From: Microbacterium telephonicum
GTDB taxonomy: Bacteria; Actinomycetota; Actinomycetes; Actinomycetales; Microbacteriaceae
DNA length: 64,000 nucleotides
Assembly (NCBI RefSeq): GCF_003651225.1
Contig: NZ_RCDB01000003.1
Coordinates: 251,259-315,258, forward strand
Reading direction: 5' to 3'
Made by a program: the position numbers and the translations under genes
Part shown: piece after piece, positions 1 through 64,000 of the stretch
Position numbering within the stretch: the first letter of the stretch is position 1
Layout of the letters: each line of letters begins with the position of its first letter
Notes under the pieces: generated by a model
Databases searched by the model: none
What the model saw: the letters and a program-made list of their open reading frames with translations, nothing else
What the model was told of the DNA's origin: nothing

Positions 1-164
1 CAGATGTAGGGGATGTCGCCCTTGACGACGCCGTCGTCGATGATGTCGGCGTTGAGGGTGGGCAGCAGCAGCGAGGCTATCGACTGCGCCAGCTGGAAAA
101 CGATGACGAGCAGGATGAGCGGCCATGCGGGTCGCAGGAATCGCACGAGGAGTCGGCCGAGCAC
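1..164 (-). CDS. ABC transporter, fused permease/ATPase, N-terminal fragment (runs off the left edge)
   Basis: The reverse strand encodes about 54 residues of the first transmembrane helix of a type I ABC exporter. It reads VLGRLLVRFLRP, then a hydrophobic stretch, then LPTLNADIIDDGVVKGD, a phrase typical of actinobacterial multidrug-type ABC half-transporters. The start is taken as GTG at 164 because an in-frame TAG lies four codons upstream; no Shine-Dalgarno is visible, so the mRNA may be leaderless. The ATPase domain would lie left of the window. It is divergent from the DUF4282 gene. Substrate unknown. Confidence 0.7.
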   Translation of the reverse strand, partial: MLGRLLVRFLRPAWPLILLVIVFQLAQSIASLLLPTLNADIIDDGVVKGDIPYI

Positions 165-285
165 GGCTCGACGCTACGCCCGCAGGCGCCGGGGCTTCAC
201 GCATGCGGGGCCGTGCATGTCGCCGGGGCGCGCGCGAGGCGGGTGGATCGCTAGCCTGGGGCCAGCATCGCCGAAAGGACCCGCC

Positions 286-786
286 ATGGCCGACGAGACA
301 TCGACTCCTCCCCCGCTGCCCGATCAGCCCGCCGCGCAGGCCGCCCGGTCCGCGGCACCCGCCGCCGCACCCGCCGCGCCGTCCGCGCCCGCCGCGGACG
401 CGGGCCTCGGCGTCGACGACACCGGCGTGCCCCGCCTGGTCGGGGAGGTCGACGACATCGGCCGCGGGTTCCTCAGCGCCCTCTTCGACATCACGTTCTC
501 GACGTTCATCACCCGCCGCCTGGCGAGCGTGTTCTACGTCGTGGGACTCGTGGCGATCGGGATCGGCTTCATCGCCGCGTTCTTCGGCGGGGTCATCGGC
601 GGCATCCGCGCGCTGTGGTGGAACCTCGGCGGCGGGATCTCGCTGATCGTCTCGACCGTGATCGTCGCGCCGATCCTCGCGTTCCTCGCGGTGGTCGTGC
701 TGCGCTTCGTCATCGAGGCGGTCGTCGCCCTCGTCGCCGTGGCCGAGAACACCGAGCGCACCGCCCGCAACACCGACCGCGTCTGA
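286..786 (+). CDS. DUF4282 membrane protein
   Basis: A 166-aa protein. Residues 1-50 are a low-complexity Pro/Ala-rich cytoplasmic tail. The rest matches the DUF4282 pattern: an amphipathic FLSALFDITFSTFITRRLASVFY segment followed by two hydrophobic helices and a short charged C-terminus (AENTERTARNTDRV). The ATG at 286 is preceded by GAAAGGA at 273-279, so the longer in-frame extension upstream is not used. Function is unknown; membrane location is inferred from hydrophobicity. It converges on yaaA with a 9-bp gap. Confidence 0.75.
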   Translation: MADETSTPPPLPDQPAAQAARSAAPAAAPAAPSAPAADAGLGVDDTGVPRLVGEVDDIGRGFLSALFDITFSTFITRRLASVFYVVGLVAIGIGFIAAFFGGVIGGIRALWWNLGGGISLIVSTVIVAPILAFLAVVVLRFVIEAVVALVAVAENTERTARNTDRV

Positions 787-795
787 GCGCGGACC

Positions 796-1545
796 CTACG
801 CGAACAGCTCCAGCTCGCCCGGCGCGCCACCGCGCACACGGATGCCGGCGCCGTCTGCCCAGTTGGTGAACGCCGCGAGACTGCGGATGCGGGGGCGCTG
901 CGTCGCGAGGGCGCGCACGAGCGCGCCCTTCGCGTGCTTGTTGAAGTGGTTGAGCGCGCGCACCGCGCCGTCCGCGCCCTCGCTGACGACGCGCACATAC
1001 GCGGAGGGGATGCCGGCGGGCAGCGGTCCGAGCGCGGCGTACGCCTCGGAGCGGAGGTCGAGCACGAACGGCGCGCCCGTGCCGGCGACGGCGGCGGTCA
1101 CGGCATCCGCCCACACCCGACGCAGCGCGGGGACACCCGGGAGCGACGTGCCGGCGGCGAGGCGATAGGCGGGGATCGGGTCGAGGGCGCCGACCGGGCC
1201 GAAGGGGGCGGAGTGCACGAGCACATGCGCGCCGAGCCAGCGCCGCTCCGTGGCGGCGAGGGTCGAGGCGTCGAGCGCGTCGTACAGCACGCCGGTGTAG
1301 CGGTCGACGGCCGGGAGCGTCGGTCCGGTGCGCAGCGCCGCGTTGTCGGCGATGTCGCCGCGCTGCCGCTCGGAGAGCTTCAGGATGCGGGCGGCGGCAT
1401 CCGGGTCGGCGCTCAGCGCGACGAGCGCGTCGACGACGAGCATGCGCTGCGGCGCGAGGTCCGGGAGGGCGAGCGCATCGAGGTCGAGCGGGCGCGGGCG
1501 TCCGCCGGGGCGCTTGGTCTCCGAGGGCGGCAGCAGGATGAGCAT
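796..1545 (-). CDS. yaaA: YaaA family peroxide-stress protein (DUF328)
   Basis: A 249-aa protein opening with MLILLPPSETKRPGG and containing YTGVLYDALDA, APFGPVGALDPIPAYRL and a late NHFNKHAKG block, the order expected of the YaaA/DUF328 family. E. coli YaaA limits free iron and DNA damage during peroxide stress and binds DNA; that role is carried over by family only. The length is normal. It lies just downstream of the atp operon on the same strand, separated by a palindromic element, so it is probably transcribed separately. Confidence 0.85.
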   Translation of the reverse strand: MLILLPPSETKRPGGRPRPLDLDALALPDLAPQRMLVVDALVALSADPDAAARILKLSERQRGDIADNAALRTGPTLPAVDRYTGVLYDALDASTLAATERRWLGAHVLVHSAPFGPVGALDPIPAYRLAAGTSLPGVPALRRVWADAVTAAVAGTGAPFVLDLRSEAYAALGPLPAGIPSAYVRVVSEGADGAVRALNHFNKHAKGALVRALATQRPRIRSLAAFTNWADGAGIRVRGGAPGELELFA

Positions 1546-1562
1546 GGAAGTCTCCGGGAACG

Positions 1563-1629
1563 CGAGAAACCACTCCCCGCGCGAGGAATCAGTGCAGAGG
1601 CTGTTCCCCGCGCGAGAAGTGGTTTCTCG
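1563..1629. repeat. 67-bp palindromic intergenic element
   Basis: Perfect 12-bp inverted arms CGAGAAACCACT (1563-1574) and AGTGGTTTCTCG (1618-1629) enclose a direct repeat of CCCCGCGCGAG (near 1575 and 1607). It lies between atpC and yaaA. It could terminate the atp transcript (minus strand) or be a REP-like dispersed element. There is no T-tract. Confidence 0.6.
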
Positions 1630-1642
1630 GCGAGAGTGTCGG

Positions 1643-1903
1643 TCAGGCGTCGAGCGTCGCGTGGCCGGCCACGATGGTGAGCTCGTCGCCCTCCATCGAG
1701 AGGAAGCCGTCCTGAGCCGCGGCCGTGACCTTCGTGCCGTCGGTCTGCGTGATGCGCACCTGACCTTCGGCGAGGATCGCCAGCACCGGCTCGTGACCGC
1801 TCATGAGGCCGATCTCGCCCTCGACGGTCTTGGCCACGACGAGGTTCGCCTCGCCCGACCAGACCTCCGCCTCAGCGGAGACGAGGGTGACGGTCAGCGC
1901 CAT
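1643..1903 (-). CDS. atpC: ATP synthase F1 epsilon subunit
   Basis: An 86-aa protein beginning MALTVTLVSAEAEVWSGEA and containing EGEIGLMSGHEPVLAIL, the N-terminal beta-sandwich of epsilon. It is short: the C-terminal helical hairpin used for inhibition in enterobacteria is absent, as is usual for actinobacterial epsilon subunits. The start is one nucleotide after the atpD stop, so translation is probably coupled. It is the last gene of the atp operon. The subunit sits in the central stalk and couples rotation to F1. Confidence 0.95.
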   Translation of the reverse strand: MALTVTLVSAEAEVWSGEANLVVAKTVEGEIGLMSGHEPVLAILAEGQVRITQTDGTKVTAAAQDGFLSMEGDELTIVAGHATLDA

Positions 1904-1904
1904 C

Positions 1905-4281
<2,377 letters not shown>

Positions 4282-4301
4282 GGATTCTTCGTCTCAGACG
4301 C

Positions 4302-5942
4302 TCAGGAGCGACGGCCCTTGACGATCTTCTCCTGGTTCACGTCGTCGGCCTCGGCAGCGGCGACCTCTTCGTGGCCCGGCTTGTTGATGGCCTGGCCCTT
4401 GCCGCCCTGGAACTCCAGGATGAACGCGTCGGTGACCTTCTCGAGCTCGGCGACGGTGGCGTCGTCGAGGACGTTGGTGTCGCGGAGCGTGTCGAGGATC
4501 GTCGTGTTGCGCTTGAGGTAGTCCAGCAGGTCGCGCTCGAAGCGGAGCACGTCCTCGACCTCGATCGAGTCGAGCTTGCCGTTGGTGCCGGCCCAGATCG
4601 AGACGACCTGCTCTTCGACGGGGTACGGGTCGTACTGCGGCTGCTTGAGCAGCTCGGTCAGACGCGCACCGCGCTCGAGCTGACGGCGGGAGGCCGCGTC
4701 GAGGTCGGAGGCGAACATCGCGAACGCCTCGAGCGAGCGGTACTGGGCGAGCTCGAGCTTGAGCGTGCCGGAGACCTTCTTGATCGACTTGACCTGGGCG
4801 TCACCACCGACGCGGGACACCGAGATGCCGACGTCGACGGCGGGGCGCTGGTTGGCGTTGAACAGGTCGGACTGCAGGAAGATCTGACCGTCGGTGATCG
4901 AGATGACGTTCGTCGGGATGTAGGCCGACACGTCGTTGGCCTTCGTCTCGATGATCGGCAGACCCGTCATGGAACCGGCGCCGAGCTCGTCGGAGAGCTT
5001 CGCGCAACGCTCCAGCAGACGCGAGTGCAGGTAGAACACGTCGCCGGGGTAGGCCTCGCGTCCCGGCGGACGACGCAGCAGCAGCGAGACGGCGCGGTAG
5101 GCCTCGGCCTGCTTCGACAGGTCGTCGAAGATGATGAGCACGTGCTTGCCGCCGTACATCCAGTGCTGGCCGATGGCCGAGCCGGTGTAGGGGGCGAGGT
5201 ACTTGAAGCCGGCGGGGTCGGATGCCGGGGCGGCGACGATGGTGGTGTACTCCATCGCGCCGGCGTCCTCGAGCGCACCCTTGACGGAGGCGATCGTGGA
5301 GCCCTTCTGGCCGATCGCGACGTAGATGCAGCGGACCTGCTTGTTCACGTCGCCCGAGTCCCAGTTGGACTTCTGGTTGATGATCGTGTCGATCGCGATG
5401 GCCGTCTTGCCGGTCTGGCGGTCGCCGATGATCAGCTGACGCTGGCCGCGGCCGACGGGGATCATCGCGTCGATGGCCTTGATGCCGGTCTGCATGGGCT
5501 CGTGCACGCTCTTGCGCTGCATGACGCCCGGCGCCTGCAGCTCGAGGGCGCGGCGGCCTTCGGTGGCGATCTCGCCGAGTCCGTCGATCGGGTTGCCGAG
5601 CGGGTCGACGACGCGGCCCAGGTAGCCGTCGCCGACGGCGACCGAGAGCACCTCGCCGGTGCGGGTGACCTTCTGACCGGCCTCGATGCCGGAGAAGTCG
5701 CCGAGGACGACCACGCCGATCTCGTGCTCGTCGAGGTTGAGGGCCAGGCCCTCGATGCCGTTCTCGAAGCGGACGAGCTCGTTCGCCATCACGCCGGGGA
5801 GGCCCTCGACGTGGGCGATGCCGTCGGCGGCGTCCACGACGGTGCCGACCTCGGTCGCCGCAGCGGCCGTGGGCTCGTAGGCCGCGACGAAGTCTTTCAG
5901 CGCGTCACGGATGACGTCGGGGCTGATGGACAGTTCTGCCAT
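4302..5942 (-). CDS. atpA: ATP synthase F1 alpha subunit
   Basis: A 546-aa subunit with P-loop GDRQTGKT at residues 173-180 and the alpha-specific [12 protein letters not shown] block just before it. The C-terminus carries an extra charged tail ([24 protein letters not shown]) common in Actinobacteria. It forms the non-catalytic nucleotide sites of F1. It lies between atpH and atpG, with a 71-bp gap to atpH. Confidence 0.98.
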
Positions 5943-6013
5943 GGTCTTCCTTCTTGATGATGTCTGGTGGGGAGCCTCGGCTCCCCGTGTCCGCTCCGGT
6001 GGAGCGGGAAGAT

Positions 6014-6805
6014 CTAGCCCGCCAGGCGCTGACGGAGGTCGTTGAGTCGGGACGAGACGGTGGCGTCGATGACGTCATCGCCGATCTCGACACGCACGCC
6101 GCCGACCACGGTGGGGTCGACGACGACGTTGAGGGAGACCTCGGTCCCGTAGCGCTTCGCGAGGGAGGCCTGCAGACGGGTCGCCTGCGCCTCGCTGAGC
6201 GCGGCGGCGGTGACCACTGTGGCGACGGTGCGCCCGCGCTGGTCGGCGACGATGCGCAGCGCCCGCGACAGGAGCGCACGCACCCGGCGGTCGCGCGGCT
6301 GCTGCACGAGCTGCGACACGATGAGCGTCGTCGCCTCGCTGGCGCGGCCGGCCAGCAGCTTCTCCACGAGCGCCCCCTTCGCCCCGGCGTCGCCGAGGCG
6401 ACTGCCGAGCGCGAGCTCGAGCTCCGGGTTGGCCGCGACGTTGCGTGAGACGCCGAACAGCTCGCCGTCGAGGTCGATGCGGGGAGCCGCGGTGGCCGTC
6501 GCGCGGATCGCGAGCTCCTCGATGCCGGCGATGAGGTCGGCAGACGACGACCAGCGCTGCTGCGCGGCCGCCGTGAGCACGGCGACGCTCGCCGGGTGGA
6601 AGGCGCGGCCGAACACGTCGGCGACGACCTTCTCCCGCGCGGCGGTCGAGGCCGCGGCATCCGACAGCGCACCGCTCAGCTGCGACGACTCGCCGAGCAC
6701 CCGCGCGGCTGCGAACAGCTCGCGGGCGACGTCGAGGTCGACACCGGTGGCGGCGTCCAGCGCCGTCGTCGTCGCCGCGAGGGCCTGAGTGGTGGCGCTG
6801 CCCAT
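6014..6805 (-). CDS. atpH: ATP synthase delta subunit
   Basis: A 263-aa peripheral-stalk subunit, longer than the about 180 aa of E. coli delta, as in other Actinobacteria. The C-terminal half contains the conserved [23 protein letters not shown] block that ends in [10 protein letters not shown]. Its ATG overlaps the atpF stop by one base (TAATG), implying translational coupling. It joins the top of F1 to the b-subunit stalk. Confidence 0.95.
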
Positions 6806-7353
6806 TACTTCGCCTGCTCCGACTCGAGCTCGGCGAGGAAGCGGTCGACGACGGCCTGGGCCTTCTGGTCGTCCGTGAGGGTCTCGCCGATCACGCCGCC
6901 GGCGAGGTCGAGGGCGAGGGTGCCCACCTCGCTGCGCAGCGACACGAGCGCCGACTGACGCTCGGCCTCGATCTGGGTCTGCGCGGCGGCGGTCACGCGG
7001 GCGGCCTCGGCCGACGCGGTGTCCTTCGCCTCGGCGACGATCTTCTTGCCGTCCTCACGGGCGGCGTCGCGGATCTCACCGGCTTCCTTGCGAGCGGAGG
7101 CGAGCTGGGCCGTGTACTCCTCGAGCGCGGCCTCGGCCTTGCGCTGGGCCTCGTCAGCCTTCGCGATGTTGCCCTCGATCGCGGCGGCACGCTGGTCGAG
7201 CAGCGCCCGCATCTTCGGAAGGGCGACCTTCCAGAAGACGAAGAGGATGACGACGAAGCAGACGCCGGACCAGATGATGTCGTACCACGCGGGGATGAGC
7301 GGGTTGTGCTCCGCACCCTCTTCCGCGGCGTACGTGACAAGAGCGTTCAGCAT
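6805..7353 (-). CDS. atpF: ATP synthase F0 b subunit
   Basis: A 182-aa protein with one N-terminal membrane helix (IIWSGVCFVVILFVFWKVALP) followed by a long Ala/Glu/Lys-rich coiled coil with LDQRAAAIEGNIAKADEAQ, then a C-terminal domain. This is the stator stalk. It lies between atpE and atpH; the stop overlaps the atpH start. Confidence 0.96.
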   Translation of the reverse strand: MLNALVTYAAEEGAEHNPLIPAWYDIIWSGVCFVVILFVFWKVALPKMRALLDQRAAAIEGNIAKADEAQRKAEAALEEYTAQLASARKEAGEIRDAAREDGKKIVAEAKDTASAEAARVTAAAQTQIEAERQSALVSLRSEVGTLALDLAGGVIGETLTDDQKAQAVVDRFLAELESEQAK

Positions 7354-7381
7354 CCTGTCTCCTTAGGACTGGTGAGGCGGA

Positions 7382-8486
<1,105 letters not shown>

Positions 8487-8579
8487 TGGGGCACCGGTCG
8501 GGACCGGGGCGACGATGGTCGGTGAGCGGACTCCGCACGCGCATCCCGAAGGACACGGGCGGGCTCGAAGGCAAGCCTA

Positions 8580-9086
8580 TCAGTCCCTCGGCGCGCTCTC
8601 GCCCGTCGGGGATGATCCGTCCCGCTCGCCGTCTTCCACCTCGGCGAGGGTGGGGAGTTTCGCGTCGACCGTCGGCACGCGCATGCGCAGCATGACGACG
8701 ACGTCGATCGCGAGGGAGGCGAGCACGCTCGCGACGAGCGCGATGAAGAACACGGTGCCGTCGAGCCAGGGCTGCCCGCGCAGCACGAGCAGCACGACGA
8801 TGAACACGACGAACTTGAGGATCCAGCCACCCATGACCATGCCGAAGAAGATCGGCACGTAGAGGGGGTCGCCGAACCAGCGGTTGGCGATGAGGATCGT
8901 GGCGGCCGACAGCCCCATGAACAGCGCGGCCAGCAGCACGGCGGCCAGGGCGCTCCACATGCCGCCGGTCCCGGAGGTGAGATATCCGGCCACTCCCCCG
9001 GCGACGGCCAGCACGGCGGTGGCGACCCCCGACCAGATCAGGGTGGTGCGCAGCAGCGGGGTGCTGGAGACGACGGGACGGTTCAT
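8580..9086 (-). CDS. AtpI-like small membrane protein at the head of the atp operon
   Basis: A 168-aa protein with four hydrophobic helices and a charged C-terminal tail. The ATG at 9086 overlaps the stop of the upstream glycosyltransferase gene in an ATGA junction. In Actinobacteria a membrane protein of this size and position is usually called the hypothetical F0 protein or AtpI, proposed to help c-ring assembly or Mg2+ handling. The call rests on position and topology; sequence similarity to AtpI is weak by eye. Confidence 0.6.
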   Translation of the reverse strand: MNRPVVSSTPLLRTTLIWSGVATAVLAVAGGVAGYLTSGTGGMWSALAAVLLAALFMGLSAATILIANRWFGDPLYVPIFFGMVMGGWILKFVVFIVVLLVLRGQPWLDGTVFFIALVASVLASLAIDVVVMLRMRVPTVDAKLPTLAEVEDGERDGSSPTGESAPRD

Positions 9087-10234
9087 GCGGAGACCTTCGG
9101 TGGGGCGGCGCGGCGCCGCGAGGGCAGGAGGGTGACGGCGATGCAGGCGACCACGCCGAGGAGGAGGAAGCCGGCGCCGGGCAGGTACAGGCCCGGCCAG
9201 TCCGCGGTGGTGCCGATGTACATCAGCAGCACCCCGAGGCTCACCACGGCCGTCCATGCGTAGAAGATCAGCACGGCGTCGCGGTCGGTGTGCCCCATGT
9301 CGAGCATGCGGTGGTGCAGGTGCTTGCGGTCGGGAGAGAAGGGCGAGCGGCCCTTGCCCACCCGGCGGATGACGGCCATCGCGAAATCCAGCAGCGGCAG
9401 CAGCACGACCACGACCGGGAGGATGATCGGGATGAACGCACCCAGCAACTGCGAGCGCCCGAACACGTCGTTGTCGGCCAGCAGCTGGGGCGGCAGGGAG
9501 CCGGTGACGAGGATCGCCGCGCAGGCCATGAGCAGACCCAGCATGAGCGCGCCGGCATCCCCCATGAACATCTTCGCCGGGCTCCAGTTGAACGGGAGGA
9601 AGCCCGCGCACGCGGCGACGAGCACGACGGCGATGAAGGCGGCCAGGCTCGAGTAGCTCGAGAAGGCGAAGTCCCGGGCGAGCAGGTACGTGTAGGCGAA
9701 GAACACCGCGTTGGCGATGAGGCAGACACCGGCCACGAGGCCGTCGAGGCCGTCGATGAAGTTGACCGCGTTCATGACGATGACGATCGCCAGCACCGAG
9801 ACGGTGACGCTGATCCAGCTCGAGACGACCGTGATCCCGCCGATGGGCAGGTAGAAGATCTGGATGCCGCCGGGCCCGACCACGAGCCACGCCGCGAGGA
9901 ACTGCGCGCCCAGCTTGAGGAACCAGTCGAGGTCCCACAGGTCGTCGGCGACGCCGACGACGACGATGAGCAGCGTCGCCCCCAGCAGCGCCCAGTTGCG
10001 CGCCGGGTTGTCCCAGAAGATCGCGAAGTACGGCACCACCGACGACAGCGCGAACGCCGTGAGCACGCCGAGGAACATCGCCACGCCGCCCAGCCGCGGC
10101 GTCGGCGTGCGGTGCACGTCGCGCTCCCGGATCGCGGGGTACAGCTTGAACCGCAGCGCGAACCGCCAGACCAGCCACGCCAGCACGAAGGTGACGACGG
10201 CGGTGAGGATCGCGGCGAGGACGTAGAACTTCAC
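9083..10234 (-). CDS. WecA/TagO-type undecaprenyl-phosphate glycosyl-1-phosphate transferase
   Basis: A 383-aa MraY-superfamily membrane enzyme. Signature blocks are visible in order: [31 protein letters not shown] with the catalytic Asp pair, [18 protein letters not shown], and the GlcNAc-type tail motif [11 protein letters not shown]. The HLHHR motif favours UDP-GlcNAc (WecA/TagO) over the MraY substrate. It would attach GlcNAc-1-P to the lipid carrier and so start wall teichoic acid or arabinogalactan-like glycopolymer synthesis. Start is GTG at 10234, overlapping the sua5 stop (GTGA); the stop overlaps the next gene (ATGA). Confidence 0.9.
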
Positions 10235-10977
10235 GCGTCGTCTGTCGCCTCGGCGGCAGGGGCGGCGCCGCCGGCGGCCGGCCCGTCGGCGGCCTCGTCG
10301 TCCTCGGTCACCGGGTCGGGTTCGAGCAGGTCGCCGAGCACGCGTCGCAGCTCGGAACGCGGCACGGCGCCCTCGCGCAGCACCCGCACGGGGCGCTCGG
10401 CGCCGCCGACGAGTCCCGTCGCGTCCACGATCGTCGAGGAGATCCCGTGCTCGGACAGTCCGCCGTCGAGGTAGACCGCCACCGAATCGCCGAGCATCGT
10501 GATCGCCTCGTCGATGCCGATCGCGGCGGGCTTGCCTGTCTTGTTGGCGCTGGAGACCGCGAGCGGCCCGACCTCCTCCAGCAGCTCGAGGGTGAAGGCG
10601 TCGGCGGGCATGCGCACCGCGACGGTGCCGTGCGTGTCGCCCAGGTCCCACGACAGCGACGGCTGCGACGGGAGCACGATCGTCAGACCGCCGGGCCAGA
10701 ACTCCTCGACGAGGCGCTCCACGGCCTCGGGCACCTCGGCGACGAGGGCGCGCATCGTGGTGATCCCCGCCACGAGCACGGGCGGCGGCGACTGCCGGCC
10801 ACGCCCCTTCGCCGCGAGCAGACCGGCGACGGCGGCGGCGTTGAACGCATCGGCACCGACGCCGTAGACGGTGTCGGTGGGGAGCACGATCAGCTCACCG
10901 CGGCTGAGGGCCTGCCGGGTGGCGCGCACGGCGGGGAGCAGCTGCTGCGGATCGCGGCAGTCGAAGACGTTCGTCAT
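10231..10977 (-). CDS. L-threonylcarbamoyladenylate synthase (Sua5/YciO/YrdC)
   Basis: A 248-aa protein carrying the YrdC fold. [14 protein letters not shown] is near residue 32, [10 protein letters not shown] follows, and AVRMPAD and [10 protein letters not shown] come later. It makes threonylcarbamoyl-AMP for the t6A37 modification of ANN-decoding tRNAs. The C-terminal 35 residues are acidic and Ala-rich ([14 protein letters not shown]) with no Sua5 domain, so it is TsaC-like with a tail. It is tightly coupled to the WecA-type gene and downstream of prmC, a common actinobacterial order. Confidence 0.9.
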
Positions 10978-11016
10978 AGCCGCTCCAGTCTACGGCGGGG
11001 CCGCCGTCGGCCCCGG

Positions 11017-11913
11017 TCAGGGCCGCAGCGCCGTCGTGGTGCGATCGCGCATCGTCAGGTCGGGGTGCGTCGCGGTGGCCCGCCAGCCGTCGGCCGCGAG
11101 CAGTTCGCGGATCGGTGCACCCTGCCACTCGCCGTGCTCGATCACGAGCGTGCCGCCGGGCCGCAGCAGCCGCATCCCCACGCCCGAGAGCACCCGGACG
11201 ACGTCGAGCCCGTCCGGACCGCCGTAGAGGGCGGCCGGCGGGTCCCAGAGGCGCACCTCGGGATCGCGCGGGATGGCGTCGTCGGGCACGTAGGGCGGGT
11301 TGGAGACGAGCACCGAGACGGCGCCGTCGAGCTCGGGGAAGGCGTCGGCGAGGTCGACGAAGGCGATGCGCGCGTTGCCGGCGCCCACGAGCGCGAAGTT
11401 CTCCTTGGCCCACACGAACGCGTCGACGGAGTTCTCGGCGGCGTGGATGCGGGCGTGCGGCACCTCGGTGGCCATCGCGAGGGCGATGGCGCCCGACCCG
11501 GTTCCGAGGTCGACGCCGATCGGCTCCGGCTCGGCGCTGGCCCGCAGCGCATCGATCGCGAACTGCGCGACCGACTCGGTCTCGGGACGCGGCACGAACA
11601 CGCCCGGCCCCACCCGCAACTCGAGGTGACGGAACGGGGCGGTGCCGGTCAGGTGCTGCAGCGGCTCGCGGGCGGCGCGGCGGGCGGCGAGGGCGTCGAG
11701 GCGTGCCTGATCCTGCTCCCCCAGCGCGTCGCCGCGCAGCGCCGCCGCGGCGAGCTCGCCGCGGGACAGTCCGAGCACGTGCGCGGCGAGCAGTTCGGCA
11801 TCCGCGTCGGGGGTGGGCACGCCCGACGACGCGAGGCGGGTCGCGACCGCGCGGATCGCCGGCGCGAGCGGGGCGGATGCGGGCCGATCGATGTCGGGAG
11901 GAGTGCTGACCAT
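11017..11913 (-). CDS. prmC: Peptide chain release factor N5-glutamine methyltransferase
   Basis: A 298-aa SAM-dependent methyltransferase. The family motif VPRPETE is at residues 107-113, the SAM loop DLGTGSG at 135-141 and the catalytic NPPY at 205-208. It methylates the Gln of the GGQ motif in release factors, including PrfA encoded about 2 kb upstream. The usual prfA-prmC adjacency is interrupted here by the cysK-cysE pair on the other strand. Confidence 0.95.
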
Positions 11914-12037
11914 CAGGACATCAAGCGTAGCTGTGAGAAAACGTCATATTCGGCGTCGTATGCGTGCGCGTGCATAGTCTGGGGCGAGGAACTCTCGCAC
12001 CCGCACGAGAGCCGCAGACCCGCACGAAAGGCAGGCC

Positions 12038-12988
12038 ATGTCCGGCATCCACCCCGACATCACGAGCGCGTTCGGCAACACCCCGCTCGTCAAGCTCAAC
12101 CGCATCGCAGAGGGCCTCCCCGGCACGGTGCTCGCCAAGCTCGAGTTCTACAACCCGGCATCGTCGGTCAAGGACCGTCTCGGCATCGCCATCGTCGACG
12201 CCGCCGAGGCCTCGGGCGACCTCCAGCCCGGCGGCACGATCGTCGAGGGCACGAGCGGGAACACCGGCATCGCGCTGGCGATGGTGGGCGCGGCCCGCGG
12301 CTACAAGGTCATCCTCACGATGCCGGCGTCGATGTCGGTCGAGCGCCGCCTGCTGCTGAAGGCGTACGGCGCCGAGCTCGTGCTCACCGAGCCCGCCCTC
12401 GGCATGAAGGGCGCCGTCGCCAAGGCCGAGGAGATCGCCGCCGCGACCCCCGGCGCGATCCTGGCCAAGCAGTTCGCCAACGAGGCGAACCCGGCCATCC
12501 ACCGCAAGACCACCGCCGAGGAGATCATCCGCGACACCGACGGCGAGATCGGCTACTTCGTGGCCGGCATCGGCACCGGCGGCACCATCACCGGCGTCGG
12601 CCAGGTGCTCAAGGAGCGCGTCCCCGGCGCGAAGGTCGTCGCCGTCGAGCCGGCCGACTCCCCCCTGCTGACCAAGGGCACCCCCGGCCCCCACAAGATC
12701 CAGGGCATCGGCCCGAACTTCATCCCCGAGATCCTCGACCAGGGTGTCATCGACGAGGTGCAGGACGTCGCGTTCGACGACGCCATCCGCGTCGCCCGCG
12801 AGGTCGCGACCACCGAGGGCGTCCTCGTCGGCATCTCCTCGGGTGCCGCGATCTGGGCGGCGCTGCAGGTCGCCGCGCGCCCCGAGGCCGAGGGCAAGAA
12901 CATCGTCGTGATCATCCCGTCGTTCGGCGAGCGGTACCTGTCGACGGCGCTCTACGAGCACCTGCGCGACGAGCCCGCCGGCATCTGA
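12038..12988 (+). CDS. cysK: Cysteine synthase A (O-acetylserine sulfhydrylase)
   Basis: A 316-aa PLP enzyme. The PLP lysine is K45 in SSVKDR, and the substrate loop EGTSGNTG is at residues 70-77. [12 protein letters not shown] binds the PLP phosphate. It converts O-acetylserine and sulfide to cysteine. GAAAGGCAG lies 8-12 nt before the ATG. It is followed after 8 bp by cysE, whose product makes its substrate and can form the cysteine synthase complex. Confidence 0.96.
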
Positions 12989-12996
12989 GCGACCAC

Positions 12997-13566
12997 GTGG
13001 GCCCGCTCCACCGCATCCGCGAGGACATCGCCTCCGCGAAGCTCCGCGACCCCGCCGCGCGCGGGGCCGCGGAGATCGCGCTGCTGTACCCGGGCCTGCA
13101 CGCGATCTGGGCGCACCGCGTCTGGCACGCGCTGTGGAACCGGCGCGCGCGTTTCCTCGCGCGCGCCGGTTCGCAGCTGACGCGCCTGCTCACGGGCATC
13201 GAGATCCACCCCGGCGCGACGATCGGCCGCCGGTTCTTCATCGACCACGGCATGGGCGTCGTGATCGGCGAGACCGCCGAGATCGGCGACGACGTCATGC
13301 TCTACCACGGGGTCACGCTCGGCGGCCGCACCCGCGACGCCGGCAAGCGGCATCCGACCCTCGGCGACGGTGTCGCGGTCGGCTCGGGCGCGAAGATCCT
13401 CGGCCCCATCACGATCGGCGCGGGCTCGGTCGTCGGCTCGAACGCCGTCGTCACGCGCGACGCCCCCGAGGACTCGGTGCTCACCGGAATCCCCGCCAAG
13501 CCGCGCCACCGCCGTGCCGGCGAGGACAGCCGCGCACTGCTGACCACGCCCGAGTACTTCATCTGA
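12997..13566 (+). CDS. cysE: Serine O-acetyltransferase
   Basis: A 189-aa protein of the short actinobacterial type. An N-terminal helical region ([17 protein letters not shown]) is followed by a left-handed beta-helix of hexapeptide repeats with the family motif [17 protein letters not shown] and later GVTLGG. The C-terminus ends in YFI, a terminal Ile that CysE proteins use to dock into CysK. The start is GTG at 12997, just after the cysK stop; no strong ribosome site, so it may depend on coupling. Confidence 0.93.
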
Positions 13567-13608
13567 GTCGTCGAGGGCGTCGCCCCCGCCGTCGGAGGAG
13601 GTGCCCGT

Positions 13609-13639
13609 CGTCGGAGGATTCCGGCGCCGTCCTCCGACG
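13609..13639. terminator. Inverted repeat between converging cysE and membrane-protein genes
   Basis: A perfect 10-bp stem, CGTCGGAGGA (13609-13618) and TCCTCCGACG (13630-13639), with an 11-nt loop. A second copy of the left arm lies at 13590-13599. The position between converging genes fits a bidirectional terminator; there is no U-tract. Confidence 0.55.
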
Positions 13640-13690
13640 CGGATGCCGACCTCCGACATCCGTGCCCGCGAAGCTCCGGGGCCGCCGCGG

Positions 13691-14089
13691 TCAGCCCTTG
13701 GCGCGCGCCTGCGGCTTCTTGATCAGCAGGGGCGTCAGCAGCCAGGTCGCGAGCGCCGTCACGAGCCACACGATCACGGGCCCCAGGAACCATGCGAGGG
13801 GCTCCGAGATCGACAGGCCCGCCGCGGGGATCAGCACGACGATGACGATCGCGACGAACGTCGACAGGATGCCGATGCCGCCGAGCAGGGCCGGCGCATG
13901 CCGACGCCCGAGACGCGTCGCGATCGGCGTCAGGATGCTCTGGAACAGGGCGAACAGCACGATCGCCAGCACGAACCCCCACCAGTCCAGCCACGAGATG
14001 TGGAAGCCGGGCAGCGCGAGGTCGGCGACGATGAGGCCGAGCGCCGCCGAGGCGAGGAACACCAGCGCACGCAGCAGGAAGTCGATCAT
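13691..14089 (-). CDS. Four-helix membrane protein (phage_holin_4_2-type family)
   Basis: A 132-aa protein with four predicted transmembrane helices (first: LLRALVFLASAALGLIVADLAL) and a basic C-terminus KKPQARAKG. Chromosomal actinobacterial proteins of this pattern are often labelled phage holin family, but this one sits in a housekeeping cluster downstream of prfA with no phage neighbours. It is not evidence of a phage here. Function unknown. Confidence 0.65.
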   Translation of the reverse strand: MIDFLLRALVFLASAALGLIVADLALPGFHISWLDWWGFVLAIVLFALFQSILTPIATRLGRRHAPALLGGIGILSTFVAIVIVVLIPAAGLSISEPLAWFLGPVIVWLVTALATWLLTPLLIKKPQARAKG

Positions 14090-14111
14090 GCGCCGAGCGT
14101 AGCGGTGCGGG

Positions 14112-15182
14112 TCAGCCCAGCGCCGCCAGACGCGCTTCCTCGTCGGCGGCGATCGCCGATTCGACGATCGGCTCGAGCGCGCCGTCCATCACCTGGTCGA
14201 GGTTGTAGGCCTTGTACCCGGTGCGGTGGTCGGCGATGCGGTTCTCGGGGAAGTTGTAGGTGCGGATGCGCTCGGAGCGATCCATCCCGCGGATCTGCGA
14301 GCGCCGCGCGTCGGAGGCCGCGGCATCCCGCTCCTCCTGCTGCTTGGCGAGCAGCCGTGCCCGGAGCACCCGCATGCCCGCCTCGCGGTTCTGCAGCTGC
14401 GACTTCTCGTTCTGCATCGACACGACGATGCCGGTCGGCAGGTGGGTGATGCGCACCGCGGAGTCGGTCGTGTTGACCGACTGGCCGCCGGGGCCCGACG
14501 AGCGGAAGACGTCGATCTTCAGGTCGTTCGCGTCGATGTGGATCTCTTCGGGCTCGTCGACCTCGGGGAAGACGAGCACGCCCGTCGTCGAGGTGTGGAT
14601 GCGGCCCTGCGACTCGGTCGCCGGCACCCGCTGCACGCGGTGCACGCCACCCTCGTATTTCAGGTGCGCCCAGACGCCCTGGGCGGGGTCGGTCGAGGTG
14701 CCCTTGATCGCGACCTGCACATCCTTGTAGCCGCCGAGGTCGGACTCGTTGCGCTCGAGCAGCTCGGTCTTCCAGCCCTTCGACGCCGCGTACTGCAGGT
14801 ACATGCGCAGCAGGTCGGCGGCGAACAGCGCCGACTCGGCGCCGCCCTCGCCCTGCTTGATCTCCATGATGACGTCGCGCGCGTCGTCGGGGTCGCGCGG
14901 GATGAGCAGGCGCCGCAGGCGCTCCTGCGCCTGGGCGACACGCTCCTGCAGTGCGGGCACCTCGTCGGCGAACGCGTCGTCCTCCTTGGCGAGCTCGCGC
15001 GCCGCCTCGAGATCGTCGCCCGCCGCCGCCCACGCATCGTGGGCGGCGACGATCTTCGACAGTTCGGCGTACCGGCGGTTGACGCGTTTGGCGCGCGCCG
15101 CATCCGCGTGCACGGCGGGGTCGGAGAGCTCCTCCTGGACGGCGCGGTGCTCCTGGATCAGCCCTGCGACCGACTCGAACAC
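14112..15182 (-). CDS. prfA: Peptide chain release factor 1
   Basis: A 356-aa class I release factor. The codon-recognition tripeptide PAT is at residues 187-189, which assigns RF1 (UAA/UAG) over RF2 (SPF type). The peptidyl-hydrolysis GGQ motif is at 232-234 in [11 protein letters not shown]. It lies 7 bp downstream of rho on the same strand. Its partner methylase prmC is in the window. Confidence 0.97.
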
Positions 15183-15189
15183 GGCAGGC

Positions 15190-17148
15190 TCAGCGGATGT
15201 TGTTCTCGTGCCCGTGGCTGTGGCCGCCGCCGTGCCCGTTCGTGGGCGCGGGGATCGACTTCTGCATCTGCACGAGGAACTCGACGTTGGAGCTCGTCTC
15301 CTTGAGCTTGCCGAGCACGACCTCCAGCGCCTGCTGGGTGTCGAGGCCGGCGAGAGCGCGACGCAGCTTCCAGGTGATCTTGACCTCGTCGGAGCTCAGC
15401 AGCATCTCCTCGCGGCGCGTGGACGACGCGTTGACGTCGACGGCCGGGAAGATGCGCTTGTCGGCCAGCTGACGCGACAGGCGCAGCTCGCTGTTGCCGG
15501 TGCCCTTGAACTCCTCGAAGATGACTTCGTCCATTTTGGAGCCGGTCTCGACCAGCGCGGTGGCGAGGATCGTGAGCGATCCGCCGTTCTCGATGTTGCG
15601 CGCGGCGCCGAAGAAGCGCTTGGGCGGGTACAGCGCCGAGGCGTCGACACCGCCGGTGAGCACGCGACCCGAGGTCGGCGCCGACACGTTGTAGGCGCGG
15701 CCGAGGCGGGTGATCGAGTCGAGCAGCACGACGACGTCGCGGCCGAGCTCGACGAGACGCTTGGCGCGCTCGATGGCGAGCTCGGCGACAGTCGTGTGGT
15801 CCTCGGCGGGACGGTCGAACGTCGAGGCGATGACCTCGCCCTTGACCGTGCGCTGCATGTCGGTGACTTCTTCGGGGCGCTCGTCGACGAGCACGACCAT
15901 GAGGTGCACCTCGGGGTTGTTCTGCGCGATCGCGTTCGCGATCTGCTGCAGCACGATCGTCTTGCCGGCCTTGGGCGGCGCGACGATGAGGCCGCGCTGG
16001 CCCTTGCCGATCGGGGCGACGAGGTCGATGATGCGCTGGGTCAGCTTCTCGGGCGCGGTCTCCAGGCGCAGGCGCTCCTGCGGGTACAGCGGCGTGAGCT
16101 TGCCGAACTCGACGCGCGTGGCGGCGTCGTCGACGGACAGGCCGTTGACGGCGTCGACCTTGACGAGCGCGTTGTACTTCTGGCGGCTGGACTGCTCGCC
16201 CTCGCGCGGCTGCTTGATGGCGCCCACGACGGCGTCGCCCTTGCGCAGGTTGTACTTCTTCACCTGGCCGAGCGAGACGTACACGTCGCTCGGGCCGGGC
16301 AGGTAGCCGGTGGTGCGCACGAACGCGTAGTTGTCGAGCACGTCGAGGATGCCGGCGACCGGGATGAGGACGTCGTCCTCACCGATCTCGGCCTCGAACT
16401 CGTCGCCGCCGTTCTGGCCGCGACGCTTCGGACGCTGACGGCCGCGGCCGTTCTGGCCCTGCGCCTGACCCTCGGATGCGGCGGACTCGTCGCCCTCGTC
16501 GGTCTTCTCCTCGGCGGGAGCGGCCTGTCCGTTCTGCGCGGCCTCGCCGCGGTTGCGGTTGCGGCTGCGGCTGCGGCTGCGCGAGCGGCTGCGGCCGGTG
16601 GACTCGCCTTCGGCCTTCTCACCCTCGGCCTTCTCACCCTCGGCCTTCTCACCCTCGGCCGCGGCGGCGTCGGACTTCTCGGCGTCGGCCTCGGCGGGCT
16701 TCTCGGCGTCGCCCGTGTCGGCGCCGGCCTTCTCGCCCTCGGTGGCGTCGGCGGCGACCTCGGTCACCGCTGCGGTCGCCTCGACGGGTGCCTCGGCGGC
16801 GGGCTTGGCCGCAGCGTCGGCCTCGGCGGCGGGCGCCTCGGCGGGGACGTCGGTGCTCTTGGCCCGGCGGGGGGCGCGCTTGCGGGGCGCCTTCACGGGC
16901 TTCTCGGCGACGGGCGCCTCCTCGACCGGCGCCTCGGCCGGAGCCTCGGGCGTCGCGTCGTCGGAGGGCGCAGCATCCGCGGGGGCCTCCTCCACGGGCG
17001 CCTCTTCGACGGGGGCCTCCTCGACGGGAGCCTCCTCCACGGGCGCCTCGACGGCCTCCGCGGGAGCGGCCTCGACGGCCTGGTCGGTGGTCACCTCGGC
17101 AGCGTCGCCGGTGGTGTCTTCGGTCTGGATCTCGGAGATGGACTCCAC
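15190..17148 (-). CDS. rho: Transcription termination factor Rho, with long N-terminal insert
   Basis: A 652-aa protein, much longer than the 419 aa of E. coli Rho. Residues 1-250 are low-complexity: Ala/Pro/Glu repeats (VEEAP x4 near 37-55), EGEKA repeats (165-182), an RSRSR tract (187-200) and [10 protein letters not shown] (235-244). The RNA-binding fold starts near 258 and the ATPase P-loop PPKAGKT is at 391-397. The C-terminus has a His-rich tail (HGGGHSHGH). Start is GTG at 17148, supported by GAAGGAG 5 nt upstream; a longer in-frame reading through the leader is rejected. Arg-rich inserts are known in actinobacterial Rho. Confidence 0.96.
16609..16665. repeat. In-frame tandem repeat encoding EGEKA units in rho
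   Basis: A 15-bp unit encoding EGEKA is repeated about 3-4 times inside the disordered N-terminus of rho. Such a repeat could vary in copy number between strains. Confidence 0.7.
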
Positions 17149-17326
17149 GAGTTCTCCTTCGTGAACGTGTTGTCGGAACATGTGGAAAGACGTGTCCGCA
17201 CTCGGTGCCGTCCACAGCGGCGTCCGGCCCTCCCACGGCGGTGCGCGTCCGATCACGGACGGCGGTCGCCGAGGCGGGGGGTTTATGCGGCGGTTCGCAG
17301 AATTGCGACGGAGGCCAGATTCACGC
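17149..17326 (-). promoter_or_regulatory. Long leader between thrB and rho
   Basis: 178 bp without a gene. It ends with the rho ribosome site GAAGGAG. It probably holds the rho promoter and a long 5' leader; autoregulation of rho through its leader is known in other bacteria. No clear -35/-10 pair could be chosen by eye. Confidence 0.35.
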
Positions 17327-18256
17327 TCAGGGCGTGGCACCCTCCGTATAGTCCCTCACTGTACCACCCCGCACATCGACGGCGAGCAGATGAGGAACCC
17401 AGGGCGTGTCCTGGCGCGCCGCGACCTCGACCGCGTCCAGGCGTCGCCCCGGACCGTCGGCGAGGACGAGCACCGAGGGGCCGGCACCCGAGACGACGGC
17501 CGCGTACCCTTCCGCGCGCAGCGCCCGCACCAGGGCGTCGGTGGCCGGCATCGCCTGCGCCCGATACGACTGGTGCAGCTTGTCCTCGGTCGCCGCGATC
17601 AGCAGCTCCGGACTCTGCGTCAGCGCCGCGATGAGCAGGGCCGAGCGCGACACGTTGAAGACGGCATCCTCCCGCGGCACCTGCACGGGGGCGAGGCTGC
17701 GGGCGACCGAGGTCGACATGCGGAAGTCGGGGACGAACACGAGCGGCGAGACGCCGCGGTGCACGAGCAGCTTCTTGTGCTGCGGCCCGGTCTCGTCGAT
17801 CCACGCGATCGTCAGACCGCCGAAGAGGGCCGGCGCGACGTTGTCGGGGTGGCCTTCGAGTTCGGTCGCGAGGCGCAGCAGGGTGGCGTCGTCGAGGTGG
17901 ACCTCGCCCTCCAGCAGGCCCTTCGCGGCGAGCAGCCCCGCCACGACGGCGGCACCGGACGAGCCCATGCCGCGCCCGTGCGGGATCGCGTTGTGGGCCT
18001 CGAGGTGCAGCCCCGGCATCGGACGGGCGACCGCCTCGTACGCGTACGCGATGGCGCGCACCACCAGGTGGGACGCGTCGGTGGGCACGTCCTCGGCGCC
18101 CTCCCCCGTGACGACGATCTCGAGGTCACCGGCGGGCAGCGTCGTGACCGTCAGTTCGTCGTAGACGCTGAGGGCGAGTCCGAGCGTGTCGAAGCCCGGT
18201 CCGAGGTTGGCGCTGGTGGCGGGCACGCGCACCGCCACCGTGCGGGGCGTGGTCAC
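17327..18256 (-). CDS. thrB: Homoserine kinase
   Basis: A 309-aa GHMP kinase. [20 protein letters not shown] is the N-terminal substrate site, and the ATP loop is [16 protein letters not shown]. Start GTG at 18256 overlaps the thrC stop (GTGA); the longer in-frame extension is antisense-like and lies inside thrC. It phosphorylates homoserine for ThrC. Last gene of lysA-hom-thrC-thrB. Confidence 0.95.
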
Positions 18257-19332
18257 GCCGACGGAACCAGTTCGAGCACCGAGGCGACCTCCGACGTCGA
18301 CGCGTCGACGACGGTGGGGGCGACCTCGGAGCCGTCGGCGTTGCGCAGGGCCCACTGCGGGTCCTTGAGGCCGTGTCCGGTGACGGTGAGCACCACGCGC
18401 GCGCCGGCCGGGATGACCCCCGCCTCAGCGCGGTCGAGCAGGCCCGCGACGCTGATGGCCGAGCCCGGCTCGACGAACACGCCGACGGTGCCCGCGAGCA
18501 GCTTCTGCGCCGCGAGGATCTTGTCGTCGCTGATCGCGCCGAACCACCCGTCGGTCGCGTCGCGCTGCTCGAGCGCGAGCTCCCACGACGCCGGATTGCC
18601 GATGCGGATGGCGGAGGCCACCGTCTCGGGGTTCTTCACGACCTCGCCGCGCACGATGGGCGCCGAACCCTCGGCCTGGAAGCCGAACATGCGCGGCACG
18701 CGGGTCGCGACGCCGCGCCCCTCCTCCTCGCGGTAACCCCGGGAGTAGGCGGTGTAGTTGCCGGCGTTGCCGACCGGGATGAAGTGGAAGTCGGGGGCGT
18801 CGCCGAGCTGCGAGACGACCTCGTACGCCGCGGTCTTCTGGCCCTCGATGCGGTCGGGGTTGACCGAGTTGACCAGGTGCACCGGGTAGTGGTCGGCGAG
18901 CTCGCGGGCGATCTCGAGGCAGTCGTCGAAGTTGCCGCGGATCTGGATGAGCCGGCCGCCGTGGATGACGGCCTGGCTGAGCTTGCCCATCGCGATCTTG
19001 CCCTCGGGCACGAGCACGGCCGCCGTGATGCCCGCGTGCGCGGCATAGGCCGCGGCCGAGGCCGACGTGTTGCCTGTCGAGGCGCAGATGACGGCCTTCG
19101 CTCCGTGCTCGACGGCCCGCGACAGCGCGACGGTCATGCCGCGGTCCTTGAAGGAGCCGGTCGGGTTCATGCCCTCGAACTTGATGTGGACGTCGGCGCC
19201 CGTGATCTTCGACAGGGCCGGGGCGGGGATCAGCGGCGTGCCGCCCTCGCCGAGGGTGACGACCGTCGAGGAGTCGGTGACCCCGAGCCGGTCGGCGTAT
19301 TCGCGGAGCACCCCGCGCCAGACATGTGCCAT
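18253..19332 (-). CDS. thrC: Threonine synthase
   Basis: A 359-aa PLP enzyme of the short (Gram-positive) class. The PLP lysine is K62 in [21 protein letters not shown] and the [16 protein letters not shown] loop are visible. It converts O-phosphohomoserine to threonine. It begins one nucleotide after hom stops and its stop overlaps thrB, so the three genes are translationally linked. RBS: AAGGAGAC upstream of the ATG. Confidence 0.96.
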
Positions 19333-19333
19333 T

Positions 19334-20641
19334 TCAGTCTCCTTCCATCCGCAGCACCGAGACGACCCGTTCGACGACGCCGCTGGCGGCGAGCGCGTCG
19401 ACCGTGTCCTCGAGGTCCTGCTCGAGTGCGATGTGGGTGCCGATGACGAGGCGGGCGCGCGCCTGCTCGCCGTTCGGGATGATCGTCTGCTCGACGGTCG
19501 CGATCGACACGTGGCCGTCGGCGAGCGTGCCGGCGACGGTCGCGAGCACGCCGGAGCGGTCGTCGACCTCGAGGGTGATCTGATAGCGCGTGCGGGCGCG
19601 GCCGATCGGCAGGATCGGCAGGTTCGCCCGCGTCGACTCGCCGACGCCGACGCCGCCCGCGATGCGGCGGCGGGCGACCGAGACGAGGTCGCCGAGCACC
19701 GCGGATGCCGTCTGCACACCGCCGGCGCCCGCGCCGTAGAACATGAGGTTGCCGGCGGCCTCGGCCTGCACGAAGACGGCGTTGTTGGCGCCGTGCACGC
19801 TCGCGAGCGGGTGCTCGCGACGCACGAGGGCCGGGTGCACGCGCACCGAGATCGACTCGACGCCGGCGTCGTCGCGTCGCTCGCACACGGCGAGGAGCTT
19901 GACGACGTAGCCGACCTTGCGCGCGGCCTCGATCATCGCGGCGTCGACGCCGGTGATGCCCTCACGGTGCACGGCGTCGAGCGGGACGGTGGTGTGGAAG
20001 GCGAGGGAGGCGAGGATCGCCGCCTTCTGCGCGGCGTCGTAGCCTTCGACGTCGGCGGTCGGGTCGGCTTCCGCGTACCCGAGGCGCTGCGCGTCGGCGA
20101 GCACGTCGGCGTAGTCGGCGCCCTCCTGGTCCATGCGGTCGAGGATGTAGTTGGTCGTGCCGTTGACGATCGCCATGATCCGCTGCACGCGGTCGCCGGC
20201 GAGGGAGTCGCGCAGCGGCCGGATGATGGGGATGGCACCGGCGGCGGCGGCCTCGTAGTGCACCGAGGCGCCCACCTGGTCGGCGGCCTCGAAAAGCTCG
20301 GGACCGTGGGTGGCCAGCAGCGCCTTGTTGCCGGTGACCACGTCGGCGCCCGCGTTCAGCGCCTGCAGCAGGTAGCTGCGGGCCGGCTCGATGCCGCCCA
20401 TGAGCTCGATGACGATGTCGCTGCCGACGAGGAGGCGCTCGGCATCCGTCGTCAGCAGTTCGCGCGGGATGTCGGTGTCGCGCTTCGCGTCGAGGTCGCG
20501 CACGGCGACGCCCACGAGGTCGAGGTGCGCTCCCGCGCGGTCGGCGAGCTCGGGTCCGTGCTGGAGGAGCAGCGCCGCGACCTGCGAGCCCACGGAGCCC
20601 GCTCCCAGCAGCGCCACCCGCAGTCGTCGGTAGTCAGTCAT
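19334..20641 (-). CDS. hom: Homoserine dehydrogenase
   Basis: A 435-aa NAD(P)-dependent enzyme. The Rossmann loop [10 protein letters not shown] is at residues 11-20 and [11 protein letters not shown] marks the substrate domain. A C-terminal ACT domain (about 355-435, [19 protein letters not shown]) suggests allosteric control by threonine. It is monofunctional, with no aspartokinase domain. Its start overlaps the lysA stop by 8 nt. Confidence 0.96.
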
Positions 20642-22106
20642 TCGGTTCCTTCACTCGTGCCTGGCTCGGGTGCGCGATGCCGGCATCACGCGCCAACAGG
20701 TCGTCGATCGTCTCGCCGCGCACGATGACGCGGGCGCGGCCGCCGTCGATCGCGACGACGGGCGGACGCGGGACGGCGTTGTAGTTGTTCGAAAGGGAAT
20801 GGCAGTACGCCCCGGTCGCGGGGACGGCCAGCAGGTCGCCGGGAGTGATGTCGCCGGGCAGGTATTCGGCGTCGACCACGATGTCGCCCGATTCGCAATG
20901 GCGGCCGACGACGCGGGCCAGGGCGGGGGCCGCATCGGAGGTGCGGGAGGCGATGCGAGCGGAGTACTGGGCGCCGTAGAGCGCGGGCCGGGCATTGTCG
21001 CTCATGCCGCCGTCGACGCTCACGTACAGGCGCGTGAGGTCGTCGGAGACGGGGACGGGCTTGACGGTGCCGACTTCGTAGAGGGTGACCCCGGCGCGGC
21101 CGACGATCGTGCGTCCGGGCTCGAAGGCGAGATTCGGCACCGGGATGCCGCGCACGGCGCATTCGGCGGCGACGGCCTCGACGATGCCGGCGGCGAGCTC
21201 GGCGATCGGCGTGGGGTCGTCGACGGAGGTGTAGGCGATGCCGAATCCGCCGCCGAGGTTGAGCACCGGCACGTCGCCGCCCTCGCGCAGCTGCGCGTGC
21301 ATGTCGACGACGCGCGCGGCCGACTCGGCGAAGCCGGCCGTGCCGAAGATCTGCGAGCCGATGTGGCAGTGCAGGCCGACGAACCGCAGCGACGGCAGCT
21401 CGCGGATGCGGGCGACGATCTCGGGGGCCGACGACAGCGGGAAGCCGAACTTCTGGTCTTCGTGGGCGGTCGCGAGGAAGTCGTGCGTCTCGGCGTGCAC
21501 GCCGCTGTTGACGCGCACGAGCACCGGCTGGACGACGCCGCGGCGCTCGGCGATGACGGCGAGTCGTTCGAGCTCGATCACGCTGTCGAGCACGACCGAT
21601 CCGACGCCGTGCTGCACGGCGGCCTCGAGCTCGGCGACCGACTTGTTGTTGCCGTGCAGGCCGAGGCGGGCCGGATCGGCGCCGGCGGCGAGCGCGATGG
21701 CGAGCTCTCCCCCGGTCGCGACGTCGACGGCCAGGCCCTCGGCGGTCACCCAGCGCACGACCTCGGTCGAGAGGAACGCCTTCCCCGCGTAGTACACACG
21801 CACCTGTGCCCCGTGGGCGGCCGCGGCCTGCGCGAACGCCTCGCGCACCTCGCGCGCGCGGGCGCGCACGGCCTGTTCGTCGAGCACGTACAGCGGGGTG
21901 CCGAACTCGGCGCGCAGCTGCGCGGCCGACACGCCCGCGATCGTCAGCACGCCGTCGTCGTCACGTGTCGCCGACTCGGGCCAGACGAGAGGGGCGAGCG
22001 CGTCGGCGTCGTCCGGGACGGTCAGCCACTCGGGCACGAGCGGACGGGAGGCGGAGGCGGACAACGTTCGGGAGCCAATCGGTGGGTGATCCGGCGGACG
22101 GTTCAC
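20634..22106 (-). CDS. lysA: Diaminopimelate decarboxylase
   Basis: A 490-aa fold-III PLP enzyme. The PLP lysine lies in YYAGKAF (about K109 with this start), and HCHIGSQIF and EPGRTIVG are visible. It converts meso-DAP to lysine. The start is uncertain: GTG at 22106 (VNRPPDHPP) is used, but a TTG before SASASRPLVPEW or a GTG at VPEWL is possible. None has a good ribosome site. First gene of the lysine/threonine cluster. Confidence 0.92.
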   Translation of the reverse strand: MNRPPDHPPIGSRTLSASASRPLVPEWLTVPDDADALAPLVWPESATRDDDGVLTIAGVSAAQLRAEFGTPLYVLDEQAVRARAREVREAFAQAAAAHGAQVRVYYAGKAFLSTEVVRWVTAEGLAVDVATGGELAIALAAGADPARLGLHGNNKSVAELEAAVQHGVGSVVLDSVIELERLAVIAERRGVVQPVLVRVNSGVHAETHDFLATAHEDQKFGFPLSSAPEIVARIRELPSLRFVGLHCHIGSQIFGTAGFAESAARVVDMHAQLREGGDVPVLNLGGGFGIAYTSVDDPTPIAELAAGIVEAVAAECAVRGIPVPNLAFEPGRTIVGRAGVTLYEVGTVKPVPVSDDLTRLYVSVDGGMSDNARPALYGAQYSARIASRTSDAAPALARVVGRHCESGDIVVDAEYLPGDITPGDLLAVPATGAYCHSLSNNYNAVPRPPVVAIDGGRARVIVRGETIDDLLARDAGIAHPSQARVKEPND

Positions 22107-22235
22107 GCCGGAGAAGAGGTGCGCGGACGCCGCCCGCGCGAGTGCTTGCAGTCTAGGGCACCGTCGCAGGCGCGCCCGCGTCGATGACGCCCCGCGGCGG
22201 CGGCGTCCTCGACCGCCGTGCGGCACGCGCCCGGA

Positions 22236-23066
22236 TCAGGCGCAGGTGCCCGTCTCGCGCGCGGCCGGATCGGTGAGCACGGCGCTGTCGATGTCGAAGA
22301 CGGCGACGACGGCATCCGATTCGACGGTCGTCGAGGTGAGGGTGAGCGCCCGCGGCAGGTACTGCGCGACGCAGACCTCCCAGTCGCGCACGACGGTGCG
22401 GGCGAGGGCGCCGAACTGGTCGACGAGCACCTGCGCCGGCACTTCGGCGCCGGCCAGGCGCAGGGTGTCGGGCGTCAGCAGCAGCGATCCGTCCTCGGTC
22501 GCGACCGACAGTCCCACGCCGACCGGGACCGAGGCGCCCAGCACGCTCAGCTCGGTCGAGAAGGCGATGTCGGGGGCGTCGAGGGTGACCGAGGATGCCG
22601 GGAACCCGTCGACGCGGCTGAGCAGCTGCTGTATCTGGGCCTCGTCGAGGCTGATGGTCGCGTGGCCCGAGCTCCAGTCGGCGCCGCCGCGGATCGGGAC
22701 GTCGGCGGCGGTGACGGTGACGTCGCCCGTGATGCCCTGGAGGGTGACGTCGTCGGATTCGACGGTGACCTCGCCGAGGGAGCCGACGATCAGCTGCGGC
22801 AGGATCGCGCCGGGCACGTCGACGTCGATCTGCTGGTCGACCGGAAGCGACAGGTGCGTGACGATCTGCTCGCGGATGGTGCGCTCGACGATGCCGCGCG
22901 CGACCTGCTCGCCGATGAGCCACGCCGCCACGGCGAGCACGACCACGATCGCGCCGGCCAGCAGCCACGGCCATGCCCGACGACGCCGCGGGGCGGCATC
23001 CGGCTGCGACAGCACCCACCGCGCCTGCGGGTCGGGAAGCGGCAGGGTGGGCTGCGTGTCGCTCAC
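22236..23066 (-). CDS. DUF2993 (LmeA-like) membrane-anchored lipid-binding protein
   Basis: A 276-aa protein. A Pro-rich cytoplasmic tail and RRRR stop precede one membrane helix (AWPWLLAGAIVVVLAVAAWLIG, about 30-51), then an extracytoplasmic domain with the DUF2993 pattern (EQVARGIVERTIREQIV then LPQLIVGSLGEVTVESDDV). Mycobacterial LmeA of this family binds phospholipid and affects lipomannan elongation; the role here is inferred from family only. It lies 6 bp downstream of argS. Confidence 0.75.
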   Translation of the reverse strand: MSDTQPTLPLPDPQARWVLSQPDAAPRRRRAWPWLLAGAIVVVLAVAAWLIGEQVARGIVERTIREQIVTHLSLPVDQQIDVDVPGAILPQLIVGSLGEVTVESDDVTLQGITGDVTVTAADVPIRGGADWSSGHATISLDEAQIQQLLSRVDGFPASSVTLDAPDIAFSTELSVLGASVPVGVGLSVATEDGSLLLTPDTLRLAGAEVPAQVLVDQFGALARTVVRDWEVCVAQYLPRALTLTSTTVESDAVVAVFDIDSAVLTDPAARETGTCA

Positions 23067-23072
23067 GGCGCG

Positions 23073-24740
23073 TTACATCCGCTCCGGCGCGCTGACGCCG
23101 AGCAGGTCGAGGCCGTTGCGCAGCACCTGGCCGGTGGCGTCGTTGAGCCACAGGCGGGTGCGGTGCAGGTCGGTGACCGGCTCGTCGCCGAGCGGCGTCA
23201 CCCGGCAGTTGTCGTACCAGCGGTGGTAGAGGCTCGCGAGCTCTTCGAGGTAGCGGGCGACCCGGTGCGGCTCGCGCAGCTCGGCCGCGAACGCGACGAT
23301 GCGGGGGAACTCCTGCAGCGCCCCCAGCAGCGCGGACTCGGTCTCGTGGTCGAGCAGTTCGGGCGCGAACGCCTCGCGCGTGACGCCGACGCCGGCCGCG
23401 TTGCGGGCCACGTTATGGGTGCGGGCGTGCGCGTACTGTACGTAGAAAACGGGGTTGTCGTTCGTGCGCTTCGTGAGGATCTCGGGGTCGAGGGTCAGCG
23501 GCGAGTCGGCCGGGTAGCGCGCGAGCGAGTAGCGCAGCGCGTCGGTGCCGAGCCAGTCGCGCAGGTCGTCGAGCTCGATGATGTTGCCGGCGCGCTTGGA
23601 GAGCCGGGCGCCGTTGACCGACACGAGCTGCCCGATGAGCACCTCGATGTCCTTCTCCGGGTCATCGCCCGCCGCACCGGCGAGCGCCTTCAGGCGGTGG
23701 ACGTAGCCGTGGTGGTCGGCGCCGAGCAGGTAGATCTTGTGCGCGAAGCCGCGGTCGCCCTTGTTCAGGTAGTACGCGGCGTCGGCGGCGAAGTAGGTGT
23801 ACTCGCCGTTGGAGCGGCGGATGACGCGGTCCTTGTCGTCGCCGAACGCGGTCGTGCGCACCCACACGGCGTCGTCCTGGTCGAAGACGTGACCCTGCGC
23901 GCGCAGGCGGTCGACGGCCTCGTCGACGAGGCTCGGCTCGCCGTTCGGGCCCTTCGCGTGCAGGTCGCGCTCGCTGAAGAACACGTCGAAGTGCACGTTG
24001 AACTTCTCCAGCGACGCCTGCAGGTCGCCGAGCTGCAGCTGATAGGCGGCGTCGCGCGCGGTGACGAGCTGATCGTCCGCCGTGAGGTCGAGCAGGTCGG
24101 GGTGCGCGGCCAGCACGCGCCGGCCGAGGTCATCGATGTACGAGCCGGGGTAGCCGTCCTCGGGCGTCGGCTCCCCCTTGATCGAGGCGAGCACGGACCG
24201 GCCGAAACGGTCCATCTGCGCCCCGGCGTCGTTGACGTAGAACTCGCGCACGAGCGTCGCGCCCGAGGCGAGCAGCACGCGCGCCATCGCGTCGCCGAGC
24301 GCCGCCCAGCGGGTGTGACCGATGTGCATGGGGCCGGTCGGGTTCGCGCTGACGAACTCGAGGTTGATCGTGGCGCCGCGCTGGGTCTCGTTGGTGCCGA
24401 AGGCGGCACCGGCCTCGACGATCTGCTGCGCGAGGGCGCCGGCGGCGGCCGCATCCAGGCGGATGTTGATGAACCCCGGACCGGCGACCTCGACGGAGGC
24501 GACCCCGTCGACGGCGGCGAGGCCGTCGGCGATCTGCTGCGCGAACTCGCGCGGGTTGCCGCCCACGGCCTTGCCGAGCTTGAGGGCGGCGTTGGACGCC
24601 CAGTCGCCGTGGTCGCGGTTCTTCGGACGCTCCAGCGGCAGATCTGCTGCGGTCAGGCCCGCGCTCGAGCCCTCACGTCGCGCCTCGGCGAGCGGGACGA
24701 TGACGGCGAGCAGGGCTTCAGAGAGGGCATCCGGGTTCAT
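23073..24740 (-). CDS. argS: Arginyl-tRNA synthetase
   Basis: A 555-aa class I synthetase. HIGH is at residues 139-142 ([15 protein letters not shown]), with the KMSKS-like ARLSKRAGN near 400. The C-terminal DALR anticodon-binding domain ends [14 protein letters not shown]. It charges tRNA-Arg, including the CCG isoacceptor encoded 2 kb away. Upstream of DUF2993 and lysA, as in many Actinobacteria. Confidence 0.97.
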
Positions 24741-24814
24741 AACCCGTCAAGTCTACGGTCGCGCCCCGGACGTCTGCGGCGCGAGGGGCGGTCGGGCACG
24801 CGTGCCGTGCGCGC

Positions 24815-25660
24815 TCAGGCGATCGCGACGAGCTCGGCCAGGTCGTCGAGCGTCGGATCGGATACCGCCGCGGCGGCGCCGACGGCATCGACATCGGCTG
24901 CGTCATCCGGCACGACCCACGCGTCCACCCGCATCCGCTGCAGGCCCACGTGCGCGCCGTGGTAGCTGAGGAACGCGCAGTCGGCCGCGTCGCGACCGGT
25001 CGCGATGCGCACGAGCGAGCGACGGTTGGCGAGGCGCGTCGCGTCGATCGCGTACCAGCTGCCGTCGAGGTAGGCCTCGGCGACGGCGTGGAAGTCCATG
25101 GGGCGCAGGCCTGGCGCGAAGCAGGCGGCGTAGCGGGCGGGCATGTCCATGGCGCGCAGCAGCGCGATGACCACGTGCGCGTAGTCACGGCAGACGCCCT
25201 GCCCCGTCATGAGGGTCGTGACGGCGGAGTCGGTGCCCTGGCTCAGTCCCGGCGTGTAGGTGGTGCTCGTCGCGACGAACTCGCCGACGGCCGCGATGAG
25301 GTCGTGCCCCTGCAGACCGCGGAACTGACGGCGCGCCTGCGAGAACACCTCGTCGGACTGGCAGTAACGGCTCGGACGCAGGTACGTGATGGCCTCGAGG
25401 TCGCTCGTCGCCCGCGCGGCGACCGGTCCGTCCAGCAGCGCCTCGTAACGCACCTGGAGGGGCCCGGCGTCGCCGTGCAGCACGTGCAGACGACTGCCGG
25501 ACTGGTCGACGATCTCGGTCGGCGTGTACACGCGATCGCCCTGCAGGAAGGTCAATTCCTCGCGGATGACGGGGGCCGGCTGGGCCGCCGTGATCTGGAA
25601 GATGAGGTCGACCGAGGACCCCAGATCCAGGTCGAGTTCGGCGGTCACGTTGCGCTGCAC
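24815..25660 (-). CDS. Transglutaminase-like protein
   Basis: A 281-aa protein with a full catalytic triad: Cys157 in GQGVCRDYAHV, His191 in DFHAVAEAY and Asp206 in YAIDATRL. The N-terminal 80 residues form the beta-rich domain usual for this family. No signal peptide, so cytosolic. The start is GTG at 25660 with GAGGAT about 6 nt upstream; longer in-frame versions overlap the SGNH gene and are rejected. Members may act as proteases or transamidases; substrate unknown. Confidence 0.8.
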   Translation of the reverse strand: MQRNVTAELDLDLGSSVDLIFQITAAQPAPVIREELTFLQGDRVYTPTEIVDQSGSRLHVLHGDAGPLQVRYEALLDGPVAARATSDLEAITYLRPSRYCQSDEVFSQARRQFRGLQGHDLIAAVGEFVATSTTYTPGLSQGTDSAVTTLMTGQGVCRDYAHVVIALLRAMDMPARYAACFAPGLRPMDFHAVAEAYLDGSWYAIDATRLANRRSLVRIATGRDAADCAFLSYHGAHVGLQRMRVDAWVVPDDAADVDAVGAAAAVSDPTLDDLAELVAIA

Positions 25661-25798
25661 CGAAGTATCCTCGCACGCCGCGCGGGGTGCTTCGGCGCGG
25701 GCGTGCGCCGGCGGTTTCGGGACCGCTCCCACCGGCGCCGGCGAGCGCCGTTCGCGCGACGATTCGGCGCACGCGCGCGCGTGATCTACCCTCAACCC

Positions 25799-26557
25799 AT
25801 GATCCGCGCCGACAGCCGCCCCCGACGCCGTGTCGCGTGGGCCGTGGGCGCCCTCGTCACGGCGCTCGCGCTGACGGTGACCGCGCTCGTCTGGCGCCCG
25901 TGGGCGGTGCCGGCCACGACGGTCGCCGCGGGTGACGGCGAGGCGGTCGGAACCGGGATCCCCGCGGCCCTCGACGTGCCGGACGATGCGACGGTGCTCG
26001 TCTTCGGCGACTCCTGGACGTACGGCTCGGCGGCATCCGACCCCACCCTCGGCTACGCCTACGTGCTGGGCGAGCTGACCGGCTGGACGACCGTCGTCGA
26101 CGGCGTGCGCGGGTCCGGCTACCTGAAACCGGGCCTGGACGGCCCCGACTTCGGTACGCGCATCGCCGCCCTCGACCCCGCCCTGGATCCCGACCTCGTC
26201 ATCATCCAGGGGTCGATCAACGACCGTCGCCTGCCCGCCGACGGATACGCCGCCGCCGTGGACGCGGCCTGGGACCGCCTGGCGGCGACCTACCCCGATG
26301 CCCGCATCGTCGTGCTGGGGCCTGCGCCGCAGGTGCTGCCGGTCGAGACGGCCACGGCGCGCATCGACCGCGACCTGTCGGGCCTGGCCGCCGAGCGCGG
26401 CTGGTGGTACATCTCCCCCGTGCGGGAGGGGTGGATCACCGAGGCCAACTACCTCGACGTCATCGACACCGGGGTCGGCCGCGACCACCCGTCGACGGCC
26501 GGGCACCGCTACCTCGCCGAGCGGTTGGCCGCGGCGTTGGCGCGTCTGTCGCGGTGA
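25799..26557 (+). CDS. Secreted or membrane-anchored SGNH/GDSL hydrolase
   Basis: A 252-aa protein. Residues 8-33 hold a basic patch and a hydrophobic helix (signal anchor). The SGNH blocks are FGDSW (69-73, nucleophile Ser72), GVRGSGY, QGSINDRR and RDHPSTAGHRYL with the Asp-His pair. It is probably an esterase acting on cell-surface glycan or lipid. Last host gene before the tRNA/prophage boundary; divergent from the transglutaminase gene. Confidence 0.8.
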   Translation: MIRADSRPRRRVAWAVGALVTALALTVTALVWRPWAVPATTVAAGDGEAVGTGIPAALDVPDDATVLVFGDSWTYGSAASDPTLGYAYVLGELTGWTTVVDGVRGSGYLKPGLDGPDFGTRIAALDPALDPDLVIIQGSINDRRLPADGYAAAVDAAWDRLAATYPDARIVVLGPAPQVLPVETATARIDRDLSGLAAERGWWYISPVREGWITEANYLDVIDTGVGRDHPSTAGHRYLAERLAAALARLSR

Positions 26558-26573
26558 TACCCTCGATCGGTAC

Positions 26574-26621
26574 GCCTCCGTAGCTCAGGGGATAGAGCGT
26601 TGGTTTCCGGTACCAAAGGTC
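26574..26621 (+). pseudogene. Truncated tRNA-Arg(CCG): 5' half only (host side of attL)
   Basis: The acceptor 5' strand GCCTCCG (26574-26580), D-arm, anticodon stem TTGGT/ACCAA (26600-26604 / 26612-26616) with loop TTCCGGT (anticodon CCG at 26607-26609) and variable loop AGGTC are intact. No T-arm (TTCGA) or 3' acceptor strand follows. A TACCCT box at 26558-26563, 10 nt upstream, is a plausible native tRNA promoter. Read as the host gene cut by prophage integration. A decayed tandem duplicate is the alternative. Confidence 0.75.
26600..26621. other. Probable attL core in the anticodon arm
   Basis: Similarity to a tRNA stops right after 26621. The symmetric stem-loop TTGGT-TTCCGGT-ACCAA is the kind of site tyrosine integrases use. 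The same 10 bases TTTCCGGTAC recur in the intact tRNA at 26717-26726. The matching attR is not in the window. Confidence 0.5.
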
Positions 26622-26686
26622 ATCCTGCGGGAGAGTAGCAGTCACAACAGAATCACAGTCAGGGTGCATCCGGAAGTGCATCCTAT

Positions 26687-26759
26687 GCCTCCGTAGCTCA
26701 GTGGATAGAGCGCCAGTTTCCGGTACTGGAAGTCAGGAGTTCGACTCTCCTCGGGGGCA
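26687..26759 (+). tRNA. tRNA-Arg (anticodon CCG)
   Basis: A complete 73-nt cloverleaf: acceptor GCCTCCG / CGGGGGC (one T-G pair) with discriminator A at 26759, D-arm GCTC-AGTGGATA-GAGC, anticodon stem CCAGT/ACTGG with CCG at 26720-26722, variable AAGTC, T-arm AGGAG-TTCGACT-CTCCT. It reads CGG codons. CCA is not encoded. The 5' half matches the truncated copy with one mismatch in 26 bases, but the anticodon stem differs, so it is not that gene repaired. It abuts the first phage gene. Confidence 0.93.
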
Positions 26760-26760
26760 C

Positions 26761-27156
26761 TCAGGCAGATTTTTGCCGCTCGTACCATGCGCGGTACTGC
26801 GCACGCGCGCACGTAATGCATACACGTTGCGTGTAGCCGTCGCGCCGCCTCTTTAGCCTCAGGTTGTCGCCTGACAGCGGGTGACCCTTGGCACAGTGCG
26901 TGATCGCCGCCATGGCTCTTCGTGTGTTCTCACCGCGCGTGACAATCTCCATGTGCTCGATGTTGACGCATAGTCGCTGACGACACAGGTGGTCGACGGT
27001 CATGTTGGCTGGGATCGGCCCCTGCTCGCGCTCCCATGCTGCTCGATGAGCGAGCATCGAACCCCCGTGGCCGTTGCTGGTCGATCCGTATCCGTTCGTC
27101 TGGATGGCTCCCTCCCAGATGACGCAGGGAGTGGTGGCTTCTCTCGCGGTGTTCAT
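26761..27156 (-). CDS. HNH endonuclease (HNH_3 type, small)
   Basis: A 131-aa protein with the HNH core MTVDHLCRQRLCVNIEHMEIVTRGEN, preceded by a GGSMLAHRAAWEREQG stretch and followed by a CxxC (CITC) C-terminal zinc knuckle. This arrangement is common in actinophage homing or packaging-associated endonucleases. The ATG at 27156 lies inside a 13-mer repeat and 6 nt after a TACGAT box, so the mRNA is probably leaderless; a longer reading from 27216 crosses the promoter and is rejected. Divergent from the plus-strand cassette. Confidence 0.7.
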   Translation of the reverse strand: MNTAREATTPCVIWEGAIQTNGYGSTSNGHGGSMLAHRAAWEREQGPIPANMTVDHLCRQRLCVNIEHMEIVTRGENTRRAMAAITHCAKGHPLSGDNLRLKRRRDGYTQRVCITCARAQYRAWYERQKSA

Positions 27157-27209
27157 ACACCTATCGTATCGCGGTGTATGAACACCCGCTAGGATGGGTG
27201 TATGAACAC
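27148..27209. promoter_or_regulatory. Divergent, apparently leaderless promoter pair with three copies of a 13-mer
   Basis: GGTGTATGAACAC occurs at 27173-27185 and 27197-27209 on the plus strand and inverted at 27149-27161, centres about 24 bp apart. On the minus strand TACGAT (27168-27163), six bases and ATG (27156) come in series; on the plus strand TAGGAT (27190-27195), six bases and ATG (27202) do the same. So the outer copies each carry a -10-spaced start codon, and the middle copy looks like operator only. Confidence 0.6.
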
Positions 27210-27234
27210 TAGCCACACGAACAGGAGCGAATGA
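27202..27234 (+). CDS. Possible 10-aa leader peptide
   Basis: MNTSHTNRSE followed by TGA. The ATG sits 6 nt after TAGGAT, and the stop overlaps the next start in an ATGA junction, so it could couple translation of the 85-aa gene to a leaderless mRNA. Too short for certainty. Confidence 0.3.
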   Translation: MNTSHTNRSE

Positions 27235-27488
27235 TGGATGAAGTAGACGAGCGGATCGTCGCTTGGGAAGCGATCGCAGGACACCCGTTCTTCAAGCCCG
27301 CATACCACGGCGACGGCGCATTACTCCCGCGGATCATCGCCCGGTTGGACGCGATGTGCGAGCCCGCCGAGTCTGCCCTTGCTACCGAGGCGGAGGAACC
27401 TGCCGAGCATCGCGTGGCGCGGGCATTCGTCAACGGATACCGCGAGGGCATGGAGCGCGCGACCCGAGGGCGGCTCGACACATGGTGA
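27231..27488 (+). CDS. Hypothetical phage protein, 85 aa
   Basis: An acidic, helical protein (WEAIAGHPFFKPAYHGDGALLPRIIARLD, then an Ala/Glu-rich linker and VARAFVNGYREGMERATRG). No family recognised. AGGAGCG lies 3-9 nt before ATG 27231. First full gene of the plus-strand left-end cassette, followed by the HIT gene. Confidence 0.6.
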   Translation: MMDEVDERIVAWEAIAGHPFFKPAYHGDGALLPRIIARLDAMCEPAESALATEAEEPAEHRVARAFVNGYREGMERATRGRLDTW

Positions 27489-27494
27489 CCGAAT

Positions 27495-27511
27495 CGGGTG
27501 ATCCGTCATGA
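27495..27511 (+). repeat. GDPS-type gene-junction sequence, copy 1
   Basis: CGGGTGATCCGTCATGA. It combines an anti-SD match (GGTGATC), a stop and the next ATG in one unit. Here the upstream reading is only a mini-ORF (VTESGDPS) overlapping the end of the 85-aa gene. Other copies are at 27890-27906, 51397-51413 and 51263-51279. Confidence 0.7.
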
Positions 27512-27906
27512 GCGTCGGAACCGGGGTGATCGACCCGGAGCCGGGCTGTGTGTTCTGTGAGATCGCGGCGGGCACCGCACCGGCCAAGCACCGCGGCGAC
27601 TGGATCTCGACGATCATCTTCGAGCCACTGAACCCGGTCACCCCTGGGCACTTGCTCGTCGCACCGAGGATGCACGTCCGAGATGCGGTAGAGCATGCGG
27701 CGGTCGCGGCCTCCACGATGTCGGATGCCGCCTCGTGTGTGAACATGCTGCGGCGGATCGACCCTGCGTACAAGAGTGTCAATCTCATCACCAGCGTCGG
27801 CGCACCGGCAACGCAGACGGTGTTCCATCTGCACATCCACATCGTGCCTCGGCGCGCAGGAGACAACCTGATGCTGCCGTGGTCAGAACCGGGTGATCCG
27901 TCATGA
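27508..27906 (+). CDS. HIT-family (histidine triad) nucleotide hydrolase/transferase
   Basis: A 132-aa protein. CVFCEI at residues 14-19 is the HIT N-terminal signature, NPVTPGHLLVAPRMHV (42-57) the hinge, and HLHIHIVP (107-114) the histidine triad with the nucleophilic His. HIT proteins act on AMP-lysine, dinucleoside polyphosphates or adenylylated substrates. The C-terminus is shorter and more variable than in Hint proteins. Its presence in a prophage, in an early-like plus-strand cassette, is unusual. Starts at junction copy 1 and ends in junction copy 2. Confidence 0.85.
   Translation: MSVGTGVIDPEPGCVFCEIAAGTAPAKHRGDWISTIIFEPLNPVTPGHLLVAPRMHVRDAVEHAAVAASTMSDAASCVNMLRRIDPAYKSVNLITSVGAPATQTVFHLHIHIVPRRAGDNLMLPWSEPGDPS
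27890..27906 (+). repeat. GDPS-type gene-junction sequence, copy 2
   Basis: The same 17 bases as at 27495-27511. It encodes the HIT C-terminus GDPS, its TGA, and the ATG of the following zinc protein. Confidence 0.7.
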
Positions 27907-28073
27907 AGGCGGGAGCGATGCCGGGAGGCGACGCCGTCTGCCACGGTCACCACGTCTGGGACGAGGACGAATGCCTGCGGTGCGGGCTGATCGACCTCGG
28001 TTACCACGGGAAGCAGCACCTATGTCCACAACCGAGCGAACCGGAGTCCGAAATGGTTGGGGAGGCAACATGA
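27903..28073 (+). CDS. Small zinc-ribbon-like protein, 56 aa
   Basis: M-K-A-G-A-M, then C-H-G-H-H near residue 17, CLRC near 29 and H-x-C-P near 41: four or more Cys/His pairs spaced for one zinc. It overlaps the HIT stop (ATGA) and the following RHH start (ATGA). Function unknown; small zinc proteins of this type recur in this prophage. Confidence 0.55.
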   Translation: MKAGAMPGGDAVCHGHHVWDEDECLRCGLIDLGYHGKQHLCPQPSEPESEMVGEAT

Positions 28074-28255
28074 ACACTGGCACACTTGAGCCCATGCCCA
28101 ACAAGCCACGGACCAAGATCCGCGGCGTACGCGTCCCCGACGAACTATGGGAAGACGCCCAGAAGATCGCGAAAGCCCGCGGTGAAGACGTCAGCGCCGA
28201 AATCCGCGCCGGCCTCGAACGGTACGTAAAGCGTAACCGCAACTTGCTCGACTAG
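28070..28255 (+). CDS. Ribbon-helix-helix (Arc/CopG-like) DNA-binding protein
   Basis: A 61-aa protein. KIRGVRVPDELWEDAQKIAK then EDVSAEIRAGLERYV gives one beta strand and two helices of an RHH fold. GGGGAGGCA precedes the ATG. As the only regulator in the plus-strand cassette it is a candidate to bind the three 13-mers at 27149-27209; this is inferred from position only. Confidence 0.65.
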   Translation: MNTGTLEPMPNKPRTKIRGVRVPDELWEDAQKIAKARGEDVSAEIRAGLERYVKRNRNLLD

Positions 28256-28259
28256 CGAG

Positions 28260-28388
28260 GTGTGCGGCACGGTGATGTATCCGGTGGACGGTGGCCTCGA
28301 GTGCCGGTGGTGTGGTCACCGCGAGGATGTGCCGTGGGTGGAGCGGCCGCGGGGCGGGGATGACCTGCCCGGGATCAGCGGGGGTTGA
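28260..28388 (+). CDS. Very small CxxC protein, 42 aa (tentative)
   Basis: VCGTVMYPVDGGLECRWCGHRED: one CxxCxH motif and a GCGAGG ribosome site before GTG. ATG at 28275 is an alternative start. Its 3' end overlaps the opposite-strand ORF 28316-28597, so one of the two may be spurious. Confidence 0.35.
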   Translation: MCGTVMYPVDGGLECRWCGHREDVPWVERPRGGDDLPGISGG

Positions 28389-28597
28389 CGTCGGGATAGC
28401 CGCGGAACGGTGCCGTCCGCGAGGGTGTCGAGGGTGGTCGCCCAGCCGATGAGCACGCCGCGGAACTCGCACCGGTAGCGGAGTTCGTTGCCGGCGACGC
28501 GGCGCAGCTCGACGCGGCCGTATTCGCCCGCCTGGTCGCGCATCGACCACACCGCCGGCTGGACCTCGACGGCGGCGAGGATCGGGCGCCATGTCAC
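28316..28597 (-). CDS. Hypothetical phage protein, 93 aa (tentative)
   Basis: Reads MTWRPILAAVEVQPAVWSM and then a beta-rich segment (GRVELRRVAGNELRYRCEFRG) before a basic, low-complexity end. No family recognised. GTG start with a poor ribosome site. It opposes the plus-strand genes on both sides and partly overlaps the 42-aa ORF. Confidence 0.4.
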   Translation of the reverse strand: MTWRPILAAVEVQPAVWSMRDQAGEYGRVELRRVAGNELRYRCEFRGVLIGWATTLDTLADGTVPRLSRRQPPLIPGRSSPPRGRSTHGTSSR

Positions 28598-28630
28598 CGG
28601 GACAGTGTGCGCCGGACCCCGGACACGACG

Positions 28631-28678
28631 AAAGCCCCCTCGGCCGGCATCCGAAGATGCAAGCCAAGGGGGCGTTTC
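28631..28678. terminator. Bidirectional intrinsic terminator
   Basis: AAAGCCCCCT (28631-28640) pairs with AGGGGGC (28667-28673) followed by GTTTCG. The stem GCCCCCT/AGGGGGC is perfect, with A- and T-rich flanks on either side. It separates the RHH cassette from the acyltransferase block. Confidence 0.7.
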
Positions 28679-28788
28679 GTTGCAAGTTCACCGCGACGGT
28701 GCAACCCGAGTTGTCGGATGTAAACCGGTCTTCAGAGTGAACTATCGGTGAAGTAGTGCTCAGGTGAGCGGGGGTCTAAGATTCCCCC

Positions 28789-28941
28789 GTGGGGGACCGA
28801 GAGCCGATCTATCGACTTGTGGGGTGGTTCGCACATCGGCGAACGCTCTGTGTCGTCTGCCGGAAGGAACTCCGCGTCGACGCGCGCTACTGCTCCGATG
28901 CATGTGCTCGGGTCGACGCGGAGTTCCAGGCCCACGGCTGA
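28789..28941 (+). CDS. Small zinc-finger-like protein, 50 aa
   Basis: VGDREPIYRLVGWFAHRRT, then CVVC and CSDAC spaced by 13 residues, a two-CxxC/CxxxC zinc site like those of small phage and actinobacterial ribbon proteins. The GTG at 28789 lies 6 nt after TAAGAT, so it may be leaderless. The start region is also the 3' arm of a hairpin (CGGGGG ... CCCCCG, 28769-28790). It precedes the acyltransferase gene. Confidence 0.5.
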   Translation: MGDREPIYRLVGWFAHRRTLCVVCRKELRVDARYCSDACARVDAEFQAHG

Positions 28942-28959
28942 CCTATATGCTCCTGTCCT

Positions 28960-30072
28960 ATGAGCGACGTGGAGGGTTGGCGTCTCGGCCGGCATGCCAG
29001 CCTGGACGGAATACGAGCAGTGGCGGTCGGGCTGGTTGTCCTAGCTCACAGCGGCCTGCCACTTGTCGGGAACGGCGGTGGCGTCGGTGTCGGGATCTTC
29101 TTCACGCTAAGTGGGTTCCTCATCACCAGCCTCCTGCTGGACGAGCGGGCAGAGTATGGATCGATCCGCCTCGGCTCGTTCTGGAAGAGGCGCTTGCTTC
29201 GGTTGGTCCCAGCCATGGTCGCGTGCGTCGTCTTCGCCATCTTCGTCGACCTGATCGTGTGGCATGGGGTATTCGATTGGTCACTCATCGTCGGGACCTT
29301 GACCTACACCTCGAATTGGGTCATCGCCGCGAACGCGTTCGATCAGCGAACCACGCTGGGCCACACCTGGTCCCTGGCGGTCGAGGAGCAGTTCTACTTG
29401 ATCTGGCCTCTCATCCTGATCGCGCTTCTTCGCTGGATGCCTCGAAGCCGGATCGTTAAGAGCCTCGCGGTCGTCTCACTGCTCGTTGTCGTCTTGCGGG
29501 TGCTGCTCTGGGACGGCGGCGAGGGAATAGGGCGCATCTACGTCGGAACAGACACCCGCGCAGACGGTCTCCTGATTGGCGCTGCGGTGGCGTTGTGGCT
29601 ATACCAGCGCAAGCCGGTCGTCTATCCGAAGTGGGTGCAGTGGGCATTCTTCGTCGCCATGGGGGCCTGCTGCCTGATCCCGGGCCCCGTGAATAGCTTC
29701 ATAATGCCGACGGTTGTCGGGCTCGCTACAGCCGGGCTGATCCTCGCGGTCGTGCAGGGACGCGGCTTCTGGCCGCTCGAGTTGTCGTGGGTCCGGTGGA
29801 TTGGAAAGCGGTCCTACGGGATCTATCTCTATGCCTCGCCCCTCCACCGACTCATTCTTGAGACGCTTGGCGACTCGATCCTCTGGTGGGTGCTGATCCA
29901 GATCCCGGGGACCGCCATCCTGGCGTGGGCCTCGTACCGCTGGATTGAGTCGCCATTCCTGCGCCTCAAGAACCGCGACCCGCGGTCGCACGCTGGGACG
30001 CTCGCGGCGGAGAGCTCGCAGAGCAAGCTCCCCGCCCAGCGTGTCAGGCGCCTTCGCTCGGCGACTGAGTAG
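28960..30072 (+). CDS. Membrane acyltransferase 3 family protein (surface glycan O-acyltransferase)
   Basis: A 370-aa protein with about ten transmembrane helices. SLDGIRAVAVGLVVLAHSG (14-32) carries the catalytic His30, GIFFTLSGFLITSLLL follows, and WSLAVEEQFYLIWP is the second family block. Such enzymes acetylate cell-wall or exopolysaccharide sugars. In a lysogen it could alter the surface and block superinfection (lysogenic conversion). There is no C-terminal SGNH domain. Its 3' end overlaps by 29 nt the opposite-strand gene behind the fibre. Codon use looks less GC-biased than that of its neighbours, suggesting recent acquisition. Confidence 0.85.
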   Translation: MSDVEGWRLGRHASLDGIRAVAVGLVVLAHSGLPLVGNGGGVGVGIFFTLSGFLITSLLLDERAEYGSIRLGSFWKRRLLRLVPAMVACVVFAIFVDLIVWHGVFDWSLIVGTLTYTSNWVIAANAFDQRTTLGHTWSLAVEEQFYLIWPLILIALLRWMPRSRIVKSLAVVSLLVVVLRVLLWDGGEGIGRIYVGTDTRADGLLIGAAVALWLYQRKPVVYPKWVQWAFFVAMGACCLIPGPVNSFIMPTVVGLATAGLILAVVQGRGFWPLELSWVRWIGKRSYGIYLYASPLHRLILETLGDSILWWVLIQIPGTAILAWASYRWIESPFLRLKNRDPRSHAGTLAAESSQSKLPAQRVRRLRSATE

Positions 30073-30172
30073 CGCCCAGCAGCGCTTGCAGCTCTGCGAC
30101 GGTGGTGCGGAGCGCCTCAATCTCGCGCTGCCGATCTGCGAGCAACAGGATTAGCGCGGTGTCGTTGTTCAT
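30044..30172 (-). CDS. Small coiled-coil protein, 42 aa
   Basis: MNNDTALILLLADRQREIEA, then LRTTVAELQALLGA: two to three heptads of a coiled coil. Its ATG overlaps the fibre stop (TGATG), so it is translationally coupled to the fibre gene. Too short for family assignment; it could trimerise or chaperone the fibre. Confidence 0.55.
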   Translation of the reverse strand: MNNDTALILLLADRQREIEALRTTVAELQALLGATQSPSEGA

Positions 30173-32124
30173 CACGCCTCCGTCGCCAGCCACGTCGTCA
30201 CACCGGACGGAAACTTCACGCCAAGGCGCGTCTTCCCCGCCCCGTTGTCGATTACGAACAGGCGCGCCTTGTCCGCGCCGGGGTTAGCCGGCTCTCCATC
30301 CATCTCGGAAATCTCCATGTACCTCTGTCCCATATTCACCTGGTTCGGCCCCGACGTGGCCGTGTCAGCCCCGAGCGCGACCGCGTTCGCGTGGGAGGCG
30401 TTCGCCCGCGCGCCGAGCGCCGTCGCGCTGGCGTCTCCCGCGATCGCGCGGTAGCCGACGGCGGTGATGTAGTCCACCTGTGTCGCCGACGCCTGACCCG
30501 ACTGGAACCCGACCGCTGTCTGCCCCTGCGCCGTGGTGGTCGCGTTCGCGGTCACGTTGTTAGGCGCGTAGCCAGCGCCCGATCCCATGTAGGCGTTGTT
30601 CTGCCCGGTCGTGAGCGCCGCACCCGCCTCGTGGCCGATGGCGGTGTCGTTACTCGCGGTGGTCAGTTGACGCAGCGCACGCTGTCCCGCTGAGACGTTC
30701 TGCCCGCCCGTGGTGAGCGCGGCCTGCGCGTAGTGACCTACCGCAACGTTATTTGTGCCCGCGGTGAGCCCATCGTGCGCGTACGCACCCACGGAGGTGT
30801 TCTGCGCGCCCGTGGTCGTGGCACGCTGGGCCGACGATCCGACCGCGGTGTTCCCGGCGCCTGTGGTGAGGTTGAACTGTGCGCGGTCACCGAACGCGGA
30901 GTTGTCGATGCCGGTGGCCTGTTCCTGCGCGCGGTTGCCGAACGCTACCGAGTTCAGAGCGATCTTCGCTGACGTGAGGATCGCGGCCAGCGCATCCGCG
31001 ACGGTCGCGCCGGGGCCTTTCAAGTCCCACTGGCCCGCCTGCGCCTTCGCGCGCGCGTTCTGCTGCACGGACACCTGCGAGCCGATCGACCCGTTCGTGT
31101 ACTTCACGGGGCCGGTGTAGATCGGGACCGCGCCCAGTGCGCGCGTCTTCGCGATGATCGCGTCGACGTTCGCGGTCGCCGTCGCGGCGCTGGTGACGCC
31201 GTCCGCGTCATTCACGCCCGGCTCGTTGAAGATGACGTAGTCCGCGTCGGCGGGCACGTCCGTGTCGAACCGTGCGAGCAGCATCGCGGACGTGTTGCCG
31301 CCGACGCCGACGTTCACGGACACAGCGGTCGGGAAGAGCGCCGCGACGACCTGCCCAAACACGACGGACGACTGCTCCCCCCACGAGTTCGCGAGCAACA
31401 CGATCTTGTCGCCCGCCTTCGGGTTGACGATCGGCGCGCCCTTCGCGTCGGTGCGGGTCAGCACCCACCGCCAGAACAGCTGGTAGCCGCCCGTCGTCGT
31501 CAGGTGCCCCGCCGAAGACCACAGCGACACGACCGCAGACGCCGCGGGGGCAGCGGCGGGAAGTGCGGGAGTGATCGTCAGATCGGTCCCGGCGATCGCG
31601 GTCACCTTGTGCTGCGACGCGTTCGCTGCGCCAGGGTTCACCACCAGGATCGTGTTCACGACGATGCCCGTCGCGGAGGCCACCGGCAGCGTCGTCGCGC
31701 CGGACGCCGCGCCGGGCGTGGTGGTCGCGACGTTCGCCTGCCCTGTGGCGAACCCGCCGAGGGTGAAGAACCCGTCGTAGCTGTTCAGGAAGTGCGGCCG
31801 GGGTCCGCCATCGAACGCCACATTGGTGTTCTTTACGTCCTGCGTGAACTGGGCGCTGTCGTCAGCGAACACGGCCGACATGGCGGCGTCGTTCGCGGTC
31901 GTCGCGCCGGCGATCACGGTCGCAGCGGACAACACCGCCGACACCTCGGCGGGGTCCATCGACGACCAGCCGAGACCGGACCACGATGTGATCCCGTCGC
32001 CGACCTTCATCCGCTTCGTGGTCGTGTCGACCGCAGGCTCGCCGACAGCGAGGACCGGGTTCACCGACGCCCAGTTCGCGGACGTGTCCTGCCTGACCCG
32101 CAGCTGCACAATCTCAGTCGCCAT
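30172..32124 (-). CDS. Tail fibre / receptor-binding protein with SGNH-like and YadA-like domains
   Basis: A 650-aa protein in four parts. Residues 1-53 (LRVRQDTSANWASVNPVLA ... GDGITSWSGLGW) resemble the N-terminal attachment domain of tropism-determinant-type fibres. About 105-240 is beta-rich. About 240-370 looks like an SGNH hydrolase (LLANSWGEQ at 244-251, GVGGNTS at 273-279, NEPGVND at 300-306), though the final Asp-His pair was not found. About 388-600 is a run of 12-14-residue repeats (N-x-A/S-x-G-x-x-A) like the YadA head beta-roll. The end is LATEA. Last large gene of the tail block. Confidence 0.8.
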   Translation of the reverse strand: MATEIVQLRVRQDTSANWASVNPVLAVGEPAVDTTTKRMKVGDGITSWSGLGWSSMDPAEVSAVLSAATVIAGATTANDAAMSAVFADDSAQFTQDVKNTNVAFDGGPRPHFLNSYDGFFTLGGFATGQANVATTTPGAASGATTLPVASATGIVVNTILVVNPGAANASQHKVTAIAGTDLTITPALPAAAPAASAVVSLWSSAGHLTTTGGYQLFWRWVLTRTDAKGAPIVNPKAGDKIVLLANSWGEQSSVVFGQVVAALFPTAVSVNVGVGGNTSAMLLARFDTDVPADADYVIFNEPGVNDADGVTSAATATANVDAIIAKTRALGAVPIYTGPVKYTNGSIGSQVSVQQNARAKAQAGQWDLKGPGATVADALAAILTSAKIALNSVAFGNRAQEQATGIDNSAFGDRAQFNLTTGAGNTAVGSSAQRATTTGAQNTSVGAYAHDGLTAGTNNVAVGHYAQAALTTGGQNVSAGQRALRQLTTASNDTAIGHEAGAALTTGQNNAYMGSGAGYAPNNVTANATTTAQGQTAVGFQSGQASATQVDYITAVGYRAIAGDASATALGARANASHANAVALGADTATSGPNQVNMGQRYMEISEMDGEPANPGADKARLFVIDNGAGKTRLGVKFPSGVTTWLATEA

Positions 32125-32156
32125 GCGGCGCTCCTCTCAAGGGGTGGGTCTGACGG

Positions 32157-32420
32157 TCACGCTTCGGGGGCGTAGTCGCCGGGGATGCCGCGGGCGAGGA
32201 TGCTGAAGTACGACGCGGCGCCCGCGATCAGCGGCGACACGAGCGCGACACCCCATGTCACTGCGGTCGCGACGAGCGGGACCTCGCCCGTCACGACGGC
32301 GAGGACCGCGGTCGACGTGATGCCGCCCGCAAGGGACGTACCGTACGCCTGCGCGGTCGTGCGGATGAAGCCGCGCTTGGCGGCGAGCTGCGCGTCCGCG
32401 GGGATGAGCTTGTCGTTCAT
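32157..32420 (-). CDS. Holin-like membrane protein, 87 aa
   Basis: Residues 1-20 are charged (NDKLIPADAQLAAKRGF), followed by two hydrophobic helices (about 24-45 and 52-75) and a short polar tail. Size, topology and place beside the endolysin fit a class II holin. AAGGAGACATC precedes the ATG, which overlaps the upstream stop (ATGA). Confidence 0.65.
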   Translation of the reverse strand: MNDKLIPADAQLAAKRGFIRTTAQAYGTSLAGGITSTAVLAVVTGEVPLVATAVTWGVALVSPLIAGAASYFSILARGIPGDYAPEA

Positions 32421-32812
32421 GATGTCTCCTTCGGGGTGAGCCAAGCGGTCGGGATGGTGTCTTCCTCGAGCTCGGCGATGTCGTACGTGTTGAACCGGGG
32501 GTACGGGGCGGCGGGCCACTGAGCGACGAACGACTTGATGATGCGGAGCGCCGCATGCTTCACGCGTTCCGCGTTCGTCGCCTGCGTGCGGAGCGCGTCG
32601 ATCTCCTGCTCCTGGTCTTCGAGTTTCTGGTCCTGCTCGTCGATTCGGGCATCAAGCCGCTCGATCTCCTTCGTGAGACGCCCGTCGATCCTGGCGTCGA
32701 GGGATGCCCGCGAGTCCGCTCGCGTCTTCCCACGTGTGCCGGCGAGGGTGGCGAGACCGCCGAGGACGAGCGCGATCGCACCGACGAGCGCGACAACGAC
32801 CTCCTGGCTCAT
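32417..32812 (-). CDS. Membrane-anchored coiled-coil protein (DUF2746-like)
   Basis: A 131-aa protein: one N-terminal helix (VVVALVGAIALVLGGLATLAG), then a long coiled coil (LTKEIERLDARIDEQDQKLE...) and a short C-terminal segment. Actinophage lysis cassettes often carry such a protein next to the holin; a role as second holin or spanin-like factor is inferred. The DUF2746 label is tentative. Confidence 0.55.
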   Translation of the reverse strand: MSQEVVVALVGAIALVLGGLATLAGTRGKTRADSRASLDARIDGRLTKEIERLDARIDEQDQKLEDQEQEIDALRTQATNAERVKHAALRIIKSFVAQWPAAPYPRFNTYDIAELEEDTIPTAWLTPKETS

Positions 32813-33258
32813 GCGACGATCACCCGCCGCTCCTTCACTTCCTCGCCGAGAAGGTTCAGCCGAAAGAACGCGAGCGGGAGGCCGAAGGTCAGCATCCCCA
32901 CGACGAACAGGTTCGACCCGGCCGACTCTGACAGCAGCAGGATCGTCGTCACGTACGCGGAGATCAGCCCGACGAGGACCACCTTCCCCGCTATCTCGAA
33001 CCGCCACAGCGCGGGAAACGCGACGCCGAGAAGGCAGACGGTCGCGACCACGGCCATGGCCGTCCCGAGCGCGTCGACCAGCGATGCGGAGAACAGGACG
33101 TTCAGCAACGGGGACCCGTTCGAGACGGCCTGCACGCCGCAGAAGATCGCGATCAGGTCGTAGATCGGGAGCCACACCCGCTTCAGGTTCCGGTACTTCC
33201 ACTCGTCGGGCGATATCGCACCGCGCGCCCAGATCGACGCCTGCCACAGGGCGCGCAT
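32809..33258 (-). CDS. Lysis-cassette membrane protein, 149 aa
   Basis: About four hydrophobic helices after a polar start (RALWQASIWARGAISPDEWKY). It overlaps the endolysin stop (TGATG; a GTG three bases earlier is an alternative start) and the next gene (ATGA). Possibly the true holin, or an accessory to it. No family recognised. Confidence 0.55.
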   Translation of the reverse strand: MRALWQASIWARGAISPDEWKYRNLKRVWLPIYDLIAIFCGVQAVSNGSPLLNVLFSASLVDALGTAMAVVATVCLLGVAFPALWRFEIAGKVVLVGLISAYVTTILLLSESAGSNLFVVGMLTFGLPLAFFRLNLLGEEVKERRVIVA

Positions 33259-34211
33259 CACGAGCCGGCCTGGACGATGAACTTCAGCGCCTTCACGCCC
33301 TCGATGCCGCCCTGCTTCGCCGCGTCCGCGATCTGCGCGAGCTGCTCCGCCGACAACACCACCGCGGGCACGTCGACAGCCGCGGCGATCTTCTTCGCGT
33401 CCTCGTCGGACAGTTCAAGGACCGCCTGCACCTGCGCTTCCTTCGGATCCGGGGACAGCGCCCCATGCACCGACTCGAGGTAGCTCAGCTCCACGTCCGT
33501 CAGCACCCGCTGGATGCTGTTGCCGGTGAGGCCGAGTGCCATCAGCAGGTTCCGGTGCTCACCCGACGGGATGATGTACTTCCGGCCACCGGGACCCATC
33601 AGGATCAGCGCGCCACCCCACTGGTACGTCTTGTACGGGCGGGACTCCCACTCGATCTTCTGGAACAGCGCTTCCTGCGCAGCGTCGTCGTACATGTCGT
33701 CCTCCTCGGGCGGGTCGAAAGGTCGGGACGTGTCGCCAGCGGCGGCGCCCGTTGTCACGGTGCGGGTGAAGTCGAAGTAGTTAGCCGGATCCACCCGGCG
33801 CCCCGTCTTCTTGTCCCACGTCTCGAGGTGCAGGTGCGCCGCATCGACGAGGCCGGTCGCGCCGATGAGCCCGAGCAGTGTCCCTTCGACCGTCTCCGCA
33901 CCCACAGCTGGCGACGGCGAGCCGAGCGGGCGGTGCATGTATCGGGCGATGAAGTCGCCGTAGTCGACGTCGATGCTGTTGCCGGCGAGGCTGTTGGGTC
34001 GGTCGATCGTCGGAGTCACACCCGCGGGGCCGACACCGGAACGGACGACGACGCCCGGACCGGACGCGCGGATCACGGAGCCGGCGACAACACCCTGCGA
34101 CCGCGACGAGAAGTCATCCCCCTTGTGTGGCGACGCGAACGTGTAGAACTTCCCGTCGACCGCCCCGTAGGGAAGACTGATCGTCGACGCCGGGAACGGG
34201 AGAGGAAGCAT
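33258..34211 (-). CDS. Endolysin with N-terminal M23 metallopeptidase domain
   Basis: A 317-aa protein. The LytM/M23 zinc ligands are His29 and Asp33 (HKGDDF) and His128 (HLHLE at 126-130, with His126 catalytic). The domain spans about 10-150. The C-terminal part (165-317), with YKTYQWGGALILMGPGGRKYIIPSG, likely binds the cell wall or caps the protein. No signal peptide, so export needs the holin. It lies between tail genes and the membrane proteins. Confidence 0.85.
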   Translation of the reverse strand: MLPLPFPASTISLPYGAVDGKFYTFASPHKGDDFSSRSQGVVAGSVIRASGPGVVVRSGVGPAGVTPTIDRPNSLAGNSIDVDYGDFIARYMHRPLGSPSPAVGAETVEGTLLGLIGATGLVDAAHLHLETWDKKTGRRVDPANYFDFTRTVTTGAAAGDTSRPFDPPEEDDMYDDAAQEALFQKIEWESRPYKTYQWGGALILMGPGGRKYIIPSGEHRNLLMALGLTGNSIQRVLTDVELSYLESVHGALSPDPKEAQVQAVLELSDEDAKKIAAAVDVPAVVLSAEQLAQIADAAKQGGIEGVKALKFIVQAGS

Positions 34212-34220
34212 CGCCGCCTC

Positions 34221-34700
34221 CTACGCGTACGCGACCCAGTCGAACTGGACCGGGTTGCTCGCGAACGCCGACCCGCCGTTGTAGACCACGAACTGGATCT
34301 GCGTGTCGTTCACCGCGTTCACAACGATCTTGCGGGTCGCGACTGCGGTACCTCCGGATCGGTCCGTCGCGACGACCTGTGATGGCGTGACCCCCAACCC
34401 GTGCGTCACGGTTGCCGTTCCTGTGCCCGACGTCGCCGCGTTGAAGGTGCCGCGGGCGACCGCGTTGAGTCGAACCCAGGAACCCGAGACCCGCTGATAC
34501 AGCCGACCAGTGTCCGTCTCCGAGAAGAACCAACCGTCCACCGACTCGTCAGTCGTCAACGCCTGACGCTCGACGGCGGTGCCCTTCAGGAGACCACCGA
34601 TCTTCTTCGCGAACGTGACAGCGGCCTGCAGGTCAGCGACGGTCTGCGTCGGGGTGGGCGTGTATGTCGGTTCACCGGTCGGTGCGAGTGTGTGCCCCAT
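34221..34700 (-). CDS. Minor tail / tail-tip protein, 159 aa
   Basis: A helical N-terminus (VADLQAAVTFAKKIGGLLKG), a WFFSETDTGRLYQRVSGSWV strand pair and a C-terminal beta-sandwich (GLGVTPSQVVATDRSGG ... NPVQFDWVAYA) resembling H-type lectin tail-tip domains. It lies between the lysin and the next tail gene. Receptor contact is a reasonable guess. Confidence 0.6.
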   Translation of the reverse strand: MGHTLAPTGEPTYTPTPTQTVADLQAAVTFAKKIGGLLKGTAVERQALTTDESVDGWFFSETDTGRLYQRVSGSWVRLNAVARGTFNAATSGTGTATVTHGLGVTPSQVVATDRSGGTAVATRKIVVNAVNDTQIQFVVYNGGSAFASNPVQFDWVAYA

Positions 34701-34703
34701 GGG

Positions 34704-35603
34704 CTACCCCTTCCAAGAGATCTTCAGAGCGCCGGACATTCCGTCTTGCGCGAGGGACGCGAACTTGTTGTAGCCACCGTTCGGGAACCCGAAGCCGAGC
34801 GCGGAACCGCCGCCCTTGAGTGCGTCGAACATGACCGCGGCAAACGGGGGCGTCTGCCACCCGTTCCCGCCCGGGTGCCATGCGCCGAGACCCGTGAAGG
34901 ACGGCACGCCGCTCTTGCTCGCCGAGCTGTGCAGCGCCCAGTTCGGTGCGGCGCCCTGCTTCTGGATGCGGTTGATGAACACCTGCAGTGACTCGAACGT
35001 CGCGCCGGCGGGGATCGTGTCGCGCACCTGCGAGCCGAAGAACCATGCACCGTCGTTGTTGTCAGCGGCCCAAACCTGTGCCTGCCACCAGTCGCCGTTC
35101 GAGTGTGTCGTTCCGGCATCGACCGCACGGAACTCGGCCACCTGCACGCGCCCTCCGCCACCGATCGGACCGGGCGGTTGTGCCGGCTCATCCGGAGAGG
35201 TGGAAAGCTTCGAGCACCACGGGCCCGACGACCACGAGATCCCGACCGTGTCACCGGACGTTGGCGGGGTGTCGCCGGCGAACGGCATCTGGAAGTCGCC
35301 GAAATCGGTCGTAACCGTCACGAGCGGGTCCGCAACTGTCGACACGACCCCCACACCAGGTCGGGGGCCGACAGGGCCAGTCATGAACACGACACGGTCG
35401 GAACCGTTCGCGATCGTCTCCACCCACACCGTGTCGTTCACCACCGGCACGAACCCGCCGGATGCCCACCTCGCCTGGAACCGTTCGTCGCCCATGTCGA
35501 CGAGCGCGAATCCATCCTCATGTCCGACATACCGGCCCGCGCGCCTCGTGTACGACGTCTTCGCGTCGAGGAGGCGGAGGATCGCGTCAGCATCAAGCGG
35601 CAT
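34704..35603 (-). CDS. Minor tail protein, 299 aa
   Basis: N-terminal OB-like segment (GFALVDMGDERFQARWASGG), a proline linker (DEPAQPPGPIGGGG, about 140-153), and a C-terminal domain with WWQAQVWAADNNDGAWFFGSQ and many aromatics. The true start is ATG 35603, with GGAGGT 5 nt before it; the longer reading lies in the upstream gene. It overlaps that gene by 11 nt. Probably tail-tip adhesin or baseplate accessory. Confidence 0.65.
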   Translation of the reverse strand: MPLDADAILRLLDAKTSYTRRAGRYVGHEDGFALVDMGDERFQARWASGGFVPVVNDTVWVETIANGSDRVVFMTGPVGPRPGVGVVSTVADPLVTVTTDFGDFQMPFAGDTPPTSGDTVGISWSSGPWCSKLSTSPDEPAQPPGPIGGGGRVQVAEFRAVDAGTTHSNGDWWQAQVWAADNNDGAWFFGSQVRDTIPAGATFESLQVFINRIQKQGAAPNWALHSSASKSGVPSFTGLGAWHPGGNGWQTPPFAAVMFDALKGGGSALGFGFPNGGYNKFASLAQDGMSGALKISWKG

Positions 35604-36681
35604 CGGGAACCTCCACGACCAGTTGAGTCGTCGCCGTGTCATGAGTCACCGACGCGACGCGCACGACACCGTCTTCGAAGGTGAGGACGTCGCCGAGTTC
35701 GCGGAGCGGGTTGAACGGTTCCACGATCTGACGGGTGACGCCACGGATACGAGACACGCGCTGCAACAGCCCGCGCGCGTACGCGTCAACCTGCGACTGC
35801 GTGTAGAGCTGGTCAGACGCGTACCGGTACACCGACACCCCGAACGGAGAAGCCGTGCCATCCACGTTCGAGACGCGGAGGAACCCCTCCGTCACGTCGG
35901 CGACACCATAGATCGGGTCGCCGCCTGCCGTTTTCCCCTCGACGACGACTCGGTTGTACGTCTTCGACGAGTCCATGCTGATCGGCGCGTCGACCACTCC
36001 GCGCACCGCGCCCACGGGTCCGGGCCACGTCTTCTGGCGGGCGGTCAGCGTCCCCGACGCGTCAACCTGCGGCCACGCGTCCAGCAGATCGAACAGCTTC
36101 GACAGTTGCGCGGCCTTCTCCCCCTCGTAGACGGTGCCGCCCGCGAGAGTCACATCCGACGCGTTACGGATCACTGGCATCCCCGACACAGCCTGGATCT
36201 CCTGCCATGCCGACGTCGACCGCGGCGCGGTCGGGAACGGGAACTCGTCCCGCGCAACCCGCATGAGAGGGTCCTTCAGGTTCAGCCCGAACGACTGCCC
36301 CACCCTGATCGGCCGCCCATCGAACAGGATCTCCCTGTCCGTAGCGTCCGGGACCGACTCGATCACGAACCGCCCCATCGGGACCCGCTCCGAGAACACC
36401 CCCGCCCCGAGGATCACATCAATCTGCAACTCTGCGCCGAACGGGGAGAACCAGTCGCCGAGCACCTTCGGGACCATCGAAGTCCCGAAGTCGTCCGACC
36501 AGACCACCCGCACCTGCGCGTCGCCGGCGACGAACTGGCCCGCGTCCCACGACACCCTCGGCCGCTCGATCGGGATGTTCGCGAGACGCCGCTCCCGGTC
36601 GTACATGAGGTCAGCGACCCACGTGACCTGCGGGACACCATCTGCGACAAGCTGCCGGACAGTGTCGGACGCTGCACGCAT
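35593..36681 (-). CDS. Minor tail protein (tail-tip hub type), 362 aa
   Basis: VTWVADLMYDRERRLANIPIERPRVSWDAGQF opens the protein and FNPLRELGDVLTFEDGVVRV closes it, a pattern of actinophage minor tail proteins next to the distal tail gene. TAATG overlap with the gene upstream. By order it corresponds to the tail-associated hub protein. Confidence 0.65.
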   Translation of the reverse strand: MRAASDTVRQLVADGVPQVTWVADLMYDRERRLANIPIERPRVSWDAGQFVAGDAQVRVVWSDDFGTSMVPKVLGDWFSPFGAELQIDVILGAGVFSERVPMGRFVIESVPDATDREILFDGRPIRVGQSFGLNLKDPLMRVARDEFPFPTAPRSTSAWQEIQAVSGMPVIRNASDVTLAGGTVYEGEKAAQLSKLFDLLDAWPQVDASGTLTARQKTWPGPVGAVRGVVDAPISMDSSKTYNRVVVEGKTAGGDPIYGVADVTEGFLRVSNVDGTASPFGVSVYRYASDQLYTQSQVDAYARGLLQRVSRIRGVTRQIVEPFNPLRELGDVLTFEDGVVRVASVTHDTATTQLVVEVPDAA

Positions 36682-37643
36682 TACGCCCCCCCAGCAGCAC
36701 CCGCGAGGGCCCAGTCCGTGTCCTGATCGTCGTACGAGGGGTACGCGTCGTCGCGTGCGTCATACGACGCATACGAGACATCGAGGTCGTCGTACGACAG
36801 TGGCGAAATCACCAGACCTGGGGCAGGTGGCGAGACCTCGGTGACGGTCGCCTGGAACCGTGACCATTCGTCGCCGTACCGGTAGTCGATGTCGACCTCG
36901 TTGAGCGTGGCGATGTGCGCGAACAGGCGCCGCGGGATGAACCCCGCGGGAGCGCGGATCAGCCACACAGGCACCTGCGGGGCATCATCGGTCCCGAGCG
37001 TCGCCCACACGGCGGCGGACTCGGCGGCATCCGTGACACCGAAGTCGATGTCCACATTCGTGAGCCCTTGACGGGGACCTGCGCCGACGACTACCGGACG
37101 CGTCGCGCCCTCGACCGTGACGAGCTCGCCGACCGCGGTCCGCGAGTACGACGGCCAGGCTCCCTCGAGATTGATGACCTGCGCGTTCAGGTTCGGGTTC
37201 AGCGGCTGCTGGATGACGACCGCGTTCTCGTCACCATCCCACGGCAATGACACCGTCCCGAGAGACACGCGCCCGAGAGATGTGTCGCCATCGAAGCATT
37301 CGAGCTCGTACGTGGTGAGCGCGTTCAGCCCGGCCTCGAGGTCGAGGAACCCGCCCGCTCCGGTGAAGAACCGCGACACGACACCGCGAACCTTCCCAGT
37401 GCGGCCCTCAGAACGCCACCAAAGGGTGACGCTGTCTGTCCCGGCGGGGAGGTCGACCGACGCTGTCGCCGCCGATCCGCCCGAGTAGATCGTCGGGCCG
37501 GTGCCGCCCGCCGACCCGCCCGACAGCGTGTCCGGGCCGGTGGCTGGCGCGGTGCCACCGGAGAACGCGGTGAACGGGTCGAACCCGATCTCGACACGCG
37601 GCACCGGGAAGAAGTCCGTCCGAGGGGTGAGGGTCACGATCAT
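36681..37643 (-). CDS. Minor tail protein (distal-tail type), 320 aa
   Basis: A beta-rich protein with a Gly/Ser-rich loop (SGGTAPATGPDTLSGGSAGG, about 28-60), VSLPWDGDENAVVIQQPLNP and a Tyr/Asp-rich end with four short SYD/YASYD motifs. Its position directly after the tape measure fits a Dit-like protein. Its stop overlaps the next gene by one base and its start overlaps the tape measure stop. Confidence 0.6.
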   Translation of the reverse strand: MIVTLTPRTDFFPVPRVEIGFDPFTAFSGGTAPATGPDTLSGGSAGGTGPTIYSGGSAATASVDLPAGTDSVTLWWRSEGRTGKVRGVVSRFFTGAGGFLDLEAGLNALTTYELECFDGDTSLGRVSLGTVSLPWDGDENAVVIQQPLNPNLNAQVINLEGAWPSYSRTAVGELVTVEGATRPVVVGAGPRQGLTNVDIDFGVTDAAESAAVWATLGTDDAPQVPVWLIRAPAGFIPRRLFAHIATLNEVDIDYRYGDEWSRFQATVTEVSPPAPGLVISPLSYDDLDVSYASYDARDDAYPSYDDQDTDWALAGAAGGA

Positions 37644-39370
37644 GCCGAAACCGCCCCTCCCGACAGGCGCACCGCGGACCGGTACTCTGACACGGCCATC
37701 TGCCGCTTCACGACGCCCGTCAAGGGAGTGCCCTCGACTTCAATCGTGATCCGGTCACCCGGCCGCAGGCCGCCGGCGTTCGCGATGTTCGGGTTTACCG
37801 ACGCTCCCGCAGGCAGGTTCAGCAGCTCGGGGCCACGCTCACCAACGATCACGGACCCCGCGCGGGTGATCGTGCCACCGGTCGCGAGCATCGGGATCTT
37901 CGGGATCGCAATGTCCAGACCGATCAGCGACCCCGCACCGCCGACGAGCACGTTGACACCGTCGATGACACCGTTGATGAGGCGGATGATCGTGTTGATC
38001 GCGGACCGAATCCCGGAAATGATGCCGTCCCAGATCCCGCCGATGATCCGCCCGATCGAACCGAACACGTTCGCGATGACGTCACCGATGCCCTTCCAGA
38101 CACCGTTCCACCAGTTCACGAGCCCCGAGATCACCCCGACGAGCCATGTCTGCACACTGTTCCACGCGTACTGGATCGCGAACACGATCCCGTTCCACAC
38201 ACTCGAGATCCACTGACCCACCGCAGACCAGACACCGTTCCACCAACCCACGAACCCATCGATTACACCCGTGATCCACGAGATGAACCCGGCCCACACG
38301 TCGGTGAGGAACTTCACCACCGTGTCCCAGTTCTGGACGAGGAGGATGATCGCGCCGATGAGGAGGCCGATGCCGACTATGATGATGCCGAGGGGGTTAG
38401 CGGTCATGGCGGCGTTGAGCGCCCACTGTGCGATGGCCCATGCGGCTACGGCGCCCGCGACGATCGCGATGCCGGCGGCGAGAGGACCGATCCAAGAGAT
38501 ATTGTCCTGGATGAACGTGACGAACCCGGCCAGCCCATTCACGATGTCGGTGAGGACGGGTTTGATTGTGGTGAACGCGTCCGACAGTCCGCCGACGATC
38601 GCGGCCTGCAGGTTCCCGACCGCGCCTTCCATCGTGGAGACGGAGGTGGCGGCTTCCTGAGCTACCGGCTCGGTACCGAGCTGCAGCAGCGCCGCGTTGA
38701 ACTCGTCCGCGGTGATCTCGCCCTCTTGCATCGCTTCGCGGAAGTTGCCAGTGAACGCCCCAGCCTCGGAGAGCGCCGTCTGCAGCCGACCGGACGCACC
38801 GGGGATCGCGTCGGCGAGCTGGTTCCAGTTCTCCGTCGTGAGTTTCCCCGCTCCGGCGGTCTGGGTGAGCATCATCGCGACCGACGAGAACGTGTCCTGG
38901 TTGCCGCCCGCGACCGCGTTCAGGTTTCCGGCGGCTTCGGTCAGCTCGGTGTAGTTGCTGATCCCGTTCGCCGCGAGCTGCGCGGTCGTGTTCTGAATCG
39001 TCGACAGGTCGTACACCGTCGCGTCCGCGTACGCGCGAGACTTCGACATGGCCGAATCGATCGCGGACGTGTCGAGACCAGCGAACGTCAACGTCTGCGC
39101 GAACTTGTCAGTCGCATCCGACGCCGCGACCGCTTCCCCGACGAGGTCACCGATCGCACCGGCGGCGATGTTCGCGACGGAAGCGAAGATGCCACCGACC
39201 GCACCTGCCACGGCAGCCTGCTTCGTGCTGATGCCCTTACCGAGCCCGTCACCCAGCTTCGCGCCGGCACCCTCCGCGTCAGCCTCACCCAGCGCAGACT
39301 CGATGTCCTTCTTGACGCCAGGCATCTTCGTGTACAGGGCCACATATGCGGACGCGATCTCGTTAGCCAC
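37640..39370 (-). CDS. Tape measure protein
   Basis: A 576-aa protein. Helical N-terminus (ASAYVALYTKMPGVKKDIE), a Gly/Ala-rich membrane-active stretch (about 45-80), then hydrophobic helices (295-365) and Trp-rich repeats of the type WWNGVWxxxGxWI (about 385-460), ending with GERGPELLNLPAGA. Tape measure proteins set tail length; at about 1.5 angstroms per residue this implies a tail near 85-90 nm. GTG start with GGAGG upstream. Confidence 0.9.
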   Translation of the reverse strand: MANEIASAYVALYTKMPGVKKDIESALGEADAEGAGAKLGDGLGKGISTKQAAVAGAVGGIFASVANIAAGAIGDLVGEAVAASDATDKFAQTLTFAGLDTSAIDSAMSKSRAYADATVYDLSTIQNTTAQLAANGISNYTELTEAAGNLNAVAGGNQDTFSSVAMMLTQTAGAGKLTTENWNQLADAIPGASGRLQTALSEAGAFTGNFREAMQEGEITADEFNAALLQLGTEPVAQEAATSVSTMEGAVGNLQAAIVGGLSDAFTTIKPVLTDIVNGLAGFVTFIQDNISWIGPLAAGIAIVAGAVAAWAIAQWALNAAMTANPLGIIIVGIGLLIGAIILLVQNWDTVVKFLTDVWAGFISWITGVIDGFVGWWNGVWSAVGQWISSVWNGIVFAIQYAWNSVQTWLVGVISGLVNWWNGVWKGIGDVIANVFGSIGRIIGGIWDGIISGIRSAINTIIRLINGVIDGVNVLVGGAGSLIGLDIAIPKIPMLATGGTITRAGSVIVGERGPELLNLPAGASVNPNIANAGGLRPGDRITIEVEGTPLTGVVKRQMAVSEYRSAVRLSGGAVSA

Positions 39371-39405
39371 TGGCCCTCCGTTCGGCGCGCGGTAGGCTCA
39401 GCGCC

Positions 39406-39750
39406 ATGTCAGAGACAGTCACGGCCAACGGCCGAAACGGTCAGGTCACGTTCGACGGGAAGACCGTCACGATCGCCCGCGAGGGGTTCGCCGCGCGGGC
39501 ATCGCATGGACGCGGGGAGAAGTCGATCCCGATCCGGCAGATCGCGGCCGTGCAGTTCAAGCCGAACGCGCTCACGACGGTCGGTTTCATCCAGTTCACG
39601 GTCCCGGGCGAGCAGTCGTCTCGTACGTCGAAGGGTGGCCGGACGATGGATGCCGCGAAGGACGAGAACGCGGTCCTTTTCGCGAAGAAGGCGGAACCGG
39701 AGTTCATCGCGTTGCGTGACGCGGTCCGTGCGGCTATCGCAGAGCTTTAG
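39406..39750 (+). CDS. DUF4429-type protein on the opposite strand (moron)
   Basis: A 114-aa protein: VTFDGKTVTIAREGF, KSIPIRQIAAVQFKPN and GFIQFTVPGE form the PH-like DUF4429 beta-sandwich, followed by a C-terminal helix (EPEFIALRDAVRAAI). It is the only plus-strand gene in the structural block and has a TAGGCT box ending 8 nt before its ATG, consistent with its own leaderless promoter in the lysogen. Its 3' end overlaps the chaperone gene by 17 nt. Function unknown. Confidence 0.75.
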   Translation: MSETVTANGRNGQVTFDGKTVTIAREGFAARASHGRGEKSIPIRQIAAVQFKPNALTTVGFIQFTVPGEQSSRTSKGGRTMDAAKDENAVLFAKKAEPEFIALRDAVRAAIAEL

Positions 39751-40437
39751 CCTGACGGCGACGGTACGCGTCCGCTTTCCGGTCGTTCACCGCGTCGCGG
39801 GTCGCCCGCTCACCGGCGAGCGGCGGGTCTTTCGGGTACTCGGGCGCTTTGCCCTTCTTCCCGCCGTTGACCCACATCTGCTGCCGCAACCGGTAGTCGA
39901 TGAGGAGCAGCGCTTGCTCTTCACGTGACCGTGCGAGCGGGCCCCCGTACGCCTGCCACAGGACGCACCCGGCGGGTAGCCATGCGGTCAGATCGGCGAG
40001 CTCGAGGACACCGACGTCACGGAGCCCGATCTTGTATTCCGCCCTCACCGCGGCCCGCAACGCATCCCGGTGATGCGTGTAGACCACGATGAGGGTCAGG
40101 AGTTTGGGTTGATCGCCGTGAACACCTGGAAGACGAACTGCACGGCCTCGGATGCCTTCACTCGTCCAGTGGCGGAGTCGCGGAGCCCATCGGTCACGGC
40201 CCGGAACCCGTCCGCACCGGCGAGGCGGCGGAGCATCCCCGGGACACGGGCCGCGCCCTTGACTTCGTCGGCCTGCAGTGCGGCGACGTCGTCGAGGAGT
40301 TCGAAGTCGTCGAGCGCTTCCTTCTGTACCTCGATCGTGATGCCGCGGTGGGTGATCTTCCAGCCGCTGTCGGTGGTCTCGACGTTCGGCTTCTCCGCCT
40401 TCGGGAGGTGATCCTGGGGCTGCTTCGGGGTGGTCAT
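39734..40437 (-). CDS. Tail assembly chaperone, -1 frameshift fusion (G-T)
   Basis: Reading slips -1 at C-CCA-AAC (40108-40102), changing NPNS-stop into PKLLTLIVVYTHHRDALRAAV and continuing to a TAG at 39734. The fused protein is about 234 aa. The extension (EYKIGLRDVGVLELADLTAWLP, then a basic end) has no start of its own in frame with a ribosome site. This is the conserved siphovirus arrangement. Confidence 0.8.
40096..40437 (-). CDS. Tail assembly chaperone, short form
   Basis: A 113-aa protein (WKITHRGITIEVQKEALDDFELLDDVAALQAD ... FVFQVFTAINPNS). By position between major tail protein and tape measure it is the G-like chaperone. AGAAACCT precedes the ATG. It ends at TGA 40096-40098, just past the slippery site. 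Confidence 0.8.
   Translation of the reverse strand: MTTPKQPQDHLPKAEKPNVETTDSGWKITHRGITIEVQKEALDDFELLDDVAALQADEVKGAARVPGMLRRLAGADGFRAVTDGLRDSATGRVKASEAVQFVFQVFTAINPNS
40102..40108 (-). other. -1 programmed frameshift site CCCAAAC
   Basis: A canonical X-XXY-YYZ heptamer in the zero frame of the first chaperone gene, four nucleotides before its stop. No strong downstream structure was worked out. Confidence 0.75.
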
Positions 40438-40513
40438 AGGTTTCTCCGTTTCGTCTCCGTGGGTGTGTGACCGTGGGTGGGGCGACGGAGGGCACCCCAC
40501 CCACGGGACCTGG

Positions 40514-41077
40514 CTACGGGGTGACGGCGGGGTTCTCGAGGTCCGTGGACAGGACCGTGTAGTCGCCGATGATCTGCCCGATGAACGGGAACCCTGCGAT
40601 GTCGCTGTTGACGTACACGCGGTCACCGTCGGGGACGATCTCGAGACGGTCGATGATCCACCGTTCCTTCACCGTCTCGTCGTCCGCGTCGAAGAAGTCG
40701 ATCACCGCGGCACGCGGCGAGACCCGCTGGCCGGGGCTGCGGGTCTCGGTGCGGACACCCGCGGCGGTCGCGTCGGTCTTCACGTGGTAGCGGAGCTCTC
40801 GGGTCTGCGCCTTGTCCTCGAGCGCGATGAACGCGATCGTCGTCCCGCCACCCTCGACACGGGTACGGACGACACCGTTGCCCTGGTGCCCACGGATCTC
40901 TGTCTTCGATCCCGTCGCGGCTTCAGTGACACCGTCGGAGTGCAACCAGCCGACGTCCTCGTACGCGGCCGCGGGGTCCGCGTTGATCGTCGTAGGTTTC
41001 GTCGAACCGATCGGGGCGAGGTAGATCGCGTCGGAGTCGCCTCCGTAGATGCGGGCGAACTCAGCATTCTGTCCCAT
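40514..41077 (-). CDS. Major tail protein (tail tube)
   Basis: A 187-aa protein: ARIYGGDSDAIYLAPIGSTKP, then HSDGVTEAATGSKTEIRGHQG, typical of actinophage tail-tube subunits, and a beta-rich end with FFDADDETVKERWIIDRLEIVPDGDR. Correctly placed between tail terminator and chaperones. AAGGAGCTGTC precedes the ATG. Flanked upstream by two hairpins. Confidence 0.88.
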   Translation of the reverse strand: MGQNAEFARIYGGDSDAIYLAPIGSTKPTTINADPAAAYEDVGWLHSDGVTEAATGSKTEIRGHQGNGVVRTRVEGGGTTIAFIALEDKAQTRELRYHVKTDATAAGVRTETRSPGQRVSPRAAVIDFFDADDETVKERWIIDRLEIVPDGDRVYVNSDIAGFPFIGQIIGDYTVLSTDLENPAVTP

Positions 41078-41125
41078 GACAGCTCCTTCTGAGGGGGTTG
41101 CCCGGGCTCCGGGCGTACTAGATGA

Positions 41126-41164
41126 CCCGTCACGGTTGTGGCGGGTGGAGAGGCGTGCGCCTCT
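41126..41164. terminator. Two adjacent hairpins upstream of the major tail gene
   Basis: ACCCGTCAC / GTGGCGGGT (about 41126-41147, one T-G pair) and the perfect AGAGGCG-TG-CGCCTCT (41149-41164). They may stabilise or separate the highly expressed tail-tube mRNA. Confidence 0.45.
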
Positions 41165-41167
41165 GGT

Positions 41168-41536
41168 TCAGGTGCGGGTCGCGCGGACCCGGAGAGAGTA
41201 GGTAGCCCGGTACCGTTCGGACGTTTCGTCGGGCTGCGAGTACGGGCGCGTCACCTCAGACACACCCCGCACTAGCGGGAAAGCGGCCTGCAGGTCGTTC
41301 AGGAACGCGGTGCGGATCGTCGCAGCGAGGGCGGACGCTGCGGGCTGCGACGGCGCCCACACGTCCACCGTGACCTGCACATCTTCGAGGACACGGTTGA
41401 TCGCCGCGCCACCATTCGCCCACGCACGCACGAACGTGGCAGGCCGGGTCGCGGGGACCTTCGTCGACACGGTGACACCGCCGGCACGCGCCTTGATGAA
41501 CGGGATGACTGCCGCTTCGACGTCCGCGAACCTCAT
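41168..41536 (-). CDS. Tail terminator / tail completion protein
   Basis: A 122-aa protein (AAVIPFIKARAGGVTVSTKVPATRPATFVRAW, then VQVTVDVWA and a YSLRVRATRT end). Size, strand order and position, last connector before the tail tube, fit the tail terminator. ATG overlaps the previous stop. Confidence 0.75.
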   Translation of the reverse strand: MRFADVEAAVIPFIKARAGGVTVSTKVPATRPATFVRAWANGGAAINRVLEDVQVTVDVWAPSQPAASALAATIRTAFLNDLQAAFPLVRGVSEVTRPYSQPDETSERYRATYSLRVRATRT

Positions 41537-41775
41537 CGCGACCCCAGCACGCGCTCAAGCACGGCATCGTTCGCCTGCTCTTTGACGCCCTCATAGTTCG
41601 CGGGCTGGATGAATCCGCGCGCGGTCCATCGGTGCGGCTTTTCGACGTACTCGAAGTTCTGTCCTGCAGCGGCTGCGCGTCGTCGCCCCTGAGCGTTGAC
41701 TTCTGCCTGCACTGTGCCCGACGACATGAGCGCGTTGATACCACGGAGGTTGAGTTTCACCTTCGGCTTAGCCAT
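41533..41775 (-). CDS. Head-tail connector / HK97 gp10-like, 80 aa
   Basis: Begins KPKVKLNLRGINALMSSGTV and ends with a helix (EGVKEQANDAVLERVLG), the pattern of short gp10-like proteins in actinophages. Overlaps the neighbours on both sides by a few bases. Confidence 0.65.
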   Translation of the reverse strand: MAKPKVKLNLRGINALMSSGTVQAEVNAQGRRRAAAAGQNFEYVEKPHRWTARGFIQPANYEGVKEQANDAVLERVLGSR

Positions 41776-42091
41776 CGACCCTCCTCAGGGGAATCTCGTA
41801 CCCGCGGACGGTGTCGTTCACCCACTCGGGGTGGTCACCATCGACCTCATACACGAGGCCGCGCACTTCGACACGATCGCGTGGACCCATCGCCGTGGGC
41901 CCGTAGATGACTGGCTGCGTGATCGTGCGGTCGTGTCCCGCGAGGATCGGGTCTGTTGAGGTGCCCGGGCTGAATCGCCAGATTCCGACATCGAAAGGGC
42001 CGGCGTAGCCCTCTGACGGGTTCCCGTAGGCGTCCTCGCTGCCAGCCTCGAACCGATAGAGCTTGACCGTCTCTGTGATGATCCGGGTCAC
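41768..42091 (-). CDS. Head-tail stopper (head completion protein), 107 aa
   Basis: A beta-barrel-type sequence: TVKLYRFEAGSEDAYGNP, RTITQPVIYGPTAMGPRDRVEVRGLVYEV. The phrase order (stress on a DRVEVRG-x-x-Y-EVDG strand) is that of stopper proteins. Located after the adaptor. Confidence 0.7.
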   Translation of the reverse strand: MTRIITETVKLYRFEAGSEDAYGNPSEGYAGPFDVGIWRFSPGTSTDPILAGHDRTITQPVIYGPTAMGPRDRVEVRGLVYEVDGDHPEWVNDTVRGYEIPLRRVDG

Positions 42092-42660
42092 TGGTGCACG
42101 ACCGTGTTCGAGAGGCGGGGCGCGCGGTAGGACAAGGCCACCGCCTCATCGGCGGGCGCGAGCATGAGCTGCCCGCCCACAGCCCACGACGCGAACGTTC
42201 CACCCTCGCTGAACGGGCCCGTGGTCTCCTGAAACTGGCTCATGCCCGCCTTTGCGCGCGCGTCGACGTTGAAGAGGCGGGCGACCATACCGGCGACCGT
42301 GTGCGTGACGAGGTCGGGGACTTCTCCGCCGCCCTCATAGTCGACGCGGACGAACTTGTGTGAGCGGAGGCAGGTCGTGACCGTCGATCCGAACGTCGTG
42401 TAGTCGATCGCGTTTCCGTCGTCGTCAGTGATGCTGTGGATGACGGTCACGGGAGAGTTGGGGAGGCGGATCTCGCCGCCGTTGACTTTGAGACGGTTCG
42501 CATACCGTCCAGGGGTGAAGTCGCGCCCTGCCGCCTTGCGGAACAGCGCCGATGCCTGCTCGAGCAGCGCATCGACTTGACCCGCCTCCGAGGAGGTCAG
42601 GTCACGGCCGAGCAGCGCTTCCACATCGTCAACGGACGCGAGGGGGGTTTGCTCAGCCAT
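42088..42660 (-). CDS. Head-tail adaptor (gp6-like), 190 aa
   Basis: Helical: ASVDDVEALLGRDLTSSEAGQVDALLEQASALFRK, then RLPNSPVTVIHSI and a C-terminal helix. Start ATG 42660; the longer in-frame reading lies inside the capsid gene. First connector after capsid. Confidence 0.75.
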   Translation of the reverse strand: MAEQTPLASVDDVEALLGRDLTSSEAGQVDALLEQASALFRKAAGRDFTPGRYANRLKVNGGEIRLPNSPVTVIHSITDDDGNAIDYTTFGSTVTTCLRSHKFVRVDYEGGGEVPDLVTHTVAGMVARLFNVDARAKAGMSQFQETTGPFSEGGTFASWAVGGQLMLAPADEAVALSYRAPRLSNTVVHQ

Positions 42661-42688
42661 GACCTGACCTTTCTCAGAGGGGATGCGA

Positions 42689-43933
42689 TCAGGCGACCGC
42701 GATGGACGGCGAGGTGCCGCCCGTGAACGATCCGGTCGCAGTGAACGTTGCGACGCGCTCGTTGAACGTGACGGTCTTCGCGTTGCCGGGGAACGTGCCG
42801 CCGGAGACCGAAGCGCCGGACACACCGGTCAGCTCGTTGATCTCCTTCGCGATGTCCGCGTTCGACGCGTTGTACGCGATGGCGTCCGTGGTCTGGCCAT
42901 CGATCGTGAGGGTGAACGTGCCACCCGTCGGGGTGCCGGTGATGGTGACCGTGTAGGACGCCTTCTCCGAACCGCCCGCACCGAACGTGACCTTGATCGC
43001 ACGCTGGAACTTCAGAACCACAGCGTCGTTCTCGTCACGGACGATCGATCCATCGGGGTTCTGCTCCGGGTCGAGGACCGCGGTCGCACCCGCGAAAGCG
43101 TGAACGATGGAACGGTCCTTCATGTACGTGCTGTCGTAGTCCCAGAGCTGGGTGACGGCGAGACCGTTGCCGGCCGCGACACCACCGCCCTTGGCGACAC
43201 CGTTGGGCACTGCCGGCGCGACATTCGCGCTGGCAATTGCGGTCTCGTGTACGAAGTAGGACTCGTCGTCACCCAGTGCGTCGAGTTCGATAATGGTGAA
43301 CCCGGCGAGCCGACCCACGACACCCTCACGAAGCGCCTCCGGGACACCCGAGGTATCCACGTCGAGCAGCTTCTCGTACGACGCGATCTCAGCGGAGACG
43401 TTCGCGCCGACGAGCCAGTAGCGCCCCCCCAGCGGCCAGTGGGCCTTCTGCGCGAGCTTGCGTGCCTGGATCGCGACCTTGCGGGGATCCTTCTCCTTCT
43501 CGTTCGACGACGCCACGTTGTAGGTGACGCCGAACACGAAGGCCGCTGCGCGCAACGCGCCGACCAGGATGTTCTCGAAGAAGTCGAGGATGGCCGCGAC
43601 CTGCGGCGCCTGGACGTCGCGGACGTAGTCGATCTCGTCGAGGGTCTCCTCCTCGGGCGACAGTGCGACGGCGCTGTAGATGTGCCGGTTGAGCGTCACC
43701 TGGATCTTGGAGTTCGCGAGACGGTCGACGACGATCGCGTCATCACCGCGCCACGGCTTCTCACGCGCGACGAGGACGGCGGGTCGCTTGATGTTGACGA
43801 CGTCACCCTCAGCGCCCTTGAAGTCGGCGATGCCGAACTTGTAGGTGAACAGGCCGGGGGCCTTCACCTGCTTGCGGAGCAGGGCGAGCGCGGTCTGCGC
43901 GAACTTCTGCCCCTTCACGAAGATGTTTGCCAC
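42689..43933 (-). CDS. Major capsid protein (P22-coat-like), with C-terminal Ig-like domain
   Basis: A 414-aa protein. The N-terminal part (KFAQTALALLRKQVKAPGLFT, then EGDVVNIKRPA, LSPEEETLDEIDYVRDV) is the fold region of the P22/HK97-type coat. The last about 90 residues (SYTVTITGTPTGGTFTLTIDG ... TNNELTG-like turn ... TFTATGSFTGGTSPSIAVA) form a separate beta-sandwich likely displayed on the capsid surface. Preceded by a hairpin and an AGGAGGAACC ribosome site, fitting high expression. Confidence 0.87.
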   Translation of the reverse strand: MANIFVKGQKFAQTALALLRKQVKAPGLFTYKFGIADFKGAEGDVVNIKRPAVLVAREKPWRGDDAIVVDRLANSKIQVTLNRHIYSAVALSPEEETLDEIDYVRDVQAPQVAAILDFFENILVGALRAAAFVFGVTYNVASSNEKEKDPRKVAIQARKLAQKAHWPLGGRYWLVGANVSAEIASYEKLLDVDTSGVPEALREGVVGRLAGFTIIELDALGDDESYFVHETAIASANVAPAVPNGVAKGGGVAAGNGLAVTQLWDYDSTYMKDRSIVHAFAGATAVLDPEQNPDGSIVRDENDAVVLKFQRAIKVTFGAGGSEKASYTVTITGTPTGGTFTLTIDGQTTDAIAYNASNADIAKEINELTGVSGASVSGGTFPGNAKTVTFNERVATFTATGSFTGGTSPSIAVA

Positions 43934-43960
43934 GGTTCCTCCTTGGATTGATTGATGTGA

Positions 43961-43991
43961 CCCGTGAGAGTTCGTGGCGAACTTCTACGGG
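43961..43991. terminator. Hairpin between scaffold and capsid genes
   Basis: CCCGTGAGAGTTCG (43961-43974) and CGAACTTCTACGGG (43978-43991), a 14-bp stem with two mismatches and a 3-nt loop. Placed before the capsid ribosome site, so it may tune processing or protect the capsid message. Confidence 0.45.
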
Positions 43992-43997
43992 GGTGTC

Positions 43998-44477
43998 TCA
44001 GCGGCTCGTTGCCGCGTTGACGATGTCGTCGGCCGACATGTCACCGTCGCTGATCGGCTCTCCTTCGTTGCCCTGACCGTCAGCGGACGGTGCCGGGGGC
44101 TTCTTCGGGAGGATGGTGAGGAGTTCGTCAGCGTGAGCTTCGAGCTCCTCGCGGGTCGACCCGCGGAGTGCGGAGACGGGCACGCCCTTCTCCTTCGCGA
44201 CCTCTGCTGCCGTTGCGGCTGCGGCGTCCTTCGCTTCGCGGTCAGCACGCCACTTCTCTGCGGCCTCGGCCCGGGCGAGGAGTTTCTCCTGCTCGGTCTT
44301 GTTCGCCTCTTCGAGTTCGTCGTGCTTTTTGGCCTTCTCGGCGTTGGCTTTGGCCTGTTCCTCGTTCTTGCGGGACAGTGCCTTCCACTTCTCGACGTCC
44401 GCGAGCGCCTTCTCGAGGTCGCTCTTCGCGTCCGTTTCGGTCTGCGTGGTGTCGGTGGTGGTGTCGGTGTCGGGCAT
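43998..44477 (-). CDS. Capsid scaffolding protein
   Basis: A 159-aa highly charged helical protein: a Thr/Asp-rich N-terminus (DTDTTTDTTQTETDAKSD), coiled coil (KALADVEKWKALSRKNEEQ ... ), and a C-terminus with PVSALRGSTREELEAHADEL typical of actinophage scaffolds. Start ATG 44477 with GGGGAAACCACC; a pair of CCGAAACGG elements lies upstream. Confidence 0.85.
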   Translation of the reverse strand: MPDTDTTTDTTQTETDAKSDLEKALADVEKWKALSRKNEEQAKANAEKAKKHDELEEANKTEQEKLLARAEAAEKWRADREAKDAAAATAAEVAKEKGVPVSALRGSTREELEAHADELLTILPKKPPAPSADGQGNEGEPISDGDMSADDIVNAATSR

Positions 44478-44487
44478 GGTGGTTTCC

Positions 44488-44521
44488 CCGTTTCGGAGTG
44501 ATGGACGGCACACCGTTTCGG
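44488..44521 (-). repeat. Tandem CCGAAACGG elements upstream of the scaffold gene
   Basis: CCGTTTCGG on the plus strand at 44488-44496 and 44513-44521. The same element appears before the terminase gene (48889, 48909) and before the chaperone gene (40446). Confidence 0.6.
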
Positions 44522-44550
44522 GTGCCGCTGCCCGCCCGTGAGCGGGAAGT

Positions 44551-45384
44551 TCAGTGGATGTCGCTGGGACCGGTGAAGTGGTCCTGGCGCCACGCGAGGG
44601 TTGCGCCGAGCTCGCCGTGCTCGCGGGTCACGATCATGTCCGTGAGATCCGAGATCGGCTTCCCAGCTGATGTCTTCTTCTCGCCCAACTCCGGCGAGGG
44701 ATCACCAGACGCGAGTTTCGAGTCGACCTGCTCGTAAGTGAGATCGAGGAGACGCTGATCGACGACCTGCCCCGGGTCGCGTCCCGCACGCACCCCGCGT
44801 TCCCCGCAGTCGCATCCCGGGTGGATGGGCATGAGGCCCCCGGCGTGGTAGCGCTGCGTCGAGGCGATGACGCACAGCGCACAGTTCTCCGACCCGGAGA
44901 GGGTGCGGATCGTGTAGTCGAAGCCGGTTCCGCTGTACGCCTCCCTGGATTGCCGGTTCCGCGCCTGTTGCACGTCGGTGGTCACCAACGACTTAAGTCG
45001 CCCCAGACCCACTTCGCGGGCCGCTCCGAAGGGCTTCCCGTCTCTCAGGGCCGTGTACGTCTCGACTGCCGGTCGCCGGTAGACCTCCTCAGCAGGAACG
45101 CCTCGGTAACCCACGACCGCCGCGCGATCGACGGGGGGTGTGACGACAGTCACTCCCTCCAGCTTCGCGAGTTGCCCGACGTAGGCGTTCGTCAACCCCG
45201 CGACCTGAACCTGCCCGCCCTGAACGACAGGGACGATCCGTGCCACGAGACGTTCCACGTCGGCATCACGGAGCGATGTCGCGCTACCCCACATCGCGAC
45301 CGCGTACGCGAGAACACGATCACGGACTGCGGCGACCTGCGCCATGTACGCGGCTGTGAGCCGGTCAGGAGTCAGTTCCACCAC
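44551..45384 (-). CDS. MuF-like head morphogenesis protein
   Basis: A 277-aa protein. The MuF C-terminal motif is seen as ENCALCVIASTQRY ... HPGCDC (about 175-205) with four cysteines that suggest zinc binding. It overlaps the portal gene by 20 nt. In siphoviruses it is a minor capsid protein ejected or needed for head assembly. Confidence 0.85.
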   Translation of the reverse strand: MVELTPDRLTAAYMAQVAAVRDRVLAYAVAMWGSATSLRDADVERLVARIVPVVQGGQVQVAGLTNAYVGQLAKLEGVTVVTPPVDRAAVVGYRGVPAEEVYRRPAVETYTALRDGKPFGAAREVGLGRLKSLVTTDVQQARNRQSREAYSGTGFDYTIRTLSGSENCALCVIASTQRYHAGGLMPIHPGCDCGERGVRAGRDPGQVVDQRLLDLTYEQVDSKLASGDPSPELGEKKTSAGKPISDLTDMIVTREHGELGATLAWRQDHFTGPSDIH

Positions 45385-46699
45385 TGGGGATCGCTCCTGT
45401 CAGCGCGAGCGTCTGCAGTTGCTCCGCCGCACGGTCGGTCTCTTCGCGGTCGATCTCACCGGGCGACATGTTCCAGATGTTCTGATCGATCCACCGTTGG
45501 GACTTACCGCCGGCCTTCGCCTGTGCTGCTGCCGTGGCCTTCTCCGCCATCGACACGTACTCTGGGTTCTCGAACTTGACCTCTACGGTCTCGTCGTCGT
45601 CGATCCCGAGGATTCGCAGCGCCGCGAGGAGCGCCGCCTCCATCGGGGCTTTGACGCGGTCGCGCCGGTCCTTCGCGCGCTGTATCTCGCCCTTGTGGGC
45701 GCCCTTCGCGCCCTCCGCAGACTGGTTGTCGGGAACGAACGTCGCGACGGGCAGCTGCATGACGGCGGCGAAGTCCTTCGCGTCGGTCTTCTCGCCCTCG
45801 AGGAGGGGCCGGATGTCGACTGCGTCGGATTCCCACACGTCGATCTCGGTCGGGAGGTCGATGAGAGCACCGGGGGCGAAGTCGAGTCGCTTCGCCCAGT
45901 CGATGTCGTTGCCCTCTTCGTCCTTATCCGGGAGCCCCTTCAGCGCCCGCGCCTTGAACGCCTGATAGGCGGTGAGGACGAGACGTTGCAGCTTCCCGAG
46001 ATTGATCCGGTCGATGACGTCGATGTGGGGCTCGAACTCAGCCCGCCCATCCTCGTTCTCCACCGCGAAGACGGGAACGGGGCCGTCGAACTCCTCAACC
46101 TCGCCATCCGAGACCCAGTCGCCGGTCACGGTGCCGCGGATCGTGCCACTGTCGGTCTTCACGTTGCGAGTGAACCGCTGACGGGCACCGGGCACCCAGA
46201 CAAGGGCGTAGTCCTTCTGAGCGTCGTTGTCACGCCACGCCTTCAACGCTGCTCGCGCACGCCACGGCTGCGTCGGGTCGGGCGCCGTGATCACCCGCTC
46301 CGGGGGCTCCGACGTGATCACCGGCTCACCGTCGCGAATGCCCGTGATGAGGTAACCGACGCGGACAGCAAGCATCGTGCGGATCACGTCACGAAACACC
46401 ACAGACAGGCGGTTGTCACGCCAAACGATCCGGAGCGCGGCGACCGCGGGGCTGTTGCGGTCCGTCCCCACCTCGACGCCGATCGGCACGATGCGTCCCG
46501 CGATCGACTGACACGCGAGGCCCGCGTAGTCCGTGCGCGCCTTCTTGCGGAATGCCTCCCACGAAGCACGCGTGTTCTTCCCCAACTCGGGAAGCGGCGC
46601 GTTCCCCGAAGCGTACTGGCGGAGCTCCGCGATCTTCGGAGCCCGGGCGTCCATGCGCTTCGTCAGGATGGGGAGCCATTCCTCGGGCGTGGTCGCCAT
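45365..46699 (-). CDS. Portal protein
   Basis: A 444-aa protein of the SPP1 gp6-type: KRMDARAPKIAELRQYASGNAPLPELG at the N-terminus, ACQSIAGRIVPIGVEVG, and a C-terminal part with NQSAEGAKGAHKGEIQRAKDRRD. It forms the dodecameric DNA gate at the capsid vertex. Next to terminase and MuF as expected. Confidence 0.88.
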   Translation of the reverse strand: MATTPEEWLPILTKRMDARAPKIAELRQYASGNAPLPELGKNTRASWEAFRKKARTDYAGLACQSIAGRIVPIGVEVGTDRNSPAVAALRIVWRDNRLSVVFRDVIRTMLAVRVGYLITGIRDGEPVITSEPPERVITAPDPTQPWRARAALKAWRDNDAQKDYALVWVPGARQRFTRNVKTDSGTIRGTVTGDWVSDGEVEEFDGPVPVFAVENEDGRAEFEPHIDVIDRINLGKLQRLVLTAYQAFKARALKGLPDKDEEGNDIDWAKRLDFAPGALIDLPTEIDVWESDAVDIRPLLEGEKTDAKDFAAVMQLPVATFVPDNQSAEGAKGAHKGEIQRAKDRRDRVKAPMEAALLAALRILGIDDDETVEVKFENPEYVSMAEKATAAAQAKAGGKSQRWIDQNIWNMSPGEIDREETDRAAEQLQTLALTGAIPSGGTDS

Positions 46700-46708
46700 C
46701 GTGCCCCC

Positions 46709-48397
46709 TTACCTCAGTTGTCGCGGCATCCGTGTCGTGGAGCTCGCCGTAACGCCCTTACCGAGCGCGTCGTTGCCTGCCGCGAATGCGAACGCCGCCC
46801 CGTAGGTCGCGTCGATCTTGCCGTAGTCCTGGTTGTCGTCGGCCTTCTTCAGCACGTACCCCGCACGTCGCGGATCACGTCGCGCGTTGAGGAAGTGCCG
46901 GAGCACGGTCGGGTTCCCGTCGAAGGAGACCTCGCCCTGCCGGATCTGCGAGTACAGCTGATCGAAAGTGTCGCAGGTGCGGCCGATGTCCTTCTGCTTC
47001 CACCGGATCGGCTCCTGCACGCTCATCTTCGCCTTGAGGCGCTTGTGATGGGCGGCCTCCCACTGCTTCACCTCACCGGCCCAGCCGGCGGACGGGTCCG
47101 CGTAGAAGCCGACGACGTTGTACTCCTTGAACGCCTTCGCCACCGCCTGCTCGATCTCGAGCTTCGGGGGGCGCCAGCCCTCGCCTTGGGGGCCGTCCGG
47201 CTGTTCCCAGATCCCGATAGTGAAGAAGTGCCGCTGCGTGACGGAGTATCCGATCAGCACGGTCGCGTCCGCGATGTGCTTGTCCTTGCGGCCTTCTGAA
47301 CCGTCGAAGCCGAGCGTCACGGGCTCCGTGCGGGAGACCGTCTTGTCCCGGCCGGCATCCACACAGGCGCGCATCTCCGGGTCTGACACGTACGCGTCGC
47401 GCGCCGCGTCCACCTGGTTGAGGAAGTCCGCCCGCATCACTGCGGGGTCGTTCGCCGTGTCGAAGAAGTCCATCGCAGTGCGATGCACGTCCGACCAGCC
47501 CGGCGCGCATGGCGGCTCATGAAGAAGGCAGCCGTCAGCGTGAGCAGATGAGTCCCCGAACGCGACCCTCAGACCGTAGACCAGCGACTCCATGTCATCG
47601 ATGCGGGTATCGGCCGGCGCTGGTCGATGGTCGAAGTAGATCGACCGCACATCCTCGAGGTTCTTGTACTTCCCCGACTGGATGTCATCCCAGAACCCGA
47701 ACGATGCCTCCGCGACCGACCGCTCACCCAGCGTGTACGCGTTGGGCGTTTCGATCGTCACGCCGCCGAGCTTCGTGGCGTTGTTGCGGAGGGTCTGCGC
47801 GAGCTTCACCCCACCGTTACCCCGCACCCACGTTTCCGTCTGGTCGAGAGACGCAGCAACAGCCTTGAAGCCCTTGATCGAGTTCGGAGACGACGTAATC
47901 GGCTGGATGCGGCCGCGTCGGAGCGAGACGAACGAATCCATCGGGTCCAGGTCGAACTCATCGACCGCGTCACCCTGGCGGAGCATCTCGAGCAGCGGCT
48001 CCCACGTGTTCTTCGTCTGCTCCTCGGTGACAGCCGCGATCGCGACGTACGGGGTGCGGACCTTCGACCACGGCTTCCCTACCGGCTGTCCTTCAGAATC
48101 CCACCCATCGGGAACAACCTCGAAGATCGCCTCGGAGATCATGATGCCGGCAACGAACGGCGACTTTCCCCAGCCTCGTGGCCTGATGAGCGCGGCGCGG
48201 TGAATCAATCGCCGCCCGGTCGATGGGTCGATCCGGTACAGCTCGTTCAGGAACTCCTGCTGCTCAAGAGTGAGGATGAACGGGTCGAACACGTCATCGT
48301 CGCCAGCATCCGGACGGCCGAGGTACTCAGCCATCTGGTCAGCGACGTGCCATCCCAGTGTGGGGAAGTCACCCTCATGTTGTGGGACCCACGGCAT
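46709..48397 (-). CDS. Terminase large subunit
   Basis: A 562-aa packaging motor. The Walker A-like RPRGWGKSPFVAG is about residues 70-82; TLGFDGSEGRKDKHIADA and the later SFDGNPTVLRHFLNARRDPR belong to the RNase H-like nuclease. Overlaps the small subunit by one base. Confidence 0.9.
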   Translation of the reverse strand: MPWVPQHEGDFPTLGWHVADQMAEYLGRPDAGDDDVFDPFILTLEQQEFLNELYRIDPSTGRRLIHRAALIRPRGWGKSPFVAGIMISEAIFEVVPDGWDSEGQPVGKPWSKVRTPYVAIAAVTEEQTKNTWEPLLEMLRQGDAVDEFDLDPMDSFVSLRRGRIQPITSSPNSIKGFKAVAASLDQTETWVRGNGGVKLAQTLRNNATKLGGVTIETPNAYTLGERSVAEASFGFWDDIQSGKYKNLEDVRSIYFDHRPAPADTRIDDMESLVYGLRVAFGDSSAHADGCLLHEPPCAPGWSDVHRTAMDFFDTANDPAVMRADFLNQVDAARDAYVSDPEMRACVDAGRDKTVSRTEPVTLGFDGSEGRKDKHIADATVLIGYSVTQRHFFTIGIWEQPDGPQGEGWRPPKLEIEQAVAKAFKEYNVVGFYADPSAGWAGEVKQWEAAHHKRLKAKMSVQEPIRWKQKDIGRTCDTFDQLYSQIRQGEVSFDGNPTVLRHFLNARRDPRRAGYVLKKADDNQDYGKIDATYGAAFAFAAGNDALGKGVTASSTTRMPRQLR

Positions 48398-48879
48398 CAG
48401 GCCGAGTCCTTCCGCGTAACCCCCCGCATCCGATCCCGCGACGACTCGACACGCTGAACCTTCTCAGCCGTATCGACCTCGGCACCCGTCGCCTGGGCGA
48501 ACTGCAGACGCAGGCGGGCCCGGTCCTCCGGCGTGAAACCGTACTTCGCCTCACGCAACCGCAACTCGGGCGCGAGGGACATCTTGCCGGTCCAGAACTC
48601 CGCGTGAATACGCGCCGTCTCCATCAGGAATGCCCAGTCAGCCTCGATGAACTCACCGGCCAACGGGTGCCGTGACAGCATCGCCCACCAGTCGAGCGTC
48701 ATCGCCGGCCACTCAAACTCTTGAGCGACAAGCTCCTTCTCGACCGTGACCATGACCGTGAACGCCGGCAACTCCGGCTGAGCGACAGGAGACGCCTCAA
48801 TCACCCGCAGTTGCACGACATCCTTGTTACGCCGCGCCCGCTGATTCGGATTCTTCGGAGCAGGGCCACGTCCAGCCAT
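48397..48879 (-). CDS. Terminase small subunit
   Basis: A 160-aa protein starting MAGRGPAPKNPNQRARRNKD, a common opening in actinophage small terminases, followed by a helical body (WPAMTLDWWAMLSRHPLAGEF ... ) and a basic end. Tandem CCGAAACGG elements precede the ATG. It recognises the packaging site. Confidence 0.8.
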   Translation of the reverse strand: MAGRGPAPKNPNQRARRNKDVVQLRVIEASPVAQPELPAFTVMVTVEKELVAQEFEWPAMTLDWWAMLSRHPLAGEFIEADWAFLMETARIHAEFWTGKMSLAPELRLREAKYGFTPEDRARLRLQFAQATGAEVDTAEKVQRVESSRDRMRGVTRKDSA

Positions 48880-48888
48880 AGGTCATCC

Positions 48889-48917
48889 CCGTTTCGGGTC
48901 AGCGGCGCCCGTTTCGG
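48889..48917 (-). repeat. Tandem CCGAAACGG elements upstream of terS
   Basis: CCGTTTCGG at 48889-48897 and 48909-48917 (plus-strand view), 20 bp apart. Each extends to the palindrome CCCGTTTCGGG. Leader consensus across the late genes: CGAAACGG-purine-GA-NN-ACC before the ATG. Confidence 0.6.
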
Positions 48918-49001
48918 GCAAATTCCCCAGACATGTACGTGGGGAGAATCACAGCACCTCTCCGCGATTCTGGGGGTCGGGGGGAGGGGGTGGGGTAGGG
49001 G

Positions 49002-49304
49002 TCAGGTTCGTCCTGGGTGTTGTTCTCGTGTTCGGTACGCGCTCGGTCGGCGTGCGCGTCGCGCTGTGCTTGCTTGGGTCTGCGTCTCGCGGTTGTGGTG
49101 CCAGTGGCAGAGGGTTCGCACGTTGTTGATGGTGGTGGTTTCGCCGGGTTGCCATTGGGTGGTGTGAGCGGCTTGGAGGTTCGTGGTTGCGGGGCATCGT
49201 TGCCCGGTGTTGAGGGTGGCCGTGCATTGGTGTCCGTCGCGTGTGAGGCAGGCGTCTCGGATGCGGGTGGGGACGTGGGTGGGGCGGCTGTTTTCCCAAG
49301 GCAT
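49002..49304 (-). CDS. HNH endonuclease next to terminase, 100 aa
   Basis: PTHVPTRIRDACLTRDGHQC, then QAAHTTQWQPGETTTINNVRTLCHWHHNRE: the HNH fold with a Cys pair. Phage HNH proteins encoded beside terminase (HK97 gp74 type) are needed for cos cleavage. ATG 49304 lacks a strong ribosome site. The 122 bp downstream to terS are G-rich and may hold cos. Confidence 0.75.
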   Translation of the reverse strand: MPWENSRPTHVPTRIRDACLTRDGHQCTATLNTGQRCPATTNLQAAHTTQWQPGETTTINNVRTLCHWHHNRETQTQASTARRARRPSAYRTREQHPGRT

Positions 49305-49315
49305 GGCAGGAGGGG

Positions 49316-49447
49316 CTAGTTGTAGCCGAGGGCGCCGTCCCAGACGGGGTCGCAACACTCTGCGGCAGCCATCGCGCTGGTGTATTCGCTGCCGCAGGTG
49401 GTGCATTCGGGCCGGGTGCCGGGGTGGTAGGTGGCTTGCTCGCTCAT
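49316..49447 (-). CDS. Small zinc-binding protein, 43 aa
   Basis: MSEQATYHPGTRPECTTCGSEY, then a CC pair: one CxxC plus CC zinc site. AGGTG ribosome site. Overlaps the upstream gene stop (ATGA). Function unknown. Confidence 0.55.
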   Translation of the reverse strand: MSEQATYHPGTRPECTTCGSEYTSAMAAAECCDPVWDGALGYN

Positions 49448-50037
49448 CTCGGGGAGCACCTTTCGCCGCGCATCCATGCGTCCATGCGCCTGTGGTGGCG
49501 CGCGCACATCGGTTGATAGTCGTCAAGGTTGCGGGAGTACTCGGCTCGTCGGCCCTTGTTCAGCCCCGCGATCCGCTCCGAGGAATCCGGACTGAGCGCC
49601 CATTCCGCAGCTGGTCCACCGCACTCGACGCAGACTTGCAGTGACGCCGGCCCGCGGTCTGCGTGGAGACGGCTGTGCGCGGTGGTGTAGGTGCCTATCT
49701 CTCCCCGTGCGGGGCCAGGCCGACAGGCGAGGCACCCGCGAGTCGCACCTTTGCGAAGTGCGGCTCCGTGGATGATCGATTCTTTCCCGCAGTCGCAGGT
49801 GCATCGCCAGTGAGCGCCGGTCGCGGATGTGTCCTTGGCGGTGACCTTCTCGATCACTCTCCATCTTCCGAACCTGCGTCCGGTGAGATCGATCACTCGC
49901 GACTTCTGGTAGGCACCATGCGGGGCAAGGGGGACGCCGCGCAGTCGTTGTCTGTAGTGCGCCTCGCAGAGGCCCTTGGAGCGGTTGGGTCGGCCGCATC
50001 CATCGAACGAACAGGTACGCTGATTGCCAGCCATCAT
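49444..50037 (-). CDS. Zinc-finger/HNH-type endonuclease with AP2-like segment
   Basis: A 197-aa protein. N-terminal C-x4-C ... C-x2-H finger (CSFDGCGRPNRSKGLCEAHY), then LTGRRFGRWRVIEKV with WRCTCDCG (AP2/HNH-associated), a CVECGG knuckle, and a C-terminal HNH-like YQPMCARHHRRMDAWMRG. Likely a homing endonuclease inserted between terminase and the early genes. Confidence 0.6.
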   Translation of the reverse strand: MMAGNQRTCSFDGCGRPNRSKGLCEAHYRQRLRGVPLAPHGAYQKSRVIDLTGRRFGRWRVIEKVTAKDTSATGAHWRCTCDCGKESIIHGAALRKGATRGCLACRPGPARGEIGTYTTAHSRLHADRGPASLQVCVECGGPAAEWALSPDSSERIAGLNKGRRAEYSRNLDDYQPMCARHHRRMDAWMRGERCSPR

Positions 50038-50063
50038 CTGCCTCCTACGCAGGTGTTCGGTTA

Positions 50064-50097
50064 GGCCCGGCGAGTGTTGGTAGCACTCGTTCGGGCC
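50064..50097. terminator. Hairpin between two HNH genes
   Basis: GGCCCG-G-CGAGTG pairs with CACTCG-TT-CGGGCC around a 7-nt loop (50064-50097). It lies in the 130-bp gap between the HNH genes. Possible terminator or processing site. Confidence 0.5.
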
Positions 50098-50167
50098 GTT
50101 CTCATTCTCTCACTCGGGTCCGACACGCACCCACGGTCAGTCCTCGTCGTCGTTGGGGGTGCGCGCC

Positions 50168-50719
50168 TCACCGTGACGTGGCTCGCGCGCGCAGGTTACG
50201 TTTGCGTTCGACATTGCACGTGCGGCAATGCCGGTTGCCTGGGCTTCCGGGGTATTCCACCCAGTCGTTGTGGCCGCGACGGCAGAGTGCATCACCGGTC
50301 TTTGTCGCAAGGGGGGAACGTCGCATGTTCTCCGTGTGAGTCACAGCCTCTAGGTGATCGGGGTTGCAGCAAATGCGATTGCGGCACAGATGGTCAAGCT
50401 CGAGCCCTGTATCGTGTGCACCCTTTGCGAGGTAGTAGGCGATCCTGTGCGCGAGGAGTGGCTTCGACCGAAGTGTGAAAGAGCCGTAGCCTCGGCCGCT
50501 CTGAGCGGCAGTCCACACCCAGCACGACCCCGACTTGTCGACTTTCGCCCAGAAGCGCTCCAACTCCTCGGGAGTCTCTGGTGCAACTAGGTCTCGGTTC
50601 TCAGCTCGTCGTTTCGCTGCGTACGCTCGCGACTTGTCACGGAGGCATTGGATGCAGCCCCCATTCCGGCGACCAGTGTTGTGCCCCTCGGGGCAGGCTG
50701 TTTGTGCAACAATCGTCAC
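50168..50719 (-). CDS. HNH_3 homing-type endonuclease
   Basis: A 183-aa protein: N-terminal zinc knuckle (CPEGHNTGRRNGGCIQC), WVWTAAQSGRGYGSF, LAHRIAYYLAKG, then the HNH core LELDHLCRNRICCNPDHLEAV and a C-terminal knuckle CRRGHN ... CRTC. GTG start with GAGGAGAT. It is a larger relative of the HNH gene at 26761. Confidence 0.8.
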   Translation of the reverse strand: MTIVAQTACPEGHNTGRRNGGCIQCLRDKSRAYAAKRRAENRDLVAPETPEELERFWAKVDKSGSCWVWTAAQSGRGYGSFTLRSKPLLAHRIAYYLAKGAHDTGLELDHLCRNRICCNPDHLEAVTHTENMRRSPLATKTGDALCRRGHNDWVEYPGSPGNRHCRTCNVERKRNLRARATSR

Positions 50720-50947
50720 GTCGATCTCCTCAACAGATCGGTCACGACCCCGGACGGTGCCAGCCGTTGCGGGGTCTTTCTACAAAGAGGGGCCTCTTAC
50801 GGGGGCTGGTCGGGCCTATGCGCGCCAGGCCAGCGACATATGGAGTTGGTGACGCGTTCGGGTTGCGTCGTTGTGCCGCGTGTGTTGCGGCTCTCGACCC
50901 GCGCTTGCCTGGGCTGGGGGCACCTGATCTGGCGGGGAGTTAAACGG

Positions 50948-50980
50948 CAGAACCCCCGGCCGGTGTGGCTGGGGGTTCTG
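50948..50980 (-). terminator. Terminator 24-56 nt downstream of the putative late promoter
   Basis: Perfect 10-bp stem CAGAACCCCC / GGGGGTTCTG with a 13-nt loop, then CCGTTTAA on the minus strand. It also ends readthrough from the early operon. Confidence 0.65.
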
Positions 50981-51010
50981 GGTTTGGACGTGGATGTCCG
51001 AGGCGTGACT

Positions 51011-51042
51011 ATCGTAGCGGATGAATGACATGGTTGTCATTC
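51011..51042 (-). promoter_or_regulatory. Putative late promoter with palindromic operator
   Basis: Minus-strand -35 ATGACA (51040-51035), 18-bp spacer and -10 TACGAT (51016-51011). The palindrome GAATGACA-TGGT-TGTCATTC (51023-51042) overlaps the -35 and spacer. Predicted start near 51004. Confidence 0.5.
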
Positions 51043-51065
51043 GTGTTGTTGTGGCGTGTCGGCTC

Positions 51066-51266
51066 CTATTCGGTCGGTTCCTGGTCCCAGCCCCGGTCGT
51101 ACCTTGCGTGTACGAGATTGCGCGGGTGGACGCGCTTGGTCTTGCTGTCTCGAGTGCGCACCACGACAAGGCCGTGGGTCGTCGGGTCGGTCGACCCGAC
51201 GACGAGAAGCTCCTGCGTGACAAGGTGACGCACGCGATCGCCGAACATGAATCCATCAACGCTCAC
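51066..51266 (-). CDS. Hypothetical phage protein, 66 aa
   Basis: VSVDGFMFGDRVRHLVTQE, then GLVVVRTRDSKTKRVHPRNLVHARY: a compact KOW/SH3-like pattern with basic residues. No firm family. The GTG start forms part of junction copy 4; the stop lies inside the CGACCGAATAGGAGC repeat. Confidence 0.6.
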   Translation of the reverse strand: MSVDGFMFGDRVRHLVTQELLVVGSTDPTTHGLVVVRTRDSKTKRVHPRNLVHARYDRGWDQEPTE

Positions 51267-51279
51267 GACAGATCACCCG
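51263..51279 (-). repeat. GDPS-type gene-junction sequence, copy 4
   Basis: CGGGTGATCTGTCGTGA on the minus strand: two substitutions from the other copies, still encoding GDLS, stop and GTG start. Confidence 0.65.
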
Positions 51280-51400
51280 GGCAGGCGTGGGAATATCCTT
51301 CATCCCACGCGTCACCGAGGCGTGGGTGGCTTTCACCGGACCACCCGCACGTGTGACACCGCGCTTCGTACGTCTCGATGATCTCGATGTCGCGGCTCAT
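51263..51400 (-). CDS. Small zinc-binding protein, 45 aa
   Basis: MSRDIEIIETYEARCHTCGW, then DEGYSHACPGDLS: CxxC plus H-x-C, one zinc site. It starts in junction copy 3 and ends in copy 4. Confidence 0.6.
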   Translation of the reverse strand: MSRDIEIIETYEARCHTCGWSGESHPRLGDAWDEGYSHACPGDLS

Positions 51401-51413
51401 GACGGATCACCCG
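51397..51413 (-). repeat. GDPS-type gene-junction sequence, copy 3
   Basis: The same 17 bases as at 27495 and 27890, on the minus strand. It closes the 73-aa gene and opens the 45-aa gene. Confidence 0.7.
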
Positions 51414-51618
51414 ATTGGTTCAGCGGTGCCAGTGGCCAGATGTCGAGATCTCGGCGGTTCAGGAAGATCCACGAGATCAGCGAGTCGGGGTCGATGAGTC
51501 CGATGTCATCGTCTCGGTCGATCTGCACGAGCACGTGCCGCCCATCGGGAGTGATGAATGCGGCCTGCGTTCGGCGCGTCGCCTCCATGTACGCGCGAAC
51601 CTCGTTGGCGTTCTTCAC
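51397..51618 (-). CDS. Hypothetical phage protein, 73 aa
   Basis: VKNANEVRAYMEATRRTQ, then FITPDGRHVLVQIDRDDDIG and a C-terminus ending GDPS. The GTG overlaps the upstream stop (GTGA). The N-terminal extension in frame is antisense-like and rejected. No family recognised. Confidence 0.55.
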   Translation of the reverse strand: MKNANEVRAYMEATRRTQAAFITPDGRHVLVQIDRDDDIGLIDPDSLISWIFLNRRDLDIWPLAPLNQSGDPS

Positions 51619-51983
51619 GTCGTGCCCCCGTCCGTGTGGTCTTGACTTGGAGCGTCGGCGCCACGCTCCAACTGGGATGCCGACTCCCTTGGAGACAGTT
51701 CGGCCGAACCGGAAGCATGAACGCCACAGAGCCCCGCGACGCGGGCTTGACCGTAAAGGTATCCGCGCCATGCCGCGACGCCGCACACCTCGCAGGTCAT
51801 GTCGGCCTTGCTCACTCGGACGTCGTGGATCGACATCGCACGCTTGGGGTAGACATCGCCCTTCTGGGTGTAGCCCTCGCCGTCCTTGACCTTTTCCAGC
51901 GCCTCAGCCTTGCTGCCTGCACGAACGTAGATGACGTGGTGCGTGACGAAATGCTCGGTGATGACGTACTCGCGCTCAGGCAC
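51615..51983 (-). CDS. Hypothetical phage protein, 122 aa
   Basis: Begins MPEREYVITEHFVTHHVIYVRAG (a beta hairpin and KAEALEKVKDGEG helix, like small phage YozE-type folds), then a CEVCG knuckle and a Ser-rich tail ending DHTDGGTT. GTG start. The tail shares 15 bases with the gene at 63013. Confidence 0.55.
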   Translation of the reverse strand: MPEREYVITEHFVTHHVIYVRAGSKAEALEKVKDGEGYTQKGDVYPKRAMSIHDVRVSKADMTCEVCGVAAWRGYLYGQARVAGLCGVHASGSAELSPRESASQLERGADAPSQDHTDGGTT

Positions 51984-52013
51984 CTCGGCCCCCGTTATCG
52001 TGGTTAGTGGTGG

Positions 52014-52682
52014 TCATGATGCGTCCCTTTCTGCGGTGGCGTACGCGCCGGCTTGGAGTGCGAGTTCCCCGACCCACCGCGACCCGCACGCGAGGCAGAC
52101 GAGGACACCGTCCTGGACTCGGTCGCGCCACCGGAACCGGAGCGGCCACCGCATCTCGACCGGTCGCCCTTGGTCGTCGTCCGCGAGGTACGTGGTCGCG
52201 CCGCACTCGTCCATGTAGCAGGCGGCGAGGAGCTGCTTCTCTCGGGGTGGGAGGAGGCCGTTGCGGATCTCGCCTACCCATCCGCGGAGGGTGTGGACGT
52301 GCCAGGTGGGGTCGGTGAGTGTGGCGAGGGTGGCGGCTTGCCATGCTCGGAGACCGTCGATGGGGTGCGCTGGTCTGGGGAGCCCGGCGAGGCGGCACCA
52401 GTCTACGATCTGGGTGCTGATGATCGTGAACCGGTAGAGGGCGTCTCCGTCGAGAGGGATGGTTTCGCCGGGGAGGTTCGATGATGCACCGGATCCGGAT
52501 CGCATGGACCCGTGGATCGCGGCCTCGAGCTGGGTGAGGAGGGGTTCCTGTTCGAGGTTGCGGGTGTAGGTGGTTCCGTTGACGAGCTGGGTGATGCGGG
52601 TTCGTGTGGGCTGGGTGAGGTCGTCGACGGCGTTGCGGAGGTCGCGTGCGTCGAACCGGGGGCGGGTGTCGATGTCAGTCAT
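52014..52682 (-). CDS. Conserved actinophage protein, 222 aa
   Basis: Helical N-terminus (FDARDLRNAVDDLTQPTRTRITQLVNG ... LEAAIHGSM), a middle region ALYRFTIISTQIVDWCRLAGLP, and a C-terminal zinc ribbon (CGATTYL ... CLACGSRWVG). This is seen in early operons of Microbacterium- and Arthrobacter-type phages; function not established. GAAGGAACCA precedes the start. Confidence 0.65.
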   Translation of the reverse strand: MTDIDTRPRFDARDLRNAVDDLTQPTRTRITQLVNGTTYTRNLEQEPLLTQLEAAIHGSMRSGSGASSNLPGETIPLDGDALYRFTIISTQIVDWCRLAGLPRPAHPIDGLRAWQAATLATLTDPTWHVHTLRGWVGEIRNGLLPPREKQLLAACYMDECGATTYLADDDQGRPVEMRWPLRFRWRDRVQDGVLVCLACGSRWVGELALQAGAYATAERDAS

Positions 52683-52788
52683 CACTGGTTCCTTCGCAGG
52701 TGGTCATGTTGTCGTCGTTGTCGATGGTCCAGCCGGTGCAGTTCCACGGCTTACCGTCGCGGCATTCGGGGCAGACAGGCGCGGTCAT
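52675..52788 (-). CDS. Small zinc-binding protein, 37 aa
   Basis: [20 protein letters not shown], then DNDDNMTTCEGTSDD: four Cys. It overlaps both neighbours (ATGA upstream, 8 nt downstream), which supports it as a translated gene despite its size. Confidence 0.55.
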   Translation of the reverse strand: MTAPVCPECRDGKPWNCTGWTIDNDDNMTTCEGTSDD

Positions 52789-53012
52789 CGCACACCCACC
52801 CAGAGATCCGCTATTGGTGTGACGCCACATCCGGGCGGGCATCCGTACTCAGTGCAGGGCCGGGTGCACGGCTCGTGGTACTCGACCAGCCAGCCGTTCT
52901 CGATGCCGATGGTTCCTGCACGGAAGTCGGCCGTGATCTCGTCACGAAACTTGCGCTCGAGTTCCGCGCGGTGGGCGCGACGCGGGCTAGAACGGGGCGT
53001 CAGCTTCGCCAT
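52785..53012 (-). CDS. Hypothetical phage protein with Cys cluster, 75 aa
   Basis: Basic helical start ([20 protein letters not shown]), then a C-terminal [14 protein letters not shown] cluster. Start ATG 53012 lies inside the ssb 3' end (26-nt overlap). Function unknown; zinc binding likely. Confidence 0.55.
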
Positions 53013-53463
53013 AGTTCCCGCCTCCCCACGTGTCCTGCCCGGGCTGCACGGTCGACCACGTCTGCTCAGCGGGCTGCTGCTGCCGTCCGCCACCGGACGA
53101 GGCCGCGCGCGTGACCTGAGCGGTCGCGTAACGCAGCGAGGGGCCGATCTCGTCGACCTCCAGCTCGATCGAGGTGCGGTTGTTGCCTTCGCGGTCCTGG
53201 TAGGAGCGCTGCTTCAGGCGACCGGTCGCGATGACACGGGAGCCCTTCGTCAGCGAACCGGCCACGTGCTCGGCGAACTCCCGCCACACCGACGCGCGCA
53301 GGAACAGGGCCTCGCCGTCCTTCCACTCGTTCGCCTGACGGTCGAACGTGCGGGGAGTGGACGCGATCGTGAAGTTCGCGACCGGGACGCCGTTCTGCGT
53401 GTACCGCAGCTCGGGGTCGCTGGTGAGGTTGCCGACGACGGTGAGGGTGGTTTCTTCAGCCAT
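52987..53463 (-). CDS. ssb: Single-stranded DNA-binding protein
   Basis: A 158-aa OB-fold protein: [40 protein letters not shown], then [30 protein letters not shown]. The end is ADAPF, a shortened acidic tip that replaces DDIPF. It coats ssDNA for replication and Erf-mediated annealing. Confidence 0.95.
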
Positions 53464-53827
53464 TGGTTGTCTCCTCTGTGATGGTGGCTTCGTGATTGAT
53501 GCGGTTGATGAAGTCGATCCGGTAGAGGTTTCCCTGGCTGTCGGAAGTCTCGTTCGCGATCTGGATGATCTTTGCGGCGGTGAAGAGCCGGCCCCCTGCC
53601 CACGGGTCTTCGACGACGAGCTCTGCGCGGGTGACCTGGTCGGGCGTGATGACGCGGTCGACGCCCGTCCCGTTCAGCGGGGGAAGCATGACGAGCGCGG
53701 TCTCGTCGGTCCCGTGGGTGTATTGCGGGATGACGGTTGCGAGGCAGTCGTGGAACGTGCCCCCGTTCCGGTAGTTGCCTGTGATGCGCCAGATTGAGTG
53801 CTCGGTGGCGCCTTCGAGGATTTTCAT
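53456..53827 (-). CDS. Hypothetical phage protein, 123 aa
   Basis: [20 protein letters not shown], a Tyr/Thr-rich middle and [20 protein letters not shown]. Start ATG 53827 with AAAGGCGACAGC. No family recognised. Between a DNA-binding protein and ssb. Confidence 0.6.
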
Positions 53828-54105
53828 GCTGTCGCCTTTCTGTTTCGGTATCTGGGGTTCGCGGGGAGTCCTTCGCCGCGCCTCACGCGTGCGATCTCCC
53901 CTGGGGTGCGATTTAGTTCGGTGGCTATATCGGCGTCGCACAGGCCGGCGAGGACACGGGCGCGTACACGGTCGCGGTACTCGAGGGTGGTGCGGCGGGG
54001 GGCGAGTTCGTTGCGGAGCGCTTGACCGGGTGTGATGCCTTCGCGTTCAGCGCGGTCTTGGATGCGCCACACGTCTTTCGGGTCGAGGTCGACGGTCACC
54101 TTCAT
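53824..54105 (-). CDS. Helix-turn-helix protein, 93 aa
   Basis: N-terminal ribbon-helix-like MKVTVDLDPKDVWRIQDRAEREG, then an HTH-like ARVLAGLCDADIATELNRTPGEIARVRRGEG (about 50-80). Probably an early regulator. Overlaps both neighbours (ATGA). Confidence 0.6.
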   Translation of the reverse strand: MKVTVDLDPKDVWRIQDRAEREGITPGQALRNELAPRRTTLEYRDRVRARVLAGLCDADIATELNRTPGEIARVRRGEGLPANPRYRNRKATA

Positions 54106-54830
54106 GACGCGACTCCGATGTGTTCGTAGAGGTGCTTCTGCACTTCCGCGGGCGACTGCTCGATGCACGACAGGACGTACCGTTGCGGGGCGTCAGGCCA
54201 GTACTTCGCCTTCTCGAGCAGGTGGGTGCACACCTGGAACGCCTGGTCCGCGGTGACCTTCACTGCGGTGTGTCGGGCGATGGCGTCGACGATCGCGCGG
54301 AGGCTGGTGATGCCCTTCTGTGCTGCGAGGCGCCTGGTCATGTCTGACACTTCAATCGCGTCAGTCGTGAGCTTCGCGCGTGTATTTCGTGACTGACTCT
54401 TAGAAGGTGAGTAGAAGTCACGGGTACGGGACGGGGACGGGGCATCGGTTTGCGATCCATCGGCCATAGCGTTTGCCATCGGGTTGCCATCCGATTTGCC
54501 ATGCCACCGTGATTCGGCGCCCTTCTTGCCTGCTGCGGATCGCTTCGCGCGTCGGTCGGCGACTTCTTCTGCGGTGGGCTGGTAGTCGAACCAGTCCCGG
54601 AACTGCCACGTGCGGTTGTCGACCTGGTCCCAGAGCCCTCCGAGCACGAGCTCGTCAGCGATCTCTCTTGCGCCGCCAAGCATCCGCAACGCGCCCGTCG
54701 TCACCTTCCCGTCCGTGAGGTGTTGCGCCGCGTACGATCCGGCACGCACCCACAGTGCGACGGCGTCGGCGGAGAGTTCCACGACCTTGGGGTGGGACCA
54801 GAACTGGTCGTCGACTTTAAACCAAGGCAT
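54102..54830 (-). CDS. Replication-initiator-like protein (phage O/DnaT type)
   Basis: A 242-aa protein. MPWFKVDDQFWSHPKVVELSADAVALWVRAGSYAAQHLTDG is the opening of the actinophage replisome-organiser winged-helix domain. A charged linker (KKGAESRWHGKSDGN) follows. The C-terminus (VSDMTRRLAAQKGITSLRAIVDAIARH) is helical. It likely loads the host helicase at the phage origin. Confidence 0.7.
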   Translation of the reverse strand: MPWFKVDDQFWSHPKVVELSADAVALWVRAGSYAAQHLTDGKVTTGALRMLGGAREIADELVLGGLWDQVDNRTWQFRDWFDYQPTAEEVADRRAKRSAAGKKGAESRWHGKSDGNPMANAMADGSQTDAPSPSRTRDFYSPSKSQSRNTRAKLTTDAIEVSDMTRRLAAQKGITSLRAIVDAIARHTAVKVTADQAFQVCTHLLEKAKYWPDAPQRYVLSCIEQSPAEVQKHLYEHIGVAS

Positions 54831-54991
54831 CAGCGTCCTCCCTTGTGGCAGCGGCAGGCTTTGGTGTGCCAGTCGGGGTAGTTGTCGACGACTGTGGAGT
54901 GGCCGTGCGGTGTCCAGCAGCACCCGCGTCTGCAGGGCGACGGTGCTGGTTCGTGTGCGCTGGTTGTGGGCGCGTGGATGCCGTACTTCAT
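54830..54991 (-). CDS. Small Cys/His-rich protein, 53 aa
   Basis: MKYGIHAPTTSAHEPAPSPC, then RRGCC and HTKACRCHKGG: a likely zinc site. Its stop overlaps the start of the initiator gene (TGATG). Confidence 0.55.
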   Translation of the reverse strand: MKYGIHAPTTSAHEPAPSPCRRGCCWTPHGHSTVVDNYPDWHTKACRCHKGGR

Positions 54992-55398
54992 CGGCCGAAC
55001 TCCTCGACGCTGATGATGACGCCGGGACCGTCTTCGCCGGCCCACTCTTTGTCGACGTGGAGCGACACGATGAACCGGTCGTCCTGGATCAGCCCGGATG
55101 TGGTGAGTGCGTCACCGCAGGCGCGGGCGAGTTTGTCGAGGTCCCCGATTGTGGGGGCGACGGGGTGCGTGGCTCGTGTCGTGCGGGGCTTCTTGATGTA
55201 GAACCACATGTCGACTCGGTACGGGGGGTGGAGTGGTCCGAGGAGGCAGGCGTTGTCTGCGGCGATGCTCGCTGCTTGGGTGACGACTTCCCGCCATGGC
55301 TTCACGCGTCGGGAAGACTCGAACATCCCGTAGCGGGTGCGTGTCTTCGAGCCTTGGGGTGCGGGTGTGCCGTTGACGGTGAACGTGATGGCGGTCAT
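54988..55398 (-). CDS. RusA-family Holliday junction resolvase
   Basis: A 136-aa protein. TFTVNGTPAPQGSKTRTRYG is the N-terminus and the catalytic aspartates are in GDLDKLARACGDALTTSGL and IQDDRF (Asp86, 88, 96, 106-107). It cuts four-way junctions during phage recombination or packaging. Start ATG 55398 overlaps whiB stop. Confidence 0.88.
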   Translation of the reverse strand: MTAITFTVNGTPAPQGSKTRTRYGMFESSRRVKPWREVVTQAASIAADNACLLGPLHPPYRVDMWFYIKKPRTTRATHPVAPTIGDLDKLARACGDALTTSGLIQDDRFIVSLHVDKEWAGEDGPGVIISVEEFGR

Positions 55399-55673
55399 GG
55401 CTGGGTGGTCTTTCTGAGCTGGCGGCGGGAGCGTGCGGACAGACCACCCCAGAACCCGTGTTCCTGGTTGGTTCGGAGCGCGTATTCGAGGCACTGGGTG
55501 GCGACAGGACAGGCGGCGCAGACTTTGCGGGCGCTGGTGGTGTCGCCTCCCTTCTCGGGGAAGAACGCTTCGGGGTCGGTTTGAGCGCAGAGGGCTTCGC
55601 GGGTCCACGGTTCGGGGTGGATGGCGAGGTTGGTGGGCGTGTCGGTGTGAGTGGGGATGATGAACGCGCTCAT
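55395..55673 (-). CDS. WhiB-family Fe-S transcription factor
   Basis: A 92-aa protein with the four conserved cysteines Cys29, Cys52, Cys55 and Cys61 (ALCAQTDPEAFFP ... CAACPVATQC) and the turn GFWGGLS at 73-79, then a basic end (RSRRQLRKTTQP). WhiB proteins bind a 4Fe-4S cluster and sigma factor region 4. Phage WhiBs can interfere with host WhiB control, including septation; the effect here is unknown. Confidence 0.92.
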   Translation of the reverse strand: MSAFIIPTHTDTPTNLAIHPEPWTREALCAQTDPEAFFPEKGGDTTSARKVCAACPVATQCLEYALRTNQEHGFWGGLSARSRRQLRKTTQP

Positions 55674-56809
55674 GCGGCCACCGCCAGGAATGCGAGGACG
55701 CGCGCCCAGAGGATGGTGAGCGCTGCGAATGCCTGCTGTGGGACGACTCCGTTGCCGCACGCCTTGATGGCGGGGTTGCGGTTGAGGATGTCGGTGACCC
55801 ATCCGGCGGGGTAGCCCATCATCCATTCGGGGAACACTGCGGCGAGGCGGTGGTTGCCGTTCTTCCCATCCGGGAGCGTCGGGGCCGGCGCTGGGCGGGT
55901 GATCGACTCCCAAATGCGCACGGCAGCTTCGTACTGCCCCCAGTCGACCGATGCGGCACGTTCCCGCGCTATTCCGGGGAGAAGGAGCTCATCGGAGCGA
56001 TCGCCCGAGCGCGATGCGTGCCCGCCTGATGCGTCCGCGACCTGCGGAGTCGGGAGCAATGCGACGTGAGCGAGCGCCTCGTCCATCCGCTTGCGGAAGT
56101 CCCCGCTGATCTGCCCATGCGCCGCTGGATTGCTCGACCCGACCATCGGCGTCGGGAAGAGCGCTAAGTCCCTGTCACCACGGCTATCGCCGTCCGCAGG
56201 TCGAGTCCCCCGGTCCCGTGCCGGCCAGGGCCGTTCGTATCGGAAGTCGCGGGCGTAGGCAAGTAGGAAGAACCGGAATCGTCCGTGAGGCGCGCCGACG
56301 TCGGCTGCTCGAAGACCTGTCCATTCCGCATCGAACCCGAGATCGGAAAGGTCTGCGAGTACGGCATCGAGTGCCCGCAGATGATACTCATCTGCGCCGT
56401 CTCCCATGCACCACGGGCAGGGTTCCACGTTGCTACCGGCGTCTGCACTGAGTAGTCCTCTCACGTTCTCGATGACGACCACGCTGGGTCGGACGATGTC
56501 GATTGCTCGGGCGAACTCTGACCAGAGTCCGGAGCGTGTGCCTTCCTTCATTCCTGCGCGGCGTCCGGCGAGTGATACGTCCTGGCAGGGGAAGCCACCG
56601 CACATGATGTCGACGGGTTCGACGGTGTCCCAGTTGACCGTGCGGACGTCGCGGTAGTTGGGGACGCCGGGCCAGCGGGAGGCGAGCACCTTTGACGGCT
56701 CGTCGTCCCACTCGCAGTGCCACGCAGTCTGTGCGTCGAAGAACGATTCGACGGCGAGGTCGAGTCCCCCGATGCCGGAGAACAGCGACCCGACGGTGAG
56801 GGCGCTCAT
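55670..56809 (-). CDS. DNA (cytosine-5) methyltransferase
   Basis: A 379-aa protein with motif I GSLFSGIGGLDLA (7-20), motif IV GGFPCQDVS (71-79, catalytic Cys75), ENVRG (114-118), a target-recognition region around FPTPMVGSSNPAAHG, and motif X ACGNGVVPQQA near the end. No restriction gene is nearby, so it is probably an orphan anti-restriction or regulatory methylase. Target unknown. Confidence 0.9.
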   Translation of the reverse strand: MSALTVGSLFSGIGGLDLAVESFFDAQTAWHCEWDDEPSKVLASRWPGVPNYRDVRTVNWDTVEPVDIMCGGFPCQDVSLAGRRAGMKEGTRSGLWSEFARAIDIVRPSVVVIENVRGLLSADAGSNVEPCPWCMGDGADEYHLRALDAVLADLSDLGFDAEWTGLRAADVGAPHGRFRFFLLAYARDFRYERPWPARDRGTRPADGDSRGDRDLALFPTPMVGSSNPAAHGQISGDFRKRMDEALAHVALLPTPQVADASGGHASRSGDRSDELLLPGIARERAASVDWGQYEAAVRIWESITRPAPAPTLPDGKNGNHRLAAVFPEWMMGYPAGWVTDILNRNPAIKACGNGVVPQQAFAALTILWARVLAFLAVAA

Positions 56810-56940
56810 GCTGCGTTCTCTTTCGTGGTGTCGATGAGTTCGCCGCGGAGGAACCGGAGTGCGTTCTCGGCGGTTTGGAGGCTGTTGGTGTGGATGATGG
56901 GTTCGCCGCGACTGTTGGTGACGATGTACCGGTCGGTCAT
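56806..56940 (-). CDS. Small hypothetical protein, 44 aa
   Basis: MTDRYIVTNSRGEPIIHTNS, then LQTAENALRFLRGELIDTTK: one beta hairpin and one helix. It overlaps both neighbours (ATGA). No family recognised. Confidence 0.5.
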   Translation of the reverse strand: MTDRYIVTNSRGEPIIHTNSLQTAENALRFLRGELIDTTKENAA

Positions 56941-57236
56941 GCGTTCACCTCGGCGGGGTGTGCGGTCTTCCACGCAGCAGCGATGCGGTCGATCTCCGCG
57001 GGAACGAATCCGGGAAACGCGGTGTCCTCGTATTCGGTGATGGGTGCTGACATGTAGCCGAGGCTCTTGAAGTGGGCGAGGTCGGCCGCGTGTTCTGGTG
57101 CGGTGATGTCGCGTTCCGTGTAGGTGACGCCGGCCTGGGTGAGGCGGTGTTTCACGAGGCGGCATTGGACGCAGTTCGGCTTCGTCCAGACGGTGATGTC
57201 ACCTGTGGGTGCGGGGCGGGTGGCGTCGATGGTCAT
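56937..57236 (-). CDS. Glutaredoxin/NrdH-like redox protein
   Basis: A 99-aa thioredoxin fold. ITVWTKPNCVQCRLVKHRL has the CVQC active site at 22-25; APITEY and a terminal helix follow. It resembles NrdH, the electron donor for class Ib ribonucleotide reductase. No phage RNR is seen, so it may serve the host enzyme. Confidence 0.85.
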   Translation of the reverse strand: MTIDATRPAPTGDITVWTKPNCVQCRLVKHRLTQAGVTYTERDITAPEHAADLAHFKSLGYMSAPITEYEDTAFPGFVPAEIDRIAAAWKTAHPAEVNA

Positions 57237-57610
57237 GCGGCACCGCCTGCGAGGGTCCACAGGTGGGCGCGTCGTCCACGGTCGGACTGCCCGAACTCGT
57301 CAAGGCGTCGGAAAGCGTCGAACCGGACAGACTCGCGGACGGACAGGCCGGCGCCCTCGTTCAGCACTGTGCGGACGCGTTCCTTGGAGCACATGTGGCC
57401 GAACGAGTGGATGCGGTGGTAGATCGCGTCAGCCGTCATCGGGTGGCCTTCGGATGCGAGTGCTTCTTCGACCCAGAGGGCGACGGTTGCCCGGTCGACG
57501 GAGCGGTCGGCGGCTTCGGATGACGTGATGGGGTCGGTGGATCTGACGCGGGGTGCGTCGTCCGGGTAGAGCATCGGGGGGAGGGTGTGGGGCATGATGG
57601 GTGTGCTCAT
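57233..57610 (-). CDS. Conserved actinophage protein (winged-helix-like), 125 aa
   Basis: RVRSTDPITSSEAADRSVDRATVALWVEEALA, then MTADAIYHRIHSFGHMCSKERVRTVLNEGAG: a winged-helix pattern frequent in actinophage early operons. Function unknown. Confidence 0.6.
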   Translation of the reverse strand: MSTPIMPHTLPPMLYPDDAPRVRSTDPITSSEAADRSVDRATVALWVEEALASEGHPMTADAIYHRIHSFGHMCSKERVRTVLNEGAGLSVRESVRFDAFRRLDEFGQSDRGRRAHLWTLAGGAA

Positions 57611-57646
57611 CAGCGGGTCTCCTGTCAGGGATGGTTGGTGGGTTGT

Positions 57647-57677
57647 GGGCCGGTCCAGCTGCTATCTGGACCGGCCC
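57647..57677. terminator. 12-bp perfect hairpin in the early operon
   Basis: GGGCCGGTCCAG (57647-57658) and CTGGACCGGCCC (57666-57677), loop 7 nt. It lies between the 48-aa and 125-aa genes. It overlaps a larger inverted repeat to the right. Confidence 0.6.
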
Positions 57678-57686
57678 CGTTCGTGT

Positions 57687-57752
57687 GGGGCGGGTGGCGG
57701 GTTGGGTGTGTGTTTGCCCTCACTCACCACTGGGTCTCAGGCCACCCGCCCC
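57687..57752. repeat. 12-bp inverted repeat, 42-bp spacer
   Basis: GGGGCGGGTGGC (57687-57698) and GCCACCCGCCCC (57741-57752), perfect. With the neighbouring hairpin it forms a structured 106-bp gap. Confidence 0.6.
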
Positions 57753-57755
57753 GGC

Positions 57756-57902
57756 TCATTCGCCGTAGTGGCGGAATGCGTTGAGGTATCGGGTGGTGAA
57801 GTAGCGGGCGTCGTGCCAGGTGGGGAAGTTCGCGAGGACGACATGTCCGGCGAGCACGCACCACGGGCGGGACGGGTTGCCCTTCCGGCGGATGCGGATC
57901 AC
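57756..57902 (-). CDS. Small basic protein, 48 aa
   Basis: VIRIRRKGNPSRPWCVLAG, then HVVLANFPTWHDARYFTTRY. GTG overlaps the Erf-gene stop (GTGA). Looks like a small AP2-type or OB-like beta fold; no firm call. Confidence 0.5.
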   Translation of the reverse strand: MIRIRRKGNPSRPWCVLAGHVVLANFPTWHDARYFTTRYLNAFRHYGE

Positions 57903-58513
57903 TTCGGGACCTCCGCGACCGGCACCGCAGCCCACGCATCCTCAACAGACGCAGAGTGTCCAAGGGTCGCGCGGCGCTTCTCGATCGCGGTCCGCACCGT
58001 CGCGACCCCGTCGATGCCGCGTTGCTTCGCGAGCTGCGCGAGACTGTCGAGCGCTTCCGGCGTCGCCGCAGCGTCGATCGCGGTGACCGCGGCGGCGACA
58101 GTGTCCTGCGTCTGCCGCTGCTGTCTCACCCGCGGTGTCGAAGCGGCGTTCCCGTCGTCGTCTTCATCCGGTGTGATCCCCGTGATCGCGGACAGGATGT
58201 AGCGGCGGAAGTACGTGATCCAAGACCCATACTCCTGCGCCTTCGCGCCGTCGGGGAGACCGAAAGCGCCGGAGATCTGTTCCCCGCTGGTGTGGCGGAG
58301 CTCGTAGCGGAGGACGGGCCCGTGTTCGGTCTCGTCGGGGTAGGTGACGAACGCGAGCCCATGCTTCGACGCGACCGGGAACACGGCCTTGGTGATGTCG
58401 GGGAGGGTGGCGTACTTCGACTTGAACGCAGGGTTGGTGCCGCCCTTGGAAACGTCGGGAAGTTCGGCCTGGAACGCGACGAGCGCGGCGGTCAGGGACT
58501 TGTGGTCGGTCAT
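57899..58513 (-). CDS. Erf-family ssDNA annealing protein
   Basis: A 204-aa protein. KSLTAALVAFQAELPDVSKGGTNPAFKSKYATLPDI opens the ERF superfamily fold, and YGSWITYFRRYILSAITGITPDEDDDGNAA is its diagnostic C-terminal block. It pairs with SSB in recombination-dependent replication. Start ATG 58513. Confidence 0.9.
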   Translation of the reverse strand: MTDHKSLTAALVAFQAELPDVSKGGTNPAFKSKYATLPDITKAVFPVASKHGLAFVTYPDETEHGPVLRYELRHTSGEQISGAFGLPDGAKAQEYGSWITYFRRYILSAITGITPDEDDDGNAASTPRVRQQRQTQDTVAAAVTAIDAAATPEALDSLAQLAKQRGIDGVATVRTAIEKRRATLGHSASVEDAWAAVPVAEVPK

Positions 58514-58515
58514 GG

Positions 58516-58896
58516 TCAGTACTCCGTGAGGTCTTGTCCGCAGCCGGGGCAAACACCCTCGGCGGTGAACAGTTGGTTGGTTCTGCAGCGGTCGCACACG
58601 GCCCAGAACGTGGGGTCACCGTGCTTGATCGGCCAGTAGATCGACCCGTCCTGCTTCCGCAGTTCGACGACGAGTTCGGTGATGGTGAGGGCGTCGAACC
58701 CGGTCGTCTGCTGGTGGAGGAGCCATGCGATGCCGTCCCACCATCCGCGGCGGTGTCCCTGCCGGTAGGAGACGGTCCCGTACCGTTCGGCCATGGCCCG
58801 GACGGCGACGGTTTCGGCGTTGGCTTGGGCGAGGCCGTGGTCTTCGCGGATCTGGGTGAGGTTCTGTTCCGCGGTCATCGCGGCGTCCCAGCTCAT
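58516..58896 (-). CDS. Phage protein with C-terminal zinc ribbon, 126 aa
   Basis: Helical N-terminus (MTAEQNLTQIREDHGLAQANAE), YRQGHRRGWWDGIAWLLHQQ, then CDRC ... CPGC (two CxxC). Adjacent to the annealing protein. Function unknown. Confidence 0.6.
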   Translation of the reverse strand: MSWDAAMTAEQNLTQIREDHGLAQANAETVAVRAMAERYGTVSYRQGHRRGWWDGIAWLLHQQTTGFDALTITELVVELRKQDGSIYWPIKHGDPTFWAVCDRCRTNQLFTAEGVCPGCGQDLTEY

Positions 58897-59132
58897 GGTT
58901 GTTTTCCTTCGAGGGTTCTGAGTTCGGTGTCGACGCGGGTGTACCGGTCGGACGTGGCGCGGTCGGCGATGAGGGGCCCGCGTCCGTGGAGAGCGTTGAT
59001 CAGCCAGCCGGCACCGATGATGGAGGCGGCTGCGACGTCGGCACCGTCGATGGTCGGGTTGGTGAGGCTGGTGAGGATCAGGAGGCTGACCCCGGCGAAC
59101 ACGAACAGGCGGGAGATCACCGCTGCCACCAC
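58893..59132 (-). CDS. Small membrane protein, 79 aa
   Basis: Two hydrophobic helices (about 5-25 and 30-50) and a polar C-terminus (RATSDRYTRVDTELRTLEG). Start GTG at 59132. Early-operon membrane proteins may block superinfection; unproven here. Confidence 0.5.
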   Translation of the reverse strand: MVAAVISRLFVFAGVSLLILTSLTNPTIDGADVAAASIIGAGWLINALHGRGPLIADRATSDRYTRVDTELRTLEGKQP

Positions 59133-59230
59133 TTCCGGACCATCCGCGGCGCCTCATCCGAAACGGTCACCGTCGGTGCGGGGACGGGTGCGTACGGTGC
59201 CGACTCGACCTCATCCACCACGTCACTCAC
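59117..59230 (-). CDS. Very small protein, 37 aa (tentative)
   Basis: VSDVVDEVESAPYAPVPAPT, then a basic MVRKWWQR end. It overlaps the genes on both sides (8 and 16 nt), which is the only support. Confidence 0.35.
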   Translation of the reverse strand: MSDVVDEVESAPYAPVPAPTVTVSDEAPRMVRKWWQR

Positions 59231-59468
59231 CGGACACCCCAGCCACGAATCGGGCGTAGATGTCGGCTTTACCGTTCTTCTGGCCTCGGGTGGTGACCTC
59301 CACGCCGTCATAGCGTTTCAGGGTCTGAACGATGCTCATCCCGCCGCCTTCAGCGACAAAAGCCCACCTCCCAGGGTTTGCGCGCAACTGCTCTACGACA
59401 GGAGCCCACTTGCGATTCGGTCCCGAATTTGGGGCCGAAGGGGGCTCCTCCCACTTGAGGTCACTCAT
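59223..59468 (-). CDS. Hypothetical phage protein, 81 aa
   Basis: SAPNSGPNRKWAPVVEQLRANPGRWAFVAEGG, then VQTLKRYDGVEVTTRGQ: a fold common in phage early proteins with a W-rich helix and hairpin. Start ATG 59468. Confidence 0.6.
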   Translation of the reverse strand: MSDLKWEEPPSAPNSGPNRKWAPVVEQLRANPGRWAFVAEGGGMSIVQTLKRYDGVEVTTRGQKNGKADIYARFVAGVSGE

Positions 59469-59712
59469 CGCACACTCCCGGCTCGAGATCCTCATCGGCC
59501 GGGTGAACGTCGACATGGCGACGCAGCTCACGGGGCTGGAAAACCGACAGGAAGGACGTACGCGCGTCCGTGATCGAGGCGATGTTGCGCTCCGCGACCT
59601 CCTGCAGGTTCGTTTCGCCCATACGGGCGAACGTGTCCCGGAGCCGCTCCGACGCAGCCATAGCTTCATCGAAGCTGGCGAGGATGTCCGGTATCTTCGT
59701 GTTCTGAACCAT
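59461..59712 (-). CDS. Hypothetical helical protein, 83 aa
   Basis: MVQNTKIPDILASFDEAMAAS, then a helix up to RTSFLSVF and an acidic end (HPADEDLEPGVCDE). ATG 59712 is chosen because AGAGGAACC precedes it; an ATG six codons earlier lacks a site. Confidence 0.55.
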   Translation of the reverse strand: MVQNTKIPDILASFDEAMAASERLRDTFARMGETNLQEVAERNIASITDARTSFLSVFQPRELRRHVDVHPADEDLEPGVCDE

Positions 59713-59742
59713 CTGTCTGGTTCCTCTCATTCGAGTGCTTGG

Positions 59743-59768
59743 AGCCCTCGCCCTGGCCGGCGGGGGCT
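59743..59768. terminator. Hairpin after the excisionase gene
   Basis: AGCCCTCGCC (59743-59752) and GGCGGGGGCT (59759-59768), one T-G pair, loop 6 nt. It lies between xis and the early operon and could cause partial termination of the switch transcript. Confidence 0.55.
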
Positions 59769-59772
59769 TCGT

Positions 59773-59964
59773 TCATCTGGTGGCGGGCTTCTCGTCGGAC
59801 AGCGATTCGAGCCACGAGTCAACGTCCGCGCTGAGGATGATCGGCTTCCGGTTCGGGTACTTGACCTTCAGGTCGCCCTTGTCGATCGCTTCACGCACGG
59901 ACGTGACCGAGAGTCCGACGGCGGTGGCGACTTCCGGGATCGAGTACGCCTTCTTCTCACTCAT
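59773..59964 (-). CDS. Excisionase-like HTH_17 protein
   Basis: A 63-aa MerR/Xis-type winged helix: KKAYSIPEVATAVGLSVTSVREAID, then NRKPIILSADVDSWLESL. It overlaps the Cro-like gene by 4 nt. It may direct excision with the integrase, or be an additional regulator. Confidence 0.75.
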   Translation of the reverse strand: MSEKKAYSIPEVATAVGLSVTSVREAIDKGDLKVKYPNRKPIILSADVDSWLESLSDEKPATR

Positions 59965-60176
59965 GCGGTGAGTCCTTCCATGAATTGGGCTGCCGGTAGA
60001 CGCAGAAAGCCGCCGACACGCACGAGGTCGTTGACCGTGAAGGACGCGTGCCCGTGGAGGCGTGCGTTCAGGTCTTCCTCGCGCATGTCGGCGGCTTGTG
60101 CGACCGTCGTCAGCGGGTGGGTGGAGATGAGGGCGGCGACGTTTGCCGCGACTCTTCTCTCCGAGTTGATGTCCAT
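59961..60176 (-). CDS. Cro-like repressor
   Basis: A 71-aa HTH_3-type protein: VAANVAALISTHPLTTVAQAADMREEDLNARLHG has the helix-turn-helix. First gene of the leftward early transcript, divergent from the CI-like gene. TAGCGT lies about 6 nt before its ATG, so it is probably leaderless. Confidence 0.75.
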   Translation of the reverse strand: MDINSERRVAANVAALISTHPLTTVAQAADMREEDLNARLHGHASFTVNDLVRVGGFLRLPAAQFMEGLTA

Positions 60177-60269
60177 ACGTGAACGCTACACGTCGGAACA
60201 GACATGTGCAAGCCCGTACAGACTTGTGGCGTGTCGCAATATGGGTTTGCGCCGCCTAAACTCGTGGGC
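60177..60269. promoter_or_regulatory. Lysogeny-switch promoters and operators
   Basis: Two near-identical sites ACAGACATGTG (60198-60208) and ACAGACTTGTG (60218-60228), exactly 20 bp apart. A leftward TAGCGT box precedes the Cro ATG and a rightward TAAACT box (60257-60262) precedes GTG 60270 by 7 nt. -35 boxes are not clear. Confidence 0.6.
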
Positions 60270-60653
60270 GTGAATATCCCCGACAGCCTCATCAACCCCG
60301 TCGTGTCCCGTGTCCTACGAGGCGTGATGGAGGAATCCGGGCTGCAGCAGAAGACGTGGGCGCAGAAGTCGGGGATGTCGTTGACCGTCGTGCAGAAACT
60401 GCTATCCGGGAATCAGGCGGTGAAGCTCCCCCAGCTGCTCGCGCTCGCGCACGCGTCGATCTTCACCCCGGAAGAGGTGATGGAACGCATCGACCGGGCG
60501 GTGGCGCGGGCCGTGTCCGAAGCCGGCAGTAACGTGATCGAATTCCGACCTCAGCAATCCCCGAAGGACGGGGCCCAGGAAGACACGCATGGTCAGCGTC
60601 ACGCCGCCAACTTCGACACCGAGCATGAACAGGACGAACCCGACACCCCCTAG
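60270..60653 (+). CDS. CI-like immunity repressor
   Basis: A 127-aa protein: SRVLRGVMEESGLQQKTWAQKSGMSLTVVQKLLSG is the HTH, then a linker and a polar, His-rich tail (GQRHAANFDTEHEQDEP). There is no S24 peptidase domain, so it is not RecA-cleaved by itself; the adjacent ImmA-type metallopeptidase fits instead. Start GTG 60270 (60264 possible), probably leaderless. Confidence 0.8.
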   Translation: MNIPDSLINPVVSRVLRGVMEESGLQQKTWAQKSGMSLTVVQKLLSGNQAVKLPQLLALAHASIFTPEEVMERIDRAVARAVSEAGSNVIEFRPQQSPKDGAQEDTHGQRHAANFDTEHEQDEPDTP

Positions 60654-61008
60654 AGGCCGCGCTTACGACCCGTGGGCCCACGCAGAGCAGCTGGGTATCG
60701 AGGTGGTGGTTCGCCCGTTGCGGACCGCTCACGGGTTGTGGCTTCCCGACGCGGGCACGATCCTGCTGCACTCACGGCTACGGGTGGGTGCGCAACGGAA
60801 TGTGCTCGCGCATGAGATCGGGCACGCGGACCTCGGGCATGTGGATGACCGGCCGAAGCATGAACGTCAGGCGGACGTGTACGCGGCCCGGAACCTGATC
60901 TGTCCGGACGAGCTCGAGGACTTGTATAAGTGGTGTCCGGATGAGCAGCGGGTGATAAGCGAGCTTGGGGTGACTAGGCGCCTATTTCGGGCGTTCGTTC
61001 TGGGGTGA
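60589..61008 (+). CDS. ImmA/IrrE-type metallopeptidase (anti-repressor)
   Basis: A 139-aa protein with HEIGH at 75-79 and the third-ligand region HERQADVYAAR. In ICEBs1, ImmA cleaves the repressor ImmR to induce the element. The gene overlaps the repressor by 65 nt in another frame. The start could also be ATG 60625. It converges on and overlaps the integrase by 35 nt. Confidence 0.85.
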   Translation: MVSVTPPTSTPSMNRTNPTPPRGRAYDPWAHAEQLGIEVVVRPLRTAHGLWLPDAGTILLHSRLRVGAQRNVLAHEIGHADLGHVDDRPKHERQADVYAARNLICPDELEDLYKWCPDEQRVISELGVTRRLFRAFVLG

Positions 61009-62242
61009 GTAGTGCGGACAGCTGCTCCATCGCGTTCACGAGACGCGCCCGATCTCCTCGCGACTGATACGCACGCGTCATCGCGATAGTGGAGTGTCCC
61101 ACCAGGGCAGAAATGACGTCTTCGGGGACGCCGGCCGCGTACAGCAGGTCGACGGTCGTGTGGCGGACGTCATGGAGCCGGATGCCGCGGTCGTCGCCGA
61201 ACGTGGCTCGCATGAGTTGGATCCACTGTTTGGAGTCCCAGTCGGGGTCGCGTGGTGCGCCGGCGGGTGTGGTGAAGATGAGCCCGTGCTGTCCCGGTGG
61301 GTGTTCGGCGATGTGGGCTTCGAGGGTTTCGCGTAGGGGTGACACGAGGGGGATGATCCGCCAGCCCGCACGTGACTTGGGGCGGGTGAAGTACAGGCCG
61401 CCTTCGATGTGACGGTATTCGTGGTCGGCGGGCACGTTGAGGTGTTTCTCGGGGCAGGATGCGGCGCGTTTGAACCCGCACAGGTAGCGCCCGTCCTGGT
61501 CGGGTGTGGGGGTGCATCCGTGGGCCCAGAGGATGCGTTGCAGTTGCCAGGACAGGTCGAGGACGTCACCGACCCGGTCTTGTTCGATGCCGATGACTTC
61601 GCCGCGTCGGGCGCCGGTGAGGAGGGATGTGGCCCAGCGTGCACGGTCGGGTCGGTGTTGGATCGCGCCGATGAGCGCGACCGCTTCTTCGAGGGACATG
61701 ACGTCGAGGGTGCGGTTCGTTTTCCGGGGTGGGGTGACGTACTCGGTCGGGTTCGACGGGATCCGCCCCTCCCCCGCGGCGTCGGTGAGGGACGCGGCGA
61801 GGATGTGGTGTGCGTTGCGTGCGTAGGTGGAGGAACGGCCCGCGGCGAGGATGTCACGGCGGAGACGCTGCACGAGCGCGGGCGTGACCTTGTCGATGCG
61901 TGTCTTCTCCCCCAGTGACGGGACGATCTGGGATCGGATGGTGGACCGGTAAGAGGAGAGTGTCGCGGGGCGGAGGTTGGGGGCGGCGTAGTTCTCCACC
62001 CAGTACGCGAACCACTCCTGGACGTTGATGTTGTCGGTGCGGAGTGTTCCTTTGCGGCGGAGTTCTTCCTGCGCTTCCTTCAGCTTCCGGATCGCTTCAC
62101 GCTTGTTCTTCGAGCGGACGTATTTCCGGTGGCGTTTGCGCCCGTCGATGGGTGGGAGTTCGACGACTCCTTGCCAGTATTTGAGGGGCTGGTTGGGGTC
62201 TGCGGGGACGCGGGAGAGTCCGCCTTCGCCTTTGCCACGCAT
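60974..62242 (-). CDS. int: Tyrosine integrase
   Basis: A 422-aa recombinase. N-terminal AP2-like arm-binding domain (about 10-55, YWQGVVELPPIDGRKRHRKYV), core-binding domain (74-175), catalytic domain with Arg213 region (TGARRGEV), His357-x-x-Arg360 (HDVRH), His383 (VGHST) and nucleophile Tyr392 (MTRAYQ). A Cys-containing insert (C243, C255, C263) sits between the first Arg and the HxxR box. It should act on the tRNA-Arg anticodon-arm site at 26600. Confidence 0.95.
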   Translation of the reverse strand: MRGKGEGGLSRVPADPNQPLKYWQGVVELPPIDGRKRHRKYVRSKNKREAIRKLKEAQEELRRKGTLRTDNINVQEWFAYWVENYAAPNLRPATLSSYRSTIRSQIVPSLGEKTRIDKVTPALVQRLRRDILAAGRSSTYARNAHHILAASLTDAAGEGRIPSNPTEYVTPPRKTNRTLDVMSLEEAVALIGAIQHRPDRARWATSLLTGARRGEVIGIEQDRVGDVLDLSWQLQRILWAHGCTPTPDQDGRYLCGFKRAASCPEKHLNVPADHEYRHIEGGLYFTRPKSRAGWRIIPLVSPLRETLEAHIAEHPPGQHGLIFTTPAGAPRDPDWDSKQWIQLMRATFGDDRGIRLHDVRHTTVDLLYAAGVPEDVISALVGHSTIAMTRAYQSRGDRARLVNAMEQLSALLTPERTPEIGA

Positions 62243-62644
62243 TCAATCTCCCTGTTGCTTGTTGCCAGTGTCTAGAGCGTCGAGGATCGCGTAGAGCGCG
62301 GCATCCGCCTCGCGGTGCTCGTCGGTTCGTGGCCGCTCAGCGACCCAGACGGGCAGGAGCGCGCGGATGCGGTCGAAAGCGTGGGTGGTCACGGTGTGAT
62401 CGTGATCGGCGAGCCACCTATCGAACGCTGCTTTCTGTGCATCGCGCGCACCGGGCTCGGGCCAGTCGATGTTTCCTGCGACGGTGGGGTTCTGGATCGC
62501 GGCGTGGACGCCGAATGCGAAGTTGCGACGTACATCGTCGGTTGTTGGCGTTGCGGCTGTGTTCTCGTTCATATGACCCATCTTCTCGGTGATTGTGGCG
62601 ATCGCTTGGGTTGCCGGAGTGCGCGCATCACAGCCAATTTCCAC
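62243..62644 (-). CDS. Hypothetical phage protein, 133 aa
   Basis: ENTAATPTTDDVRRNFAFGVHAAIQNP, then DHTVTTHAFDRIRALLPVWVAER: mostly helical. GTG 62644 has AGGAG upstream; ATG 62572 is the alternative. Immediately upstream of the integrase on the same strand. The leader contains the CGACCGAATAGGAGC repeat. Confidence 0.55.
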   Translation of the reverse strand: MEIGCDARTPATQAIATITEKMGHMNENTAATPTTDDVRRNFAFGVHAAIQNPTVAGNIDWPEPGARDAQKAAFDRWLADHDHTVTTHAFDRIRALLPVWVAERPRTDEHREADAALYAILDALDTGNKQQGD

Positions 62645-62652
62645 GTGTGCAC

Positions 62653-62667
62653 GCTCCTATTCGGTCG
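62653..62667 (-). repeat. CGACCGAATAGGAGC junction repeat (second copy at 51062-51076)
   Basis: Fifteen identical bases on the minus strand that contain a TAG stop and an AGGAG ribosome site. Here they close the 119-aa gene and serve the next start; at 51 kb they close the 66-aa gene. Confidence 0.65.
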
Positions 62668-63016
62668 ATTCCTGCACTTCGATCCACCAGTCCTCGTCCT
62701 CCCAGCACACGATCACCGGGTAGGTGCCGAGCGCTAGGCCGTCGAATGTCTCAATGTCGCCACGGGACTCGAAAACGAAACGGAGGGCGCAGTCGTCAGA
62801 CTCGACCAGCCACTCGCCGTCGCGGTGAAAGTGGTAGCGCCCGTGCCGGGTGCGCTCGTCGCCCGCCACGTGTTCCGGGTCCATCGCCTGGCACGCCTTC
62901 TGCTTGCAGCGGTTGAAGACCTGGCAGTCGGAGCCGTGTGTGCCGCCGAACTCATAGCCGTAGTCGTCGGTCGTCTCATCGGGCAGGCTCGTGATCGTGA
63001 CGGTGTGCGCCATCAT
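62657..63016 (-). CDS. Hypothetical acidic phage protein, 119 aa
   Basis: SLPDETTDDYGYEFGGTHGS, then CQVFNRCKQKAC (a Cys cluster), GRYHFHRDGEWLVESDDCALR and a Trp-rich acidic end (VIVCWEDEDWWIEVQESTE). No family recognised. Confidence 0.6.
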   Translation of the reverse strand: MMAHTVTITSLPDETTDDYGYEFGGTHGSDCQVFNRCKQKACQAMDPEHVAGDERTRHGRYHFHRDGEWLVESDDCALRFVFESRGDIETFDGLALGTYPVIVCWEDEDWWIEVQESTE

Positions 63017-63183
63017 TCACTCCCGTCCGTGTGGTCCCTGATCGCGGTCTCTGCGATGCTGTCCAACCAGTTGTCGAACGCGGTCAGAGCGTCACCCGCT
63101 TCCATGCCGCGCTTGGTGGTCGCGTAGATTTCCCACGCGCATCGAATCTGTCGGGTCATCGCCCGCTGCACGCCGTCAGGCAT
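63013..63183 (-). CDS. Hypothetical phage protein, 56 aa
   Basis: MPDGVQRAMTRQIRCAWEIY, then MEAGDALTAFDNWLDSI: helical. Ends DHTDGSE, whose 15 coding bases recur at 51627-51641. GGGAGC ribosome site before ATG 63183. Confidence 0.55.
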   Translation of the reverse strand: MPDGVQRAMTRQIRCAWEIYATTKRGMEAGDALTAFDNWLDSIAETAIRDHTDGSE

Positions 63184-63295
63184 GGTTGCTCCCGTACGTG
63201 ATACGCGGGCAGACCTCATCGTGCGAGACGTCCCACTCGACCGCCTCGGCCACGTTTTCGGTCTTGATCGCCGCACCGCAACGCTTACAGGTCAT
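63176..63295 (-). CDS. Small zinc-ribbon protein, 39 aa
   Basis: MTCKRCGAAIKTENVAEAVE, then WDVSHDEVCPRI: CxxC plus later His and Cys. It overlaps the next gene's start by 8 nt. Confidence 0.5.
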   Translation of the reverse strand: MTCKRCGAAIKTENVAEAVEWDVSHDEVCPRITYGSNHA

Positions 63296-63300
63296 CGTGA

Positions 63301-63525
63301 TCACTCCGCACTCCCGTTCTCGTGGTTAGTGGCTGCGTCTCGGACGGTGACGAGCGCGCGTGCCACCTTCTGGTCAAACGCGGGCGTACGGCATCCGAGG
63401 GTGAAGTGCTCGAGGTCGTTCGCCTCAGCCATGGCCCGAACCTCGGGGTCCTGGGCGAGTAGCCACACGACACCGGCGAGAGTCAGGTGCACGGCCTCCT
63501 GCATACGCGCATCAGACGCGGTCAT
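63301..63525 (-). CDS. Hypothetical phage protein, 74 aa
   Basis: ARMQEAVHLTLAGVVWLLAQDPEVRAMAEAND, then AFDQKVARALVTVRDAATN: helical, with a weakly hydrophobic segment. Overlaps the next upstream gene (ATGA-type). Confidence 0.5.
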   Translation of the reverse strand: MTASDARMQEAVHLTLAGVVWLLAQDPEVRAMAEANDLEHFTLGCRTPAFDQKVARALVTVRDAATNHENGSAE

Positions 63526-63995
63526 GGCGTGGCATCCTTGGTCAAGATCCGACGGACGGCCTGCATCGCGTCGTAATAACCGATGTCCGCTTCACACGCC
63601 GGCTCAAACGAACCGTGCGGCAGAAGATCCGTTATCTCACCGATGACGGCGGCGAGGCGGTTGCGCTCGGTCTCAGCCTCCACGCGACGCTGTTCTTCTT
63701 CGAAGTGGTGGAGTTCGCGGGCGTGCATCTCGCGCTCTGCGTCTCGCATGCGCCGGTAGTACTTCGCGGACTGGTGATCAGACTCCGCGAACCTGGCGTC
63801 GAGATCCTTGATCGCACGTTCGAGCGCGTCAGCCGTGTTCAGCCAGAGCGAGACCAGCGAACCGTCATTGAGGTTCTGCTCCTGGTCGATCTCTGCGAGC
63901 GCCTTGCGGAACTCTGCTGCCTTCCCGATCAACTCTTCTGGGGCGCGGACCCCGTTGTCCGCGGGTCTTCTTCTCGTGCTTTCGACGTTCGTCAC
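63522..63995 (-). CDS. Hypothetical coiled-coil phage protein, 157 aa (may extend past the edge)
   Basis: Helical: LIGKAAEFRKALAEIDQEQN, a long charged coiled coil (REMHARELHHFEEEQRRVEAE) and a C-terminal helix. GTG at 63995 is used, but the frame is open to the window edge, so the true start may lie outside. Confidence 0.5.
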   Translation of the reverse strand: MTNVESTRRRPADNGVRAPEELIGKAAEFRKALAEIDQEQNLNDGSLVSLWLNTADALERAIKDLDARFAESDHQSAKYYRRMRDAEREMHARELHHFEEEQRRVEAETERNRLAAVIGEITDLLPHGSFEPACEADIGYYDAMQAVRRILTKDATP

Positions 63996-64000
63996 TTCTT

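Follow-up and report, generated by a model that had tools for sequence, protein, structure and literature searches.

A Microbacterium prophage that splits a host tRNA-Arg(CCG) gene and carries an intact copy: a probable case of tRNA-dependent lysogeny

Background

What supplies a tRNA once a prophage has integrated within its gene, and from which promoter is that supply read? These questions are raised by a locus of Microbacterium telephonicum, in a window of 64,000 bp (the whole stretch of DNA analysed here, G000:C3:251259-315258, where G000 is this genome), in which a broken tRNA-Arg(CCG) gene is followed by an intact one. In classical integration, exemplified by the phages Boilgate and Hestia, a 3' half carried by the phage rebuilds the gene at attL. 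Tyrosine integrases, an attB that overlaps a host tRNA gene with no second copy, cores too short to give a functional tRNA at either junction, and a phage tRNA that is complete, matches the broken one in isotype and is needed for lysogeny (mutants form clear plaques) are instead features of tRNA-dependent lysogeny, which was defined in 2024 (PMC10865867). Table 2 of that paper gives cases at Lys-TTT, Ile2-CAT and Leu-CAA, the cores measuring 8-17 bp in those that leave the tRNA unrestored, and its text describes the evolutionary relation to classical tRNA-rebuilding integration as not clear. Sinorhizobium prophages are described as rebuilding their tRNAs, with the other, tRNA-dependent mechanism credited to prophages like Lo5R7ANS (PMC12429752).

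We consider it highly probable that the present locus is a further case of tRNA-dependent lysogeny, in which the insertion of a 37.5-kb prophage has broken the host tRNA-Arg(CCG) gene and has brought, 65 bp in from the left prophage end, the sole intact copy found in the assembly, which would sustain the lysogen and is predicted to be read from the host promoter at attL.

The split gene and the prophage

Integration has interrupted the host tRNA-Arg(CCG) gene at its anticodon arm, inside a core of 22 bp. The 5' part of the gene (26574..26621, forward strand) runs into the attL core (TTGGTTTCCGGTACCAAAGGTC, 26600..26621, forward strand), which spans the anticodon arm and variable loop, and an identical core stands at G000:C3:315381-315402, starting 123 bp beyond the window end. 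Directly after this attR core comes gcaggttcgattcctgtcgggggca, the 3' half of a host-type tRNA-Arg(CCG), whose T-arm differs from that of the phage-borne tRNA. Joined, the two pieces form a 74-nt tRNA-Arg(CCG) of normal fold (ARAGORN); unjoined, neither is called as a tRNA by ARAGORN, and they score 25.3 (attL) and 27.4 bits (attR), under the 29-bit cut-off of the tRNA model. Since the 22-bp repeat is exact and both of its outer flanks complete one tRNA gene, a chance match is ruled out. The host gene overlaps attB, the core, though 22 bp long, is too short for a functional tRNA at either junction, and by both ARAGORN and the tRNA model the gene is rebuilt at neither, contrary to classical 3'-half restoration. 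Comparison of junctions across the prophages described below suggests that the crossover falls at the anticodon, roughly inside TTCCGGTACCA.

Much of this had been anticipated in a preliminary description of the window, which held that the host fragment keeps a TACCCT hexamer (located at 26558-26563, upstream of the 5' part), that it ends after the variable loop (at 26621), and that the intact copy 65 bp downstream has a CCAGT/ACTGG anticodon stem in place of TTGGT/ACCAA, all of which is borne out. Its view that the gene is not repaired by a 3' half carried in attP is likewise upheld, as attR holds the host-type half and not a 3' half of the CCAGT type. The attR that it expected to the right of position 64,000 was found with its core and T-arm, whereas the end reads GGGGGCA in place of the CGGRGGC foreseen, and the core ends at GGTC.

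The prophage measures 37,523 bp between the cores and ends at G000:C3:315402, its portion in the window being 26600..64000. Eight of ten proteins tested from between the cores have PHROG matches (including integrase, terminase, portal, major head protein, tape measure, tail proteins and DNA methyltransferase), the remaining two being without a match, and the terminase shares 73.5% identity with its counterpart in Microbacterium phage vB_MoxS-R1. The last hundred residues of the major head protein (42689-43933, reverse strand) match tail-protein families, as if a decoration domain were fused to it. The integrase (60974..62242, reverse strand; PHROG integrase, 4.7e-63) is of the tyrosine family and a relative of the Fionnbharth integrase family (35.6% identity to the Fionnbharth enzyme), and it groups by similarity with the published integrases of tRNA-dependent lysogeny. 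The attP region matched a single record of the phage collection, the tRNA-Arg gene of a 192-kb Microbacterium phage. An IMG/VR record (behind L082) was discarded as an independent case, since it proved to be this prophage again (100% across a compared stretch of 3 kb).

A replacement tRNA and its place in the tRNA supply

The complete phage-borne tRNA-Arg(CCG), of the same isotype as the broken gene, lies at 26687..26760 on the forward strand (ARAGORN; 64.8 bits to the tRNA model), beyond a 65-bp spacer of phage origin (26622..26686, forward strand). Across G000 the tRNA family model gives 48 matches, 46 above the cut-off and two below it, the latter being the attL and attR pieces. Among the 46 genes the phage copy is the sole Arg-CCG (ARAGORN; assembly rated 100% complete), although a second could have been missed in an assembly of 6 contigs. 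The other arginine tRNA genes have the anticodons ACG (one), CCT (two) and TCT (one), none of which reads CGG, a codon that accounts for 56 of 388 arginine codons in ten host ORFs of the window. These ORFs were chosen by length and GC3, and seven of the ten have Pfam matches, including ATP synthase, Rho and arginyl-tRNA synthetase. With CGG unread by the other anticodons and a single Arg-CCG gene present, the phage gene is presumably essential, and the gene complement suggests that survival of the lysogen is likely to depend on it. The two tRNA-Arg(CCT) genes (L038, L042) belong to a genome in which nearly every other anticodon is single-copy, and an arginyl-tRNA synthetase gene (23073-24740, reverse strand) lies about 1.8 kb from the split gene.

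Phage and host tRNA-Arg(CCG) differ in the anticodon stem, variable loop and T-arm. Among the host genes of 40 relatives examined, the stem is TTGG/CCAAA in 32, CCGG/CCGTA in 6 and TTGG/CCAGA in 2, and the CCAGT stem is found in none; the closest cellular match to the phage tRNA among 299 family genomes drawn, at 88%, is from two genomes of another genus, with the stem CCGGT. One idea is that the altered stem spares the phage tRNA from self-integration, yet the phage tRNA and the core have GTTTCCGGTAC (11 bp) in common, which, with published cores as short as 8 bp, counts against it.

Related prophages at the same gene

Relatives of the integrase (E<=1e-40) occur in 26 of 366 same-genus genomes, G000 counted. 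Twenty integrase neighbourhoods were compared, seven of which are at tRNA-Arg(CCG); together with G000 and the viral contig G367 these give nine typed prophages. In seven of the nine (G255, G260, G237, G142, G250, G259 and G367) a 3' half supplied by the phage restores the tRNA, less certainly so in G259, the ends of which are on separate contigs, and in G367, a trimmed contig. Unlike G000, these are classical rebuilders at attL, yet they have in common with it the target gene, related integrases (45-81% identity) and a crossover at the anticodon arm. The other two, G000 and G238, carry a whole gene without rebuilding: in G238 the host 5' part gives way to a spacer and then to a complete tRNA-Arg(CCG), the stem of which is quite different, with attR about 46 kb further on, and the junctions have TTCCGGTACCAA in common. 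The same host sequence stands just upstream of the tRNA in G237 and G238, which indicates that both solutions are found at much the same host locus.

A survey by pattern found the layout in 2 of 366 same-genus genomes (G000 and G238) and in one of 398 genomes drawn from the family (G000; G238 was outside the draw), figures that are lower bounds, since the pattern fixes both isotype and gap. A pattern scan of viral contigs for core, spacer and tRNA found none. A possible tenth prophage in G320 (L131), with a tRNA-Arg(CCG) near a distant integrase, was rejected as it is rebuilt at a different, diverged tRNA gene. In G068 (L117) two tRNA-Phe 3' halves (3977-4020 and 8898-8947), about 5 kb apart, lie beside an integrase relative, like stacked elements.

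In maximum-likelihood trees of 23 and of 15 rows, G255, G367 and G368 form a supported group with G000, while G238 groups with G237 and G260 (92/91 and 95/93 support). A clade of the G000 and G238 integrases is rejected (p-AU 1e-61), and whole-gene carriage consequently is likely to have arisen twice; counted on the tree, two gains suffice, against four or more changes were it ancestral in the set. The likely direction is from rebuilding to whole-gene carriage, although it is not firm, given that the outgroup Fionnbharth is tRNA-dependent, that five rows are untyped for the trait (G368 and four phages at Phe or Met sites), and that integrases and att sites may have been exchanged.

Arm-type sites and promoter

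Repeats resembling GTGnAnCC are predicted to be arm-type sites of the integrase. In G000, GTGCATCC stands at 26664..26671 and 26676..26683 (forward strand; predicted P'1 and P'2), that is at +59 and +71 from TTCCGG, and G367 has the same repeat at these offsets; a third G000 copy is found across the core, at -107. Other members have repeats of GTGTAGCC, GTGCAACC or GTGTGCCC on one or both sides, and an 8-mer count found no clear repeat of this kind in G142 and G250. The replacement tRNA starts 3 nt past the predicted P'2, and that of G238 8 nt past a GTGCCCAA. As to decay of a 3' half in place, the spacer compares with the 3' half of G367 at chance level, bar a short AGTCAGG and the arm sites (by eye). 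The likely history is that a tRNA-rebuilding ancestor gained a whole gene just outside its arm sites and then lost the 3' half.

The host tRNA-Arg(CCG) promoter appears to be kept at attL as an extended -10 element (TGATACCCT, 26555..26563, forward strand), a probable promoter on the strength of its conservation: the motif TGnTAnnnT stands at equal distance in all 40 relatives' tRNA-Arg(CCG) leaders examined, and is intact in G000. The 65-bp spacer contains no TAnnnT -10 motif, which is a weak test, as 54% of spacer shuffles are also without one. Of other tRNA genes whose 65-nt leader is complete, 21 of 29 have the motif and 8 are without it, and it occurs in 180 of 2839 65-mers sampled from the prophage. 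A scan of 26480-26860 for consensus promoters found none, though it misses the host promoter too.

With the tRNA 3 nt past the predicted arm sites and no recognisable promoter of its own, use of a captured host promoter is predicted. Transcription would begin at the host extended -10 and cross both the broken 5' part and the spacer, about 115 nt in all, and the phage tRNA would be released from the transcript by the usual processing enzymes. However, the predicted read-through RNA may misfold: in the free fold (-69.8 kcal/mol) the phage tRNA and the broken 5' part are base-paired to each other, and forcing the cloverleaf of the former costs 2.3 kcal/mol. The predicted acceptor-stem probability is 0.008 in G000 and 0.946 in G238, and values under 0.1 arise in 39 of 100 shuffled leaders for G000 and 57 of 100 for G238. 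Given the weak -10 test, a scan that misses the host promoter and the possible misfold, capture of the host promoter at attL is a prediction about equally likely to stand or to fall.

Its rival, that the phage tRNA has its own promoter in or near the spacer and lies close to the host promoter incidentally, is a serious possibility, if one with somewhat less than an even chance. Such an arrangement is described for Fionnbharth, the tRNA of which has its own strong promoter (PMC10865867), and may be present in Gordonia phage BrutonGaster, where a TAGTAT hexamer can be seen by eye 6 nt upstream of the tRNA-Lys gene. In the G238 spacer a single TAnnnT precedes the tRNA by 65 nt, and the modelled misfolding of the G000 transcript, if real, would also favour this rival, whereas the lack of the motif in the G000 spacer and the negative scan, with the reservation already given, weigh against it. 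A fuller form of promoter capture, promoter-trap lysogeny, proposes that a promoterless phage tRNA directly behind the arm sites is activated only by integration, which places the host promoter in front of it, that the recoded stem prevents this tRNA from acting as a second attachment site, and that tRNA-rebuilding phages at one gene gave rise to such a design on two or more occasions; we put it forward tentatively, as a proposal that falls just short of an even chance.

It is very improbable that the phage tRNA serves mainly lytic growth, or acts against tRNA-cutting defences, with rescue of the lysogen as a side effect. Both roles are discussed for phage tRNAs (PMC10865867), yet this is the only tRNA called by ARAGORN in the window, it has the anticodon of the broken gene and it adjoins attP, and G238 repeats the pattern of a cognate tRNA beside attP.

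The site in relatives

The joined site, used as a query, matches in all 119 same-genus genomes drawn, that is in G000, as two pieces, and in 118 of 118 others. At the 30 relative loci listed, the match covers the whole tRNA gene, which by a pattern test runs through the core in every one, and 24 of the 30 have in common an upstream flank that is the end of a GDSL-hydrolase-like ORF. In G037 the core and 3' half are identical to those of G000, the upstream flank is 80% identical, and blocks downstream match G000 from about C3:321800 onward at 72-82% identity. A 770-bp query from the right flank adjoining attR matched none of the 30 relative loci, owing to about 5.5 kb of other DNA to the right of attR. 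The flank matches on both sides in G037 show the locus to be syntenic (bar about 5.5 kb), with a single tRNA gene before the prophage. The extra DNA (G000:C3 about 315430-321800, L189), absent from G037, may represent an earlier insertion next to the tRNA gene. Displaced tRNA-Arg(CCG) 3' halves were also seen at G062:C28:93784-93829, G100:C52:808064-808111 and G011:C14:9798-9845, in genomes where an intact gene is present too, and fit, as expected, further classical insertions.

The preliminary description had preferred a complete tRNA gene brought by the phage, in which it is borne out by an attR that completes the host fragment and by relatives with one continuous gene. Its alternative, in which the host gene is the intact copy and the fragment is left over from some earlier event, would suit two adjoining pieces in the same orientation, but is rejected as extremely unlikely, since attR completes the fragment exactly, the site in relatives holds a gene of the TTGGT or CCGGT type and in none of the 40 the CCAGT type, the fragment-type gene is syntenic in G037, and both copies side by side are seen only in G238, itself the second prophage case.

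Comparison with known systems

tRNA-dependent lysogeny as a kind is already known (PMC10865867); the isotype Arg and, probably, the host genus are absent from that paper, in the main text of which neither 'Microbacterium' nor 'Arg' occurs. The 22-bp core of G000 is longer than the 8-17 bp of its published cases. The mycobacteriophage Fionnbharth (subcluster K4), as described there, resembles G000 in having an integrase of the same broad family, attB in a host tRNA gene, no rebuilding and a complete cognate phage tRNA (PMC10865867). It differs in isotype (Lys-TTT) and core (10 bp), and its tRNA gene, about 2.8 kb away from that for the integrase and on the other strand, has a promoter of its own (PMC10865867), whereas that of G000 is 65 bp from the core with no promoter recognised. 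The layout nearest to G000 is that of BrutonGaster, a case of tRNA-dependent lysogeny at tRNA-Lys-TTT with a core of 11 bp, the tRNA-Lys gene of which lies about 140 bp from ACTTTTAATC (the putative core, by eye), in the same orientation and on the side away from the integrase. Unlike G000, it has the TAGTAT hexamer and another isotype, and its integrase is 30% identical. The Lactobacillus johnsonii prophage Lj965, from another phylum, can be likened to G000 by description only, its tRNA being said not to be rebuilt and a cognate tRNA to lie in the prophage (PMC10865867).

The literature searched, with subscription literature mostly outside it, yielded no report of a tRNA-Arg case, of a Microbacterium case or of host-promoter capture, and none of the matches listed names both Microbacterium and tRNA-Arg. 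With both kinds of integration at one target, G000 nested among rebuilders, and predicted arm-site offsets as in G367, the direction of the switch between them becomes testable.

Conclusions

In the reading that we prefer, the prophage integrase would recombine at the 22-bp core and break a host tRNA-Arg(CCG) gene that is probably essential, and the phage tRNA would be charged and used in its stead. If this tRNA is essential, the host relies on its prophage for the decoding of CGG, and lysogeny would gain in stability. The layout also offers a simple candidate case in which integration and gene activation are coupled and, if the promoter trap is true, the recombination that destroys the host tRNA also activates its substitute.
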